This document shows, one piece after another, positions 1 to 53,303 of a stretch of DNA of 53,303 bases (its first letter is position 1; each line of letters starts with the position of its first letter). The stretch comes from Candidatus Bathyarchaeota archaeon (GTDB lineage Archaea > Thermoproteota > Bathyarchaeia > Bathyarchaeales > Bathycorpusculaceae): NCBI GenBank assembly GCA_003165195.1, contig PLSP01000097.1, forward strand, positions 9,788 through 63,090. The letters are read 5' to 3'. Both the position numbers and the translations under genes were made by a program. The notes under the pieces are model-generated. The model was not told where the DNA came from, did no database searches, and worked only from the letters and a program-made list of their open reading frames with translations.

Positions 1-534
1 AAAATAGTTAGCGACTTGCTGGATTACTCACGGCAAATTCACTTGGAGCTTCAACTTGTCTCGCCACGGCAACTAATGGCTGATGCCCTGTCTATGGTGC
101 ATATGCCTGAAACAATTAACGTAGTAAATAATCTTCCAGAAAAACCCTTAATTGAAGTTGACCCAGACAAGATAAAGCGGGTTTTCACAAATCTAATCAA
201 AAATGCAGTAGATGCTATGTCAAACATAGGTGAATTAACTATTGATGGCAACCGGGAGAATGAGTCTTTTCGTATTACCTTAACAGACACTGGCCCAGGC
301 ATTTCTGATGACATTTTACCCAAACTATTCCTTCCACTATTTACAACTAAGGCACAGGGCATGGGTTTCGGGCTGGCTATATGTAAACGACTTGTTGAGG
401 CGCATGGTGGAGCAATTTCGGTGAAAACAGCGATTGGAGAAGACACAGAATTCACAGTTTCTCTGCCGCTTAAGAACCCTTACAACTTTTATCAACAGGA
501 CGCTGATAATCAAGGCTCTTTTGCCTACCCTTAA
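1..534 (+). CDS. Sensor histidine kinase, C-terminal part (cut by window edge)
   Basis: The reading frame is open to base 1, so the sensor part lies outside the window. The first visible residues (KIVSDLLDYSRQ) look like the end of a dimerisation helix after the H box. The HATPase_c domain follows with an N box (NLIKNAVDAM), G1 box (DTGPGI), F box (FLPLFTTK) and G2 box (GMGFGLAI). By family knowledge it binds ATP and autophosphorylates a histidine in a two-component system. There is no receiver domain, and the protein ends in a short non-conserved tail. No response regulator is visible downstream, so its partner is upstream or elsewhere. Confidence 0.9.
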   Translation, partial: KIVSDLLDYSRQIHLELQLVSPRQLMADALSMVHMPETINVVNNLPEKPLIEVDPDKIKRVFTNLIKNAVDAMSNIGELTIDGNRENESFRITLTDTGPGISDDILPKLFLPLFTTKAQGMGFGLAICKRLVEAHGGAISVKTAIGEDTEFTVSLPLKNPYNFYQQDADNQGSFAYP

Positions 535-623
535 GCTTAGACTGACGGTTTTGCGCTACTTCGTGGCTAAAGCTTAAAAGCAAATGCAAAACTATTGTTT
601 CACCTTGCGTACAGGGAATGCAA

Positions 624-1898
624 ATGGTTAAAACATCTTTAATTCCAGGCTTTTATAAGCTGCCGCTGAAAGAGCGGTTGGCAATCCTTAAAGACTACAC
701 GGGCTTAACTGACGAAGAGGTTGCGCTGCTCGCAAACACGGGTTCAGTCGCCGCCGATGTGGTTGACCACATGGTGGAAAATGTCATCGGCGTTTTTCCT
801 GAACCGTTAGGCCTCGCAGTTAACTTCCAAATTAACGGTAAAGACTACCTTATCCCCATGGCAACTGAGGAGCCAAGCGTAATTGCCGCTGCATGCTACG
901 CTGCCAAGATGGTTCGAGATGGCGGAGGTTTCAACACCAGTAGCACAACACCAATTATGATTGGGCAAGTCCAAGTTGTCGGCGTAAAAGATAGCAAATT
1001 TGCTCAGAAACAGGTTTTAGATGCGAAAGCTGATATTCTGAAAAAAGCCAATGACCAAGACCTTGTCCTAAACTCCTTCGGCGGCGGAGCTAAAGATTTA
1101 GGCGCCAAAATCATCGATACCACCATGGGTCAGATGCTTATTGTCGAGCTGTACGTTGACTGTCGAGACGCTATGGGCGGCAATGCCGTTAACACCATGG
1201 CTGAAGCCGTTGCACCGATGATTGAGCAGTTGACAGGCGGCAAAGTTTACCTGCGCATAATCTCTAACCTAGCTACGAGACGAATGTCCAAGGCATGGTG
1301 CATCGTGCCCAAAGAGGCGCTGGGCGGAGAAGCAGTCGTCGACGGCATCGCTTACGCTTCTGCATTCGCAGCAGCCGACCCCTACCGGGCAGCCACCCAC
1401 AACAAGGGTGTCATGAACGGCATCATCGCAGTTGTGCTTGCTACAGGCAATGACCACCGCGCAATCGAAGCCGGCGGGCATGCCTACGCAGCCATAAAAG
1501 GCCCTTCTTACACAACGTTCTCACAGTGGACCAAAAACAAGAACGGCGACTTAGAAGGTGTAATCGAGCTCCCAATGGCAGTGGGGTTAATCGGAGGCGC
1601 AGTCAAAACCCACCCAATCGCGCGAATAGCAATGAAAATTCTCGGCGTTAAAACCGCAAACGAGTTCGCAGAAATCTTAGCAGCAGTCGGTTTAGCACAA
1701 AACCTCGGAGCTTTAAGGGCACTTTCAAATGAAGGCATTCAACGGGGACACATGTCTCTGCACGCACGAAATATCGCCGTCACCGCTGGTGCAAAAGACA
1801 ATATGGTTGATAAAGTGGCTGCTCAGATGGTTAAGGAACGCAAAGTTCGAGTAGATCGAGCCAAAGAGATTATTGAAGAACTGACGAAAAAACAATAG
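624..1898 (+). CDS. hmgA: Hydroxymethylglutaryl-CoA reductase, class II type
   Basis: Makes mevalonate from HMG-CoA, the committed step toward archaeal isoprenoid lipids. Key motifs, numbered from an ATG at 618: ENVIG with catalytic Glu54, MATEEPSV at about 81-88, the nucleotide-binding DAMGGN, ATHNKG with Lys263, ATGND with Asp279, and GHMSLHARN with His382. The lead-in (LIPGFYKLPLKERL) and these motifs fit the class II (Pseudomonas mevalonii-like) form, which some archaea use for synthesis. The length of about 425 residues fits. I prefer ATG 624 because the AGGGA at 613-617 is then six bases away; ATG 618 abuts it. It is a single gene, followed by a low-content gap. Confidence 0.95.
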   Translation: MVKTSLIPGFYKLPLKERLAILKDYTGLTDEEVALLANTGSVAADVVDHMVENVIGVFPEPLGLAVNFQINGKDYLIPMATEEPSVIAAACYAAKMVRDGGGFNTSSTTPIMIGQVQVVGVKDSKFAQKQVLDAKADILKKANDQDLVLNSFGGGAKDLGAKIIDTTMGQMLIVELYVDCRDAMGGNAVNTMAEAVAPMIEQLTGGKVYLRIISNLATRRMSKAWCIVPKEALGGEAVVDGIAYASAFAAADPYRAATHNKGVMNGIIAVVLATGNDHRAIEAGGHAYAAIKGPSYTTFSQWTKNKNGDLEGVIELPMAVGLIGGAVKTHPIARIAMKILGVKTANEFAEILAAVGLAQNLGALRALSNEGIQRGHMSLHARNIAVTAGAKDNMVDKVAAQMVKERKVRVDRAKEIIEELTKKQ

Positions 1899-2260
1899 AA
1901 TTTTCATTTTGGTACCCTCTTTTATTTATGCTGTTTTGTCAAGAAACCTTGGATAGAACGCTTTTCTTCTATGGTTTTCATTAAAGATTACTTGCCGCCT
2001 CAACAGTTAACGACGCCAACGTAAACGTCCCAACGTGTTAGTGGGATCGCACCGAATTAAGCAGGAGATTAGCCTCTTATTCTTCAAATTCGCCGTCTTC
2101 TAAAAGTGCTTTCGAATTAAGCTCAAATAATGCTGCTGCTTGCAAAGGCAATAACCGCGGCGGCATTAACAGTCGGATTGATTGTCGGTATTTCTTTGAA
2201 AAACTGCATAATACAGCGACAGATTATCAAAATTTAACAAAATAAAGAAGAAGGGATTGT
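1899..2260. other. Gap with two tiny antiparallel ORFs of doubtful reality
   Basis: No standard gene is visible. On the + strand, 2130-2237 encodes 35 residues with a hydrophobic stretch (AITAAALTVGLIVGISL) that could form one membrane helix. On the - strand, 2077-2166 encodes 29 residues ending ALLEDGEFEE, which looks protein-like. It would follow the acetyl-CoA synthetase gene in the same direction after about 100 bases. The two overlap at 2130-2166, so at most one is likely real. Neither has a convincing ribosome binding site. A decayed gene is also possible. Confidence 0.3.
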
Positions 2261-3001
2261 CTATTCGAGGATTATGCGTGCGTCGACTGTTTTTGCGCCT
2301 TGTTGGTATGCCATGATGGGATTGAGGTCTAGTTCCTTGATTTCGGGGTTGTCACCAAGCATCTTTGAGGTGTTGCATAGGATTCTGATGAGGGCGTCGA
2401 TGTCAGCGGGAGGTGTATTTCTAAAGCCTTTAAGCAGCGGGTATGCTTTAAGCTGGGTTATCATGTCGCGTGCGTCTTCGCTTGTAATAGGTGTGACTCG
2501 GAAGCTTACATCTTTTAAGATTTCGACGAAGATGCCGCCGAGGCCGAACATGATTGTTTGGCCGAACTGGGGGTCTTTGATTGCTCCTACGATGACTTCT
2601 GTTCCTTGTGGCGCCATTTCCTGAACTAGGATCCCTGTGATTTTTGCGTCTGACTTGTATTTTTTAACGTTGTCGAGGATTTTTTGGAAGCCTGCAGCGA
2701 CTTCGGCGGCGTTTTTTATGTTAACGATTACGCCTCCTGCATCGGATTTGTGGATGATGTCTTGTGAAACGATTTTAAGAACAACTGGGTAGCCGACTTG
2801 TTCGGCGAATTCTGTGGCTTCTTGTGGTGTTGTTGAGCATTTGAATTTGTTTACCGGTATGCCGTACTCGGCGCATATGGTTTTGGATTCGGGTTCTAGG
2901 AGAGCTTTTCTGCCTTCTTTTTTTGCTTGGTTAATGATTTTTAATGTTTCCTTCAAGTTATCCACTTCAATTAATGTGCTCTTGATTACTGTTGTTTTCA
3001 T
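2261..3001 (-). CDS. acdB: Acetate/acyl-CoA ligase (ADP-forming), beta subunit
   Basis: An ATP-grasp protein of 246 residues. In two-subunit archaeal ADP-forming acyl-CoA synthetases the beta chain carries the ATP-grasp fold, and together with the alpha chain converts acyl-CoA, ADP and phosphate to acid, ATP and CoA. Visible features: an N-terminal helix-rich start (KTICAEYGIPV), PVVLKIVS, HKSDAGG at 84-90, QEMAPQGTEVIVG at 127-139, FGLGGIFVE at 152-160 and ELDLNPI near the end. The alpha subunit is not in this window. It is transcribed divergently from the pilus operon, across about 150 bases. Confidence 0.93.
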   Translation of the reverse strand: MKTTVIKSTLIEVDNLKETLKIINQAKKEGRKALLEPESKTICAEYGIPVNKFKCSTTPQEATEFAEQVGYPVVLKIVSQDIIHKSDAGGVIVNIKNAAEVAAGFQKILDNVKKYKSDAKITGILVQEMAPQGTEVIVGAIKDPQFGQTIMFGLGGIFVEILKDVSFRVTPITSEDARDMITQLKAYPLLKGFRNTPPADIDALIRILCNTSKMLGDNPEIKELDLNPIMAYQQGAKTVDARIILE

Positions 3002-3106
3002 GGGTTTAAAATTGTTTTTGCCTACTAATCTGTATTTGACAAGGTTGATTTGACTGCCTGAGTTGTATTAGTGTTCTACACTTCGACATATCAGTATCGT
3101 AAGACA

Positions 3107-3119
3107 TAATATTTAATAG
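3107..3119 (+). promoter_or_regulatory. TATA-like box of the pilus operon
   Basis: TAATATTTAATAG lies about 32-44 bases before the ATG at 3151. That is a suitable distance for an archaeal TATA box with a short leader. It sits in the divergent gap between the synthetase and pilus genes. Confidence 0.5.
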
Positions 3120-3150
3120 CTGTTGTCGTGAACGTAATGACTGACCCACC

Positions 3151-4860
3151 ATGCCAAAGCAAAGCATTAAAGAAAAAATGCAACAGGCCACCGCCAAGCT
3201 GCACCCTAAACAAAAAGAAAACAAGAACCAAGATAACACCCCCACAAACAAAAGCCGCCCCAAAAAATCCCCAATTAAATTTAGTCTAAACTTAAAGAAA
3301 AAAAAGATACCTCAGCAGCAGCTTGCCCCAGAAGTCACGATTTTACCAAAAGGTGTCAAGATAGTGGATAAGTATCCGCTATACGAACCTTTTAGTCAAG
3401 TTGTCATATATCAGGATCCTAAAACCGGCGAGTTCAAATATTTACTCGACGAGCTTCAGCTTGATCCCCTTGAAAGGGGCATATATAACCGCATATTGGA
3501 AATTCTTCTCGCAGAAATACAGTCGCCAAAGGAAGAAATAAAGGACCCTCGCAAATTTTTCGCTCAAGAAGCCAAAAAAATTGTTGACAAATACCGTATA
3601 ACACTAGGTTGGCTACCTGACGTTTCATGGTACAAAATCCTCTACCATGCAGAACGCGACCTCGTCGGTTTCGGCACAATCGACTCTTTAATGCGCGACC
3701 CAAACATAGAGGATATTTCCTGTGATGGCGTAAACAAATCAGTTTACATTTGGCATCGAAATTTTGAAAGCATAGAAACTAACGTAAAATTCGCCAGCGA
3801 CGAAGACCTCGACAATCTCGTTGTAAAGCTAGTTCACATGGCCGGAAAACACGTCAGCAGCGCTTTCCCAATCGTCGACGCTTCGCTTCCAGGAAAACAT
3901 CGGCTTGCAGTTGCCTACAGACGAGAAATTACGCCATTTGGAACAGCCTTCACCATCAGAAAATTCCGCGAGGACCCTTACTCAATAATTGACCTTATCA
4001 ACATCGGAACTTTCACGGAGGAAATGGCTGCTTACCTTTGGATTTGCCTTGAAAATCGTGCATCTGTTATGGTTCTTGGTGGAACTGCTGCGGGCAAAAC
4101 AACCGCGCTCAATGCGTTGGGCTGTTTGATTAAGCCAGGTAGCAAAATTATGACTATTGAAGAAACTGCTGAGCTTAATTTGTCGCATGAAAACTGGGTC
4201 TCGCTTATTTCACGGCAAAGTTACGGTTTAGGCGGCAGTAGTGTAGGAGAAGTCGCGCTGTTCGATTTGGTTAAGACCTGTATGAGACACCGCCCTGACC
4301 TCATGATTGTGGGTGAAGTTAGAGGCCAGGAAGCATATGTTCTATTTCAGGCGTTGGCGACAGGACACGGTGGTATGTGCACTATGCACGCTGAAAACGT
4401 TCAGTCCGCTGTCAAACGTTTGACTCAAAAGCCCATGGATATTTCACCTGCATACATTCCGCTTATGAACATCGTAATGTCAATTCAGCGTGTACATTTA
4501 GTCAAGAATGGCGAAAAGAAAGCCTACCGTAGAGTCCTCTCGGTTAACGAAATCATCGAATATGAAAATTACGTTAACCCCTTCAAGTGGGACCCAATAA
4601 AAGATGTTCAAATTGAAGATCTGGATAGCAGCTTCTTATTCACCAACATCGCAGAACGAATAGGAGTAACGCGTGAAGATCTTGTAGTAGAGATGCATCG
4701 TCGCAGTGATGTTTTGCGTTGGATGCGGGAGCAAAAAATCCGTAGCTACCATGAAGTTGCACAAATAATCGCTGAATACTACGCGAAACCTAAAGGGTTC
4801 ACCGAGAAAATCTTATCCAATGAGGAGGGGCATTTAGTTGCCGCTGCTCGAGAAGTTTGA
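3151..4860 (+). CDS. Type IV pilus / secretion assembly ATPase (TadA/GspE/VirB11 type)
   Basis: Hexameric cytoplasmic ATPase that powers pilin extraction and assembly. The first 60 residues are lysine- and proline-rich and probably disordered. The ATPase core has Walker A GGTAAGKTT at 310-318, an Asp box with EETAEL, Walker B DLMIVGEVRG at 383-392, and a His box with GHGGMCTMHAEN. The length of 569 matches archaeal pilus ATPases with an N-terminal domain. It is first in an operon with a TadC-like platform protein, which overlaps its end by 23 bases. The cluster lacks recognisable archaellum accessory genes, so an adhesive pilus is more likely than a motility archaellum. Confidence 0.95.
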   Translation: MPKQSIKEKMQQATAKLHPKQKENKNQDNTPTNKSRPKKSPIKFSLNLKKKKIPQQQLAPEVTILPKGVKIVDKYPLYEPFSQVVIYQDPKTGEFKYLLDELQLDPLERGIYNRILEILLAEIQSPKEEIKDPRKFFAQEAKKIVDKYRITLGWLPDVSWYKILYHAERDLVGFGTIDSLMRDPNIEDISCDGVNKSVYIWHRNFESIETNVKFASDEDLDNLVVKLVHMAGKHVSSAFPIVDASLPGKHRLAVAYRREITPFGTAFTIRKFREDPYSIIDLINIGTFTEEMAAYLWICLENRASVMVLGGTAAGKTTALNALGCLIKPGSKIMTIEETAELNLSHENWVSLISRQSYGLGGSSVGEVALFDLVKTCMRHRPDLMIVGEVRGQEAYVLFQALATGHGGMCTMHAENVQSAVKRLTQKPMDISPAYIPLMNIVMSIQRVHLVKNGEKKAYRRVLSVNEIIEYENYVNPFKWDPIKDVQIEDLDSSFLFTNIAERIGVTREDLVVEMHRRSDVLRWMREQKIRSYHEVAQIIAEYYAKPKGFTEKILSNEEGHLVAAAREV

Positions 4861-6574
4861 GGCCTTGTCCTTCCGCCTTTTTGGGCGGTTTGCACCTTAC
4901 TTTCTTAAAAACCTCTTTCCCCAACTAAAGGGTTCCCTGGAAAGGGGCAGAGTCAAAATCTACTCTGAAACCTACATGTCGCTAATGATATTTATCACTT
5001 TACTCACGCTTCCTGCATCTGCCCTAGGAATAACATTGCTTTTACTCTTTCATTCCATATATTTCCTGATCTTGCTGCCTGTTCCAGTCTTTGTATTAGT
5101 AGGTTTTCTTGTTGTGCCCATGAATAACGCCAGTGACCGATCATCGAATCTTGAACGGGAGATGCCTTTCGCCGCAGCATACATCAGCGTTATGGCATCC
5201 GGCGGAATCGCACCATACTCCAGCTTCAAACGCCTCTCGGAAGTGAACCTTATGCCAGCTATGCGTAAGGAAGCAGTAGATATTATAAAAGACGTGGAGG
5301 TTTTCGGCGTTGACCCGTTATCAGCGCTTGAAGTAGCTGCAAAGAAGACTCCGCTGGATATATTCAAGGACTTTCTCAGTGGTTACGCTTCAACCGTCAT
5401 AATAGGCGGCGACATAGGCCATTTTCTTGAGCGCAAAGCAGAGGACATATTCAAAGCCAGAGCCCTACGTGTCAAAGCAGCTGCGGAGCGGCTTGGAATG
5501 CTTCTCGAAACTTTCATTATTGTAATGGTCATGATGTCTCTTTGCTTCTACATCCTCTTTGCAGTAAGTCAAATTCAAGCTGGCAGCACCGCTGCAAGCT
5601 CAAACCCGGGAATGTACTCGGGAATTCTAATGTACACTTACATTTTCACGCCAATGCTCTCCGGTCTATTTATTTATCTTGCACATAGTATGCAGCCGAA
5701 AACTCCACTGGTCGAAATGCGTCCTTACAAGGTGTTTGGTGTATGCGCTGTACTAGCCACATTTGTCTTCCTGCTACTCACCAACTTCATGGGTGCAACT
5801 CAGTTGCCAATCTTCACAACTCTTCAAGCCTGGGGTGTTGACATGCCTACAGCAGTAGCTGTTGCCTTATTCATCTGCGCCGCTCCTGCCGCGATAATTC
5901 ACATACGACTTTCAAAAACAAAAACCAGCATGGAGCAAGGTGTCACCACCTTCCTAAGAGACCTCACTGAAGTCCGGAAAACAGGGCTGTCTCCTGAGCG
6001 ATGTATTGAAAGCCTCTCAAAACGAGATTACGGCGCCTTTAGCAAAGAAATTCGGAAAATCAGTTCCGAAATCTCCTGGGGTATCCCAGTAAAGCAGGTT
6101 ATGATGGATTTTGTCCATCGAACAAGAAGCTGGATGTCTCAGATCGTGATGTTCCTGCTAGTTGAAACTATCGATGTCGGAGGCGGAACCATTGCAATGA
6201 TTGAGTCTCTCGCCCGCTTCAACAACTTAACACAGGAAGTTGAGAAAGAAAAGAAAGAGTCAGTTCGCCCCTACGTCATGATGCCCTATTTAGCATCAAT
6301 CCTACTAGTAGCTACAACAATAATGATGATGAGTTTGACAACAGGTTTCGGTGCCACAGCCACTGGGGTCACTAGCTCGGCAAGTGCAGCAGGTAATGCA
6401 ATGGAAAAGACGGTATTCATCACAGCAGTGATCTTCAACAGCTTCCTCATCGGGATTGTTGCGGGAAAAATCAGCGACGAATCCATAGCATCAGGCTTCA
6501 AGCATGCTGCAATCCTCGTAATAATTTCGCTTGTAGCTGCAAAAGTGATCCCACAATTCATCCACATAGGTTAG
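4838..6574 (+). CDS. Pilus assembly membrane platform protein, TadC/FlaJ family
   Basis: Integral membrane platform on which the ATPase acts. It has 578 residues with two T2SSF-like domains: one in the first half (about 105-230, flanked by helices such as FITLLTLPASALGITLLLLF) and one in the second half (about 365-480), each followed by hydrophobic helices. The start is TTG 4838, because a strong ribosome binding site (GAGGAGGGG, 4822-4830) lies seven bases upstream, inside the end of the ATPase gene. This overlap suggests translational coupling. The duplicated domain layout is usual for archaeal FlaJ/TadC-type proteins. Confidence 0.93.
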   Translation: MPLLEKFEALSFRLFGRFAPYFLKNLFPQLKGSLERGRVKIYSETYMSLMIFITLLTLPASALGITLLLLFHSIYFLILLPVPVFVLVGFLVVPMNNASDRSSNLEREMPFAAAYISVMASGGIAPYSSFKRLSEVNLMPAMRKEAVDIIKDVEVFGVDPLSALEVAAKKTPLDIFKDFLSGYASTVIIGGDIGHFLERKAEDIFKARALRVKAAAERLGMLLETFIIVMVMMSLCFYILFAVSQIQAGSTAASSNPGMYSGILMYTYIFTPMLSGLFIYLAHSMQPKTPLVEMRPYKVFGVCAVLATFVFLLLTNFMGATQLPIFTTLQAWGVDMPTAVAVALFICAAPAAIIHIRLSKTKTSMEQGVTTFLRDLTEVRKTGLSPERCIESLSKRDYGAFSKEIRKISSEISWGIPVKQVMMDFVHRTRSWMSQIVMFLLVETIDVGGGTIAMIESLARFNNLTQEVEKEKKESVRPYVMMPYLASILLVATTIMMMSLTTGFGATATGVTSSASAAGNAMEKTVFITAVIFNSFLIGIVAGKISDESIASGFKHAAILVIISLVAAKVIPQFIHIG

Positions 6575-6578
6575 GAGG

Positions 6579-7433
6579 TTGCCAAACACGAGAATACGCT
6601 ACCAAAGTTTCCGCAAAAACAAAAAGGGCGTTAGCCCAGCCCTTTCAACCATTATCTTGATGACCGCTGTAATCGCAATGATTATGGTTGCCATGAGCTA
6701 CGCAAATGGAATGTTGAATTCGCAGATGGCAAATAACGAATTCACCTCAAACCAACAGTTCATGGCGACCACTGGGCAACAGATGGATGCTGTTGCTTGG
6801 AACCTTGGCAGTACCCAGACAGTTACGTACTCAACCCACTTTGGCTTTTTAAGCTTCAACGCTTCGGCACTTAACTATTCCTTCGCAGTTTACAGCAGCA
6901 GTTCAGGGTGGGTTAACTTTACCGCCCCCGCCACAGGCCTTCTCCTCTACAACATGCCTCTTAGTTATGTTTCATTAGGCAGCAACTATTTTGAGCGAGT
7001 GCCCGTCAACGCGAACAGTTCATTTCTGCAGCAAGGCGCTTCAGTGCCAGTAAACCAAGTGTTATGCGAGGAGAAGCTATCAAGCAACTCATCGTGCTAC
7101 ACCAGAATTGCCTTGGTACCAACAATAAGAATGTTCAATTCAACAATCATGGGAACACCATCGACAAGCTATTACAAATTCTATCTGCCCTACCTCTGCC
7201 AATTTAGCACTACACATTCGAGCTCCCCTTCAGTTACCTTAACTGGCGAAAATGTCACAGAAATCACCACGTCAGGCGTCACAAAAATAATCGTCACTGC
7301 AATACCGAGCATTAGCGCAGGATTTAATTCCTCGTTTTTCAATTTCGCAAACAATTCTGTGACCCTTAACATTCCCAGCTCAGTTGCTGAGTTCTACTTC
7401 GGTGAAGTCACAACTACTGAGGGATGCTCATAA
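6579..7433 (+). CDS. Type IV pilin-like protein with class III signal peptide
   Basis: Residues RKNKKG|VSPALS followed by TIILMTAVIAMIMVAMSYA form an archaeal pilin signal: a basic leader, a cut after Gly, then the hydrophobic assembly helix. The rest (about 250 residues) is Ser/Thr/Asn-rich with many N-x-S/T sites, as expected for a glycosylated surface subunit, and has four Cys in the second half. The TTG at 6579 directly abuts an AGGAGG at 6573-6578, a poor spacing. No better start exists before the signal except a non-standard ATA, so the start is uncertain by a few residues. Confidence 0.85.
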   Translation: MPNTRIRYQSFRKNKKGVSPALSTIILMTAVIAMIMVAMSYANGMLNSQMANNEFTSNQQFMATTGQQMDAVAWNLGSTQTVTYSTHFGFLSFNASALNYSFAVYSSSSGWVNFTAPATGLLLYNMPLSYVSLGSNYFERVPVNANSSFLQQGASVPVNQVLCEEKLSSNSSCYTRIALVPTIRMFNSTIMGTPSTSYYKFYLPYLCQFSTTHSSSPSVTLTGENVTEITTSGVTKIIVTAIPSISAGFNSSFFNFANNSVTLNIPSSVAEFYFGEVTTTEGCS

Positions 7434-7452
7434 GAAATTTGGAGGATAAAGC

Positions 7453-7941
7453 ATGGCGCATGTAACAATCGAATACATGATTTTTGTTCCCGTTTTAATC
7501 TTGCAGATTATCGCTTTCCCAATTGCGGCAGCATCGATAATGAACGCTTGGTCAGATTCCAGAATGGCGCTTCAGTTGCAAGAAATATCTAGTGACCTTG
7601 GCAGTTCTATGCAGCAGTTATACTACACGATGAATCATGAGTCCATATCAAGCGGAACAATCACCACAAATCTCAACGTGCCCATAACAATTCAGGACGG
7701 CAATAACGGCTACAATTACTTGATAAGACTTACAAACGCGACCAATTCTGGGAGTTCAGTCATGGTCTTGAACTTGACTTTAAGCCTAATTGGCGCGCAG
7801 GGCACTGCATCAAGCATTGTAACTCTAGGCAGTAACGCTTCTTGGCCCAACAACTCAACATTTACTAGCAGTGAAATTACTCAGATAAGCGCCAACAAAA
7901 CATCAAACACAATCACTTTAACCTTCCAAGGGGGCGCTTAA
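7453..7941 (+). CDS. Small pilin-like membrane protein (TadE/DUF361-like N-terminus)
   Basis: 162 residues starting MAHVTIEYMIFVPVLI. If cut after MA, the sequence H-V-T-I-E puts Glu at +5, the position of the conserved pilin Glu5, followed by a hydrophobic helix to about residue 30. The remainder is rich in N-x-S/T sites and beta-prone. It is preceded by a good ribosome binding site (TGGAGG) eight bases before ATG. Its place between pilins and the shared design suggest a minor pilin, but the near absence of a basic leader is odd. Function is inferred from position and the N-terminus only. Confidence 0.75.
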   Translation: MAHVTIEYMIFVPVLILQIIAFPIAAASIMNAWSDSRMALQLQEISSDLGSSMQQLYYTMNHESISSGTITTNLNVPITIQDGNNGYNYLIRLTNATNSGSSVMVLNLTLSLIGAQGTASSIVTLGSNASWPNNSTFTSSEITQISANKTSNTITLTFQGGA

Positions 7942-7957
7942 CATAGCACACGCAACT

Positions 7958-9181
7958 ATGGACCATATAATCTCGCTTATAGTGTTCATTGCCGCATTCA
8001 TGGTTTTCATTGGGCTATTTAGTCAAAGTATCCAGAGTGCAGTAGCTTATCAACAACACAGTGGGCTGTCAACAAAAGTCAGTGACCTTCTGGACACTAT
8101 GCTTCTGAACCCGGGAGAAAACGCAACTTGGGGAACAGATGGCACTACACCATCAGCCTTCGGTCTGCAGGCTCCAGAGTTCACTGAGTACCAGCTAAGT
8201 CCATTTTCTCTCATGCGTTTAGACTGTTCCACTGCTGACATGGTTGAGTACCAAAAAACAACTCCGAATATATATTACAGTAGTTTAGAGTCTGGGTTCG
8301 GTGCTTCCTTAGTTACGCCGCAAGCTCAGGAAATTAACTATTCAAAAGCATCTATGTTGCTTGGAATAAACAACACTTATGCTTTCCAATTGACATTAAC
8401 CCCCGACATCACAATCGCAATAAATGAAACATGTGCAAGTTCCCCGTTGAGCCTGACTATGGTTGCAAGCGGGACGGGTTTTCCATTAGCGAGCGCAACA
8501 ATAAATTATTGCCTTATACTAGTTACCTTGCCTCAAAATCAGTACCCATCCTACACTATTCAAAGCGGCGCTGTTACAACTGATCAGCTTGGAATAGCCA
8601 ACGTGACGTTTTCAAGCGTTGTTAATCCTGACCAAGTTTACGCTTTTGTAGCGTACGGACACTTAGACGGTCTTGTAGGAGTAGGCTACCATACACGTGA
8701 CACTTCAACCAGCCAATATATCGTTCCGATCGTTGAAAACATGACCTCGCAACAAGTCGTTTTAGCGCATAACTATGACCTAAACGATTCAAACTCACCA
8801 CAAGCCAGCCTAAACTACAACGCAACCTTTCTCATTTCAACAGAAGACTACTCGCTAACAACTTTATCGCTTGGATCACCCACTAACCCTGGTGTTGTAG
8901 GCACTGTTACATCGGGCGTTGGCAACCCCTACTCTAATGTAACTTTACCTACCTCCACAACTGGCATTTTAATTGTAACCTACCAGCAGGGCAATACAAC
9001 CCAGGGCGGCGTAGTAATGATGCCTTGGGGCATAAGCTCGTTAGCGTTTCCAGTGACGTTTGGCGCTAATCCAGCCGGACAAAGTTGGGTTGCCACTGAT
9101 ATTCGGCAAGTAACAGTCGGGGGCGTAGCATACCAAGCAAGACTTGCGTTATGGAGTCAAACTACACAGGTGACTGGCTAA
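7958..9181 (+). CDS. Membrane-anchored surface protein of the pilus operon
   Basis: 407 residues with an N-terminal helix (HIISLIVFIAAFMVFIGLFS) and no basic leader, then a large extracellular Asn/Ser/Thr-rich part. A middle segment (about 155-240) reads like an immunoglobulin-type beta domain, with a repeated-looking ITIAINETCAS / LSLTMVASG strand pattern. It ends one base before the next gene, which supports co-transcription. I do not recognise a named family. It is probably a minor pilin-like or adhesin component. Confidence 0.75.
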   Translation: MDHIISLIVFIAAFMVFIGLFSQSIQSAVAYQQHSGLSTKVSDLLDTMLLNPGENATWGTDGTTPSAFGLQAPEFTEYQLSPFSLMRLDCSTADMVEYQKTTPNIYYSSLESGFGASLVTPQAQEINYSKASMLLGINNTYAFQLTLTPDITIAINETCASSPLSLTMVASGTGFPLASATINYCLILVTLPQNQYPSYTIQSGAVTTDQLGIANVTFSSVVNPDQVYAFVAYGHLDGLVGVGYHTRDTSTSQYIVPIVENMTSQQVVLAHNYDLNDSNSPQASLNYNATFLISTEDYSLTTLSLGSPTNPGVVGTVTSGVGNPYSNVTLPTSTTGILIVTYQQGNTTQGGVVMMPWGISSLAFPVTFGANPAGQSWVATDIRQVTVGGVAYQARLALWSQTTQVTG

Positions 9182-10513
9182 ATGATTCGAACAATCGAAG
9201 TATTATTTGTAATCCTCATCATATCTGGCGCATTTGTAGGAGCCGCCTACTTTGAGGTTCTGCCGGCGCCAAACAAAATTTCGCCCATAAACCTTGATCG
9301 TCTCTCTTTAACAACGCTTCAAATGCTTGATTCTCAGTACGATTTAAGCACGGCAGCCTTCCAAACTAGCAACCCTGCGCTTTGGGGTCAACTGCAAGTT
9401 GCACTTGCAGCTTCATTGCCTCCAAATGTCGTCTACAATTTAACTGTTTACAATGTCAATGACGCTGGAGGCCCAATCTACACTAATGGAACCTCAATCT
9501 CAAACGCTGATCTGCTTGGAGAAAACTCAGGTGAATCAACCTACACTGTTGCCTCATCAAACGTAACTTTCAATTTTACCCCACAGAAAATCGGTGAAGG
9601 AGGCAACGGCGGAACACTCTACATTTTGAACTGTAGCGACGCAAACGGCTGGTGGATTACTGGCTACACCCCGCAAAGCTTAGCACAGGACTTCTACAAT
9701 CTGTTGTCGCCCTATTTCGTTAACACAGTGATGGTGCAGAACACGACTCAGCTTGGGCAGATACTCAACGGGACATCGCTGCAGGGTGAAGCTGTCCAAA
9801 ACGCTGTAATTCTGAATACATGCGGTGAAGTAATACCGATTCCATCAGGTTACTACTCGAGCAATGGCGTCGGCTACGACTCAGCAGACAACTCCTATGC
9901 GCAGTACTCATATACGTTGGGGCAAAGGGTTCTTCAGTACAACTGGACAATGGCTAGTATCGTTGGTTACCCGCTTTACTATGTTTCAAACACCGCTCTG
10001 TTTTCAGGCATTCAGAACACATGGGGAATTTATGGAGTTCAATGCATCGGCGCGGCGTCGCTAAACGCTTTTTTGGAAGGGCTTGATAATCAGACCTACA
10101 GTTACAATTCAAATTGGATTACATCTGATTTGTCTTCAAGTGGCCCCGACTACTTATCCAGCATAGCGATGAACTACTGCAACTACTACGGTATCTACCC
10201 TTCAATGTACCAAACTTTCACAAGAGCGCTCCCTAATTCGATATTGCAAAGTTACCACCTCAACATTGCCGTTAACGTTTTCAACCCCGTAGGAGCGTAC
10301 AATCCCGCCGCAGTGTACACTCATAATCCAAGCGGGTCATCAAACATTAATGGCGCTTTTTTAGCTCTTGGGTTAACACGAACACCTGACGCCAGAGTGA
10401 CAGCGCTAAGTCTTCTCTCATATTATCAACCTAGTCTTTATCCTTCAGAGTACACTGCTGCAGGCACATCAAGACTTGTAGTTCTGCAGCTTGGAATGAT
10501 AGGAGGTTCATAG
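9182..10513 (+). CDS. Pilus-operon surface protein with N-terminal membrane helix
   Basis: 443 residues beginning MIRTIEVLFVILIISGAF. A Glu sits just before the hydrophobic helix, as in pilins, but without a classic leader. The exterior part is Tyr/Asn/Ser-rich with many N-x-S/T sites. The ATG directly follows the stop of the previous gene (TAAATG) and no strong ribosome binding site is seen, so reinitiation is likely. No named family recognised; inferred to be a minor subunit of the same pilus. Confidence 0.75.
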   Translation: MIRTIEVLFVILIISGAFVGAAYFEVLPAPNKISPINLDRLSLTTLQMLDSQYDLSTAAFQTSNPALWGQLQVALAASLPPNVVYNLTVYNVNDAGGPIYTNGTSISNADLLGENSGESTYTVASSNVTFNFTPQKIGEGGNGGTLYILNCSDANGWWITGYTPQSLAQDFYNLLSPYFVNTVMVQNTTQLGQILNGTSLQGEAVQNAVILNTCGEVIPIPSGYYSSNGVGYDSADNSYAQYSYTLGQRVLQYNWTMASIVGYPLYYVSNTALFSGIQNTWGIYGVQCIGAASLNAFLEGLDNQTYSYNSNWITSDLSSSGPDYLSSIAMNYCNYYGIYPSMYQTFTRALPNSILQSYHLNIAVNVFNPVGAYNPAAVYTHNPSGSSNINGAFLALGLTRTPDARVTALSLLSYYQPSLYPSEYTAAGTSRLVVLQLGMIGGS

Positions 10514-10514
10514 A

Positions 10515-13500
10515 ATGCTTAACAACAAAAAAGGTCAGTTTTCAATTATTGCAGCTTTGCTGGTAGCTATTGTTCTTGTGGGATCTGTTGCTGCCACCTA
10601 CGCTGCCATACGCTACAGCCCCATACAAAATCAACCACAAATAATGAGTGCCATTGATGAAACCAACCTGGCGCTGAAACAGATTTTAGGCTTCACCGTC
10701 GGTTATTACGGCTCAGTTTTGCAGGTCACAGGTAACTCGTCATATGCCCAAACTTTGGCCAGTAACTACTTGGATAGTGGCTTACAAAACATCGCTGAGG
10801 TGAATCCTCAATGGGGCTCTTCATTTAACGTTGCCAACCTAGCATTGAGCACCTGTTGGTTTACAAATCAAAGCTACAGCCAAGCAACATTAAACGTGAC
10901 ATATGACCTGACGGGACTCGGCATATCTGGAATTACGTACTCGGCATCTTGCCAACTCAATGTGCAGATAAATCCCTCATCAAGCAACAGTCAAATATCT
11001 TTAACTGTGCTGGAAGACGGTGGCACACCCATAGTTGGTTTAAGCATTACAAACTTCAAGTTTTACCTTTACCAATACAACAACCTGACCTGGGCAACAG
11101 TTAATCCGCCTGATGAGCCCACCTCCTCCACCAACGGCACCTATACCGTCGATGTACCTACAGGCATAAACCCACAATCTTACTCCATACAAGTGCAAGA
11201 TTCCCGTGGCATAACAGTTGCAGCATCCTCTTTTAGCCACTTCACAGGCAACCTTTCCTTCAACAGCACCACACAAAGTGGCGGGGACTATGTCAACCAG
11301 TATAACTCATCAGTTGACAACATAGCCGACGTAGGGGCGCACAGCAACTTCACCGCGCAGCAACAGGGTCCAGATGGAGTTTACGATACACTGACCGAGC
11401 AAACAACTGGAACCCAAACACAATCTTACTTCCCTGATACATACAGTGTTCAAACAGGAAGCTTGATTTCAGGAACAGTGGCTAATCTACAGCTGAACAA
11501 TCCTCCGTATATGATTTTTCAAAGCAACGCCACAGTTTTTTCACCTACTCAATACAGCACAACAACCTTTGACAGCGCCAACAACACATCTACAACAGGT
11601 GCAACTTCTCTTTCTTGGAAACAAACGACAGGAACAGGAAACGATAGGCTTCTGTTAATCAGCATCAACACTTTCAACTACAACGGTGCCCCAACCACTG
11701 TAAGCAGCGTAAATTACGGTGGAACCGCCATCACTTTAAACTACACCGCATTGTACGCTACAAATCCCCAAGTCCGCAGCTACATTTACTATCTCGTTAA
11801 CCCAGCATCAGGTACCAATTCAGTAACCGTTAATTTTGCGGCTTCAACCGCCGCCAGCGTCGGTTCAACAACCTACTACAACGTCAACCAAACCATGCCA
11901 ATTCTTGCAAATACCGCGGCCAACAGCAACGGTGGAAGCCAAACACTGACCCTAACCGCTTCAGGATCATACCCAAAAGTTTTATACGGCGACATAGGAA
12001 CACAAATCAGCTCTAACTCATACACTTTTACTGACCCACAAAGCAACCGTTGGAGCAACACAGTCAATTATCATAGCAGCCCAACTTATTACTGCGCAGG
12101 AAGAGGCAGCGACAAATCAGTCACCAGCGGGTCAGTCAGCTTGTCATGGACCACCACCCACACCGTTGACTGGGCAGGCATCGCTGTTTTGCTTTGTCCA
12201 ACTATGCTTCCAACAACCGAAACATGCCAATTTACCTTAAGTGGACCATCGAATACTCTTACCTGGAGCAGTCTAATATGGGCAATCGACGCGTCGGCCA
12301 CAAGTAGCGTCACCGCAAACATCCAATACTACAACTACAACCTTGGGCAATTTGCATCTTCAGGCAACGGTTACTGGACTGGCACAATCGGCACATCCAA
12401 CACCACACAGTTGCAGACAATTGCTGCTAATCCAAGCAACTTTAGAGATAACCTTGGAAGATGGCAAGTCTGTATCACCGCTTCCGCCTCTGCATCTGCC
12501 CCGTTCACGTTTAGCTTGGACTTAGCCCGTTACCAAACAAACAGCAACCTCTACGGGCTCAGCCTTGAGGAACAGTGGACAAACCTTAACACTACAACGC
12601 TTACCCACCCCGCATTGTGCATTGACACTGCTGCCATGGGTGCGGATAACTTGGCAATCGACGTTTGGTACGGTGGAGCATGGCAGCCTCTATCTTCAGC
12701 CCTTGTCAGCGGCTGGAACAACATGTCCATCAACTCCTACCTCCTCCCAGCCCAAACGACCTTCACGGTTCGATTTAGAAGTAACGACACGGGAGACATA
12801 ACCCAAAGCAGCTGGCAAGTAGACGCCGCTTTGCTAAGACCAGAGTCAGACCAAAGCCTTTTCCAATCAATGACGAATTCAGCTGCAACCGTCGCCATAG
12901 AAATATTGCAAAACGGAACAATGATCTGGCTAGGCCAAAACCTACAACTCACCTCCCAAACAATTCCTATTCCGCCTGTTCCAGTGAAAGCAATTCACAT
13001 CAACGAAACCATCAATGGAGTAAACCAACAAGTGCCCTTCCAAATTGAAGATTGGGCATCATCATACACTGTCCCGTTAGGATTAACCACCAACACCACT
13101 GTCTTTGGTAACCGACAAATGATTGTTTTTCTCGTAAACACTCAAGTTTCAGCTTTCACGGTCTGGTGGAATGGCAGCGATCAAGCGGTTCAAACGCCCC
13201 TTGCTTACACTAACACATACTTCACAGGAGACAATCCAGGTAACAACTTGCTCACCAACGGAAAACTTAACCTACAAATCAGCGGGTCCTTTGCCGTAAC
13301 GGCAACAATCCCTGCCTCTGGAACATCCAGTACCTCAACTTTCATGCAAGTAAACAATCAAGCCAGCACGTACGGTTCAGGAGCAGATTACGTCATATAC
13401 AATGGCGTTGTCCGAGACATTGTACAGCAAGAAGCTGAATGGTCAAACGGAATCACAAATTGCCCAAACGTCTACTCCAACATGGTACTCACATTGCCTG

Positions 13501-14024
13501 CCAACGCAACCTACTTCACCTATCAGCTAAGACTAATGTTCCTCAACTCAGTGCAATCTCGAACAATTTCCACGCTGTGCCCCGTCGCAGTTTCCTCATC
13601 CATAGGACAACTGCAAAGTGAAAACGGCACATCAAACGGCGATCCAGTTGTCTTAACAGGCACACAGACACTAAGTAATTCCTCCGGAACTTGGCAGCAT
13701 CATTGGAGCCAATTCACCACAGGAACAAGCGGTGCAGGCATAATGTTCACAGACCAAGCAAACCAGATGCTTTATACTTTCGATAGCATGGCGCCAGCAA
13801 CAAACCGAGGTGCATTAGTAGCGAATAGTGCTTCCCAATCAATCTCGCTGATGCCCGTCACATTAAATAGTGTTTCCTTCCAAACCGCCCTTGACGTAAC
13901 TTGGTTTGGTGCAGTAGTAACCTTTGACCCCACAACGGTTCCCATTTACACTGGAGCGGGTCAACCTGGCCTATGGATACTTGCCGAACTGCCGCCAACC
14001 ATAACAACAACAGTGGGAACCTAA
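10515..14024 (+). CDS. Very large pilin-headed surface protein / adhesin
   Basis: 1169 residues. The start NNKKG|QFSIIAALLVAIVLVGSVAATYAA is a class III (pilin-type) signal plus assembly helix. Ile takes the place of the usual Glu5. The following 1100 residues are Thr/Ser/Asn-rich, beta-prone, almost Lys-free and full of N-x-S/T sites, typical of an archaeal surface adhesin with several beta domains. Residues near 335-560 resemble a concanavalin/galactose-binding-like region by texture only. AGGAGG lies nine bases before ATG. It is the last structural gene before the prepilin peptidase. It may be a tip adhesin loaded through the pilus machine, which is an inference. Confidence 0.85.
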   Translation: MLNNKKGQFSIIAALLVAIVLVGSVAATYAAIRYSPIQNQPQIMSAIDETNLALKQILGFTVGYYGSVLQVTGNSSYAQTLASNYLDSGLQNIAEVNPQWGSSFNVANLALSTCWFTNQSYSQATLNVTYDLTGLGISGITYSASCQLNVQINPSSSNSQISLTVLEDGGTPIVGLSITNFKFYLYQYNNLTWATVNPPDEPTSSTNGTYTVDVPTGINPQSYSIQVQDSRGITVAASSFSHFTGNLSFNSTTQSGGDYVNQYNSSVDNIADVGAHSNFTAQQQGPDGVYDTLTEQTTGTQTQSYFPDTYSVQTGSLISGTVANLQLNNPPYMIFQSNATVFSPTQYSTTTFDSANNTSTTGATSLSWKQTTGTGNDRLLLISINTFNYNGAPTTVSSVNYGGTAITLNYTALYATNPQVRSYIYYLVNPASGTNSVTVNFAASTAASVGSTTYYNVNQTMPILANTAANSNGGSQTLTLTASGSYPKVLYGDIGTQISSNSYTFTDPQSNRWSNTVNYHSSPTYYCAGRGSDKSVTSGSVSLSWTTTHTVDWAGIAVLLCPTMLPTTETCQFTLSGPSNTLTWSSLIWAIDASATSSVTANIQYYNYNLGQFASSGNGYWTGTIGTSNTTQLQTIAANPSNFRDNLGRWQVCITASASASAPFTFSLDLARYQTNSNLYGLSLEEQWTNLNTTTLTHPALCIDTAAMGADNLAIDVWYGGAWQPLSSALVSGWNNMSINSYLLPAQTTFTVRFRSNDTGDITQSSWQVDAALLRPESDQSLFQSMTNSAATVAIEILQNGTMIWLGQNLQLTSQTIPIPPVPVKAIHINETINGVNQQVPFQIEDWASSYTVPLGLTTNTTVFGNRQMIVFLVNTQVSAFTVWWNGSDQAVQTPLAYTNTYFTGDNPGNNLLTNGKLNLQISGSFAVTATIPASGTSSTSTFMQVNNQASTYGSGADYVIYNGVVRDIVQQEAEWSNGITNCPNVYSNMVLTLPANATYFTYQLRLMFLNSVQSRTISTLCPVAVSSSIGQLQSENGTSNGDPVVLTGTQTLSNSSGTWQHHWSQFTTGTSGAGIMFTDQANQMLYTFDSMAPATNRGALVANSASQSISLMPVTLNSVSFQTALDVTWFGAVVTFDPTTVPIYTGAGQPGLWILAELPPTITTTVGT

Positions 14025-14129
14025 AAATCCCTTAACACTTATTTCCAATATTTATTTTGTATTCACTTAAGATAAATATTAATCGTTATTATTTTGAATT
14101 AGGAAAAGGAAACAGCAGGTAGCATTTGT

Positions 14130-14936
14130 TTGACCTCTGAATTAATCTTCATTGAGGCTAGAGTAGCAATCACTTTGGGCTTTCTGGTCTACGCGTCTTG
14201 GAGCGACTACAAAACCCGCGAGGTAAGCAACCGCGTATGGGCAATCTACGCGCCCGTAGCAGTTACCCTTATGCTTGCAGAACTGCTGATTTATGACCCA
14301 TCAAAACTACTTCTATTTGGGGCCAGCGCAGGCATAATAGTTGCTATAGCGTTTTTGCTTTTCTACACTGGCGGCTTCGGAGGTGCAGACTCAAAAGCTC
14401 TCATGTGCATCGCTTTTGCCCTGCCATTCGCCCCATCACTTTACACGCCCCTAGTAAACTCCGTTGTTTCACCAACCTCCCAGTTCATTTACCCATTAAC
14501 AATCTTCAGCAACGGTGTCTTGTTCGCAGCGGCAAGCGCCGTATATATGCTAATCCGCAACATTATTTGGCACAAAAAAAACGGCAAAGAAATGTTTTCA
14601 GGAACACTTCAAAAGGAATCTATCGGTAAAAAGATTCTTGTGTTAATTACAGGCTACAAAGTGACTGTTGCAAAGTTGAAGGAAAAATGGCATGTTTTTC
14701 CTATGGAAGACCTCGACGCGGAGACTGACTTGAATAGGAAACTAGTTGTTGTTCCCCATGATGAAGGGAGAGACAAAATAGTTGAAAGATTATCTAACGC
14801 CGCTGACGCGGGAAAAATCGATGGCTATGTATGGGCTACGCCTGGCTTGCCAATGCTTATATTCATTACTTTAGGTTTAATCGTTGCGTTACTCTATGGC
14901 GATTTAGTTTGGATGATCGTTCGATTCCTGATTTAG
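14130..14936 (+). CDS. Prepilin peptidase, type A24 (aspartic)
   Basis: Membrane aspartic protease that removes class III leaders from the pilins upstream. It shows the two catalytic Asp motifs: SDYKTREVSNR with Asp26 and GGFGGADSK with Asp87 (a GGAD variant of GxGD). Multiple membrane helices surround them. After about residue 160 there is a cytosolic segment with charged residues (EDLDAETDLNRK) and a final helix, an arrangement seen in longer archaeal peptidases. The start is TTG. An AT-rich segment (GATAAATATTAAT, 14071-14083) suggests its own promoter as well as read-through. Confidence 0.92.
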   Translation: MTSELIFIEARVAITLGFLVYASWSDYKTREVSNRVWAIYAPVAVTLMLAELLIYDPSKLLLFGASAGIIVAIAFLLFYTGGFGGADSKALMCIAFALPFAPSLYTPLVNSVVSPTSQFIYPLTIFSNGVLFAAASAVYMLIRNIIWHKKNGKEMFSGTLQKESIGKKILVLITGYKVTVAKLKEKWHVFPMEDLDAETDLNRKLVVVPHDEGRDKIVERLSNAADAGKIDGYVWATPGLPMLIFITLGLIVALLYGDLVWMIVRFLI

Positions 14937-15160
14937 ACTTGACTTAGTAATTCTTTGTCGTGTTTTGAAAAAGAAACCGAGGCTGTCACGGTGAGAACTG
15001 AGCCGCATCCGACAAATGCAAGGGCTAATCCTCTATATGAGAAAGCAGTCCAAAATACACTGAAACTTCCAGTGCCCATTTGATAAGTGTAAAAAAACGC
15101 TGATACTACAAAAAGCGCAATTGCTAACGATAACAGACATACCTCTGTCTTGAATTTCAT
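14933..15160 (-). CDS. Small two-helix membrane protein
   Basis: About 75 residues, MKFKTEVCLLSLAIALFVVS..., with two clear hydrophobic helices (residues about 8-30 and 45-65) joined by a short loop and a charged C-terminus (SKHDKELL). It is convergent with the prepilin peptidase and overlaps its end by four bases. ATG 15160 is chosen over an in-frame GTG six bases upstream. No family recognised. Confidence 0.55.
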   Translation of the reverse strand: MKFKTEVCLLSLAIALFVVSAFFYTYQMGTGSFSVFWTAFSYRGLALAFVGCGSVLTVTASVSFSKHDKELLSQV

Positions 15161-15259
15161 AACCACGCTTACCCCTATTCTCCAAGCCTTTCCGTTTGTA
15201 CAAACTAATCAAAAGGTATTTTAGCTTTTTGGAAATACCCCTCCAAAGGAGCTTTCCAC

Positions 15260-16348
15260 ATGTACAGCGCAGAGTGCAAAAAAGAATTAGAAGCCTTTTT
15301 GATTCAAAAACCAAGGGATTGCAGAGTTACTGTTTTGCCCGATTTCTTCCTTGACCGACTCATAAACCTGAGGTGGAGCCCGACGGAATTTTTCGATTTA
15401 GTCGCAGACGTGGCTAAGCGAAAAGGAGGCAGCATCGACGGCATAGCCCAGACTGACATTCGGGGCGGAAACGCCATCAATGTTGCATCAGCCCTCGCTA
15501 ACCTCGGCGCCACAGTGACACCGATTGTATGCACAAACGCACAGGGTCTTGAGCAAATAAAATACAGCTTCAAAGGACTTTTGATTGATACTTCGCACAT
15601 AAAAATTCAAGACAAAGCCTCGACGACAACCGCTTTAGAGTTTAAAAGTGGAAGCGAAAAAACAAATGTTATGATTCGGGATTTGGGTTCGCTCGTCAAT
15701 TTTGGACCAGATAACTTGGACGAACTAGACTATGAGCAAATCGAGGCTTCTGATTATACCTGCGTTTTCAATTGGGCGGGAACAGCAAAATATGGCACAA
15801 TTCTGGCGCAAGCAGTTTTTGCCAGGGCAAAAAAAAGCGGGTATAACAAAACATACTATGACACAGCAGATCCCACACCTAACGCGCCAGCAATATGGGA
15901 CTTGATGGAGAAGGTTCTAAAATCCAGTCAAATTGACATATTAGCGGTTAACGAGAATGAAGCAATAATCTACGCTTCACTCTTTGACAAAACTATTGAA
16001 GAGAAAAAGCAGTATTTGGAGTTCTCAGAGCTAGCGATGCAAGCTGCCCGCGTTTTATCCAAGCGCTTGCAAGCCCGAATTGATTTGCACACTACGGCCT
16101 TCTCAGCCAGCTTGGAAGGGAACGCGGAGGCGGTAGCTCCTTCTTTTAAGGTTAAGGTGCTGCGGGCGACGGGTGCCGGTGACGCTTGGACTGCGGGCAA
16201 CATTTTAGGCGATCGAAACAGCCTTTCTGATGAATGTCGTTTGCTTTTGGCGAACGCTGTTTCCGCTTGCTACCTCTCAGACCCAGAAGGAAAACACCCT
16301 ACATGGAGCAAACTCACCAAATTCCTTAACGAAAATATATTGGCATAA
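15260..16348 (+). CDS. PfkB-family sugar/nucleoside kinase
   Basis: A ribokinase-fold kinase of 362 residues. Visible signatures: RGGNAINVASALANLGA near 70-86, where the substrate-binding Gly pair sits, and the C-terminal ATGAGDAWTAG at about 308-318 with the catalytic Asp and anion hole. It phosphorylates a sugar or related alcohol using ATP; the substrate cannot be read from the sequence. The segment VLPDFFLDRLINL before the fold is longer than in ribokinase. An AAGGAG box (15244-15249) lies about ten bases before ATG. Confidence 0.88.
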   Translation: MYSAECKKELEAFLIQKPRDCRVTVLPDFFLDRLINLRWSPTEFFDLVADVAKRKGGSIDGIAQTDIRGGNAINVASALANLGATVTPIVCTNAQGLEQIKYSFKGLLIDTSHIKIQDKASTTTALEFKSGSEKTNVMIRDLGSLVNFGPDNLDELDYEQIEASDYTCVFNWAGTAKYGTILAQAVFARAKKSGYNKTYYDTADPTPNAPAIWDLMEKVLKSSQIDILAVNENEAIIYASLFDKTIEEKKQYLEFSELAMQAARVLSKRLQARIDLHTTAFSASLEGNAEAVAPSFKVKVLRATGAGDAWTAGNILGDRNSLSDECRLLLANAVSACYLSDPEGKHPTWSKLTKFLNENILA

Positions 16349-16851
16349 TCAAATCTGTTTAGCAATTACGCTTCAGGAAAAGGTGGGAGGGTAGGGTTTA
16401 TTTTTTGTTGTAAATAGTAGGGCCTCTCTAGTTTTTGGAAAAGCTTGTTTTGGGTTGATTTTGTGGTTTAGCGTTTGATTCGGTTTCTGGTTAGGGTGAA
16501 AAAAGGCGTTTAAAGACACAGAAAGACATTAAAAGACAGGAAAAGACAAAAAAAGGTGACCCTTGACATGCAGCTTACACGGTGGGATACATTCAAGAGA
16601 AAAATTAACTTTGGACCGAATATGACTTCTTGCTGCCAGATTCATTGTTGCTTCTGCAGAGTCTACGCATGAATCCCAAGGGAACACTCAAGATCGCTGA
16701 GATTACTCCTAAGCTTGAAAGCATCTTTTGAAAGTTATCCAAGTCGCTTCGGTTGACGGCGCCGATGGATTTCTACAGGTAAAAATGCACACAAAAATTT
16801 TAAGCAAGTAATCCTAGCATCCATGGCAAACGTCGAAAATGAGGGTTAGAT
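16349..16851. other. Non-coding stretch with repeats and a possible gene remnant
   Basis: Three things are seen here: a polypurine block at 16371-16421 resembling (on the other strand) the repeats near 27.0 kb, a 10-bp phased AAAGACA array listed separately, and a weak ORF at 16630-16731 (33 residues from TTG, containing RMNPKGTLKIAEI) that may be the tail of a decayed gene. There is nothing else I can name. Confidence 0.4.
16502..16551. repeat. 10-bp phased AAAGACA array
   Basis: Four exact copies of AAAGACA start at 16512, 16522, 16532 and 16542, each followed by a variable triplet. A decayed unit (AAAGGCG) starts at 16502. The period is exactly one DNA helical turn. Confidence 0.85.
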
Positions 16852-18216
16852 GTGGGTAAACTGTTCGGTAGCTCAGGCGTGAGAGGGCTGGCAAATGTTG
16901 ATTTAACTCCTATGCTGGCTTGTAAGGTTGGATTAGCGGTGGCGGCGTATGCAAACGCCAAAAAAGTTGTTGTGGCGCGGGATACAAGGGTCAGCGGCTT
17001 TATGCTGCAGGACGCCTTGGTTTCGGCTTTGCTGGCAAGCGGCAGCGACGTTCTCTTAGCAGGAGCCGTTCCTACACCCACTTTAGCTTACGCGACAAGA
17101 GAGCTCGGCGCAGACGCAGGTTTCATGTTAACTGCCTCGCATAATCCTCCACAGTACAACGGCATCAAAGTGTTTCGCCCCGACAGCCTCTCCTATGTTG
17201 ACCAAGACCAAAACGCTGTAGAGCAAACTGTATCTTCAGGCGCTTTCAGGTTGGCTCCATGGCAAAACCTCGGTAAAGCAATCCATGTTGATGCAGCTGA
17301 TCTCTACCTGCAGATGGCGTTTAAAGCGGTAAAGCTCCAGAAGCGGTGGCATGTGGTGGTTGACCCTGGATGCGGCGCAGCTTACAATGTTGGTCCATCT
17401 ATGCTCAAGGCCATGGGCTGCAAGGTCACTGCTCTTAACGCTCAGCCAGATGGGCATTTTCCAGCACGCAAATCGGAGCCTAACGCTGAATCCCTAAAAG
17501 ACTTGTCAGCTGTAGTCAAGGCTTTGGATGCTGAAGTTGGCGTTGCTTTTGACGGTGATGCTGACAGGGTTGCATTCATTGATGAGAAGGGAGCCTTCGT
17601 CAATTTTGATCGTTCACTCGCTGGGTACGGTGCCTACGCGTTGAAACGGAGCGGCGGCGGAACAGTGGTAACCAACGTGGAGGCTTCCATGTGTGTTGAG
17701 ACTATGGCGGGCGCGCAGGGCGGTAAGGTTATCCGAACTAGGGTTGGGGACATCTACATTTCCGAAGCCATCAAACAATCGGATGCAGTCTTCGGTGGAG
17801 AGCCATGCGGCGCATGGGTGCACCCTCAACTTCATTTTTGCCCGGATGGACCACTCTCTGCAGCGCTGATGCTAAAAGCCTTGGAAGAAGAAAACAAAAC
17901 CCTTAGCCAATTCATCGAAGAGGTCCCTGAGTACATTACCAAACGGGAAAACCTATCTTGCAAAAACGAACTCAAATACAAAGCGGTAGAGGCCCTTGGC
18001 ACTCTTCTAAAATCGGCGTTTCCAGACTACACCGACTTTTCAACAGTCGACGGCGTACGGTTAGCGCTTAAACAAGGCTGGTTGCTAGTTCGGGCTTCAG
18101 GAACTGAGCCACTTATCCGCTTAACCGTTGAGGGCGAAACGGAGGCTGTGGCAAATGATATAACCCGAAAAGCCACTGAATTAATCAAGAAGCAGGTTGA
18201 GGCTGGATTGAAATGA
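16852..18216 (+). CDS. glmM: Phosphoglucosamine mutase / phosphohexomutase
   Basis: Alpha-D-phosphohexomutase family, 454 residues. The phosphoserine loop TASHNPP puts the catalytic Ser at 96; the metal loop DGDADRV is at 234-240; the sugar-binding GGEPCGAW and the phosphate-binding ASGTEPLIRL near 420-430 are all present. The GSSGVRG start is typical of archaeal GlmM. It interconverts hexosamine (or hexose) 6- and 1-phosphates. The start is GTG 16852, with a weak GAGGG upstream. It overlaps the next gene by four bases (ATGA), and the pair forms a short sugar-nucleotide pathway. Confidence 0.94.
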   Translation: MGKLFGSSGVRGLANVDLTPMLACKVGLAVAAYANAKKVVVARDTRVSGFMLQDALVSALLASGSDVLLAGAVPTPTLAYATRELGADAGFMLTASHNPPQYNGIKVFRPDSLSYVDQDQNAVEQTVSSGAFRLAPWQNLGKAIHVDAADLYLQMAFKAVKLQKRWHVVVDPGCGAAYNVGPSMLKAMGCKVTALNAQPDGHFPARKSEPNAESLKDLSAVVKALDAEVGVAFDGDADRVAFIDEKGAFVNFDRSLAGYGAYALKRSGGGTVVTNVEASMCVETMAGAQGGKVIRTRVGDIYISEAIKQSDAVFGGEPCGAWVHPQLHFCPDGPLSAALMLKALEEENKTLSQFIEEVPEYITKRENLSCKNELKYKAVEALGTLLKSAFPDYTDFSTVDGVRLALKQGWLLVRASGTEPLIRLTVEGETEAVANDITRKATELIKKQVEAGLK

Positions 18217-19493
18217 AAGCAGTGTTGCTTGCAGCTGGCGAAGGCGTGAGGCTGCTGCCTATAACGGCGACGCGTCCAAAGCACTTGATTAAGCTCTGCG
18301 GAAAACCAATTCTACAGTACAGCTTAGAAGCAGTAAAAAACGCTGGGATAACTGAGGTATTAATCGTCGTCAAGTACATGGAAGATAAGATTCGCGAGTA
18401 TTTTGGAGACGGAGCCAAATTTGGGCTTCATATTACCTATGTTAAGCAGAGTCAGTTAGGCGGCACAGGTGATGCGGCTCTAGTAGCTGAACCATACATT
18501 GACGGCGATTTTGTTCTTGTTTACGGCGACCTGCTGTTTAGCGGCGATGCAGTGGAAAAAGCAGTTAAACTATACAAACGTGGGGAAACGGCTGCGGTTA
18601 TGGATGTTGTCCATGTTGATAAACCTGAACATTATGGGATTATTGAGCAAGATAAGCAGGGTCGGGTTAAACGGATAGTTGAGAAGCCAAAGCAAGGTAC
18701 AGCACCTTCTAACTTGGCGAATGCAGGAGTCTACGTTTTTGAGCATGAGGTTTTCGAGAAAATAAAAAGGATAAAGCAATCTGAACGCAAAGAGCTTGAA
18801 TTAACCGACGCTGTTTCAATGCTGGCAAGCGAGGGCAAAACTGTTCTGCCGGCTGAGCTTCCGAAGCCAGATTGGTTTGATGTTGGCAGGCCGTGGGATC
18901 TGCTAGAGGCTAATGTTTGGGCACTTAAACGGTTGGAGCACAGGGTTTTAGGCACTGTTGAGCCAGGTGCGCACCTGTTTGGGCCTGTTACAGTGGCAGA
19001 GACTGCCCGAATACGTTCGGGTGCATACATTGAAGGGCCCGTTTTCATCGATGAAGGAGCAGATGTTGGACCAAACTGTTTCATCCGTGCCGGCACCAGC
19101 CTGGGCAGAAACGTGCGTGTAGGCAATGCCTGTGAAGTAAAAAACAGCGTAATTATGGATGGCACCCATATTGGGCATCTCTCTTATGTTGGGGACAGCG
19201 TATTTGGAGAAAAATGCAATTTGGGTGCAGGAACCGTCACCGCTAATCTGCGCTTTGATGACGGCATAGTTAAAATGATGATAAAAGATCAAGTTGTTAG
19301 CTCGGGCAGACGCAAGCTTGGCGCTATCTTCGGCGATAATGTGAAGACAGGGATTAAGTCGCTGTTTATGCCAGGCGTAAAAGTAGGTGCGAACACATGG
19401 GTCGGAGCAAACCTTATGGTGGAAAAAGACCTGCCAGCTAACGCGGTAGCTTTGCTTAAACAGAACTGCGAAATACATCTAAAGAAAACATAG
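18213..19493 (+). CDS. Bifunctional sugar-1-phosphate nucleotidylyltransferase/acetyltransferase, GlmU-like
   Basis: 426 residues. The N-terminal Rossmann-like nucleotidyltransferase has GEGVRLLPITATRPK (residues 9-23) with the NTP-binding Gly-rich loop, then VYGDLLF with the metal-binding Asp. From about residue 250 a left-handed beta-helix of hexapeptide repeats follows (GAHLFGPVTVAETARIRSG style). The layout matches the archaeal enzyme that acetylates glucosamine-1-phosphate and then makes UDP-GlcNAc (studied in Sulfolobus tokodaii). Coupling to glmM by a four-base overlap supports the pathway. The sugar specificity is inferred. Confidence 0.92.
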   Translation: MKAVLLAAGEGVRLLPITATRPKHLIKLCGKPILQYSLEAVKNAGITEVLIVVKYMEDKIREYFGDGAKFGLHITYVKQSQLGGTGDAALVAEPYIDGDFVLVYGDLLFSGDAVEKAVKLYKRGETAAVMDVVHVDKPEHYGIIEQDKQGRVKRIVEKPKQGTAPSNLANAGVYVFEHEVFEKIKRIKQSERKELELTDAVSMLASEGKTVLPAELPKPDWFDVGRPWDLLEANVWALKRLEHRVLGTVEPGAHLFGPVTVAETARIRSGAYIEGPVFIDEGADVGPNCFIRAGTSLGRNVRVGNACEVKNSVIMDGTHIGHLSYVGDSVFGEKCNLGAGTVTANLRFDDGIVKMMIKDQVVSSGRRKLGAIFGDNVKTGIKSLFMPGVKVGANTWVGANLMVEKDLPANAVALLKQNCEIHLKKT

Positions 19494-19846
19494 ACTTCCA
19501 GCCTGCGGTAAATTTGTTTCTTTGTGGTTTGAGTTGCTTTCTTGTTTTAGCGTCAGGGGCGTTGGCAGGTTGCGTGTTTTAGCGTGTTTCCCCGTGCCGT
19601 AGCGTATCCCTGCGTGTTTCTGCGTGTTTTAGCGTTGAATAGCGTATCTTAGCGTATATTTATGCCTCAGATAGAAGGGGTTAGATGAGCGGTATGGCGT
19701 TAACTTAAGAATCAGGACGAAGTGAATATGACAGAATGTCGCAGGTCCACAAAAAAAACGAGCACGCGATTGTTTTCTGCTGTTCTATTAATATTAAAGA
19801 TAAATACTGGGACTACAATTTCGTATGCTTAAAGGAGAAACAAAAC
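19494..19846. other. Non-coding gap upstream of the Sm-like gene
   Basis: Apart from the decamer array it holds AT-rich segments that could be TATA boxes (TATATTTA about 19655-19662 and AATATTAAAGATAAATA about 19790-19806). The in-frame extension of the next ORF back to 19736 looks non-protein-like (Cys, His and Lys clusters), so I treat it as leader. Confidence 0.5.
19571..19660. repeat. Nine-unit decamer array, (T/A)GCGT core
   Basis: Cutting from 19571 every ten bases gives nine units. Eight start with TGCGT or AGCGT and the third has CCCGT. The tails are mostly GTTTT, GTTTC or ATCTT. GCGT also occurs at 19550 and 19559 just outside the strict register. Units are not identical, so the period is kept while the spacers drift. 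Confidence 0.93.
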
Positions 19847-20269
19847 TTGTCTGTAGCGCAAAGAAAATATTTCACTGAAGTCTCAGCGTTGGCAGATAAA
19901 ACAGTGTCTGTAGTGACCACCACTGGAAAAACATTCAACGGCACCTTAATCGGCATTAACCCTGACACCATGAGTCTCTGCATAGCTGATGCAAGAGACG
20001 AAACAGGCAAAACGCTTCACCGATTAGTCATAAATGGCGCCACCGTCGCTCAAATAGCAAGCGCAGAGAAACCATTCGATCTCAAAGCCTTAGCATCTCG
20101 ACTAGAAAAAGTCTTTCCGACGTTAGTAGAGCTTGACGAAAATAACGGTTTCATAATGGTTATGCGCAAAGTTAAGCTAACCGAAAAGGGCGTTGTTGAC
20201 GGTTCAGGTCCAGCTGCCGACCGAGTGCAAAAAGTATACCAACTGTTCATGAGTGAAGTTAAAGGTTAA
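19847..20269 (+). CDS. Sm-like (SmAP/Lsm) RNA-binding protein with C-terminal domain
   Basis: About 140 residues. The Sm1-like part reads KTVSVVTTTGKTFNGTLIGINPDTMSLCIADA, the strand-turn-strand pattern of Sm folds (G-x-F-x-G-x-L-x-G-x-D/N). An Sm2-like segment HRLVINGATVAQI follows. The C-terminal 70 residues form an extra alpha/beta region as in archaeal SmAP3-type proteins. Sm rings bind U-rich RNA. I choose TTG 19847 because AAGGAG (19832-19837) is nine bases upstream; the longer reading to 19736 lacks such a site. It ends convergent with and overlapping the PAC2 gene. Confidence 0.8.
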   Translation: MSVAQRKYFTEVSALADKTVSVVTTTGKTFNGTLIGINPDTMSLCIADARDETGKTLHRLVINGATVAQIASAEKPFDLKALASRLEKVFPTLVELDENNGFIMVMRKVKLTEKGVVDGSGPAADRVQKVYQLFMSEVKG

Positions 20270-21018
20270 ACAAACCAGCGGAGTTGCTGCTCCTCTTTCT
20301 TCTTTTCTTCTGTAATACTTCTTATAATACCAAATGATTCGAGCACTTTCTTGATTTCCCCGCTGCTTTCTTCCAATTTTGAGAGGTCAACATCAAGTTT
20401 GAGGTATTTGCCTAAGGTAGTTAATGCGTAGCGGGCAGCGTTTATATCGGGGTTCATTCCAGGCGTATCTACAAGAAGTGAGAAACCTTTCATCTCTCGC
20501 ACTCCAGCCAAACCGACGGATAAGCCTGCGATGCCGAAAACATGTCCAACCATTACTTTAGTACCTAAATCTAAAGCTTCTTGCATTGTATCTAAATCGG
20601 TGGCAGTACTGTAGATACCTGGTACAGACTGGGGCTCATCCTTCTTGAAGCCGCCGATGGAAATTACAAATCGGCATCCGAACTCTTTCGCTAAATCAAG
20701 CGCTTTACCGCACAACTCGTATTGCCCAACAGTTGTCAACGCCTGAGTATTGCCAAACCAGATTATAATGTCCCGTCCCCCATCTTGACGTTTGACGTAA
20801 TAAAGTTCGTTTATAGGTGAGAGCGCCCTCCCGTTTTCCGTCGTAACTGCGAAGTCTTGGAATGAGGACGAAAAGATTTGGACGAATAATTTTGCTCTTA
20901 GCTCCTTTATCAAATGCAATGCGGCGATATTAGCTACAAAACCTATTCCGGGCAAGCCTTCGATGAGAATTGGATCGTTTAGTTGAGGTCTTTCGCTGAT
21001 ATCTATTGAGCAAACCAT
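20266..21018 (-). CDS. PAC2-family protein (archaeal proteasome-assembly chaperone homologue)
   Basis: 250 residues with the PAC2 pattern: ILIEGLPGIGFVANIAALHLI near 18-38, SIGGF near 122-126 and a GLLVDTPGMNPD-like segment. By family knowledge, archaeal PbaA/PbaB relatives bind proteasome alpha rings. The C-terminus ends RWFV, close to the HbYX (hydrophobic-aromatic-any) tail that docks into alpha-ring pockets. An ATP-grasp link is sometimes seen for related proteins, but no such domain is here. The end overlaps the Sm-like gene by four bases. Confidence 0.87.
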   Translation of the reverse strand: MVCSIDISERPQLNDPILIEGLPGIGFVANIAALHLIKELRAKLFVQIFSSSFQDFAVTTENGRALSPINELYYVKRQDGGRDIIIWFGNTQALTTVGQYELCGKALDLAKEFGCRFVISIGGFKKDEPQSVPGIYSTATDLDTMQEALDLGTKVMVGHVFGIAGLSVGLAGVREMKGFSLLVDTPGMNPDINAARYALTTLGKYLKLDVDLSKLEESSGEIKKVLESFGIIRSITEEKKKEEQQLRWFV

Positions 21019-21348
21019 TTGTGTACATCTCTCTCGGTAATAGACAAATTATATCATATAAGCCTGCCTAATACAAAATTCGTTCAAGCTCACCCAAAAG
21101 TTAAGCAAGTAGTTAAGGACGGGAAGGGAAATTTTTCCGTTCAGCCAAGAAAACAGTCTTTTGAGTGAACACCAGGGGCAGATCACTCCAACTCCGGCAA
21201 ATGTTAGCAGATGCATACGAAAAACGGGCCTTGCATAATCAGGTCAAAACTGCCAGAAGCTGAAAAAAGCAGGTCCATAAATCTTTTAGATTAGCCATCA
21301 CCCCCTTGGTCACAGCCATAGCGAACTAATGTTTTTTATAACTGGGAA
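21019..21348. other. Gap between PAC2 and TGT genes
   Basis: The divergent promoter region is AT-rich near 21050 (TTATATCATATAAG) on the PAC2 side and has TTTTTTATAAC at 21331-21341 on the TGT side. Between them a GTG ORF of 32 residues (21165-21263, containing QLRQMLADAYEKRAL) is the only protein-like stretch; it has no clear ribosome binding site. A small hairpin (GGAAATTTTTCC) sits near 21127-21138. Confidence 0.35.
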
Positions 21349-21360
21349 TTGTTTGTTGTT

Positions 21361-22998
21361 GTGGCTTTCAAATTGAGTTTCGAAATAAAAGAAAAAGACC
21401 TTCTCGGTAGAATTGGCAAACTTAAAACCAAAAGCTGCACAGTGGAAACCCCACTGCTTTATCCCGTAATAAACCCTAGCATACAACTTGTTCCAGCCAG
21501 AAAGCTAAAAGAGACTTTTGGTTTTCAAGCGGTCATAACTAACGCTTACATACTCAGAAAAAACTTTGGTGATAAACCAATAACTGAAGGCTTGCACAAG
21601 TTTTTAGGCTTTGATGGAGCAGTAATGACTGATTCAGGAGCGTACCAAATCCTCGTTTACGGCGGGGTCGAGTTTACGCAGCCAGAAATCATTGCTTACC
21701 AGGAAGGCATCGGCAGCGACATAGCTACTATGCTTGATATTCCAACCGGGTGGAAAGTCACAAAAGAGCAGGCACAAGAAACTGTGGCGGAAACCTTGCG
21801 GCGTGCTAAAGCTTTTTTTGAAATTAAAAAGCGGGATGATATTTTATGGGTTGGTCCAGTTCAGGGTGGGAAACACCTTGACCTGGTTGCTAGCTCGGCA
21901 GTGGAAATGGGAAAGCTGCCTTTTCAAATTTATGCGTTAGGCAGCCCAACTGAAGTTATGGAGAGCTACCGTTATGACGTCTTAGCAGAGATGATTCTGA
22001 CGGTAAAAAAGGGGTTGCCACCTGAACGCCCCCTTCATTTGTTTGGCGCTGGACACCCAGCAATGTTTTCCTTGGCGGTGGCGTTAGGTTGCGACCTCTT
22101 CGATTCAGCCGCCTACGCATTATATGCCCGTGAAAACCGTTACATGACTGAAGACGGCACATCGCGGTTGCAAGAACTAGATTATTTCCCCTGCTGCTGC
22201 CCCCACTGCTCAACCGAGACGCCCCGAGGACTTGAAGCTAAACCAAAAAAGATACAAGAACTATTTCTTGCAGAACACAACCTTTACGTTTGCCAAGCAG
22301 AACTCAAACGAATCAAACAGGCAATTCGCGAAGGCAGACTTTGGGAGCACACAGAAATGCGCGTCCACAACCACCCAGCATTGCTGTCAGCCCTCAAAAA
22401 ACTACGAAGCCACGGCGACCTGCTTGAACAGTTCAGTCCGTCTGTAAAGCCAAGCGGATTCTTTTATTTCGATTCAGTGGGACTAATTCGTCCAGAAATC
22501 ACGCGGTACCGCAAACGACTGAGCGAACGTTACAGTCCACCCACCGATGCAAAAGTACTGTTTCTGGTCCCGCAAACTCGTAACAAACCATTTCACAAAG
22601 CGCCAGAATTCAAAAAGATAAGACAGCTCTTGAGAAGCTTAGGCGAAACACTCGCCTCAAAGGTCCATGTTTGCGTTTATTGTGCCCCATTCGGCTTGGT
22701 TCCATTGGAGCTCGATGAAGTTTACCCGCTTAGCCAACACGAAACCGCTGTTCCACCTGACTTAGAAACCATAAATTATGTTGCAAACCACAGCGCTGAA
22801 TACATTACAGCTAGAGGATATAGTTGCGTTGTTTTGCTAAATGACCCTAAACTCTGGGCAGACATCGTAAAAGCTGCATGCGAGTCCGCATGCAAAACGA
22901 AAAACATACAGTTTGAAAGTGTGGATGCAAATGCTGCTACAACCAAAGAAATTTTAGAGCGTTTAGAGAATATTCTACGGAAAAATCTGAGCGAATAA
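21361..22998 (+). CDS. tgtA: Archaeal tRNA-guanine transglycosylase (archaeosine pathway)
   Basis: Inserts preQ0 in place of guanine-15 of archaeal tRNA. Numbering from GTG 21361, the active-site loop MTDSGAYQ has Asp91, and the nucleophile is in LFDSAAYAL with Asp248. The zinc site C-x-C-x2-C (278-283) lies in FPCCCPHC. The C-terminal 250 residues form the archaeal extension domain; no PUA domain is obvious, so one may be encoded separately. GTG 21361 is chosen because the TATA-like TTTTTTATAAC is about 25 bases upstream, giving a nearly leaderless mRNA; TTG 21349 would add four residues. Confidence 0.94.
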   Translation: MAFKLSFEIKEKDLLGRIGKLKTKSCTVETPLLYPVINPSIQLVPARKLKETFGFQAVITNAYILRKNFGDKPITEGLHKFLGFDGAVMTDSGAYQILVYGGVEFTQPEIIAYQEGIGSDIATMLDIPTGWKVTKEQAQETVAETLRRAKAFFEIKKRDDILWVGPVQGGKHLDLVASSAVEMGKLPFQIYALGSPTEVMESYRYDVLAEMILTVKKGLPPERPLHLFGAGHPAMFSLAVALGCDLFDSAAYALYARENRYMTEDGTSRLQELDYFPCCCPHCSTETPRGLEAKPKKIQELFLAEHNLYVCQAELKRIKQAIREGRLWEHTEMRVHNHPALLSALKKLRSHGDLLEQFSPSVKPSGFFYFDSVGLIRPEITRYRKRLSERYSPPTDAKVLFLVPQTRNKPFHKAPEFKKIRQLLRSLGETLASKVHVCVYCAPFGLVPLELDEVYPLSQHETAVPPDLETINYVANHSAEYITARGYSCVVLLNDPKLWADIVKAACESACKTKNIQFESVDANAATTKEILERLENILRKNLSE

Positions 22999-23060
22999 CA
23001 TTGGTTCACGCCGACTTACACGTCTTAAAGGATAGCTTAACTCGAATAATGCCGAATTTA

Positions 23061-23086
23061 TCAATCATACACATTTATATGATTGA
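23061..23086. promoter_or_regulatory. Inverted repeat operator upstream of the wHTH gene
   Basis: Perfect 9-bp arms, TCAATCATA and TATGATTGA, with an 8-bp AT-rich spacer, lie 62-87 bases before the ATG at 23148 and overlap a TATA-like TTTATATG. Probably bound by the gene's own product or another dimeric regulator. Confidence 0.6.
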
Positions 23087-23106
23087 ACTTAAATTAAGTC
23101 CATATG

Positions 23107-23130
23107 TGCGGTTAGTAAAAACTAAACGCA
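23107..23130. promoter_or_regulatory. Second inverted repeat in the wHTH leader
   Basis: TGCGGTTAGT and ACTAAACGCA form 10-bp arms (one mismatch) around AAAA, ending 17 bases before the start codon. This could be a second operator or an RNA hairpin in the leader. Confidence 0.5.
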
Positions 23131-23147
23131 TAGTGAGATGAAAAAAC

Positions 23148-23408
23148 ATGAACAAAAAAGTCCTTCACGAACCAAACCTAAGTTCACTTTTAATGATCGA
23201 GAAGGCCATCATAGAATGCACCGACCACTGCACTCGGACACAACTCTGGAAGAGCTTGCCAAAAGGAATGCAATACCAAACATTCAAACGCGCAATGGAT
23301 TATCTGGAAGCTTCTGGAAAAATCGCTTCAAATTCAGGTCGCATCATTTACACTGGCGTTAACAACGACAAGTTAGCTGCAATGATCAAAACAAGCGTCA
23401 AAGCTTAA
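23148..23408 (+). CDS. Small winged helix-turn-helix DNA-binding protein
   Basis: 86 residues: MIEKAIIECTDHCTRTQLWKSL then MQYQTFKRAMDYLEASGKI and a beta wing with GRIIYTG. This is the common archaeal wHTH plan in which a recognition helix is followed by a Gly-ending turn. It is likely a local transcription regulator. Two inverted repeats directly upstream suggest autoregulation. It ends overlapping the convergent RelE-like gene by four bases. Confidence 0.8.
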   Translation: MNKKVLHEPNLSSLLMIEKAIIECTDHCTRTQLWKSLPKGMQYQTFKRAMDYLEASGKIASNSGRIIYTGVNNDKLAAMIKTSVKA

Positions 23409-23761
23409 GTTGTTTTGTAGCCGAAGCGTAAATCGTATTCTGCATGGGTCATTATGTCAAATATGTAAACGCACCCATTCACTACTGTATAACAAGAACG
23501 ATGACCTTCCGGGTGGTCGTAACGATATAAGTTATTAACTCCGTATTTTTCCTGATAAAAGGCAGGAACTAAAGTTTTTCCAATAAGGTCTCCTGCAAAC
23601 ATGTGCTCTTTGAGGACAGTTTTCATGTCGGCCAACCATTTGTGGAACTTATGATCGTCATCCAATGTTTTTAACAGTGAATCGAGCTCAATTACGAAAA
23701 AGACGTCTTTGGCGGGCATCCTGCGTTTAGGCATGTCTTTTAGAACAATACACACAAGCAC
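23405..23761 (-). CDS. RelE/ParE-superfamily-like toxin-type protein
   Basis: 118 residues. The C-terminal half reads like the RelE fold: LYRYDHPEGHRSCYTVVNGCVYIFDIMTHAEYDLRFGY, a strand-turn-strand pattern with the late His/Tyr found in related proteins. The N-terminal helix pair (KFHKWLADMKTVLKEHMFAGD) fits too. No antitoxin precedes it on the same strand; the wHTH gene is convergent. It may be an orphan member or a domesticated protein. The family call rests on pattern only. Confidence 0.55.
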   Translation of the reverse strand: MLVCIVLKDMPKRRMPAKDVFFVIELDSLLKTLDDDHKFHKWLADMKTVLKEHMFAGDLIGKTLVPAFYQEKYGVNNLYRYDHPEGHRSCYTVVNGCVYIFDIMTHAEYDLRFGYKTT

Positions 23762-23813
23762 TTAAGAATTATTATCGGTTGTTTGAGACGCCTGACTATA
23801 CAAATGAAAATGA

Positions 23814-24512
23814 TTGCTAAAAAAGTTAATCTGCAACCATAGCATAAAACATTTTGAAGTAGTTCAAAAGACTGCTAAGAATAGTGATGGAGATATAGTT
23901 ATAGAACCTCTGTACGCCGACTTACATATCCATACAGTATATTCTTCTGACTCTCTAATTCAACCCAAAACATTGGTTGATATGCTTGCTGCCCATAGCT
24001 ACATCAAAGTTGCGGCTGTAACAGACCATGACAGCGTACGCGGTTGCAGAGCAACAGTCGAATTGGCTTCCGCTTACCCGGACGTTTTAATTATTCCAGG
24101 AGTCGAAATCACTACAACATTAGGAGACATAGTGGTTTTAGGCACCACTGAGTTACCGCCCAAGCCTTGGACACCTGAAGCCGTTGTGGACTTCTCAAAA
24201 AGTGTGGGTGCAGTTTCGGTTGTGGCTCACCCATTTCGCCTGTATGGTATGGGAGAAGCCGCAGGGAAATACAATGTGGATGCAATAGAGGTGCTCAACG
24301 GCGGGTCTTCCGCAGCTGCGAATAATGAAGCTAAGAAGTTCGCAAAAAGTTTAAGTTTACCCGGTACAGCAGGCAGCGACGCGCACCAAGTTTCGGAGCT
24401 GTTTAGTGTTTTCAACAAAATCGATGCTGATTTGAACGTTGGGTCAGTTTTGAAGGCAATTAAGAAGGGTTTTGTATTGGCTCAGGTGGCAACGGGGTCA
24501 ATACATATTTAA
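23814..24512 (+). CDS. PHP-domain phosphoesterase
   Basis: Metal-dependent phosphoesterase of the PHP family, 232 residues. The metal ligands are visible: ADLHIHT at 35-41, VTDHDS at 69-74, PGVEITT near 96-102, AHPFR near 138-142 and GSDAH near 187-191. The substrate is unknown; relatives act on nucleotides or sugar phosphates. TTG 23814 is the only standard start before the domain, because a stop lies directly upstream. The first 30 residues look unlike the family, so the true start may be a non-standard codon closer to the domain. Confidence 0.87.
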   Translation: MLKKLICNHSIKHFEVVQKTAKNSDGDIVIEPLYADLHIHTVYSSDSLIQPKTLVDMLAAHSYIKVAAVTDHDSVRGCRATVELASAYPDVLIIPGVEITTTLGDIVVLGTTELPPKPWTPEAVVDFSKSVGAVSVVAHPFRLYGMGEAAGKYNVDAIEVLNGGSSAAANNEAKKFAKSLSLPGTAGSDAHQVSELFSVFNKIDADLNVGSVLKAIKKGFVLAQVATGSIHI

Positions 24513-24567
24513 AACAGAAGAAAATCATTTTAAAACGTTAACAAGTTTACATTAAGGATTGGTCTGA

Positions 24568-25824
24568 TTGCGAGTTGGATTTTTAGGTGGAGCAAGAGAA
24601 GTTGGCAGAATGGCCATAAGTGTAAAATCACAAAAAAGCCAAGTCATAATAGATTACGGGGTTATGCTTGATCGTGAGCCTGGTTTTCCAATGCATGTTC
24701 CACCCAAAGATGTGGACGGACTAGTACTGACCCACAGCCACCTTGACCATTCAGGCGCGCTACCTATCTTTTACATCAACGACAAAAAGCCCTTGTACAC
24801 TAACAAACTAAATTTGGAGTTAACTCAGGTTCTCATTTCTGATTTTATCCATTTGTCAGGTTACTATTTGCCTTTTGAATATCTAGAACTCAACACATTG
24901 ATGAGAAGCAATAATCATTTGGATTTTGGTCAGGAAGGAGCAATCGGCGACATGAAAGTTAAATTGTTTGACGCTGGACATACCCCTGGAAGCGCTCAGG
25001 TGCTCATTGAAGCAGACGGAAAAAAAATCCTCTACACCGGTGACTACAACATGGAGGACAGCAGGCTTTTGACGGGTGCATCGATGGATTACGGAGATTT
25101 AGACGCCGTTGTAACGGAAAGCACCTATGCCAACGAAGACCACACTCCACGCCCAGAACTTGAGAAAAACTTTGTAGAAGCAGCCACAGAGGTGGTTGAG
25201 CTTGGCGGAACTGTTCTGATACCAGCATTCGGCGTAGGCCGAGCCCAAGAAATAGCCTGCACACTTGCAGCTAACCATTTCGAGTACCCAGTGGTTTTGG
25301 ATGGCATGGCAAGGGAAGCTAGCAGGATAATAATGAATTATAAAGAGTTCCTCCGTGACCCGAAACTGTTCATGAATGCAATGCACTCATTAGACTGGGT
25401 TGACGGCTGGCGAGACAGACGGAGAGCTTCAAGAGATCCCGGGGTGATAATTTCGCCTGCTGGAATGCTAAAAGGCGGTCCTTCACAATTCTACGTTTCA
25501 AAAATCGGCAAAAAAGCGAATAACGCGATTTTCCTGGTGAGTTATCAGATTCCAGGTACACCTGGCAAACAATTGCTTGAAAAAGGGGTCACAACAATTG
25601 ACGGTAAAATCCGCAAAGTTAAGGCTCAGTACAGGCACTTTGATTTCTCTTCACACTGTGGAGCAAGCCAGCTAAAAGAAGGATTGCGCCGACTCGGCGG
25701 CAAACCAAAAGTTTTCGCCGTTCACGGGGCGGAAGGCAACTGTGAATTGTTTGCTAACTGGGCGAAAACTGAGTTGGGCCTGGATGCTGTAGCACCGCGC
25801 ACTGGAGAAACCTTTGAAATTTAG
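24568..25824 (+). CDS. Beta-CASP metallo-beta-lactamase ribonuclease (aCPSF2/RNase J-like)
   Basis: 418 residues. MBL motif 2 is THSHLDHSG (55-63), followed by DAGHTPGSAQ and TGDYN (motifs 3 and 4). The beta-CASP part has TESTY, IPAFGVGRAQE, SPAGMLKGGPS, SSHCG and AVHGAEG (motifs A to C). By family knowledge this is a zinc-dependent RNA endo/exonuclease for RNA maturation and decay. No N-terminal KH domains are present, which separates it from aCPSF1. The start is TTG 24568 with AAGGA about ten bases upstream. Confidence 0.93.
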   Translation: MRVGFLGGAREVGRMAISVKSQKSQVIIDYGVMLDREPGFPMHVPPKDVDGLVLTHSHLDHSGALPIFYINDKKPLYTNKLNLELTQVLISDFIHLSGYYLPFEYLELNTLMRSNNHLDFGQEGAIGDMKVKLFDAGHTPGSAQVLIEADGKKILYTGDYNMEDSRLLTGASMDYGDLDAVVTESTYANEDHTPRPELEKNFVEAATEVVELGGTVLIPAFGVGRAQEIACTLAANHFEYPVVLDGMAREASRIIMNYKEFLRDPKLFMNAMHSLDWVDGWRDRRRASRDPGVIISPAGMLKGGPSQFYVSKIGKKANNAIFLVSYQIPGTPGKQLLEKGVTTIDGKIRKVKAQYRHFDFSSHCGASQLKEGLRRLGGKPKVFAVHGAEGNCELFANWAKTELGLDAVAPRTGETFEI

Positions 25825-26026
25825 GCTTTCTTTATGGAAATCAACATTTTACCTGCGGTCTACTAATTAGGACGCTCTTTTTCGCTTGGGCGTCACCGCC
25901 CAAAGGCCACTGTATCATGCATTTTTAGCAACTCGATTTTTGACGCCGATAGAAAACAAAGCTTTTTCTGTGGGTAATGTTACTTGCAAAGGGCATTAGC
26001 CTTCACTAAATTAGGGTAGTACCACT

Positions 26027-26944
26027 ATGACTCAGCAAGAACAGACTCAACCGCAAAAGCCGCAAACGGAAGACAAGTTTAGATTCCAAATCGTTTATTT
26101 GCTTCCGATACTGGCAAGCATCATATTTGGCTTAGGCTGCGCATACTTGCTCATTGGACCGCAGGCACCCTATGTCCCCGCTGCGACAGCTATCCCTCAA
26201 AACACACCTGGAGCGCCCCTTTGGAACGCACTTTACTTTGTGATTCTACTCGCTGCAAGCGCTACCGTATTCTATATCCTACTTAAACGGCGAAGCAAAA
26301 AAATCATCAAAGCCCTAATAATTCTCGCCATGACGCTGGCAGCGCTGCTGATGTCTTTTCTCTACCTTGACGCGATATTGAATTACTATCCAGCCTTAGG
26401 CATCCTGCTGATACCCTTATCAATAGTTGTTACCGTTCTTTTTGACCTCGCTATCTTCCGCTTCGGTAGCATTCCCCGCAACGCAGCAGTCGTCTTGATC
26501 GGCGGCGCATTAGGAGTCTTCTTCGGCAACTCCATACTTACATTCGGCGGCATATACAGCGTTGTCTTGATTCTGGTGTTTTTGGCCGTCTACGACGTTT
26601 TCGCTGTTTACCGTGGACCAGTGGGAAAGATCGCTGAATCCTCAGCTGGCCTCGACAGCCTGCAAGGCTTGAGCTTCTCATTCAAAGACATCCAAATGGG
26701 CCTAGGCGACCTCGTCTTCTACAGTATGTTAACGGGGGCAATCTTCTTCAACTTCATAAATGCCTTCGCCTTCCCACTAGGCCTCTTGCCTTTTATCGTT
26801 TCAGTAATCGGCATAATGGCAGGCTCCATCATCACGTTTTTCATGCTTGAGAAAAGAGGCATCTTCCCAGGTTTACCGTTCCCCATCATGCTGGGCTTAG
26901 CATTTGGATTAATCACAGGCTTCATAATCCTACCGCTACTTTAA
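26027..26944 (+). CDS. Presenilin/signal-peptide-peptidase-like aspartyl protease (A22 family)
   Basis: 305 residues with about nine hydrophobic helices after a 20-residue polar tail. The catalytic pair is visible: VYDVF with Asp190 and GLGD with Asp228 (residues 225-228). The third conserved element appears as PGLPFPI at 281-287, where eukaryotic and many archaeal members have PALP. Intramembrane proteolysis of membrane or leftover signal peptides is the expected role. It is a single gene with no operon partner. The Ala-to-Gly change in the PAL motif is unusual but the rest is intact. Confidence 0.9.
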   Translation: MTQQEQTQPQKPQTEDKFRFQIVYLLPILASIIFGLGCAYLLIGPQAPYVPAATAIPQNTPGAPLWNALYFVILLAASATVFYILLKRRSKKIIKALIILAMTLAALLMSFLYLDAILNYYPALGILLIPLSIVVTVLFDLAIFRFGSIPRNAAVVLIGGALGVFFGNSILTFGGIYSVVLILVFLAVYDVFAVYRGPVGKIAESSAGLDSLQGLSFSFKDIQMGLGDLVFYSMLTGAIFFNFINAFAFPLGLLPFIVSVIGIMAGSIITFFMLEKRGIFPGLPFPIMLGLAFGLITGFIILPLL

Positions 26945-27270
26945 TTCTCATAACCCATTTTTACCTATAGAAAACTGATGTAAAATTGAGACCCCATCCC
27001 TCCTGTGAGGCTGGGCGTTGGTTAATTCTGTCCGCCTATTTGTGGATAGAAAACGGTTACAAATAGTAGACCCCTGCCCCTCCTACCTTTTTACTTGCCT
27101 GAAGTCTGACCCATTCTGGGGTCATTGGATGAATCTGATGGGGATCACTGGAACCTCATAGTGGGCAGCCAAGCAAGCGTTAATTGTGGTTCGAAATTTA
27201 CCTGGAAGAACGTTATCCACACTTGCCGCGGTTGGTGTTGACCGACTGGGGAAACAACCCAAGTTGCTTT
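26945..27270. other. Non-coding gap with an imperfect direct repeat
   Basis: It lies between the stops of two convergent genes. It contains two copies of an imperfect repeat of about 42 bases (listed separately), a GGTTCGAAA that looks superficially like a tRNA T loop but lacks stems, and no protein-like ORF. Confidence 0.5.
26966..27087. repeat. Imperfect direct repeat, two copies (26966-27006 and 27046-27087)
   Basis: Both copies share ATAGAAAAC, then AAA about eight bases later, an ACCCC and CCCTCCT in the same order and spacing. A more distant third relative lies inverted at 16371-16421 (CTTCAGG, AGGTGGGAGGGTAGGGTTTA). Confidence 0.6.
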
Positions 27271-28506
27271 TTAAGCCCGTTTTTTGGCGCTCACGATGCT
27301 GATTACGTCTCGATCTTTTAGGATTGCGTCTTCGCCTATTCTTCTTTTGTCTCGTGCGTCGATGGCGTAGAGGAAGTTTTCGCCTAGGTCCGTGTGGATG
27401 ATGTAGGCGAAGTTGTGTGCGGTGATTCCTTGGGGAACAAGGTAGGCGTCAGGGAGGACTTTGCCGTTGTGGTCCGATAGGTGCTCAAGGTCCTCCACGG
27501 GGTAGACAGTGATCATGTTAAGCAGTTTGTAGTAGGCCACATTCATTGCTTCCTGGACGCCTGTGGAACCGTTTTTCTGCAGAACCTTTTCTCGAATAGC
27601 CTCCAACGCTTTAATTTGTCCACTAGAGAGTTTTTCGGGCTGATTAATTTTGAAATCATGGTCGCCCGGCTTGTAATTCACCAGTTGCTTCTCGGCGGCG
27701 CGTCTAAGAGCCAACTCTGCTTCGGCAGAACAAGTGATAACCGTGTAATCTAGTTTCCTAAGTCGTTCGACGTTGGCTTGTGCAGTGGGTAAATCAATCT
27801 TGTTGGCTACGATCAACATGGGCTTAGATATGCGCCGCAGTGTGTCTATGAAGCGGTAAAAATCCTCGTCGCTCCAATTAGCAGGTTTGTCAACGTTAAG
27901 GTTTGCCTTACGGACCGCCTCCGCGATTTGATGCCGTTTTATGCCTAAACCAGTCAGCCGTTCTTCAAGCGGTATAGCTATACCTTTTTTGTCTGCTTCA
28001 GCCGTACGAGCGATTTTGGACCAATCTTTCTTTAGAAGCGACACTATCCACATGGTTATTTCTCGCTCAAGAAACTTCACGTCTTCCAATGGGTCGTGTT
28101 CTCCGGGCTTGCAGGTTTTGCCTTCGCAGTCGGTTCCGCCTGAAGCATCTACAACGTGGATAAGGGCATCCGCTCGACGAATCTCATCTAGAAATTGGTT
28201 GCCTAAACCCTTACCCTCCCATGCGCCTGGCACAATCCCTGCAATGTCAATTATTTCTACCGGAACAAGCCTGACGCCGTCAAGGCACAGCGAGTTTCGG
28301 GGGTTATCTTTGACTTTAAAGTCTTCATGAACACATGGCGTGCGGACGTAGCCGACGCCGCGGTTTGGCTTTATAGTGGTGAATGGGTAGTTTGCTATTT
28401 CTGCTACTGCCAAAGTTGCAGCGCTGAAAAATGTGGATTTTCCTGTGTTAGGTTTCCCAACTATTCCAAGGAGACGCGAATAGGATCCTGGCATTTGTTT
28501 ATTCAC
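27271..28506 (-). CDS. ychF: YchF/Obg-like translation-associated GTPase (ATPase)
   Basis: 411 residues. Walker A GIVGKPNTGKST (14-25), G3 region DIAGIV, G4-type NKID and a C-terminal TGS-like domain with IHTDLGENFLYAIDARDKRRIGED. It matches archaeal YchF/OLA1 proteins, which bind ATP or GTP and associate with ribosomes. A Cys pair (RTPCVHEDF and NSLCLDG) follows the switch region and is common in archaeal members. It is convergent with the presenilin-like gene. No operon partners are seen. Confidence 0.93.
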   Translation of the reverse strand: MNKQMPGSYSRLLGIVGKPNTGKSTFFSAATLAVAEIANYPFTTIKPNRGVGYVRTPCVHEDFKVKDNPRNSLCLDGVRLVPVEIIDIAGIVPGAWEGKGLGNQFLDEIRRADALIHVVDASGGTDCEGKTCKPGEHDPLEDVKFLEREITMWIVSLLKKDWSKIARTAEADKKGIAIPLEERLTGLGIKRHQIAEAVRKANLNVDKPANWSDEDFYRFIDTLRRISKPMLIVANKIDLPTAQANVERLRKLDYTVITCSAEAELALRRAAEKQLVNYKPGDHDFKINQPEKLSSGQIKALEAIREKVLQKNGSTGVQEAMNVAYYKLLNMITVYPVEDLEHLSDHNGKVLPDAYLVPQGITAHNFAYIIHTDLGENFLYAIDARDKRRIGEDAILKDRDVISIVSAKKRA

Positions 28507-28672
28507 GAAGTACAGTTGTATCTTTTACGCTATATTATTTGCGTTTATCTAAGTATGAAACGGCATTTGTGTCCAACAAAATGAGACAAAGGCAAATTAC
28601 CGATATAATAATAAACACGGTTTAGACATAACCTAACCAGATCCATTAACTATGAAGCGGTATTGAGATAAA

Positions 28673-31294
28673 GTGAGCGCTAGATCCACACGACGTCTTC
28701 TCATATTCATAGTAGTCTCCTTATTTCTGATAAGCTGCCTTCCTCTATCTGAAAGGTCAATTTCAAAGCCGCTGCCCCCAGTAAACTGGGTCGCCGAGCC
28801 CATGCACATACTGCTGTCTGTTCAGCCCTATGTTAGTCCTTATTCGCCAAGCCAAATAAAAACCGCCTATAATCTGCCTGCAACGGGAGGCAGCGGAACC
28901 ACTATCGCAATAATCGATGCATATGATACCCCAAGCATAGTCAGTGATTTAACGGCTTTTTCGACCCTGTATAGCTTGCCTGTCGCTAACTTTGTAATCC
29001 ATAAAATGGCGAGCACCCTTGGCACAAATACTGGCTGGGGACAGGAAACCGCATTAGATGTTGAATGGGCGCATGCAATCGCTCCAAATGCTACGATCCT
29101 TTTGGTTGAAGCAAGATCTTCGGACTCAAGCGATCTTATCCCAGCCATTCAATACGCGACAAGTCAACCAGGAGTTGTTGCTGTCTCTATGAGTTGGGGC
29201 ACCCCAGAATACCTTGGTGAAAACAGCTATGATTCGCTATTTTCAAGCAGTTCAGGCATAGCATTTTTTGCATCCACAGGGGACGGTGGCGCAGGCGTAA
29301 ATTGGCCTGCGTGCTCAGCAAACGTGGTTGCAGTCGGGGGAACCAACCTTGCACTCAATCCCGATGGAACCGTAGTTTCTGAGAACGCTTGGAGCGAAAG
29401 CGGCGGCGGAGTTAGCGTGTATGAACCCCAACCCAGTTATCAAGCGAATTTCGGATTAACTTATTCAGGCCGCTCTGTACCAGATGTAGCCTACAACGCA
29501 GGGTACGGAGTTTCAGTTTGTTACAATTCACAATGGTGGTCAATCGGAGGAACAAGTGCCGGCGCACCTCAGTGGGCTGCAATTTACGCTTTAGACTTGT
29601 CAGCTACAAACACTAATCTGTATGCTGCCGCCACATCAGCTTACTCAACTTACTTTACCGACATAACTTCGGGATCAAACGGCAACTTTACCGCCGGTCC
29701 CGGATATGATCTAGTCACCGGATTAGGGAGCCCAATAACAGACAATTTTAATGTTGGTCCTTCTCCTACTCCAAGTCCAACCCCAACTCCTATCCCTTCT
29801 CCTTCTCCAAGCCCTTCCCCAACGCCGTCGCCTAGCCCAACTCCAACAGCAACACCCACGCCTACACCTACATCCACTCCCAAACCAAGCCCCACACCAA
29901 CCGCTACTCCTACACCTACTTCAAGTCCAACCCCAACTCCTAGCCCTTCACCTTCTCCTTCTCCAAGCCCTACCACAAAGCCGTCCCCTACTCCAACTCC
30001 AACACCTTCACCAACACCCACCGTTTCTCCAACACCAACCCCTACAATAACTCCCACACCTAGCCCAACTCCTACTGCAACACCTACACCAACTCCGAAA
30101 CCAAGTCCAACACCTACTTCAAGTCCAACCCCAACTCCTTCGCCTTCTCCTTCTCCAAGCCCTTCCCCAACGCCGTCCCCTACTCCAACTCCAACACCTA
30201 GCCATACTCCAAGTCCAACTCCCACGCCTACACCCACACCAACTCCAAGTCCAACTCCAACCCCATCACCAACTCCTACCGTCACGCCAACCCCAACTCC
30301 AACAATAGCTCCAACACCTATTCCAACTCCCACCGTAACACCTACGCCTACTCCTTCACCTACTCCAACGCCCACTCCAATGCCTACACCTACCCCAAAC
30401 CCAACTCCGTCAGTAACACCTACTCCAGAACCAACGCCTACGCCAACTTTAGCTCCAACCCTGCCATCCCCCATCCTATCTCTCTATTGCATAAGTTCTA
30501 CAACAACTTCCGGTTTTAACGTTCAAATCCAAGGGTCACTCGCGTATAATGGCATACCCATACCAGGGGTCGGAGTGCAATTGTATTACAGCGTCTCCGG
30601 AGGCGTCTCTTGGCAAAACTTAGCTTACATAATTACTGGTGATGATGGAAACCTTACTTGCGTTTGGAATCCTTCCTCTTCAGGCAACTATGTTATTGAA
30701 GCTGTGTGGTCCGGTAGCAGTGAATATTCAAGTGTAAATGCAACTTACAATTTTGCAGTTGAACCTTTCAACAATCAAAATCAAAACGTCTTCTCAGTCA
30801 CTTCAAATTCAAATCTCACAAGCTTAACGTTTAATTCAACGCAAAATCAACTAAGCTTTGTTGTATCTGGCCCTTCAGGAACATCAGGGTTAACAGAAGT
30901 TTGCATTCCACAATCATTAATCCCTGACATTTCGACGCTTGCAGTCACATTAGACGGCGATACCATAAACTACACTGCAAATTCTAGTAACAACGTATGG
31001 ATAATAACTCTTACATATCAAAATAATAGCCACGCAATTGTTATGGACCTAGATTCTTCCCCAACTCCAACAACCACTTCTGAGCCAACAGAAAACCCCA
31101 CCCCTTCACCAGAATCAACACCAACTCCAACTGCAACTCCCGTCTTCACACCTTTCGTAACAACCGCTGCTTCCTCTGAACCCGCTGGGTCAACACCTCT
31201 TGAAGCCCCCGAATTAGGTTTCCAAATGATCCTTGTGCTGCTTGCTCTCGTAACATTTGCGGTGCTTGCCATTAACCGACGAAACAAAATGTAA
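28673..31294 (+). CDS. Secreted sedolisin (S53) peptidase with long Pro/Thr/Ser stalk and C-terminal membrane anchor
   Basis: 873 residues from GTG 28673. The N-terminus [19 protein letters not shown] is a signal sequence. The S53 triad is visible: GQETALD with Glu125 and Asp129, GTSAGAP with Ser295, and Asp204 in STGDGG. The calcium-site motif [14 protein letters not shown] ends the domain near 360. Residues 363-601 are PTP/SPT repeats. A beta domain (about 605-790), a second short PT stretch and a C-terminal helix ([16 protein letters not shown] plus RRNK) follow. The usual large activation pro-domain is absent. It probably acts outside the cell, anchored and lifted by the stalk. Confidence 0.92.
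29758..30475. repeat. Coding Pro/Thr/Ser repeat of the sedolisin stalk
   Basis: About 240 codons of (S/T)-P-(T/S)-P dipeptide-type repeats encoded by varied CCN and ACN/AGC codons, with larger blocks repeating at 29,9xx and 30,1xx. The antisense reading gives a Val-Gly-rich ORF that is a by-product. This tract is likely to vary in length between strains. Confidence 0.9.
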
Positions 31295-31370
31295 GCTGGT
31301 TCCTTAACGGAACAGGTTTTGATACGTTTTTAAGGCTGATTAATTTTAGTTTTTGAAGAAGCGTACAAAT

Positions 31371-32033
31371 ATGAAGATTGTAGACGGAGTCTATCAGGTA
31401 GAAGGTGTTAACTGTAATGTTTACCTCGTCGAAAACGGCGATAAGTTAACTTTGATCGATACGGGGTTGCCTCGAAGCGACAAAAAAATCTTAAAAACCA
31501 TTGAGGCCTTAGGCCACAAGCCAGAAGACGTTACAACTATTATCATTACGCATTTCCACATTGACCACGTCGGAGGCCTTAAAAAAATGAAGGCTCAAAC
31601 CAACGCAAAAGTTGCCGTACATGAAGCTGATTCAGATTTCGTTGCCGGAACAAAGTCCCCGCCGAAGCCAAAAAATTTGATGCTTAAGGCTTTAACCACA
31701 ATAGTTAAGTCTGCTCCAGTTGAACCTGACTTGCGCCTGAAAGACGGCGACAAAATTGCTGGGTTACTTGTTATTCATACTCCAGGTCACAGTGACGGAA
31801 GCATCTCGCTGCTAGATGAAAAGCGAAAGGTTATGTTTGTGGGCGATGCGGTTAGATTTTTGGATGGCAAACTGCAGGGTCCACCTGAACGTTTCACGCT
31901 GGACATGACAAAAGCCAAAGATTCTATAAAGAAACTATCCGACCTCGAGTTTGACGTTATGGTTGCTGGTCATGGCCAGACTTTGATGCCTGAGGCTTCA
32001 AAGAAACTGAAGGATTTTGCGGCTCAACAGTAG
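31371..32033 (+). CDS. Metallo-beta-lactamase-fold hydrolase
   Basis: About 220 residues, glyoxalase II-like. THFHIDHVG gives the HxHxDH zinc motif, then HTPGHSDGS and VGDAV, and a final GHGQT His. The substrate is unknown. ATG 31371 ([12 protein letters not shown]) matches the usual start of this group; an in-frame TTG at 31353 would add six basic residues without support. The 3' end overlaps the convergent MFS gene by 77 bases. Confidence 0.9.
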
Positions 32034-33738
32034 AATTCACTGTAGCCGGCTCGTTTTCTATTTTCCCATTTCCGATTTCAACGCAGTTGTTGTTGTTGCT
32101 TTTGCCTCTTAAAGCTGAGCATATGGCGGCTGCAAAGCAAAGAACTGCTCCGATTATGAAGGCTTCGCGTAATGCTATCATGAATGGGTTGGCTATGGTG
32201 GTTGGGAAGAAGAGTTGACCTGTCAGAATGCTGTACGTGTGCGAAGGCAAAGAACTGGCTAAACCCATACCTTGAAGCAATGTGCCCATGGGGTTATATC
32301 CCAAGAAAGCAGCGAACAAGGCACCGGTAGCCGGGACCTTGAGAAATAGAGCGGCAGCTTGTGCTGGTGCACCATTGCTGGCAACTGCAGTTACAAGGGC
32401 TTTTGGCAAAGTCGAGTTGAGTGATATAATGATTATTGCAAAGAACAGTGCTTGGCTAATCGTCATGCCACAGTTTTGAAGCGTTGCTCGCATACCTGAC
32501 GCGGCACCTCTGTGTTCGGGTGGACAAGAATTCATTACAGACGCCATGTTTGGAGACATGAAAATGCCGTTGCCTATACCCATGACGAACAAGATTATTG
32601 CGAATGGGAGATAGACAAAGAAAGGACCGAGCAGCGTGAAAGCTAAAAATGCAACGCCTGTAATTATCATGCCGGTCGTAGCTAAAACTCTTGCGCCATG
32701 CTTGTCCGATAACCAGCCGCTCAATGGACCAGTTAAAGCGACGCCTATAGACATGGGTAACATGAATATTCCTGCCCAGAACGGCGTGGAGTCAAAGCTG
32801 TAGCCTTTATATGGAAGCCAAATGCCCTGCAGAAGAATCACGAGCATAATCATTACGCCGCCCCGTGATACTGAACTTAGAAAAGTGGCTAGGTTTGCCA
32901 TGGCGAACTGACGGTTTTTAAATAGATCCAAATTGAAGAGCGGTTGTTCAACGTGTGTTTCAATGAACGGAAACGCTATCAGCAAGGCTGCTCCAGACGC
33001 CAATGACGTGACGACCCATGGATTGCTCCAACCCATCGAGGAGGACCCGTATGGTGTTAAACCATAGGTGATTCCAACCAAAATTAGAGTTAAGCCTGCG
33101 CCAAAGCTGATGTTTCCCAAAATGTCGAGTTTCTGTTTTTTGCGTACAATGTTTTGTTCTTTTAGTTTCCAATATGACCAAACCGTGCCTATGACTCCGA
33201 CTGGAACACTGACCAAGAAGACTAGTCGCCAATCATAAACTGCTAATACTCCACCCAAAACCAAACCAATTAGTGAACCTGCCAAGAAAGCTAACCCATT
33301 TATTCCCAATGCTTTGCCTCGTTCGTTTGCTGGAAAAGCATCTGTGATGATTGCGCCACTGTTGGAAAAGATAAAGGCTGCTCCTACCCCCTGCACTATG
33401 CGGAATAAAATTAATTCAATGGCTCCAGCATTGCCTATGTTTGGTGTTAGAGAAAGCATAATTGAGCCCGCAGTAAATATGGCAAAGCCTAAGTTGTATA
33501 GCCGAACTCTTCCGAACATGTCGGATAATCTGCCAAATGTAACCAGCAACGTCGCAGTTACAATGCTGTACCCGAACATCATCCAAAGCAAATATTGGAA
33601 TGAACCGATGGACAAAGGATTTAGTTGTATGCCCCTAAAAATCGCAGGCATAGCGATCAAAACAATGGTGGCATCTATGGAAGCCATCAACATGCCGATG
33701 GTTGTATTAGAAAGTGCAACCCATTTGTACTGTACCAT
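31957..33738 (-). CDS. MFS transporter, DHA2 (EmrB/QacA-like, 14 helices)
   Basis: 593 residues with about 14 hydrophobic helices. Motif [14 protein letters not shown], follows helix 2, and [14 protein letters not shown] is its second-half counterpart. The length and the [14 protein letters not shown] region after helix 6 fit DHA2 drug/H+ antiporters. It exports toxic compounds or metabolites using proton force. The last about 60 residues are polar and Asn/Gln/Pro-rich, and their coding region overlaps the convergent MBL gene. No regulator gene lies next to it. Confidence 0.92.
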
Positions 33739-33920
33739 AATTTGGCGCCTTAAACGAAATTTTTTCTTTCGCTAAAAGGTTCGTGGCTTATTAAAAGATT
33801 GCTTATAAGCTGAAAGGATTCTAACCTTTAGCTCAGTTCTTGCCACTACAACTTATTGACAAGTTTGAATCTGAACTAAAGGAGCACATTGCTTCAAATA
33901 TACAGTGAGCTTTCCGAAAG

Positions 33921-34742
33921 CTATTCTTCAGAAAACGGTTCTTCATCGCTTTCGTCAGATGCTTCCGCAAGGTCCTTGGCACTTGGCGCCTTCATCTGCA
34001 ACTGCTGCTCCAAAGTCTTGTGGCACTTACTGCACTGGAGCATAGAGTTACCGCAGTTCGGGCAATACAGCTCCTGATTATGCAGCCGCACCAACAAAGC
34101 AAGTAAATCCTCCTTATTTTGCAGGTCTCGCGGGCTCTCTATTTTTGGAGTTGGTCGCTGCGGGGGCTTTTTGGCTTGCTGGATTTGGTTGTAGACGCCA
34201 CCGATGCTGGCTTTTCCGTCGCGGAGCATTTGTTTTTCATCTTCTGTGGCTTCTTCGAGGATTTTTTTGCCACGCTCAAATGTTCGCGTGGAAACGCCTG
34301 CTTTTTTGGCGACCGCTTCTGTGGCTTTCCCCGTGAACTCGGGCTTGGTGTCATCTGGCGCTAACCCCAGCTGTAACGCTCGCCCATCCCTTCCGCCCTG
34401 AACCTGCCGACCCCTCGCAAGAGCCTTCTCAATCTCCAAAAGCGGAACAGCCAACTCTACAAGCTGAAAATTGTTTAAGTGTCTTCGCCGCAGGTTAGCT
34501 TCAATAACAAATTTCTTTTCGTGCAGCCTATCTTCGAACTTGCGGACTTCAAAATCGGGTTCAATCCCCAACTCAATGCACGCTCGATATCGATGGTGAC
34601 CGTCTAATACTTCCAAGTTTTCGTTGACGATGATTGGGTAATGTTGACCCTCTTCTTGTATCGATGCTTTAAGCTCTACGAACTCCTCGTCGGACATCTT
34701 GGGCAGCAATTTATCATATTCTGGGTTCAAGTGCAAACTCAT
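33921..34742 (-). CDS. ParB/Spo0J-like protein with C-terminal zinc ribbon
   Basis: 273 residues. The N-terminal ParB-nuclease fold shows PIIVNENLEVLDGHHRYRACIELG (about 36-59) with the G-H-x-R-x-x-A core. The middle has an HTH-like segment (EAVAKKAGVSTRTFERGKKIL, about 143-163). The C-terminus carries CPNCGNSMLQCSKC, a zinc ribbon, followed by an acidic tail. ParB folds bind DNA and, in plasmid or chromosomal systems, CTP. No ParA lies next to it; the only ParA/MinD in the window is 14 kb away. It may be a gene regulator rather than a partition protein. Confidence 0.85.
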   Translation of the reverse strand: MSLHLNPEYDKLLPKMSDEEFVELKASIQEEGQHYPIIVNENLEVLDGHHRYRACIELGIEPDFEVRKFEDRLHEKKFVIEANLRRRHLNNFQLVELAVPLLEIEKALARGRQVQGGRDGRALQLGLAPDDTKPEFTGKATEAVAKKAGVSTRTFERGKKILEEATEDEKQMLRDGKASIGGVYNQIQQAKKPPQRPTPKIESPRDLQNKEDLLALLVRLHNQELYCPNCGNSMLQCSKCHKTLEQQLQMKAPSAKDLAEASDESDEEPFSEE

Positions 34743-35006
34743 GCGTAGCGCCGCTGAAAATACCCATTGTTTGTATTGTTATATAAGGTGAAGGGTTCTT
34801 TCGTCAAATTGCCTGAGTATTTATGGTAGTCTTGTAGCAAATATGGTGAAGAGGAAGGAGCAAAAATTCGGACGATATCTGCCTTCGAGTTTATGGTAGT
34901 TATAGTTCTTTCAAATTCAGGTAAAGCTATTGTTTAGCCATGGTGGCTAGTCGAAGCTTTTATAGATGTGCTGTTGCGATTTTATTAGTTAAACGGGGAG
35001 AGCGGC

Positions 35007-35858
35007 ATGGGTAAGCTTGGTGGCTTTGTGAGGTTGATGCGTCCAGTCAACTGTGTGATGATGGGTTTCGCCGTTCTTGTTGGTGCTGTGCTTGCTCGCC
35101 CGGATTTGAGTAGCTTTAACTGGCTTGGCATCCTCGCTGGCTTTCTAACTGGTTTTATGTTTTGCGCTGCCGCCATGGTAATTAATGATTACTACGATCG
35201 CAGTATCGACGCCATAAACGAGCCGCAGCGTCCCATCCCAAGTGGGTTAATCAAAACTAATGAGGCACTGGCTTTTATGGGGATACTGATTGTGGTTGGT
35301 TTTGGGTTTGCTCTCTTTGTAAGCGTCTGGTGTTTTGCCGTGGCAGCTATTTCGCTGGTTATCACCGGGAGCTATTTGACGGTTGGGAAACGGAGCGGGT
35401 TGCCTGGAAACTTTTTGGTCAGTGCCTGTGTAGCTATTCCCTTTATTTATGGCAGCATAGTGGCTACCGACACAGTTGGGCTTAACGTGGTCTTGTTTGC
35501 TTCCATGGCTTTCCTCTCTAACACCGGTCGGGAAATTACTAAAGGCATTGTGGACACTAAAGGCGACAGTGCGGAGGGCGTAAAGACTTTGGCTGTGCGG
35601 TTTGGTGAAAAAACAGCAGCAATCTCTGCGGTCGGATTCTTTGTTTCGGCGGTTGCTTTAACTCCCCTAACGTGGTTTTTGGGTTTAGTGGGGGTCTGGT
35701 TTGTTCCGTTTGTGTTGGTTACTGATTTGGGGCTCATCGTTTGTTCAGCTCTTTTGCTGATGGATTATTCTCGGGGGCGAGCTAGAAAAATCAAGAACGT
35801 TGTGTTGTTACTGTTCATCTTCGGCTTGCTTGCCTATATCTTCGGCAGTTTCACGTAA
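35007..35858 (+). CDS. UbiA-family prenyltransferase, geranylgeranylglycerol-phosphate geranylgeranyltransferase-like
   Basis: Adds the second geranylgeranyl chain to make digeranylgeranylglyceryl phosphate, the core of archaeal lipids. 283 residues, eight to nine helices. The first Asp motif is NDYYDRSIDAINEPQRPIPSG (about 60-80); the second is DTKGDSAEGVKTLAVRFG (about 183-200). This second motif, with EGVKTLAVRFG, is typical of the archaeal DGGGP synthase group rather than menaquinone enzymes. It has its own promoter region (AT-rich near 34960). With the HMG-CoA reductase it shows isoprenoid lipid synthesis. Confidence 0.9.
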   Translation: MGKLGGFVRLMRPVNCVMMGFAVLVGAVLARPDLSSFNWLGILAGFLTGFMFCAAAMVINDYYDRSIDAINEPQRPIPSGLIKTNEALAFMGILIVVGFGFALFVSVWCFAVAAISLVITGSYLTVGKRSGLPGNFLVSACVAIPFIYGSIVATDTVGLNVVLFASMAFLSNTGREITKGIVDTKGDSAEGVKTLAVRFGEKTAAISAVGFFVSAVALTPLTWFLGLVGVWFVPFVLVTDLGLIVCSALLLMDYSRGRARKIKNVVLLLFIFGLLAYIFGSFT

Positions 35859-36041
35859 GCCTCAGTTACAAAATGTTAACTTTAATTGTAACGTCGAAAA
35901 TATCGTAAATTTTGACATTAACCCTCACAACTTTATGTTTTTCAGAAGAAAAAAAGCTCTCAGTTTTTCAATGTATATACCTGCATGTTAGATACAATTA
36001 AATCCTTCAAAGTATGAATTGACCATTAAGAGGATATTTAC

Positions 36042-36692
36042 ATGTCTGAAAATTTTGCTAAAAAATGGGAACAAAAACAGCCACAAGATTCGTTACCAAC
36101 CGTAATACGCAAAACAATAAGCCCTCCACAACCATTAAAAACCGCTTTAGATGGAGCCGTCAGGAAACTTGATCTGCAGATAAGTAAACTTGACCAAGCT
36201 AACGAGCGCTTCACCCAGAAAGACAGATCGCTATTCTCAAAACTAGTTGATGCCTACACTAAACATGACACGGCACATGCCAACATCTACGCAACCGAGT
36301 TAGCAGAAGTCCGCAAAATGGGTAAAATAATAATGAATGCAAGACTAGCTCTTGATCAGGTAGCTCTTCGAATAAGAACAGTCTCTGAACTAGGCGATGT
36401 AGTCTCAACTTTAGGGCCATGCGTTGGAGTCCTTCGAAGCATAAGCAGTGGAATTGGCGGTGTTTTGCCTGAAGCAGAAGGCGAACTAGGCAGCATCGGC
36501 GACTTGCTAAGCGGGTTAATGTTTGAAGCAGGCACAAGCGGCGGAATGTCTCTTAACTTTGATACAGTCAACGAGGACTCAGCTAAAATTTTAGAAGAAG
36601 CAGCAACAGTGGCGGCGCAAAGAGTCAGCCAAAACTTCCCAGATCTGCCAGCGGGAATGCAAACAGGCGCAGCAAACAAAACACAATCTTAA
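36042..36692 (+). CDS. ESCRT-III / CdvB (Snf7-fold) protein
   Basis: 216 residues. A helical core begins at PLKTALDGAVRKLDLQISKL and continues with TKHDTAHANIYATELAEVRKMGKII, then LALDQVALRIRTVSELGDVVSTLGP. These match the alpha1-alpha3 helices of archaeal CdvB. The C-terminal part has NFPDLPAG, a short Pro-rich piece that could act as a MIM-type peptide for a Vps4/CdvC ATPase. No wHTH tail (as in CdvB of Sulfolobus) is present. Such proteins polymerise on membranes in division or vesicle scission. CdvA and CdvC are not adjacent, so it stands alone here. Confidence 0.9.
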   Translation: MSENFAKKWEQKQPQDSLPTVIRKTISPPQPLKTALDGAVRKLDLQISKLDQANERFTQKDRSLFSKLVDAYTKHDTAHANIYATELAEVRKMGKIIMNARLALDQVALRIRTVSELGDVVSTLGPCVGVLRSISSGIGGVLPEAEGELGSIGDLLSGLMFEAGTSGGMSLNFDTVNEDSAKILEEAATVAAQRVSQNFPDLPAGMQTGAANKTQS

Positions 36693-36740
36693 TCAGATTT
36701 TCTTTCCTTTCTCTTTTTCTTTTTTTTGTTTTCAAAGAAT
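36693..36740 (+). terminator. Pyrimidine/T-rich transcription terminator after the ESCRT-III gene
   Basis: Directly after the stop codon comes a run of T-rich blocks (TTTTCTTTCC, TCTTTTTCTTTTTTTTG). Archaeal RNA polymerase ends on such T tracts without a hairpin. Confidence 0.6.
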
Positions 36741-36764
36741 TCTATTTTTAACGGTTATTTAGAA

Positions 36765-36838
36765 GGTTAAGGGTTGTGTGGAACCATTCAGGAAGGTGAG
36801 AGAAGGGATTTAAACCTTAAATAACACAACCCATAACC
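36765..36838. repeat. 15-bp inverted repeat with 44-base loop
   Basis: GGTTAAGGGTTGTGT (36765-36779) and ACACAACCCATAACC (36824-36838) pair at 14 of 15 positions. The loop contains purine-rich AAGGTGAGAGAAGGG. It could be a structured RNA, a regulator site or the border of the element. No ORF covers it. Confidence 0.6.
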
Positions 36839-36991
36839 ATATAGATACTCAAACAGGTCAGCATAAAAAACTTTCGTTAAATTCTCTCATTTATTCCCCG
36901 AGTAAATGAATTAATTGAAAAAATTACTTGGCGACTAAAACATACCTGCTTAGCAGTAAAAGTTATATCAACAGCAGCTAAATAAGAGTTG

Positions 36992-37132
36992 ATGAAGCAG
37001 CCTAATCGAACTCTTCTTTGCCCAAAATGCTACGAAAAAATGAAACCTGTATGCAACAGCCAAGATATAATAATCTACTACCAGTGTCCAAAATGTGACA
37101 CACGCATTCTATACAGCACAGCAGGACATTAA
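36992..37132 (+). CDS. 46-residue zinc-ribbon protein
   Basis: Encodes two zinc knuckles, LCPKC (residues 9-13) and QCPKC (31-35), about 22 residues apart with an extra Cys at 21, a compact zinc-ribbon plan. It would likely act in nucleic-acid or protein contact. ATG 36992 has only a weak GAG upstream. The opposite-strand ORF over it is an artefact. The gene is small but the C-x2-C pairs are convincing. Confidence 0.6.
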   Translation: MKQPNRTLLCPKCYEKMKPVCNSQDIIIYYQCPKCDTRILYSTAGH

Positions 37133-37268
37133 TTTGGTTGGACAAGCACTCCATGCAGTTGGGCAATAAAAAGATGCTTAATTCTTCTGGGGACAACGCA
37201 ACATGGAATATCAGAAGTGTTCTAATAACTGGACTAATTAGTACAGTTTTGTTCTAAAACACAATAAA

Positions 37269-37278
37269 GTTTTATAAG
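37269..37278 (+). promoter_or_regulatory. TATA box of the integrase gene
   Basis: GTTTTATAAG lies 38-47 bases before the ATG at 37316. Upstream, TGTTCTA occurs at 37218 and 37250, and the palindrome ACTAATTAGT at 37233-37242, so the promoter is probably regulated. Confidence 0.6.
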
Positions 37279-37315
37279 CACCCTTTCACACCTACTAAAA
37301 TGTAAGTGATTAAGA

Positions 37316-38641
37316 ATGCAACAGTTCCAAATTGACAGAGTGGAAGACTGGCTCAACACTGTAGGCTTTAGCCACAGCAACAGCAAAAATACACGAGTAA
37401 ACTATCGAATCGCTCTAAACAAGTTCTTATCATTCATTGGCAAGACGGCAGACCAAATAATAAACGAGTACGAAGCCACAGACGACCGCCATTTCAAACA
37501 ACTCTACGGCGCCGCAATAAAAGCATGGATCGGCGAACTCCAAAAAACAGATTATGCCGCTCGAACAGTCAGCGGCCACATCAACGTTGTAAAATCCTTT
37601 TTCAAATACAATGATCTACCGCTAAGTTACCTTCCCACTGGAAACGGCCTTGTTGAATTTCACAACCGCGACATAAACCGCGAAGAAATAGCAGAAATAA
37701 TAAAAATTGCCGACTTCAGAGAAAAAGCGTTTTACTCGTTAATAGCTCAAGCAGGGCTGAGACCTGAAACTTTATGCAAACTACGAATTAGTGACTTTGA
37801 AAAACTCTTAGACCCCAACACACCAAACCCCTGCTTAATCACTGTGCGACAAGAAGCAACAAAAGGCGCCTACCAGGGCTATTTCACCTTTGCCCCAGAG
37901 GAAAGCATCAAACACCTCAAGAACTACTTGGAAAAACGAAAAAATCCATTAACAAAGGACAGTTGGCTTTTCTGTATGGTTGACGACGAATCTAAACCTG
38001 TTAGCCCCGGCATTTTCAGTCACACATTCCGACGTGTCGTTATGAACCTACAAAAAAACCATGTCTTAAGCTTCGAGACAAAAACCAAGAACCTCGATGT
38101 TAAAACAAAAGGCGGTGAATTGCTGCGGAAACAGGTTTCAAGAAACGAGCTTCGACTCTACAACCTCCGCAAATTCTTTAGGAAATATGCGGGGCAAGCT
38201 GGCTCTGACTACGTTAATTTCTGGATGGGTCACACAGCCAAATTAGGCGTTGATATACATTATTTCAGCCGTGATGTTGAATATCACCGTAAAATCTTTG
38301 TTGAAAAGGCGATGCCCTTCTTGATGATTGAAACGGCTCAGTTAACCTCTTTTGAAACTGTCTTAGAACTCAAGAATCAACTTAAAGCTAAAGATTCTGA
38401 GGTGCAAGAACTGAGAGAAAAAAACGTTGAGCTCTCCCAGAAAATCGACAAGGTAATTGAGATTATGGCATTAATCAGCCAACAATATAGTCCCCAATAT
38501 GTTGCCTACTTGAATGAGCAGGTGAAAACGGCATCGACTCGATTAGATGAAGAGAGGAAACAACAGCAAGAACGAGAGGCATCCTTGAGAGCAGAGTTAG
38601 AAGAAGCCCGAAGGAAGCAGAAAAACCAAAAAAAGGCTTAA
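37316..38641 (+). CDS. Tyrosine recombinase (integrase)
   Basis: 441 residues. The N-terminal SAM-like domain is at about 1-110. The catalytic part has Arg in AQAGLRPETLCKLR (about 141-154), a Lys/Arg motif NLRKFFRKYA in place of the usual H-x-x-R box, a second-box His in WMGHTAK, and the nucleophile Tyr in DIHYFSRD about nine residues later. The C-terminal 100 residues are a long coiled coil rich in Lys/Glu/Gln, unusual in length for archaeal integrases. It integrates or excises the element. It ends overlapping the convergent regulator gene by four bases. Confidence 0.9.
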   Translation: MQQFQIDRVEDWLNTVGFSHSNSKNTRVNYRIALNKFLSFIGKTADQIINEYEATDDRHFKQLYGAAIKAWIGELQKTDYAARTVSGHINVVKSFFKYNDLPLSYLPTGNGLVEFHNRDINREEIAEIIKIADFREKAFYSLIAQAGLRPETLCKLRISDFEKLLDPNTPNPCLITVRQEATKGAYQGYFTFAPEESIKHLKNYLEKRKNPLTKDSWLFCMVDDESKPVSPGIFSHTFRRVVMNLQKNHVLSFETKTKNLDVKTKGGELLRKQVSRNELRLYNLRKFFRKYAGQAGSDYVNFWMGHTAKLGVDIHYFSRDVEYHRKIFVEKAMPFLMIETAQLTSFETVLELKNQLKAKDSEVQELREKNVELSQKIDKVIEIMALISQQYSPQYVAYLNEQVKTASTRLDEERKQQQEREASLRAELEEARRKQKNQKKA

Positions 38642-39306
38642 ACCTTATTTCTCTGTTTTTCCAAAGCAAGCAAAATTATCATAACCTCCGTCATTTTTTC
38701 CATCAAACGATCGTGTTCTTGAGTAACCATGTGAATGGTGAGTGCGTTTTTTTCTTCGGCGGTAAGTTGGCTAAAATCGCTCACCATTCCCCCCTTTATG
38801 ATAATTCCCTTCTTAAAGAATTCTTCAAAAGCACACTTGAAATATGGTGAATTATAGTAAAGTGTTGGCAACTCAAAAAGAAAATCTGTTATTTGTTTCA
38901 GTTCGGCTCCCGTGACCGCGTCAAGGATGCTTTGAAGTTGATTCACTTTAGTTTTTTTAAGCAAAAAATCCTGTACCTCCGCTTGTCTGTTGTTACGAAT
39001 AAAATAATACCTTTCTTTTGGAGGACCTTTTGCATCAATTAATTTTTTTTTCAGTCGAAGATCGTCGAGTACTCTGGTAAGGGTATTATTGATACTGTTC
39101 TCACGGTAAGGATGCGCCAAACTTTGTTTATCAGCAAACTTAAGGAATATTTTTTGCCTTATCTCTTTCCACTGTAATTCAAAGTTAGGTGCGTGAATTA
39201 ACAGTCTTAAAACTTCATTTCGCACTTGGTCTGTTTTTTCACCATACTTCTGATTTTTTTCGCTTAAGAGTGATGGATTGTTTACTTTAAACGTGTTTTT
39301 TAGCAA
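38638..39306 (-). CDS. Helix-turn-helix regulator of the element
   Basis: 222 residues, Lys-rich. The N-terminal 95 residues look like a winged helix: VRNEVLRLLIHAPNFELQWKEIRQKI then SINNTLTRVLDDLRLKKKLIDAKGPPKERYYF, with recognition helix and wing. The rest is helical (ending in QEHDRLMEKMTEVMIILLALEKQRNK) and could mediate dimerisation. It is divergent from the replication genes with a perfect palindrome between them, the layout of a lysogeny-type repressor. The function is inferred from fold texture and location. Confidence 0.65.
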   Translation of the reverse strand: MLKNTFKVNNPSLLSEKNQKYGEKTDQVRNEVLRLLIHAPNFELQWKEIRQKIFLKFADKQSLAHPYRENSINNTLTRVLDDLRLKKKLIDAKGPPKERYYFIRNNRQAEVQDFLLKKTKVNQLQSILDAVTGAELKQITDFLFELPTLYYNSPYFKCAFEEFFKKGIIIKGGMVSDFSQLTAEEKNALTIHMVTQEHDRLMEKMTEVMIILLALEKQRNKV

Positions 39307-39334
39307 GTGTATCCCAGTTCACAGTATACATATT

Positions 39335-39351
39335 ATACACAACTTGTGTAT
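39335..39351. promoter_or_regulatory. 17-bp perfect palindromic operator
   Basis: ATACACAA-c-TTGTGTAT, arms of eight around one base. It lies directly at the TATA-like TTAAATA (39351-39357) of the rightward operon and next to the TATA-like sequence (TATAATAT on the minus strand) of the leftward regulator, so it can control both promoters. A related half-site (CAAGTGTAT) sits at 39304-39312. Confidence 0.75.
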
Positions 39352-39392
39352 TAAATAGTTTGCGGTGACTAAACTAAAGCCAATCAAACGAC

Positions 39393-39413
39393 GCTCGGAC
39401 AAAAACACCGAGC
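39393..39413 (+). promoter_or_regulatory. Hairpin in the leader of the replication operon
   Basis: GCTCGG (39393-39398) and CCGAGC (39408-39413) enclose nine bases. It ends 34 bases before the ATG at 39448 and falls in the predicted 5' leader. An outer CTAAAGC/GCTTTAG pair extends it. A role in translation control is possible. Confidence 0.5.
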
Positions 39414-39447
39414 TTTAGCAGAGCCGCAAGGCAAAGGATGAATCAAA

Positions 39448-39675
39448 ATGACCGTTTACGAACCCCAAAAAATTAATTTAATCCCCCCTGAATCTATTTA
39501 TAAACAAAATAATCCAAGCGAAGACTTGCTCTTTGCTGGAACAGTAATACAAGGCACCGTTGAAGACATCCACAGAATACGAGACTTCATTTTAACGCAG
39601 ACAAAAGCCCGATTGATCTATCAACGCAGAAGCTTAGCTTACTTGAAGATTGTTCCAGCAGAGGCGACGCAATAG
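39448..39675 (+). CDS. Small protein of the element, unknown function
   Basis: 75 residues: MTVYEPQKINLIPPESIYKQ then DLLFAGTVIQGTVEDIHRIRDFILTQTKARLIYQRRS. The second half reads as strand-helix-strand, like small nucleic-acid-binding domains. No family recognised. It is first of three tightly spaced rightward genes leading to the replicative ATPase (two-base gap). Confidence 0.65.
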   Translation: MTVYEPQKINLIPPESIYKQNNPSEDLLFAGTVIQGTVEDIHRIRDFILTQTKARLIYQRRSLAYLKIVPAEATQ

Positions 39676-39677
39676 TC

Positions 39678-40004
39678 ATGACTAAAACAATTCTACACCA
39701 TGGCTTATGCAAACAAGAAATCATCCCTCAATACGTAGGTACAGACTACTTTGCTTTCAATCACATACCATGCACAAACAAAGAACCTGAATACGGACAC
39801 TGTGAAATCATAAAAGTTCTTATCGATAACGACGGACGAATTATTTTTAATTTGAAATGCCAAAGATGCGGATTCACAGATGCATTAAAAACCTCGGCTA
39901 CTTTATGGGTTCTTGAAAATCGCGAAAAACCGCTCAAAGAAATCTTTCAACTTAGCCCAAACCTCAAAGAATGCATCGGACGCCACCGCTGGGATAACCT
40001 CTAA
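39678..40004 (+). CDS. Small Cys-containing protein of the element
   Basis: 108 residues. Four spread Cys with His (HGLCKQE, HIPCTNK, YGHCEI) and a closer pair KCQRCGF (about 60-65) suggest zinc binding. It lies two bases after the previous gene and its stop overlaps the start of the replicative ATPase by one base, so it is probably co-translated. Function unknown; possibly a zinc-binding primase accessory or regulator. Confidence 0.65.
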   Translation: MTKTILHHGLCKQEIIPQYVGTDYFAFNHIPCTNKEPEYGHCEIIKVLIDNDGRIIFNLKCQRCGFTDALKTSATLWVLENREKPLKEIFQLSPNLKECIGRHRWDNL

Positions 40005-41833
40005 TGTCAATAATCGCTGACATGAAACGGGCAGAAGCCCAAGCAAACGACCTGGCGGATGCTGCCAGAATAAAGGCACAGCAATGCGGCGAAGACACCC
40101 AAGAACGGGAAAGCCAAGCAGACCAAGCCATAAACCTCGTTTTATCTGAAGACATCCAGTTATTCCACGACCAGCACAATACGCCGTACGCTTGCATCAC
40201 CATATCTAACGCTTACGCAACTGACGCATTTAACTCGACTTCTGAAACTAAAAGGAGAGGCACACATAGAGAAATCATACGCCTACATGCCACGACTTTC
40301 AAGACATACGTTGCACACCTTATCTATGAAAACGACAACAAAGTAATCGGTCAAGAAGCCATCAACAGCGCCTTAAACGTACTACACTTTAAAGCATTGC
40401 AACGCGAACAACATATACTTTACAATCGTGTAGCCCCTGACCCATCCGGCGACGGTTCAATATGGATAGATACCGCTGACAATTCACGCAGAGCCTACCA
40501 TGTCACTAAAGACGGTTGGACCCTTGAATGTGATGTGCCTATTCTGTTTCGTTCTTATGAGCATCAGCAAGCACTCCCCGAAGCGGTAGCTGGCGGCGAT
40601 CCGTGGCAGCTACTGGAATATATGAATCTGGGTAAGACCCACCTTTTAGTTTCAGATAACCCGTTAAATGCGTCAGTCGCGTCAAAGTACAAGCAGAAAC
40701 AACTCTTATTCATGGTACACTGCGCAAGCTACTTCATACCTGATATACCCCACCCCATAAACATGATGTATGGATGCAAAGGAACATGGAAAAGCACCTC
40801 GCAGACTTTCATAAGAGGAATCTTTGACCCATCAAGCGTTCCGCTTCTGGGTTTTCCCCGAGACGAAAACGCCTTAACACAACAGTTAGAACACCACTGG
40901 ATGCCCATATACGACAACATAAGCACAACACCAAAATGGTTCAACGACGCACTATGCAGAGCTGTAACAGGAACAGGCCAAGAAACCCGGGCACTCTACA
41001 CAGACGACGACGTAATAATACGAAACTTCAAACGCTGCATAATGCTAAACGGAATCAACCTGCCCGCAGAAAAAGGCGATTTACTTGACCGAACAATACT
41101 TTATGAGACCATCCCCGACGCAGACGCACGTAAAACAGAGAAAGAATTGAAAGCAGCATATGAACAAGCAAGACCCGCCATATTGGGAGGCTTCTTAGAT
41201 ACACTTTCGAAAGCGCTGAAAATTAAAGAAACTGTTAAACCCACGAAGTTGTTTAGGCTTGCAGATTTTTCCTGTTGGGGATGCGCTCTGAGTGAAGCTT
41301 TAGGACATCAACAAACAGAGTTTATTGAAGCATCAGAAGATAATTTGCGAAGCCAAAATGAAGAAGCAGCACATGCTTCGCCTGTTGCGTCTGCATTCGT
41401 TGCGTACTGCAGCAAAAACTTAGAAGAACACGATATAAATAACCCGTACATTGACACTCCAACAAACATCTTTCATGAAGTCGAAGCTACAGCTCAAATT
41501 ATGCTTATCAGCACTAAAACGAATGGGTGGCCCAGAGGACCGCAACCGTTTACCCGTAAATTGAGTGAAGTCCGCGACGCCATTGCTGCTTTTGGCTGGT
41601 GCTACGAAGTTATCGCAAACGGCGCAAAACGTGACATGCATATCTGGTCAACAGCCAAAGCGAAACCGAAACCCATCCCAGAAGCAATAGAAAACAAAGA
41701 AACCAAGAAACGGTACTGCAGGGATGAATGCAGAAACGCCAACACAAACGACTGCATCAAAGGCACATACTGCTATACAGGAGAAGTTCCGCTGGATTGC
41801 ACACGCTACGATTACAAGGGAGCTTTCGAGTAA
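40004..41833 (+). CDS. SF3/D5-like replicative ATPase of the element
   Basis: 609 residues. A P-loop GCKGTWKST occurs at 257-265, with Walker B-type PIYDN (Asp304), then RAVTGTGQETRALYTDDD, and NGINLPAEKGDLLDRTI as a sensor/Arg-finger region. This order resembles phage and plasmid primase-helicases and related helicase-like ATPases. The N-terminal 200 residues show no primase motif I recognise. The C-terminus ends with a Cys cluster (YCRDECRNANTNDC, CYTGEVPLDC) that could bind zinc. It probably unwinds the element's origin, which may be the repeat-rich stretch directly downstream. Confidence 0.8.
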   Translation: MSIIADMKRAEAQANDLADAARIKAQQCGEDTQERESQADQAINLVLSEDIQLFHDQHNTPYACITISNAYATDAFNSTSETKRRGTHREIIRLHATTFKTYVAHLIYENDNKVIGQEAINSALNVLHFKALQREQHILYNRVAPDPSGDGSIWIDTADNSRRAYHVTKDGWTLECDVPILFRSYEHQQALPEAVAGGDPWQLLEYMNLGKTHLLVSDNPLNASVASKYKQKQLLFMVHCASYFIPDIPHPINMMYGCKGTWKSTSQTFIRGIFDPSSVPLLGFPRDENALTQQLEHHWMPIYDNISTTPKWFNDALCRAVTGTGQETRALYTDDDVIIRNFKRCIMLNGINLPAEKGDLLDRTILYETIPDADARKTEKELKAAYEQARPAILGGFLDTLSKALKIKETVKPTKLFRLADFSCWGCALSEALGHQQTEFIEASEDNLRSQNEEAAHASPVASAFVAYCSKNLEEHDINNPYIDTPTNIFHEVEATAQIMLISTKTNGWPRGPQPFTRKLSEVRDAIAAFGWCYEVIANGAKRDMHIWSTAKAKPKPIPEAIENKETKKRYCRDECRNANTNDCIKGTYCYTGEVPLDCTRYDYKGAFE

Positions 41834-42161
41834 CAGTTTTCCCTCACCTTTTTCTTTCAGAAGTCACGTAAATCGCGTAAGTCGCGTAAAGTTTTCAATC
41901 TAAGAGAACGAGTTTTTCTTTTCTATTCCACTAACTGCTACAGCGAAACAATTAGTTAACATCACTATACATCACAAAATCTGACAAAACCTTACACCTA
42001 TAGAAAAATGATACAAAACGATACACTTTCAGGGTTTTTGTGTGGTTTAGGCTGTTTGGTTGCTCTGTTTGTTGCAGTTAAAGCCGAATAGGTTGTCTTA
42101 AAATGGCTTAGAAACTGCGAGAAATTGCAAGTTTTCAGGGACATTTCAGACATCAAGAGAC
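41834..42161. repeat. Repeat-rich non-coding block, candidate origin
   Basis: First, three CGTA units spaced nine bases (41867, 41876, 41885, with GTCACG/TCGCG context). Second, 41961-42030 divides into decamers, the first four with AC at positions 4-5 (ATCACTATAC, ATCACAAAAT, CTGACAAAAC, CTTACACCTA) and two later with ATACA. Third, GAAACTGCGA and GAAATTGCAA at 42111 and 42121 are exactly ten apart, followed by ACAT at 42141, 42150 and 42160. There is no ORF. Position after the ATPase suggests iterons. Confidence 0.65.
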
Positions 42162-42467
42162 ATGGGGAAATATGGTTTGTGTGCAGTTAACGTTAAAGTC
42201 ATAAAGAAACGGATGAGATCAGCAAATTTTAAGGTTCAGCGTCGACGCCGAAGGTTGATTGAACTCTATAATACTGTCCGACGTTTTAGTGTTGGCAAGG
42301 CTGCTTTGGCTTTAGATGTGTCTCGCTGGACAGTTGAACGTGACTTGGCTTTTCTACGTGAACATGACTTGCTAACGCCTAAAAGAAATGCCGTCGCACC
42401 GTTTGAAGTGTTGGAGACCCAGAGCGAATTTTGCGCTCGGTTCAACAAAGCACACACATCATGGTAA
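42162..42467 (+). CDS. Helix-turn-helix protein
   Basis: 101 residues with a very basic N-terminus (VQRRRRRLIELY) and an HTH: FSVGKAALALDVSRWTVERDLAFLREHDLL (about 42-71). DNA-binding regulator of the element or its replication. ATG 42162 is used; ATG 42213 (MRSANF) would remove the first 17 residues and is equally possible. Its stop is directly adjacent to the stop of the convergent GNAT gene. Confidence 0.7.
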   Translation: MGKYGLCAVNVKVIKKRMRSANFKVQRRRRRLIELYNTVRRFSVGKAALALDVSRWTVERDLAFLREHDLLTPKRNAVAPFEVLETQSEFCARFNKAHTSW

Positions 42468-42983
42468 TTACTCTTCAACAATCTTTCTGTAAAGCCAAAC
42501 CCGTTTGTCTGCAAACAGGGACGCACCAGGCTTAAAGCCAATTTGGCTATAGAATTTCACCTTAGTCTCTTTTGCCTCTAAGACTACGTATCGGCAACCT
42601 ATTTGTTCGGACAACTCCAATGCAAGACCTGTAGCCCAGTTTGCGAGATAAGTTCCTATGTCATTGTGTCGCCAATTGTTATCGACGGCAAGTCTGCCTA
42701 TGAACAAGCATGGGTAAAAAGGCAACGCTATGTCTTCTTCATCTTCCTTTAGTCTGAGTGCATGTATGCTCGACATAGCTAAAGTAATGTAACCTACTAA
42801 TGTTTCATCGTAAAAAAATAAGTAAGTGATTCCATGTTTGTCTTTCTGATATTTCTTTGCCTCATTGTCATTGTGAATAAAGTCATTGCATCCGCCGTCA
42901 TCATCATTATCGCAATTAAAGGTGGAAAAATCGTCTCTTAGCTCTAATTTTCTAAAACTGATTTTTTGGAAATCGATAGCCAT
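42468..42983 (-). CDS. GNAT acetyltransferase, TacT-like toxin candidate
   Basis: 171 residues. It starts like TacT/AtaT-type toxins: a Phe/Cys-rich strand FSTFNCDNDDDGGCNDFIHNDNEAKKYQ then GITYLFFYDETLVGYITLAMSSI. The CoA-binding part is RLAVDNNWRHNDIGTYL, with an Asp where the first motif Gly usually is. The catalytic-type Tyr is in KFYSQIGF. Toxic GNATs acetylate aminoacyl-tRNA; this is inferred from the family, not shown. A 46-residue gene lies 19 bases upstream on the same strand, as expected for an antitoxin. Confidence 0.8.
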   Translation of the reverse strand: MAIDFQKISFRKLELRDDFSTFNCDNDDDGGCNDFIHNDNEAKKYQKDKHGITYLFFYDETLVGYITLAMSSIHALRLKEDEEDIALPFYPCLFIGRLAVDNNWRHNDIGTYLANWATGLALELSEQIGCRYVVLEAKETKVKFYSQIGFKPGASLFADKRVWLYRKIVEE

Positions 42984-43002
42984 GTGCCGAACTTCAAATG
43001 AG

Positions 43003-43143
43003 TTACTTTAGAGGATTTTTCCTGTATAACGCTCGGCATGCTTCTAAACTGGCCTTCTCAGCGCCGCTAAGAGGCTTCTTATCCTGCTTCTCAAATTTTG
43101 CTGCTTCTTTACCTTCTAAGGCAGGAATTCGACTTGGCAACAT
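43003..43143 (-). CDS. 46-residue antitoxin-like protein upstream of the GNAT gene
   Basis: MLPSRIPALEGKEAAKFEKQ then DKKPLSGAEKASLEACRALYRKNPLK. The R-I-P-x-L-x-G-K-x-A-x-x-F pattern is the kind found in short archaeal antitoxins that fold on their toxin. ATG 43143 has AAAGG about ten bases upstream. It ends 19 bases before the GNAT start and likely forms an operon with it. No DNA-binding domain is visible, so regulation may come from elsewhere. Confidence 0.6.
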   Translation of the reverse strand: MLPSRIPALEGKEAAKFEKQDKKPLSGAEKASLEACRALYRKNPLK

Positions 43144-43408
43144 TTTACATCATCCTTTTTTCAAAGAACACAATTACTACAACAACAGAGTCGGTTTAAT
43201 AAATTTTGTGTAGCCAGTACACATAAAAAGCGATTTTTTACACATTATTACACATTTACGCCTGTTTTCACAGGAGTCACGCTGTTTACACTGAAATTTA
43301 CGGTTTTCACGCTTAAAAATATTTGCAGTATTAACGGATACTCATTTTTCATGGTTTGTTTATTCATTCAAGCTTTACTTTTTACACCATTTTTTCACCT
43401 AAATTCTT
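43144..43408. repeat. Phased T-T-A/C-AC array upstream of 43409
   Basis: Eight short TTAC/TTCAC/GTCAC cores lie at 43238-43312. The A bases fall at 43240, 43250, 43258, 43270, 43279, 43288, 43300 and 43309: spacings 8-12, averaging ten. Examples are TTACAC, TTTACGC and TTTTCACGC. The rest of the gap has an AT-rich promoter area and no ORF. Confidence 0.5.
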
Positions 43409-43855
43409 GTGAGAGCTTTTTCTAAAAAACGAGTCAACGAGGACAGAGTCAACCATTTTTTAGAGCGGGTTATCGGCCATTTAGAGGCAAGGGGCACGCT
43501 AAAGCCTACATTGATAAAATACCGTTATTTGGGGCTTAAAGCTGCGGTTAAGTGTCTTCTTGGATCAGATTTTATTGAGGCATTGGATTATCAAACATGC
43601 TTCGAAACATTGAGAGACCACAACACAGTCCAGTCCTGGCTTGACTCGCTACGGTTAGAGGCAGAGGGCAGAATCCCAAAGGGTTACTCACTGGAAGACT
43701 TACGCGCCGCAAAGCTGACAGAAGTCAAAGAGGACGCAGACCGACTAGACCATGTAGCCATTGACAAAAAAGAATATGATCGGTTACTGTCAACTGAAAA
43801 GAAGTATTGGCAGAATGTCAGAGCTCGCGACGGCTGGGCCGCTGATTTAATTTAA
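43409..43855 (+). CDS. Hypothetical helical protein of the element
   Basis: 148 residues from GTG 43409, mostly charged helices (VNHFLERVIGHLEARGTLKPTLIKYRYLGLKAAVKCLLG, then ADRLDHVAIDKKEYDRLL). The first 80 residues may be an integrase-like SAM domain, since HLEARG-TLKP-YRYLGLKAAVKCLLG recalls recombinase N-terminal helices, but no catalytic part follows. Function unknown. It is preceded by the phased array and followed after 11 bases by the next gene. Confidence 0.6.
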   Translation: MRAFSKKRVNEDRVNHFLERVIGHLEARGTLKPTLIKYRYLGLKAAVKCLLGSDFIEALDYQTCFETLRDHNTVQSWLDSLRLEAEGRIPKGYSLEDLRAAKLTEVKEDADRLDHVAIDKKEYDRLLSTEKKYWQNVRARDGWAADLI

Positions 43856-43866
43856 CCCAAAAGGTC

Positions 43867-44298
43867 ATGCAAAGGACTTTTCAAACTGTTTTTACCGTTC
43901 AAGGCAGCCTTGAAACTCCAACAATCCAGATAAACGATAAACGAAAGAAAGGGCGCCCAGGCTTTTTTTTAACTGCACTGGAACTCAAAGAAGCCATAAA
44001 ATATTACCTCACAACCAACGAGAAAGAAAAACAACCGCTCCTAAACAAATACGGCACAAAAAAGCTTAGGCATGCAAAAGCTATCTGCAGCCTCGACATG
44101 GGCACTCGAGGCGCAGTTTTCCGTCACATCTGCGCTTTCCACGGACGCGATTATCTTGTTTACAGTTGGACCGGCGCCGAGGACGGAGTTAGAATTCGCT
44201 GTTTTGCACCTTCCGGATGCACTCTAAACACTCATCATAGTGGTTATCTGTTTGCGCCTTCGCCGGTTGTTGGTTTGGATCCTTGTGGCACAGAATAA
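43867..44298 (+). CDS. Hypothetical basic protein of the element
   Basis: 143 residues. It begins MQRTFQTVFTVQGSLETPTIQIN and has a basic stretch KRKKGRPGFF (AT-hook-like RKKGRPGF), then LTTNEKEKQPLLNKYG, and a Cys/His-rich end (CSLDMG, HICAFHGRD, RIRCFAPSGC). It could be DNA-binding. No family recognised. It lies 11 bases after the previous gene in one operon. Confidence 0.6.
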   Translation: MQRTFQTVFTVQGSLETPTIQINDKRKKGRPGFFLTALELKEAIKYYLTTNEKEKQPLLNKYGTKKLRHAKAICSLDMGTRGAVFRHICAFHGRDYLVYSWTGAEDGVRIRCFAPSGCTLNTHHSGYLFAPSPVVGLDPCGTE

Positions 44299-44323
44299 CT
44301 TTCAAGTAAAAATTAAGTGTGGA

Positions 44324-44385
44324 TGGACCTGTCAAGGCAAACAAGCAAAGAGGTAAAGGAGGAAATTCCAGAAGAAACAGGTCCA
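44324..44385. repeat. 9-bp perfect inverted repeat, 44-base loop
   Basis: TGGACCTGT (44324-44332) pairs with ACAGGTCCA (44377-44385), and flanking GTG/CAC extend the stem imperfectly. The loop holds AGGTAAAGGAGGAAATT, a ribosome-binding-site-like run. A weak 23-residue ORF (44324 region) overlaps it. It could be a structured leader or small RNA. Confidence 0.5.
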
Positions 44386-44450
44386 CCCACATAAACTTAG
44401 GTTTTTTAAACAGACAACGGGGAAAAAACCCAAGTGTACAGTGAACACCT

Positions 44451-44576
44451 ATGAGTCAAACAATCCCACCAGAGGAAAACAGAACTTGCGAGGAATTAAG
44501 TTCCGACCCTAACGTTTTGGGCAAAAAATTCACTATCGGCAACTCGCTTTTAGGCAAAAAACTCGGTGAAATCTAA
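44451..44576 (+). CDS. 41-residue protein of the element
   Basis: MSQTIPPEENRTCEELSSDP then NVLGKKFTIGNSLLGKKLGEI. The second half has two similar pieces, VLGKKFTIG and LLGKKLGEI, around a hinge. Codon use looks normal and it sits between two same-strand genes. No ribosome binding site stands out. Reality is moderately likely; function unknown. Confidence 0.4.
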   Translation: MSQTIPPEENRTCEELSSDPNVLGKKFTIGNSLLGKKLGEI

Positions 44577-44624
44577 CCACCACACAAACAACCCAGTCAA
44601 GACAAATAGAGGTGAAAAAAAACC

Positions 44625-44915
44625 ATGATTAAAAACACGGATGAAAACTCAATTGAATCTCCAACCATCACAGGCCGCAACGTCAACGTCGTTCCAGAAC
44701 ACGATTACTTTTTAGTCTTCAAAAACGAAGAATCAAAACAGAGTTGGCTAAAAACTGTTCCAGAAGCAAAACTCTTCACTAACCAACACAAAAGCGAGTA
44801 CTGTCTATTGGAAACGTTGTTCCATAATTGTTGCTTGATGACGCTACAAGCCCCCATTGCTGAAGCAACGGAACAAGGTTTCGAACCTGAAAAATATCAA
44901 TCATGTAACTGTTAG
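44625..44915 (+). CDS. Hypothetical protein of the element
   Basis: 96 residues, MIKNTDENSIESPTITGRNV then HDYFLVFKNEESKQSWLKTV and a Cys/Gln-rich end (QSCNC). GAGGTG lies about twelve bases before ATG. The middle could be a small alpha/beta domain. No family recognised. It is the last rightward gene before a convergent set. Confidence 0.6.
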   Translation: MIKNTDENSIESPTITGRNVNVVPEHDYFLVFKNEESKQSWLKTVPEAKLFTNQHKSEYCLLETLFHNCCLMTLQAPIAEATEQGFEPEKYQSCNC

Positions 44916-44967
44916 GAGACGGCATAACAACAATCATTAACTTCGGAGAATAGGGTTTTGTTTAGGT

Positions 44968-45333
44968 TTAACCAAAAATTAGGTAGCCGCCAAGCACCAT
45001 AAAAAAGATTCCAAACACTAAAAAGAAAAACGATAACTCCGTTAGGAGTACAGCGCCTAATCCTGAAAGAAGCACTAACGCGCCTGTAACTTGGAATTTT
45101 CTGGTTGTTTTCCTTTCAATGAAATCAATTAATTTTATGAAGATACTATAATCCGTGGGCATTGGAGTTTTGGTTTGTTTTTGGTTGTTGTATTTGATGT
45201 TGCATGTTGGGCAGTAAAACTCTGTTTCTGTGTTGTCATCTAACATTGAGAATTCGTCTTGTCCTATTAGAACGCCTTCGTTGCTGCATTGGGGACATTC
45301 TTGATATTGTCTTTCTGTTAATTTGGCGCTCAT
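44968..45333 (-). CDS. Membrane protein with N-terminal zinc ribbon
   Basis: 121 residues. A zinc ribbon is formed by ECPQC (12-16) and YCPTC (about 40-44). After a polar linker, two hydrophobic helices (VTGALVLLSGLGAVLL and SFFFLVFGIFFMVLGGYLIF) make a hairpin anchor. This type of zinc-ribbon membrane protein is common in archaea, with no assigned role. It is the downstream member of a leftward group with the next two genes. Confidence 0.7.
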   Translation of the reverse strand: MSAKLTERQYQECPQCSNEGVLIGQDEFSMLDDNTETEFYCPTCNIKYNNQKQTKTPMPTDYSIFIKLIDFIERKTTRKFQVTGALVLLSGLGAVLLTELSFFFLVFGIFFMVLGGYLIFG

Positions 45334-45386
45334 CGTTTGTTTTCTCCCAGTTAACTATTAGGCAGTTATGCTTATTTGGATTTGGT

Positions 45387-45797
45387 TTATGTGCCGAGGA
45401 GTTGATATGTGTTTTCGAGTGCGGTGATACGATCATGTATTTGCCGTACGATTCCGACTGATCCGTGGGCGTTGTAGGTCCATTGCTCCATGTCAAGTTG
45501 CCAGTATTTCGGTACTGCTTTAACGTCGCATACGTGGCTGAAACCTGATCCTTCCACGTTACGTTCGATTGTGTTTGTTAATTCTACGAAGCGGAAGTTT
45601 TCTGCACCGTTCAAATTGAATGTGTAGCCAGGCCACCAGTTCCAGTGAATATATGCTGGGCTGCCACCGCTGTTTATTAAGCCTGCTCGTCCATCTGCTC
45701 TCAAAGTGAGGGTGCTTACGGGTGCCAAGGCGTCCCATGTGTTGTCCCATACGCCGTCTACAAGATGTTGTGTGGGGTTGCATCGTTGATTCGCCAC
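45387..45797 (-). CDS. Trp/Asn-rich hypothetical protein of the element
   Basis: About 136 residues from GTG 45797. It has a Trp- and Asn-rich middle (YIHWNWWPGYTFNLNGAENF) of beta texture and a short coiled-coil end (IVRQIHDRITALENTYQLLGT). It recalls structural proteins of viruses by texture only. The frame stays open to 45893, but that part overlaps the SWIM motif gene in another frame, so I start at the first start codon after the SWIM stop. No family recognised. Confidence 0.55.
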   Translation of the reverse strand: MANQRCNPTQHLVDGVWDNTWDALAPVSTLTLRADGRAGLINSGGSPAYIHWNWWPGYTFNLNGAENFRFVELTNTIERNVEGSGFSHVCDVKAVPKYWQLDMEQWTYNAHGSVGIVRQIHDRITALENTYQLLGT

Positions 45798-45802
45798 GGT
45801 TT

Positions 45803-46063
45803 CTATCCATGCGTTGAGGTCGCTTTGATAATCTCGACTGCGTAGATGTGTTTGCATTTTACATGGCGGTAAGTGTGATCTGGGCACTCGCAAGCTAAGG
45901 CGCCGTTTACTCGGTTGACAATATACTGTTTGTCGCTTGTTTCCGATTTGACGGTGTAAAGTTGGCTGTTGATTTTTCTTACGTTTTGGGTTATGATGTA
46001 GCCGCGATCCATGCGGTTCAAGATTATGATGGGTTCAATTTTTTCTTGTTTTGCTGTTATCAT
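45803..46063 (-). CDS. SWIM zinc-finger protein
   Basis: 86 residues. The SWIM motif C-x-C-x(n)-C-x-H is visible as CECPDHTYRHVKCKH (about 59-73), preceded by strands ending VNRVNGAL. SWIM fingers bind DNA or proteins, often near recombination enzymes. The start is ATG 46063. A TATA-like box (TTTATAAG on the minus strand) lies near 46120, beside a palindrome with GTAACT arms. The gene ends five bases before the presumed start of the Trp-rich protein gene. Confidence 0.75.
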   Translation of the reverse strand: MITAKQEKIEPIIILNRMDRGYIITQNVRKINSQLYTVKSETSDKQYIVNRVNGALACECPDHTYRHVKCKHIYAVEIIKATSTHG

Positions 46064-46121
46064 TTTCTTTAAGCCTCTTTTAGCTCTTGTAACTACTGTA
46101 GATGCAACAATACTTATAAAC

Positions 46122-46138
46122 GTAACTGTTATAGTTAC
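46122..46138. promoter_or_regulatory. GTAACT palindrome near the SWIM gene promoter
   Basis: GTAACT and AGTTAC surround GTTAT. Further copies are GTAACT at 46089 and AGTTAC at 46147. This sits at the upstream edge of the SWIM gene promoter and of the rightward gene at 46189, so it is a likely operator. Confidence 0.55.
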
Positions 46139-46166
46139 AAAGTCTTAGTTACAGTTAAATATGGCA

Positions 46167-46181
46167 TAGAACACTATTCTA
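46167..46181. promoter_or_regulatory. TAGAA-TTCTA inverted repeat
   Basis: TAGAA and TTCTA surround CACTA, just before the small gene at 46189. The same half-sites recur at 46376-46396 and 46930-46944. Confidence 0.45.
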
Positions 46182-46188
46182 AAAGAGG

Positions 46189-46362
46189 CTGAACCAAACG
46201 AGAGAGTATATACTAACAGATCAAGAACGGCAAATAATTCAAAAATACCTGGACTCTGGCGAAAAACTTGAAGGATTCAGAATGCTTGTTAGTCGATGCC
46301 GAAGCATAGAAACCGTAAACACTGACCTCGAACTAATCAAGCAGTTCTTAGCCAAACTATAG
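46189..46362 (+). CDS. 57-residue charged helical protein
   Basis: Translates as TREYILTDQERQIIQKYLDS then GEKLEGFRMLVSRCRSIETV and a DLELIKQFLAKL end. This resembles a recurrent type of small archaeal proteins (YxLTDxERxIIxxYLxxGEKLEGF). The recognisable part begins after 46195, but no ATG, GTG or TTG is upstream; CTG 46189 is the best guess. The AT box TTAAATAT (46154-46161) is about 30 bases upstream, so the mRNA may be nearly leaderless. Function unknown. Confidence 0.6.
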   Translation: MNQTREYILTDQERQIIQKYLDSGEKLEGFRMLVSRCRSIETVNTDLELIKQFLAKL

Positions 46363-46375
46363 GCGAATAAATGTA

Positions 46376-46396
46376 ATGTTCTACATTTTAGAACAT
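46376..46396. promoter_or_regulatory. Perfect palindrome ATGTTCTA-cattt-TAGAACAT
   Basis: 8-bp arms, five-base spacer, about 93 bases before the membrane HTH gene at 46489 and just before its AT-rich promoter (ACTATATGAAC near 46420). A likely operator. Confidence 0.6.
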
Positions 46397-46488
46397 CCAG
46401 ATACCTCTAAAAACTATATGAACAAAATTGTACTGGTAGCTGGACTTATATGCAGGCGCCATGGTTTATCCTCTGAGGCTGCTGAGGG

Positions 46489-46935
46489 TTGAATGGGAAC
46501 GATGAAACAGATCTTGAATATGCTCTACGGGGAAAAGCTTGGAAGGTTTATTGGTTCCTTCTAAAAACAGGCGGCCCAGTCGGAGTCCGCGAAGTTCAGC
46601 GGTCGTTGCATTTCAGCAGTCCTAGCATCGCTTTTCATCATTTGGAACAGCTACGTGAATTAGGCTTAGTTGAGAAGCAAGAAATCGGCGGTCACTACGT
46701 GCTTGTCGGCCAAGTTAAAATTGGCGTACTGAGACACTTTGTGAAGCTTGGCAAACTGCTGTTTCCGCGGTATTTCTTCTACGCTCTCTTTTCCACTCTG
46801 TTCTATATCTTCTACATAGCCGTCCTATTCACGGGGTTCAGCCGTGACAACCTTTTCATTATCTCGTTTGGAGCAATCGTATGCGCAATATTCTGGTACG
46901 AGGCATACCGTGTGTGGACAATGAGGCCATTCTAA
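46489..46935 (+). CDS. Membrane-anchored winged-helix regulator
   Basis: 148 residues. The wHTH covers residues 13-75: AWKVYWFLLKTGGPVGVREVQRSLHFSSPSIAFHHLEQLRELGLVEK, with a wing GGHYVLV. Two hydrophobic helices follow (FFYALFSTLFYIFYIAVLF and LFIISFGAIVCAIFWYEAY). Such membrane-tethered ArsR-like proteins are frequent in archaea; they may sense the membrane. The start is TTG 46489, as a stop lies six bases upstream in frame; GAGGG is directly before. Palindromes with TTCTA/TAGAA arms lie upstream and at its stop codon. Confidence 0.8.
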   Translation: MNGNDETDLEYALRGKAWKVYWFLLKTGGPVGVREVQRSLHFSSPSIAFHHLEQLRELGLVEKQEIGGHYVLVGQVKIGVLRHFVKLGKLLFPRYFFYALFSTLFYIFYIAVLFTGFSRDNLFIISFGAIVCAIFWYEAYRVWTMRPF

Positions 46936-46944
46936 CAATTAGAA
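46930..46944. promoter_or_regulatory. TTCTAA-caa-TTAGAA palindrome at a stop codon
   Basis: Perfect 6-bp arms around CAA, spanning the stop of the membrane HTH gene. It shares half-sites with two upstream palindromes, so the same dimer may bind all three. Confidence 0.5.
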
Positions 46945-47013
46945 CAGAGTGTTCGCGGGCTTAGCATAAAATAAAAACGCTGAGTTACCCCCTAGCCAAG
47001 GAGAAAAAAGTGA

Positions 47014-47142
47014 ATGGTGCAGAAAGAAGTAAATAAAAAAATGAAAGTTTACGGAACTGTTCAAGTGCTTTCAGCCATAGTGCTGGTTAGCATGATTTAT
47101 ATTTTAGGCTCCTCGCCGCTTCTAAACCCTCCTGCCGCCTGA
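47014..47142 (+). pseudogene. Small membrane protein gene truncated by an insertion
   Basis: 42 residues: a basic start (MVQKEVNKKMKVYG), one membrane helix (VLSAIVLVSMIYIL) and SSPLLNPPAA before the stop. AAGGAG is about ten bases before ATG. The stop codon uses two bases of the inserted element. If the element and one copy of the target duplication are removed, the frame continues with SLGL and then stops, so the protein has lost four residues and probably still functions. Confidence 0.65.
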
Positions 47143-47455
47143 TACTGTTAACTTAAGTTACCTTTTCTTCGTCAGGAACGATCTTAACCGTTATACCTTT
47201 CCTGCTTCCGAATGCTAAGGCAGGAAGTAAATGAGAAACCATCTGTTCACAAGTACAAGGAAACACACGACCAGTAGCAATTGCTAAGCTCCAACCGGTC
47301 CCATCTTTCCTAAACTTATTGATGCGTTTCTCGCCCTTCATAATATAAATCGTACACTCATCATTCTTCATTTAAGTCAAACTCAATCTAATTAGTCCTC
47401 TCCACACTTGAGCTAATCAAGCTTTGGATGTAGGGTAACTTAACTTAACAGTATC
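47141..47455. mobile_element. 315-bp MITE-like insertion carrying one small gene
   Basis: Ends are 22-bp terminal inverted repeats (47141-47162, beginning GATACTGTTAA, and 47434-47455) that differ at one position. The 9-bp duplication CTGCCGCCT flanks it at 47132-47140 and 47456-47464. There is no transposase; the only ORF is a 72-residue gene. This is a non-autonomous element moved by a transposase elsewhere. Confidence 0.92.
47153..47371 (-). CDS. 72-residue cargo protein of the MITE-like element
   Basis: MKNDECTIYIMKGEKRINKF then RKDGTGWSLAIATGRVFPCTCEQMVSHLLPAL. It contains a C-x-C (PCTCEQ) and a basic, beta-prone start. The stop codon lies inside the left terminal repeat, so the coding sequence is bound to the element. 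No family recognised. Its presence in the element rather than in the chromosome follows from the repeats and target duplication around it. Confidence 0.7.
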   Translation of the reverse strand: MKNDECTIYIMKGEKRINKFRKDGTGWSLAIATGRVFPCTCEQMVSHLLPALAFGSRKGITVKIVPDEEKVT

Positions 47456-47464
47456 CTGCCGCCT

Positions 47465-47811
47465 CGCTTGGTCTATAAGCATGCTTAGTCATGAATCTAA
47501 CCCTAACGGGATTAATCTTGCCGATTCAAGCAACTAAATGAAGATGTAGTGTGTCTCAAGTAGTTCTATACAATTGCTTATTTGCATCAAGACCTTACTA
47601 TGTAAACGTGGCCGAAAAGTGATAATGCTGTAACAATTAAGAGAAAGGTAAATAACTGGGCATCAATAATAAGTTGATGCAATTAAGTTATCGAAAAAAG
47701 TTGTAAAGTGTTTTAGTTTTTATCTTGATTCAAGATTCATAGATTGCTTTCATAAGTTAGTTAAATACCTGCAGCTATTCTGTGTTTCATTGACATTGGA
47801 GAGAAAATGGT
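47465..47811. other. Non-coding gap with two palindromes
   Basis: Holds GCATCAA/TTGATGC (47660-47680, seven-base loop) and the perfect palindrome ATCTTGA-T-TCAAGAT (47722-47736), which lies 76 bases before the next gene and may be an operator. AT-rich promoter-like TAGTTAAATAC is at about 47757-47767. There is no ORF of note. Confidence 0.5.
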
Positions 47812-47991
47812 ATGAAGCAAATTGACGAAAAAGATAGGAAAGAGTTGGAAGCCAAGTTAGCTGGCGCTTTCCAAGAACAAATTGATCAATTATCAACAGA
47901 ATTGCGTGAAATATTGCTAGATGACATGGTCACTGCCTTCGAAAATAGATTAAACGTGTTAATGAGAGCAAGCGGTCAAAAGCCTAACTAA
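47812..47991 (+). CDS. 59-residue conserved-looking helical protein
   Basis: MKQIDEKDRKELEAKLAGAF then LSTELREILLDDMVTAFENRLNVL. The LSxELxEILLDDxVTAFxNRLxVL pattern is one I associate with short archaeal proteins of unknown role. GGAGAG lies about ten bases upstream of ATG. It is strongly helical and charged. It stands alone before a wHTH gene. Confidence 0.7.
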   Translation: MKQIDEKDRKELEAKLAGAFQEQIDQLSTELREILLDDMVTAFENRLNVLMRASGQKPN

Positions 47992-48082
47992 CATCCAAGT
48001 ATGGACTGAATCTGAATTTTAAATACATAAGTGTTTTAAATAAAAACGTAGAATTGAACTAACATAACCGAGGAATACAAAA

Positions 48083-48376
48083 GTGCGTCGATCCAAACTC
48101 GAAATGTATGTCGATATCCTTTCCGTCTTAGCCCACAGAGGACCACTAAAGCTAACACACGTAATGTACAAAGCCAACGTAAACTGCAGCGTCCTCAAAG
48201 AATACCTTGACTTCCTCATAAAGCAAGGCTTGGTCGAAGAGCGTACCGTTGGAAAGCATCGTGTAGTTTTCGCCGTTACACAACGCGGCATAACTGTACT
48301 GAAATACTTCAAGGAACTTAAACAAATTTTGCCCATCGTAGAGGAAGCACGAAATCAGGCTCCAGTGCCCTACTAA
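48083..48376 (+). CDS. Winged helix-turn-helix protein (Sso10a/F112-like)
   Basis: 97 residues from GTG 48083. RSKLEMYVDILSVLAHRGPLKLTHVMYKANVNCSVLKEYLDFLIKQGLVEER is a clear HTH with recognition helix; the wing is KHRVVFAVTQRG, and a C-terminal helix (ITVLKYFKELKQILP) could dimerise. This form is widespread in TACK archaea. An abundant regulator or chromatin-associated protein is likely. TATA-like TTTTAAATACATAAG lies near 48016-48030. Confidence 0.88.
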   Translation: MRRSKLEMYVDILSVLAHRGPLKLTHVMYKANVNCSVLKEYLDFLIKQGLVEERTVGKHRVVFAVTQRGITVLKYFKELKQILPIVEEARNQAPVPY

Positions 48377-48459
48377 ACCTTCATTTCCCACCTTTAACTA
48401 AATATTAATTCCATAACATTGTTAATAATTTCTTATTTTTAGCTTGTATTTTTGTCAGT

Positions 48460-48969
48460 TTGTCCGGGTCTCAAGTGTTTCTGGATATGAATCTTTGTAT
48501 CGTAAACCTTAATAAACACTACACTCAATACATACGATCAACTGTACACGTGCTTTACATGTGTGCAATAGCAGGTCTGGGGGGACTTGTAATAAAAAGA
48601 GAATTAAGTACCAATAAACCGTTGAATGTGCTTGAAAAAATTGAGCAGAGTCTTGAGAGGCTTAATGAGAAAATGGAAGTTATGATTGAGATCCAGAAGA
48701 ACGGGGAGAGCCAAAAGCCTATTGGTTTGCCTGATGCGCCACTGGATGTTATGACGTTGTTATCTATGCCTGATCACTTACGTAAAACTGCAATGGTCAT
48801 TTGCAGGTGCAACCGCGCAACGGCGGAGGAAATATCTGCTCAAACCAGCCGCGCCCGGGCTGTGGAAAGCGCTTATCTTAATCAGCTAGTGATTATGGGT
48901 TACCTCAAAAAAGAACGCCATGGCAGAAAAGCCTATTTCTTTATTGACAAGGAAGGACAGAGCCCATGA
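48460..48969 (+). CDS. HTH regulator paired with a MinD-type ATPase
   Basis: The region from about residue 57 on is protein-like: VLEKIEQSLERLNEKMEVMIEI (coiled coil), then LPDAPLDVMTLLSMPDHLRKTAMVICRCNRATAEEISAQTSRARAVESAYLNQLVIMGYLKKE, a wHTH. The first 56 residues look weak, so the true start could be GTG 48628. It overlaps the next gene by four bases (ATGA) and so is translated with the MinD-type ATPase, as in a partition-like module. In this role it might bind DNA and recruit the ATPase, but that is inferred. Confidence 0.75.
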   Translation: MSGSQVFLDMNLCIVNLNKHYTQYIRSTVHVLYMCAIAGLGGLVIKRELSTNKPLNVLEKIEQSLERLNEKMEVMIEIQKNGESQKPIGLPDAPLDVMTLLSMPDHLRKTAMVICRCNRATAEEISAQTSRARAVESAYLNQLVIMGYLKKERHGRKAYFFIDKEGQSP

Positions 48970-49745
48970 GCAAAATAATTGCAGTCCACAGCTACAAAGG
49001 CGGCACCGGCAAAACCCTGATGAGCGTCAACTTGGCAGCCACATTTGCGAAGGCAGGCAAAAAAGTCTGCGTCTTCGACCTTGACTTCCGCGCGCCAAGC
49101 CTCTTCGCCATCCTAAAAGCTGAAAATAGCGAGTTCTGGCTAAACGACTACCTAAACAATGTGTACGACATAAACAAAGTCCTCGTCGACTTAAGCAGCC
49201 GCCTAACGGGCGAAGGTAAATTCTACGCAGCACTAGCCAACCCGGGAACTGAAGCCATCCGTGATATGTCCTCAAAAGACCGCAAATGGGAAATGCGTGC
49301 CCTCGGAAGACTCCTATCGTTGAGGGAAACCTTGCTACGAGATCAAAAATTCGACTACATAGTCTTTGACACAAGCCCAGGACTTCAGTACTCATCTATA
49401 AACGCTATAGTCGCAGCTGATTTCGTGGTGGTTGCAACAACAGGCGACCGCTCAGATGTAGACGGAACCAAACGCATGCTAAATGAACTCTATAACCTCT
49501 TCGAAAAGAAAACTGGCCTTGTCTTAAACAAAGTGCTTGACCCAACAGCAACCGCGAAAAAAGCCGAATGGAGCGCCAAAATCAAAACAAACTACCATGT
49601 GCCACTGCTGGGTATTTTACCGTGCTTCTGCGAAATACTGCGAGCCGAAGGCAACCTAATCTTCGTCCAAGACAAACCTGACCACCCATTCACTAAAATC
49701 ATGGGCGAAATGGCTAGAAAAATAGAAAATAACGAAGTCAACTAA
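48966..49745 (+). CDS. ParA/MinD-family ATPase
   Basis: 259 residues. The deviant Walker A is YKGGTGKT (10-17) with a signature Lys11, Walker A' DLDFRAPS near 38-45, and Walker B FDYIVFDTSPG near 132-142. The length and TGDRSDVDGTKRML region fit MinD/ParA. It hydrolyses ATP as a dimer on membrane or DNA for positioning or partition. It is coupled to an HTH gene upstream. It lacks a clear C-terminal amphipathic membrane helix (ending MARKIENNEVN), which argues for ParA-like DNA binding. Confidence 0.92.
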   Translation: MSKIIAVHSYKGGTGKTLMSVNLAATFAKAGKKVCVFDLDFRAPSLFAILKAENSEFWLNDYLNNVYDINKVLVDLSSRLTGEGKFYAALANPGTEAIRDMSSKDRKWEMRALGRLLSLRETLLRDQKFDYIVFDTSPGLQYSSINAIVAADFVVVATTGDRSDVDGTKRMLNELYNLFEKKTGLVLNKVLDPTATAKKAEWSAKIKTNYHVPLLGILPCFCEILRAEGNLIFVQDKPDHPFTKIMGEMARKIENNEVN

Positions 49746-49809
49746 ATCAAACCATCTTCTTCTTTTGGTCAATTCTTCGATTGAATTGCTAAGCGTTCAT
49801 GCTCGTTAA

Positions 49810-49840
49810 GCAGGCAGATGTGCGTCTAGTCATTGCCTGC
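49810..49840 (+). terminator. Hairpin between the MinD-type and nucleotidyltransferase genes
   Basis: GCAGGCA (49810-49816) and TGCCTGC (49834-49840) form a stem with an inner AGA/TCT. A T-run (TTTTTTTAA) follows at about 49868, so it may end transcription or fold in the leader of the next gene. Confidence 0.4.
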
Positions 49841-49882
49841 GATTTTGAACTTGGATTCCGCCGTATGTTTTTTTAACTTGTT

Positions 49883-50533
49883 GTGTGTTTTATGGGTGGA
49901 GTTGTTCTCTGTTTGGATAAGTCTGCAATTATTTTAGCTGTGGGTATGCAGGGTGGGTTCACTGAAGATAAAGGACTTTTGAAGTTGGAGAACAAGCCGC
50001 TGCTTGAGTATGTGTTTGATGCGGTTGAGGGATTTGTCGACGAAATAATAGTTGTTACCGGAAGTCAGGAACAGGCAGATGGATACGCCGAGTTTACCTC
50101 GTCTAATGTGCGTTTCGTCGTTGAAGCGTCGGGGGGCCTTTTGGACGCCGCGATCGCAGGGTTTGGGGCGGCGGAGGGCAAGTATTCGTTGCTTTTGCCT
50201 TTTGATGCTCCGTTCGTTTCAGGCGACGTCATTTTGCTCCTTTTTGATTGTTGTATAGGCAAATCAGCTGTTATTCCCCGAACGCCCGACTGCGAAGCTG
50301 AAACAATGCAAGCTGTTTATGACACGAAACGGGCGTTAGAAGCTGCGAAGAAGGCTTTGGAGGCAGACCAAGCCAGTCTTGAAGGGATGATTTGTAAATT
50401 AAAGGGGGTGCGGTATATGTCAACGATGGTGATTGAGCAGTTAGATCCTGATATGCGCACTTTCTTTACTGTGAACACGCCTTTAGATCTCAAAAAAGCC
50501 GCTGTAATGCTAAAGCCTAAAAAGCACAGATAG
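49883..50533 (+). CDS. MobA-like nucleotidyltransferase, degenerate NTP loop
   Basis: 216 residues. The GT-A fold of MobA is visible: AIILAVGMQGGFTEDKGLLKLENKPLLEYVFDAV, then EIIVVTG and LLPFDAPFVSGDVI, followed by the C-terminal half. The usual G-x-S-x-R-x-G-x-x-K loop of MobA has lost its Arg (G-M-Q-G-G-F-T-E-D-K), so GTP binding may differ. It would attach GMP to molybdopterin or act on another substrate. GTG 49883 is the longest start; ATG 49892 or TTG 49913 (LDKSAI) are possible. Confidence 0.75.
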   Translation: MCFMGGVVLCLDKSAIILAVGMQGGFTEDKGLLKLENKPLLEYVFDAVEGFVDEIIVVTGSQEQADGYAEFTSSNVRFVVEASGGLLDAAIAGFGAAEGKYSLLLPFDAPFVSGDVILLLFDCCIGKSAVIPRTPDCEAETMQAVYDTKRALEAAKKALEADQASLEGMICKLKGVRYMSTMVIEQLDPDMRTFFTVNTPLDLKKAAVMLKPKKHR

Positions 50534-50847
50534 TACGGTTTTTGCTGTACCCCATGGGCAAAATTGTTGTAGTATACTAGCAACAACATTCTTTTTTATT
50601 CGTACACCCGCAGTAGTATATAACATAAAGCGTAAAGATTCAAGAAGAATCCGAACGTTTGGCAAATAAACTGTTAATGGAAACGCAGGCGACAAGTTCC
50701 CCCTCTCTTCCAAAATTTCTAGTCTGCGCCAAGTTAACCAGCATTTGCCAAAAACAATTTTATTTTTTAAGTGCTATTTTGCTGTGAGGGTAGCCTGTTA
50801 ATACCGCATGCTTTAATATTCTGTTTTAAATTTGCTATTAGTTAGAG
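50534..50847. other. Non-coding gap with a palindromic site
   Basis: The main feature is the palindrome at 50564-50586, listed separately. A GTAC-loop-GTAC hairpin precedes it and AT-rich promoter-like sequence (TTTAATATTCTGTTTTAAA) lies at about 50812-50830 before the Hsp20 gene. No ORF is protein-like on either strand. Confidence 0.5.
50564..50586. promoter_or_regulatory. Palindrome TTGTTG-TAGTATACTA-g-CAACAA
   Basis: TAGTATACTA is a perfect 10-bp palindrome, extended by TTGTTG and CAACAA with one unpaired G. It lies 31 bases after the MobA-like stop, about 270 bases before the Hsp20 start. It could be an operator or terminator hairpin. Confidence 0.55.
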
Positions 50848-50856
50848 GTGCTATTT

Positions 50857-51393
50857 TTGTCGGAAGATAAAAAGAAAATGTACTATTATTATGGTGGAAA
50901 AGAGAAGAAAGCAGGAGAAGTCAAGAAGTCAGAGGGCGAAATTTCGCCGTATCATAGAAACGTTGACGCGATGATGGAGCGGTTCCCGCATGACTTTGAC
51001 GATTTTTGGGCTATGCCTCGACCGATGAGGCGTTGGATGCGACAGAGGCCAGGGTTTCCGATGGTGCCATTTAAGATGCCTTATGTCGATGTAGAAGATA
51101 TGGGAAAAGAGTTTCGTGTGATAGCGGATCTGCCTGGGTTTAGCAAAGAAGAGGTAAACATCGAAGTCAGCGAAGACTCCATACTAATTCATGCCAAAAA
51201 GACGTCGACTGAAGAAGAGAAAAATAAGAACTATATCCGCCGAGAAAGAGCTTCCCAAACGTTTTACCGAAGAATCGAGCTTCCTGAGAAAGTTATGGCA
51301 GATGATGCAAAAGCAAGCTTAAACAACGGAATACTCGAAATAATGCTCCCTAAAAAAGAACCTAAAGAAACCAAAAAACTAAAAATAACTTGA
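50857..51393 (+). CDS. hsp20: Small heat-shock protein Hsp20
   Basis: About 178 residues. After a Tyr/Lys-rich and Pro/Met-rich N-terminus comes the alpha-crystallin domain (about 80-165): VDVEDMGKEFRVIADLPGFSKEEVNIEV, FYRRIELPEKV, and ASLNNGILEIMLPKKE, with the typical A-x-x-x-N-G-x-L. It ends LKIT, a degenerate I-x-I anchor. It holds unfolded proteins in oligomers. TTG 50857 is used because GAGGTG (50844-50849) is well spaced; GTG 50848 would overlap it. Confidence 0.93.
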   Translation: MSEDKKKMYYYYGGKEKKAGEVKKSEGEISPYHRNVDAMMERFPHDFDDFWAMPRPMRRWMRQRPGFPMVPFKMPYVDVEDMGKEFRVIADLPGFSKEEVNIEVSEDSILIHAKKTSTEEEKNKNYIRRERASQTFYRRIELPEKVMADDAKASLNNGILEIMLPKKEPKETKKLKIT

Positions 51394-51439
51394 GAAACTA
51401 CCTTTCTTTTCTCTTAAATTCTTTTAGTAGCTTAATGGT

Positions 51440-51760
51440 TCAAGCTAATGTTTCTTTAACCGCCCTTACTTTGTCATTCATTGAGCGAGCTTTGTCTTTT
51501 CGGTCGTCAATTCGCAGGGTTGAGGACACTCTCTGCACACCCAAGGCGAAGAGAGCTTTATGAGATTGACGGACAGCCTCAAAGATGGTGTCTAAACTTT
51601 CCGCCTCAAGAATCGTCCCCATAGCCGTAACCTCAAAGTTCAAATTCTTGACTTTGCGCAATGCCTCCACCGCTTCAGCCACATAATGGCTCAGGCTGGT
51701 TCCAGATTGCCCCAACGGAATAATGCTGAATTCAGCAATAACTACTTGATTTTTTCCCAT
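51440..51760 (-). CDS. MTH1187/YkoF-family thiamine-binding protein
   Basis: 106 residues: VIAEFSIIPLGQSGTSLSHYVAEAVEALRKV, then FEVTAMGTILEAESLDTIFEAVRQSHKAL and VSSTLRIDDRKD. The ferredoxin-like strand-helix-strand layout matches the MTH1187/YqgV family, which binds thiamine or related compounds. It likely acts as a small oligomer in the cytoplasm. It is the second gene in a leftward group with the GDT1 transporter. Confidence 0.88.
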   Translation of the reverse strand: MGKNQVVIAEFSIIPLGQSGTSLSHYVAEAVEALRKVKNLNFEVTAMGTILEAESLDTIFEAVRQSHKALFALGVQRVSSTLRIDDRKDKARSMNDKVRAVKETLA

Positions 51761-51802
51761 TAAAACCCCATCAAAAAGATGGACTATTTGGGATTTAAGG
51801 TT

Positions 51803-52507
51803 TTAATCACGCATGCTTGAGTTGCTTTCGTTTTTTTGTGTTTTCGGCCTTGTTGCTACAAAAGCCATTATAGAAAACGAAAACGCAGCTAACCCCAGCA
51901 AAACAGCCGCTATGTAAATCAAACCGACCTTGCCCAAAAGGATCTGATACACACCCACTAATCCGAATACAACAAAGGTGACCGCTGAAATCCACTTCAA
52001 AAGTCTCTGCTCAATACGCCTGCAAAACACTACACCGATAACTATGGCTATCCCGTCAGCTACCAGCATGCCCAGTGTTGCCCCAGCTAAGACGCCTATG
52101 GGGTTTTGGTATTGAACTGCTAAACTTAGCGTGGTAAGCTGGGTTTTGTCGCCGAACTCCGCCAGAAAAAATGCTAAGGCTATGGCTGCAACTACGCCAA
52201 ATCGGGAAGTTTTCAGCGTTTCCTGTTTTGCTTTTTCCTTCCTCAGCGTCCAGAGCCCAAACCCGATAAAAGAGATGGACGCAGCTAGCGAAATCGCGTC
52301 AATAGGAACTATTTCTGTGAGCACTTGGCCTAGGACAATAACAATAGCAAAGTTTGCAATGGTTGACAAAAAAACTGCCACGAGCACTTTTAAGGGGCTA
52401 TATTTTGCGGCAAACGTCATTGCTATAAACTGGGTTTTATCCCCCATCTCCGCCAACACAACAAGCAGAAAAGCCGCGGAAAACGCGGCTAAACTCACAA
52501 CAATCAA
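51803..52507 (-). CDS. GDT1/UPF0016 (TMEM165) cation transporter
   Basis: 234 residues, about six to seven helices. The two signature motifs are AEMGDKTQ (19-26) and AEFGDKTQ (about 114-121), related by an internal duplication. Members export Mn2+ or exchange Ca2+/Mn2+ for protons. The substrate is inferred from the family. The start overlaps the stop of the metallohydrolase gene by four bases, so the two are co-transcribed. Confidence 0.93.
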   Translation of the reverse strand: MIVVSLAAFSAAFLLVVLAEMGDKTQFIAMTFAAKYSPLKVLVAVFLSTIANFAIVIVLGQVLTEIVPIDAISLAASISFIGFGLWTLRKEKAKQETLKTSRFGVVAAIALAFFLAEFGDKTQLTTLSLAVQYQNPIGVLAGATLGMLVADGIAIVIGVVFCRRIEQRLLKWISAVTFVVFGLVGVYQILLGKVGLIYIAAVLLGLAAFSFSIMAFVATRPKTQKNESNSSMRD

Positions 52508-53303
52508 GGCGTCTCATCCATCAAGGGCGGCTTAGCGATTTCTGGGTTCTTTAACGTTTTCATCCACCGCCGAAATTCCAATGTGGGAGGATGGTCGCGG
52601 TATAGCTGTTGGCGTTTGGATTCAAGAAAGTTATTTGGCGTACCCATATACTCTGCCGCCGTTAAGACACCGTGCCTTGTCCTTGCTGCGTGCTCAAATA
52701 CCGATGCCATCTTTTGATGCCAATTCTCATCTCTCAAAGCATGATGTTCCAAAATCACCAACGGAACCGCTTCAACAATGCGCTCCAAATTACGTAGACC
52801 CTGCTCAAGCTGTGCTATGTCAACTCGGAAGCCGCCCAGATAAAGCGGCGGACCACCCAACATAATCATGGAGGGTGCCTCCTTCAAAATCAGATCCAGC
52901 GTATGAATTGACATTGGACCTTGAATATCAGGTGCAAACATGAACCGCTCGCCTCCGCATTCAACAGTCGCCATAACCACCCAACCCAACATAGAATCCT
53001 CGGATCCATGGGCCACTGCCTCAGAAAAACGTAGCAAGGTTGAACCGAAACTAAAAGTTTTTCCATCTGCCACATCCACGGTTTTGGCGTATTTACCGCC
53101 TGTTCTTTGAAACATGAATGCACGTTGACGCTGGCTGGCATTGATATTTTCTTTGGAGTTTTTAGCGAGCACCTTTTTGCCTTGATAGATTTGCCGCGCT
53201 GTTTCACAGGCCTCTGTCCAGTTTACCACCCAATCCTCAAACGAAGGTGTGTGGTGGTCGAAATGGTAGTGACTAATAGTTGTGACCTGCGCCCTGTCAG
53301 CTC
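52504..53303 (-). CDS. UPF0282-type metallo-beta-lactamase-fold hydrolase (N-terminus outside the window)
   Basis: The frame stays open to the right edge. Residues before the GTG at 53229 read VTTISHYHFDHHTPSFEDW, which contain the HxHxDH zinc motif, so the real gene starts beyond the window. The rest includes FMFAPDIQGP, LGGPPLYL and LEHHALRD, which carry further likely metal ligands. The pattern fits archaeal UPF0282 proteins of unknown substrate. It is the first visible gene of a leftward unit with the GDT1 transporter. Confidence 0.88.
   Translation of the reverse strand, partial: ADRAQVTTISHYHFDHHTPSFEDWVVNWTEACETARQIYQGKKVLAKNSKENINASQRQRAFMFQRTGGKYAKTVDVADGKTFSFGSTLLRFSEAVAHGSEDSMLGWVVMATVECGGERFMFAPDIQGPMSIHTLDLILKEAPSMIMLGGPPLYLGGFRVDIAQLEQGLRNLERIVEAVPLVILEHHALRDENWHQKMASVFEHAARTRHGVLTAAEYMGTPNNFLESKRQQLYRDHPPTLEFRRWMKTLKNPEIAKPPLMDETP

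Follow-up and report, generated by a model that had tools for sequence, protein, structure and literature searches.

The window analysed in this study is a stretch of 53,303 nucleotides of a Candidatus Bathyarchaeota archaeon whose draft genome comprises 3.16 Mb in 171 contigs (G000; G, C and L numbers are our handles for genomes, contigs and loci). It holds, on contig C59, a 315-bp element lying in the remnant of a longer gene, and the features of the locus are as follows.

46489..46935, plus strand: neighbour gene with weak HTH matches and a hydrophobic C-terminal part, which anchors the locus
47014..47142, plus strand: 42-codon stub, N-terminal part of a PF09826 beta-propeller protein with the remainder missing (from relatives and flank comparison)
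47132..47140, plus strand: left target-duplication copy, 9 bp, CTGCCGCCT (read from the sequence)
47141..47455, no strand: whole cassette, 315 bp, no transposase found inside
47141..47162, plus strand: left terminal inverted repeat, 22 bp, GATACTGTTAACTTAAGTTACC (sequence and end search)
47153..47371, minus strand: cargo gene, 72 codons, conserved Bathyarchaeia small protein (ORF and homology)
47434..47455, minus strand: right terminal inverted repeat, 22 bp, GGTAACTTAACTTAACAGTATC (minus strand GATACTGTTAAGTTAAGTTACC; sequence and end search)
47456..47464, plus strand: right target-duplication copy, 9 bp, CTGCCGCCT (read from the sequence)

The element, with its ends, its duplication and its gene, is real. 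The initial annotation had reported 22-bp terminal inverted repeats and a 9-bp duplication, and both are read directly in the sequence; the two ends differ at 1 of 22 positions and the duplication is perfect, which fits the fairly recent insertion that it had proposed. Gapless extension of the arms gives 29-nt arms at 86% identity, having run into the target duplications. No transposase was found in the element by tblastn with the family transposase described below, and most of its length is taken up by the conserved 72-codon gene.

The target of the insertion is better understood from relatives. The flank has a match in 26 of the 31 other genomes of the genus, with identities of 69–76% apart from two short matches, and in relatives the counterpart of the gene at 46489..46935 precedes the beta-propeller gene. 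The frame is open through the insertion site in 18 of 19 relatives' loci, the 19th (G017) having given no usable hit, and it continues for 487–535 codons, which are lower bounds as the fetched stretches end there; in G012, where the gene was read to its end, it has 663 codons and a PF09826 beta-propeller match that spans the full length. In the window no part of this protein beyond the first 42 codons was matched, and a beta-propeller paralogue lies on C16 in a 740-codon frame. The insertion had been said to replace four C-terminal residues of a small membrane protein. The literal join holds, as removal of the element and one duplication yields PPAASLGL followed by a stop in place of the present PPAA and stop, the TGA being created at the junction of duplication and element, but the stub corresponds to the N-terminus of a long beta-propeller protein and the small membrane protein was a misreading. 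No empty site with a single CTGCCGCCT turned up among the relatives, whose flanks are too diverged for a site to be placed at the base level. As neither duplication copy is damaged, the sequence immediately to the right predates the insertion, and since that sequence was already present, the beta-propeller gene was probably truncated before the element came. Elsewhere in the window, about 9.7 kb (36700–46400) part genes that are adjacent in two relatives (here at 36.0–36.7 kb and 46.5 kb); this stretch includes an integrase-like gene at 37316–38641, and it is probably an integrated island adjoining the locus of the element. Just right of the element, at 48966–49745, a ParA-like gene lies by HTH genes.

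At up to 3 mismatches the 22-bp end occurs at 5 places in the 3.16-Mb genome, against 0 for the reversed-pattern control, and at up to 2 mismatches it is present in 12 of 162 genomes of the order. A 15-bp core was found at 66 places in 32 of 256 genomes of the class (mostly drafts, one per species), with 1 place for the reversed control. The scripted scan covered 62 of the 66 core places, leaving out three in G067 and one in G221, and the duplication was tested at 72 family ends from 61 stretches, an inverted partner being defined by the first 10 bases with up to 2 mismatches. A perfect direct repeat with an inverted partner was present at exactly 9 bp for 22 of the 72 ends, a count in which some elements are represented by both ends and three loci are orthologous, at 6, 7, 8, 10 or 11 bp for none of the 72, and in none of nine controls in which the repeat was displaced outwards. 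Under loose criteria (one mismatch in the repeat, up to 3 in the end) 29 of 72 ends were partnered, against 0–2 in the controls. The remaining 43 were partnerless even so, and many of them are solitary, decayed or have a partner beyond the fetched stretch. Two pairings were set aside from the element counts, although their ends remain among the 72: the single further end in the host genome on C27, whose pairing is probably due to chance (one mismatch in the duplication and a poor second end), and G142:C58, with a perfect duplication, imperfect ends and a weak transposase-like fragment. At L086 (5071–8273) the inverted match of the GATACTG ends runs outwards into the flanks, so the ends belong to a longer inverted repeat and not to a simple insertion.

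Five elements with perfect 9-bp duplications bear an IS6-type transposase: G013:C47 (4374 bp), G016:C154 (5835 bp), G084:C206 (5979 bp), G119:C8 (6048 bp) and, in the host genome, G000:C68 (2224 bp). A sixth transposase-bearing element, G041:C39 (7117 bp), has a duplication with one mismatch, and G035:C44, outside the 72-end set, has inverted ends around a transposase and no duplication. Scored with the NCBIfam IS6 model NF033587 (cut-off 125 bits), 6 of 7 transposases lie above the cut-off (129.6, 132.9, 128.8, 138.2, 141.7 and 132.0 bits) and that of G016 lies just below it at 123.8, the set comprising the five perfect-duplication elements, one from G035 and one from an 8-bp sister group, with G041:C39 left out. 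What we take, by motif, to be the D, D and E positions are identical in all 7 aligned transposases, a set that partly differs from the one scored, and the DDE domain of the G013 protein is of the IS240 type. Homologues with E values of 1e-20 or lower are present in 22 of 162 genomes of the order, and 17 of 72,556 plasmid records match the transposase at 24–30% identity, many of them labelled IS6 family transposase. The motif CTGTT is present in most family ends, not in those of G000:C68, and the tip is GA; IS6 ends are described as beginning with GG and containing CTGTT, and archaeal members with GA tips are on record. Because the duplication is 9 bp and the 8-bp duplication of IS6 was not seen at any of the ends, we call the family only IS6-like.

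In the 171-contig draft of the host no transposase-bearing element with exactly the cassette's ends was found. The nearest, G000:C68, matches those of the 315-bp element at 17 of 22 positions; of the host's other two IS6-like genes, one (C75) has ends of the 8-bp type and one (C39) is at the edge of a contig. Defence-like genes, of restriction-modification or other kinds, are carried by 4 of 6 transposase-bearing elements, and by 3 of the 5 with perfect duplications: an N6-methyltransferase, a specificity subunit and a DUF3800 protein in G016; GmrSD and a UPF0175-domain protein in G084; an AAA/DUF4143 protein, a methyltransferase and a specificity subunit in G119; and a methyltransferase in G041:C39. 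The G013 cargo is a NYN protein that was matched in PADLOC at E 3e-12, and the 263-residue ORF of G000:C68 has no PADLOC or Pfam match. IS6-like transposases are also found in elements of about 3.4 kb with GGTTCTG-type ends and 8-bp duplications (L069 208–3661 and L073 333–3742), a sister group with room for cargo. At G119:C8 (L069 3662–3671 / L081 8842) a GGTTCTG-type element (CTTTTGAA, 8 bp) abuts a GATACTG-type element (CTTTTGAAG, 9 bp), and it seems that one inserted right at the duplication of the other.

Eight elements combine a perfect duplication with no detected transposase, three orthologous copies being counted once.

315-bp element of the window, 47141–47455: duplication CTGCCGCCT, 72-codon gene
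G000:C16, 16038–16782 (745 bp): same ends, duplication GATAATGCA, a different cargo of 176 residues with a sub-threshold 8xMP hit
G022:C117 (2156 bp): ORFs of 61, 90 and 430 residues
G041:C5 (706 bp): zinc-ribbon protein
G057:C1, same locus in G048 and G067 (1735 bp): DUF3800 protein
G080:C148 (789 bp)
G085:C77 (1177 bp)
Virus-borne element (1040 bp): 217-residue ORF

For 4 of the 8 (G057, G080, G085 and the virus) good agreement of the second end is limited to roughly its first 10 bases. Three further transposase-less elements have a one-mismatch duplication, namely G108:C17, G004:C144 and G075:C1, the last with a DNA methyltransferase bearing a Mrr-like domain. A PADLOC match was obtained in 3 of these 11 (G075, G004 and, at E 1e-7, G085) and none, at E 0.01, for the main ORFs of the 315-bp element, G000:C16, G022 and G057, the scan having left out G041:C5, G080, G108 and the virus element. 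An empty site for G000:C16 was sought among 31 genus relatives and not found, the left flank being matched in one of them over 27 bp only. Several RNA features were observed in or beside these elements. A DUF3800-VI RNA motif (RF02915; L031 9876–9933, minus strand) lies by the DUF3800 gene inside the G057:C1 cassette, and a TPP riboswitch (L031 10416–10526) lies just outside it. Three otherwise different elements have a subterminal tRNA-like gene (L028 4368–4445, plus; L085 5686–5763, plus; L031 8758–8833, minus) with an encoded CCA and the anticodon loop CTACTAA; ARAGORN called tRNA-Ser(ACU) in 2 of the 3, and the Rfam tRNA scores were 53.3, 36.9 and 27.7 bits, the last below threshold. An A34 anticodon is odd for archaea. 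No match to this gene was found in the viral contigs.

We propose to read the 315-bp element as a mobile insertion cassette from an IS6-like transposon lineage of Bathyarchaeia, that is, a captured host gene between transposase-recognition ends, without a transposase of its own, and we give this reading a probability of about 0.85. The cassette probably moved in trans. An IS6-type (IS240-like) zinc-ribbon DDE transposase, encoded elsewhere by a transposon with matching ends, would bind the cassette ends; staggered cuts at insertion would give rise to the 9-bp duplication; and the cassette would have entered just after codon 42 of what remained of the beta-propeller gene. The cargo itself would have been acquired by capture between two ends. 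Two inverted repeats, a target-site duplication and the lack of a transposase gene are features that the element shares with mobile insertion cassettes, as is an apparently intact passenger gene unrelated to transposition. The suggestion of a gene-carrying MITE family was partly right: there is a gene-carrying non-autonomous family, which has transposase-bearing members as well, but the label MITE is wrong and mobile insertion cassette fits better.

The alternative that retains most weight, though we regard it as rather unlikely, is that the cassette is an internal-deletion derivative, a larger gene-carrying transposon that lost its transposase as classic MITEs do. Since transposase-bearing members carry cargo beside the transposase, such a deletion could leave an end, a gene and an end. 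However, no transposase-bearing element with the 72-residue cargo was seen. Moreover, in pairwise comparison (E 1e-5) most matching pairs of elements share only 24–36 bp, at the ends, the exceptions being the tRNA-like segment and a 108-bp stretch in which the methyltransferase sequences of G075:C1 and G004:C144 are related; that elements outside the transposase-bearing group share little but their ends fits separate captures. In G041:C5 (L029 7232, 7553 and 7937) there are two left-type ends in the same orientation, one of them internal, and one right end, which looks like the stepwise addition of a second unit of end and gene.

As had been noted at the outset, the only good gene in the cassette is the 72-residue ORF, with its stop codon within the left repeat. 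One may ask whether it is a relic carried along and not a functional cargo gene, since not only the stop but also its last codons come from that terminal repeat, and an ORF of equal length arises in 104 of 2000 mononucleotide shuffles of the element, so that length alone proves nothing. It is homology, not length, that marks the ORF as a likely gene. The protein has matches in 22 of 256 class genomes, its own included, a soft count in that 3 of the 22 match only at E 0.003–0.008, and 14 columns are invariant across 19 aligned sequences (the window copy among them). Against its nearest homologue, on G000:C47, with 77% protein identity, dN/dS is 0.22 over 69 codons (dN 0.126, dS 0.562), although most of this divergence may predate capture. 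The predicted structure is a confident fold of a small beta sheet and one helix (pLDDT 86.9), and Foldseek gave no PDB match below E 0.5; weak hits to HipS/HipA-like proteins were considered and are not convincing. No family was found for the protein in Pfam, NCBIfam, PADLOC or PHROGs, and no match in phage records. Conservation, selection and fold together make a relic unlikely in our view, and the protein is presumably expressed. No end pair surrounds the homologues in the 21 loci and 9 longer stretches scanned, where three loose single-end matches occur (two in L146 and one in L108). The G000:C47 homologue was considered as a second copy of the element and rejected, for it lies at a contig edge without such ends.

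It is also conceivable, but very improbable, that an unrelated recombinase moved this DNA and that the IS6-like genes within similar ends are passengers. A duplication of 9 bp is not usual for IS6, for which the review of the family gives 8 bp (PMC7986276); yet the five perfect-duplication transposase-bearing elements have no gene type in common other than the transposase, and the archaeal IS6 entries ISH15 and ISPfu5 are recorded at 9 bp (PMC6807381 Table 5). That the repeats are due to chance or are ordinary intergenic sequence, as the presence of only one full copy of the exact element in the genome might suggest, is refuted by the reversed-pattern and shifted controls and by the further elements with the same ends and 9-bp duplication.

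When IMG/VR was searched for exact matches to the 22-bp end in slightly degenerate form, one contig was hit, a tailed-virus contig of 14,195 bp with matches to terminase, portal, major head and integrase. The element of 1040 bp lies at 4389–5428, between terminase and portal, with a perfect duplication and, for a query of the G000:C68 type only, no transposase; its 217-residue protein looks, from its sequence, to be secreted or membrane-anchored. Its two ends differ, one being of the type of the 315-bp element and the other identical over 21 bp to an end on a 3.7-kb contig of G094, which also bears a transposase gene resembling that of G000:C68 (78% identical). A search for a duplication or partner of the G094 end found none, and the end recurs in G094 on another contig, which has no transposase match. 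Four further viral contigs have a single family end each, with no partner in a search that covered three of them in part (L243 among them). It is tempting to suppose that the Bathyarchaeia maintain a shared-end cassette economy in which IS6-type 9-bp transposons provide the transposase for many unrelated cassettes, built by capturing host or defence genes, that ride archaeal viruses between hosts; we hold this tentatively, as somewhat short of an even chance. If true, it would be an archaeal counterpart of mobile insertion cassette or integron cassette mobility. According to a 2019 survey of thaumarchaeal elements, composite DNA transposons with passenger genes beside the transposase were undetected in archaea (PMC6563490). 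The Bathyarchaeia, a single archaeal class, have several IS6-like transposons whose cargo is defence-like, as well as cassettes that lack a transposase and carry other genes; one of these cassettes lies in a tailed-virus contig. This is a plausible gene-moving route for uncultured archaea, and it provides a defined set of ends for finding more.

Among known systems, the IS6 family resembles ours in that the transposases hit the IS6 model and CTGTT resembles the IS6 end motif (PMC7986276). There is also archaeal precedent, in the ISPfu, ISH and ISSis clades, for GA tips and 9-bp duplications, so that both traits, though unusual, have been seen before (PMC6807381 Table 5). The Bathyarchaeia transposons differ in size, being 2.2–6 kb with cargo as against 671–853 bp in the archaeal IS6 list, and their transposases have 295–313 residues with an N-terminal zinc ribbon as against 206–237 residues (PMC6807381). 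The same source argues that archaeal members should be placed outside the IS6/IS26 family, which is a further reason to say IS6-like. In the IS6 review ISDsp3 is the sole member with a passenger gene that is named (PMC7986276), and there are two IS6-family MITEs, MITEBth2 and MITEHarch3, without an intervening ORF (PMC7986276; names from PMC6807381); these are likewise short and transposase-less with IS6-like ends, whereas the 315-bp element carries a conserved gene. In the literature searched, made up mostly of non-subscription papers, none was recognised as describing cassettes of this kind from Bathyarchaeia or from IS6 elements of archaea, and a word search of a paper on Bathyarchaeia viruses (PMC10848311) gave no match. 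Tn7-like defence-cargo transposons are similar in that the transposase-bearing Bathyarchaeia relatives carry restriction-modification and other defence-like cargo. Tn7-like elements rely on the Tn7 machinery gene set, as against the single IS6-type transposase of the Bathyarchaeia elements. IS231, which has given rise to a further point of comparison, belongs to the IS4 family. The closest described system is the mobile insertion cassette, as in IS231/MIC231 of Bacillus cereus, which has inverted ends, a target duplication, a passenger gene in place of the transposase and a cognate transposon family (PMC3913671, PMC3129680). Unlike MIC231, the Bathyarchaeia family is archaeal, has IS6-like ends, a 9-bp duplication and several unrelated cargoes, and its movement in trans is a proposal.
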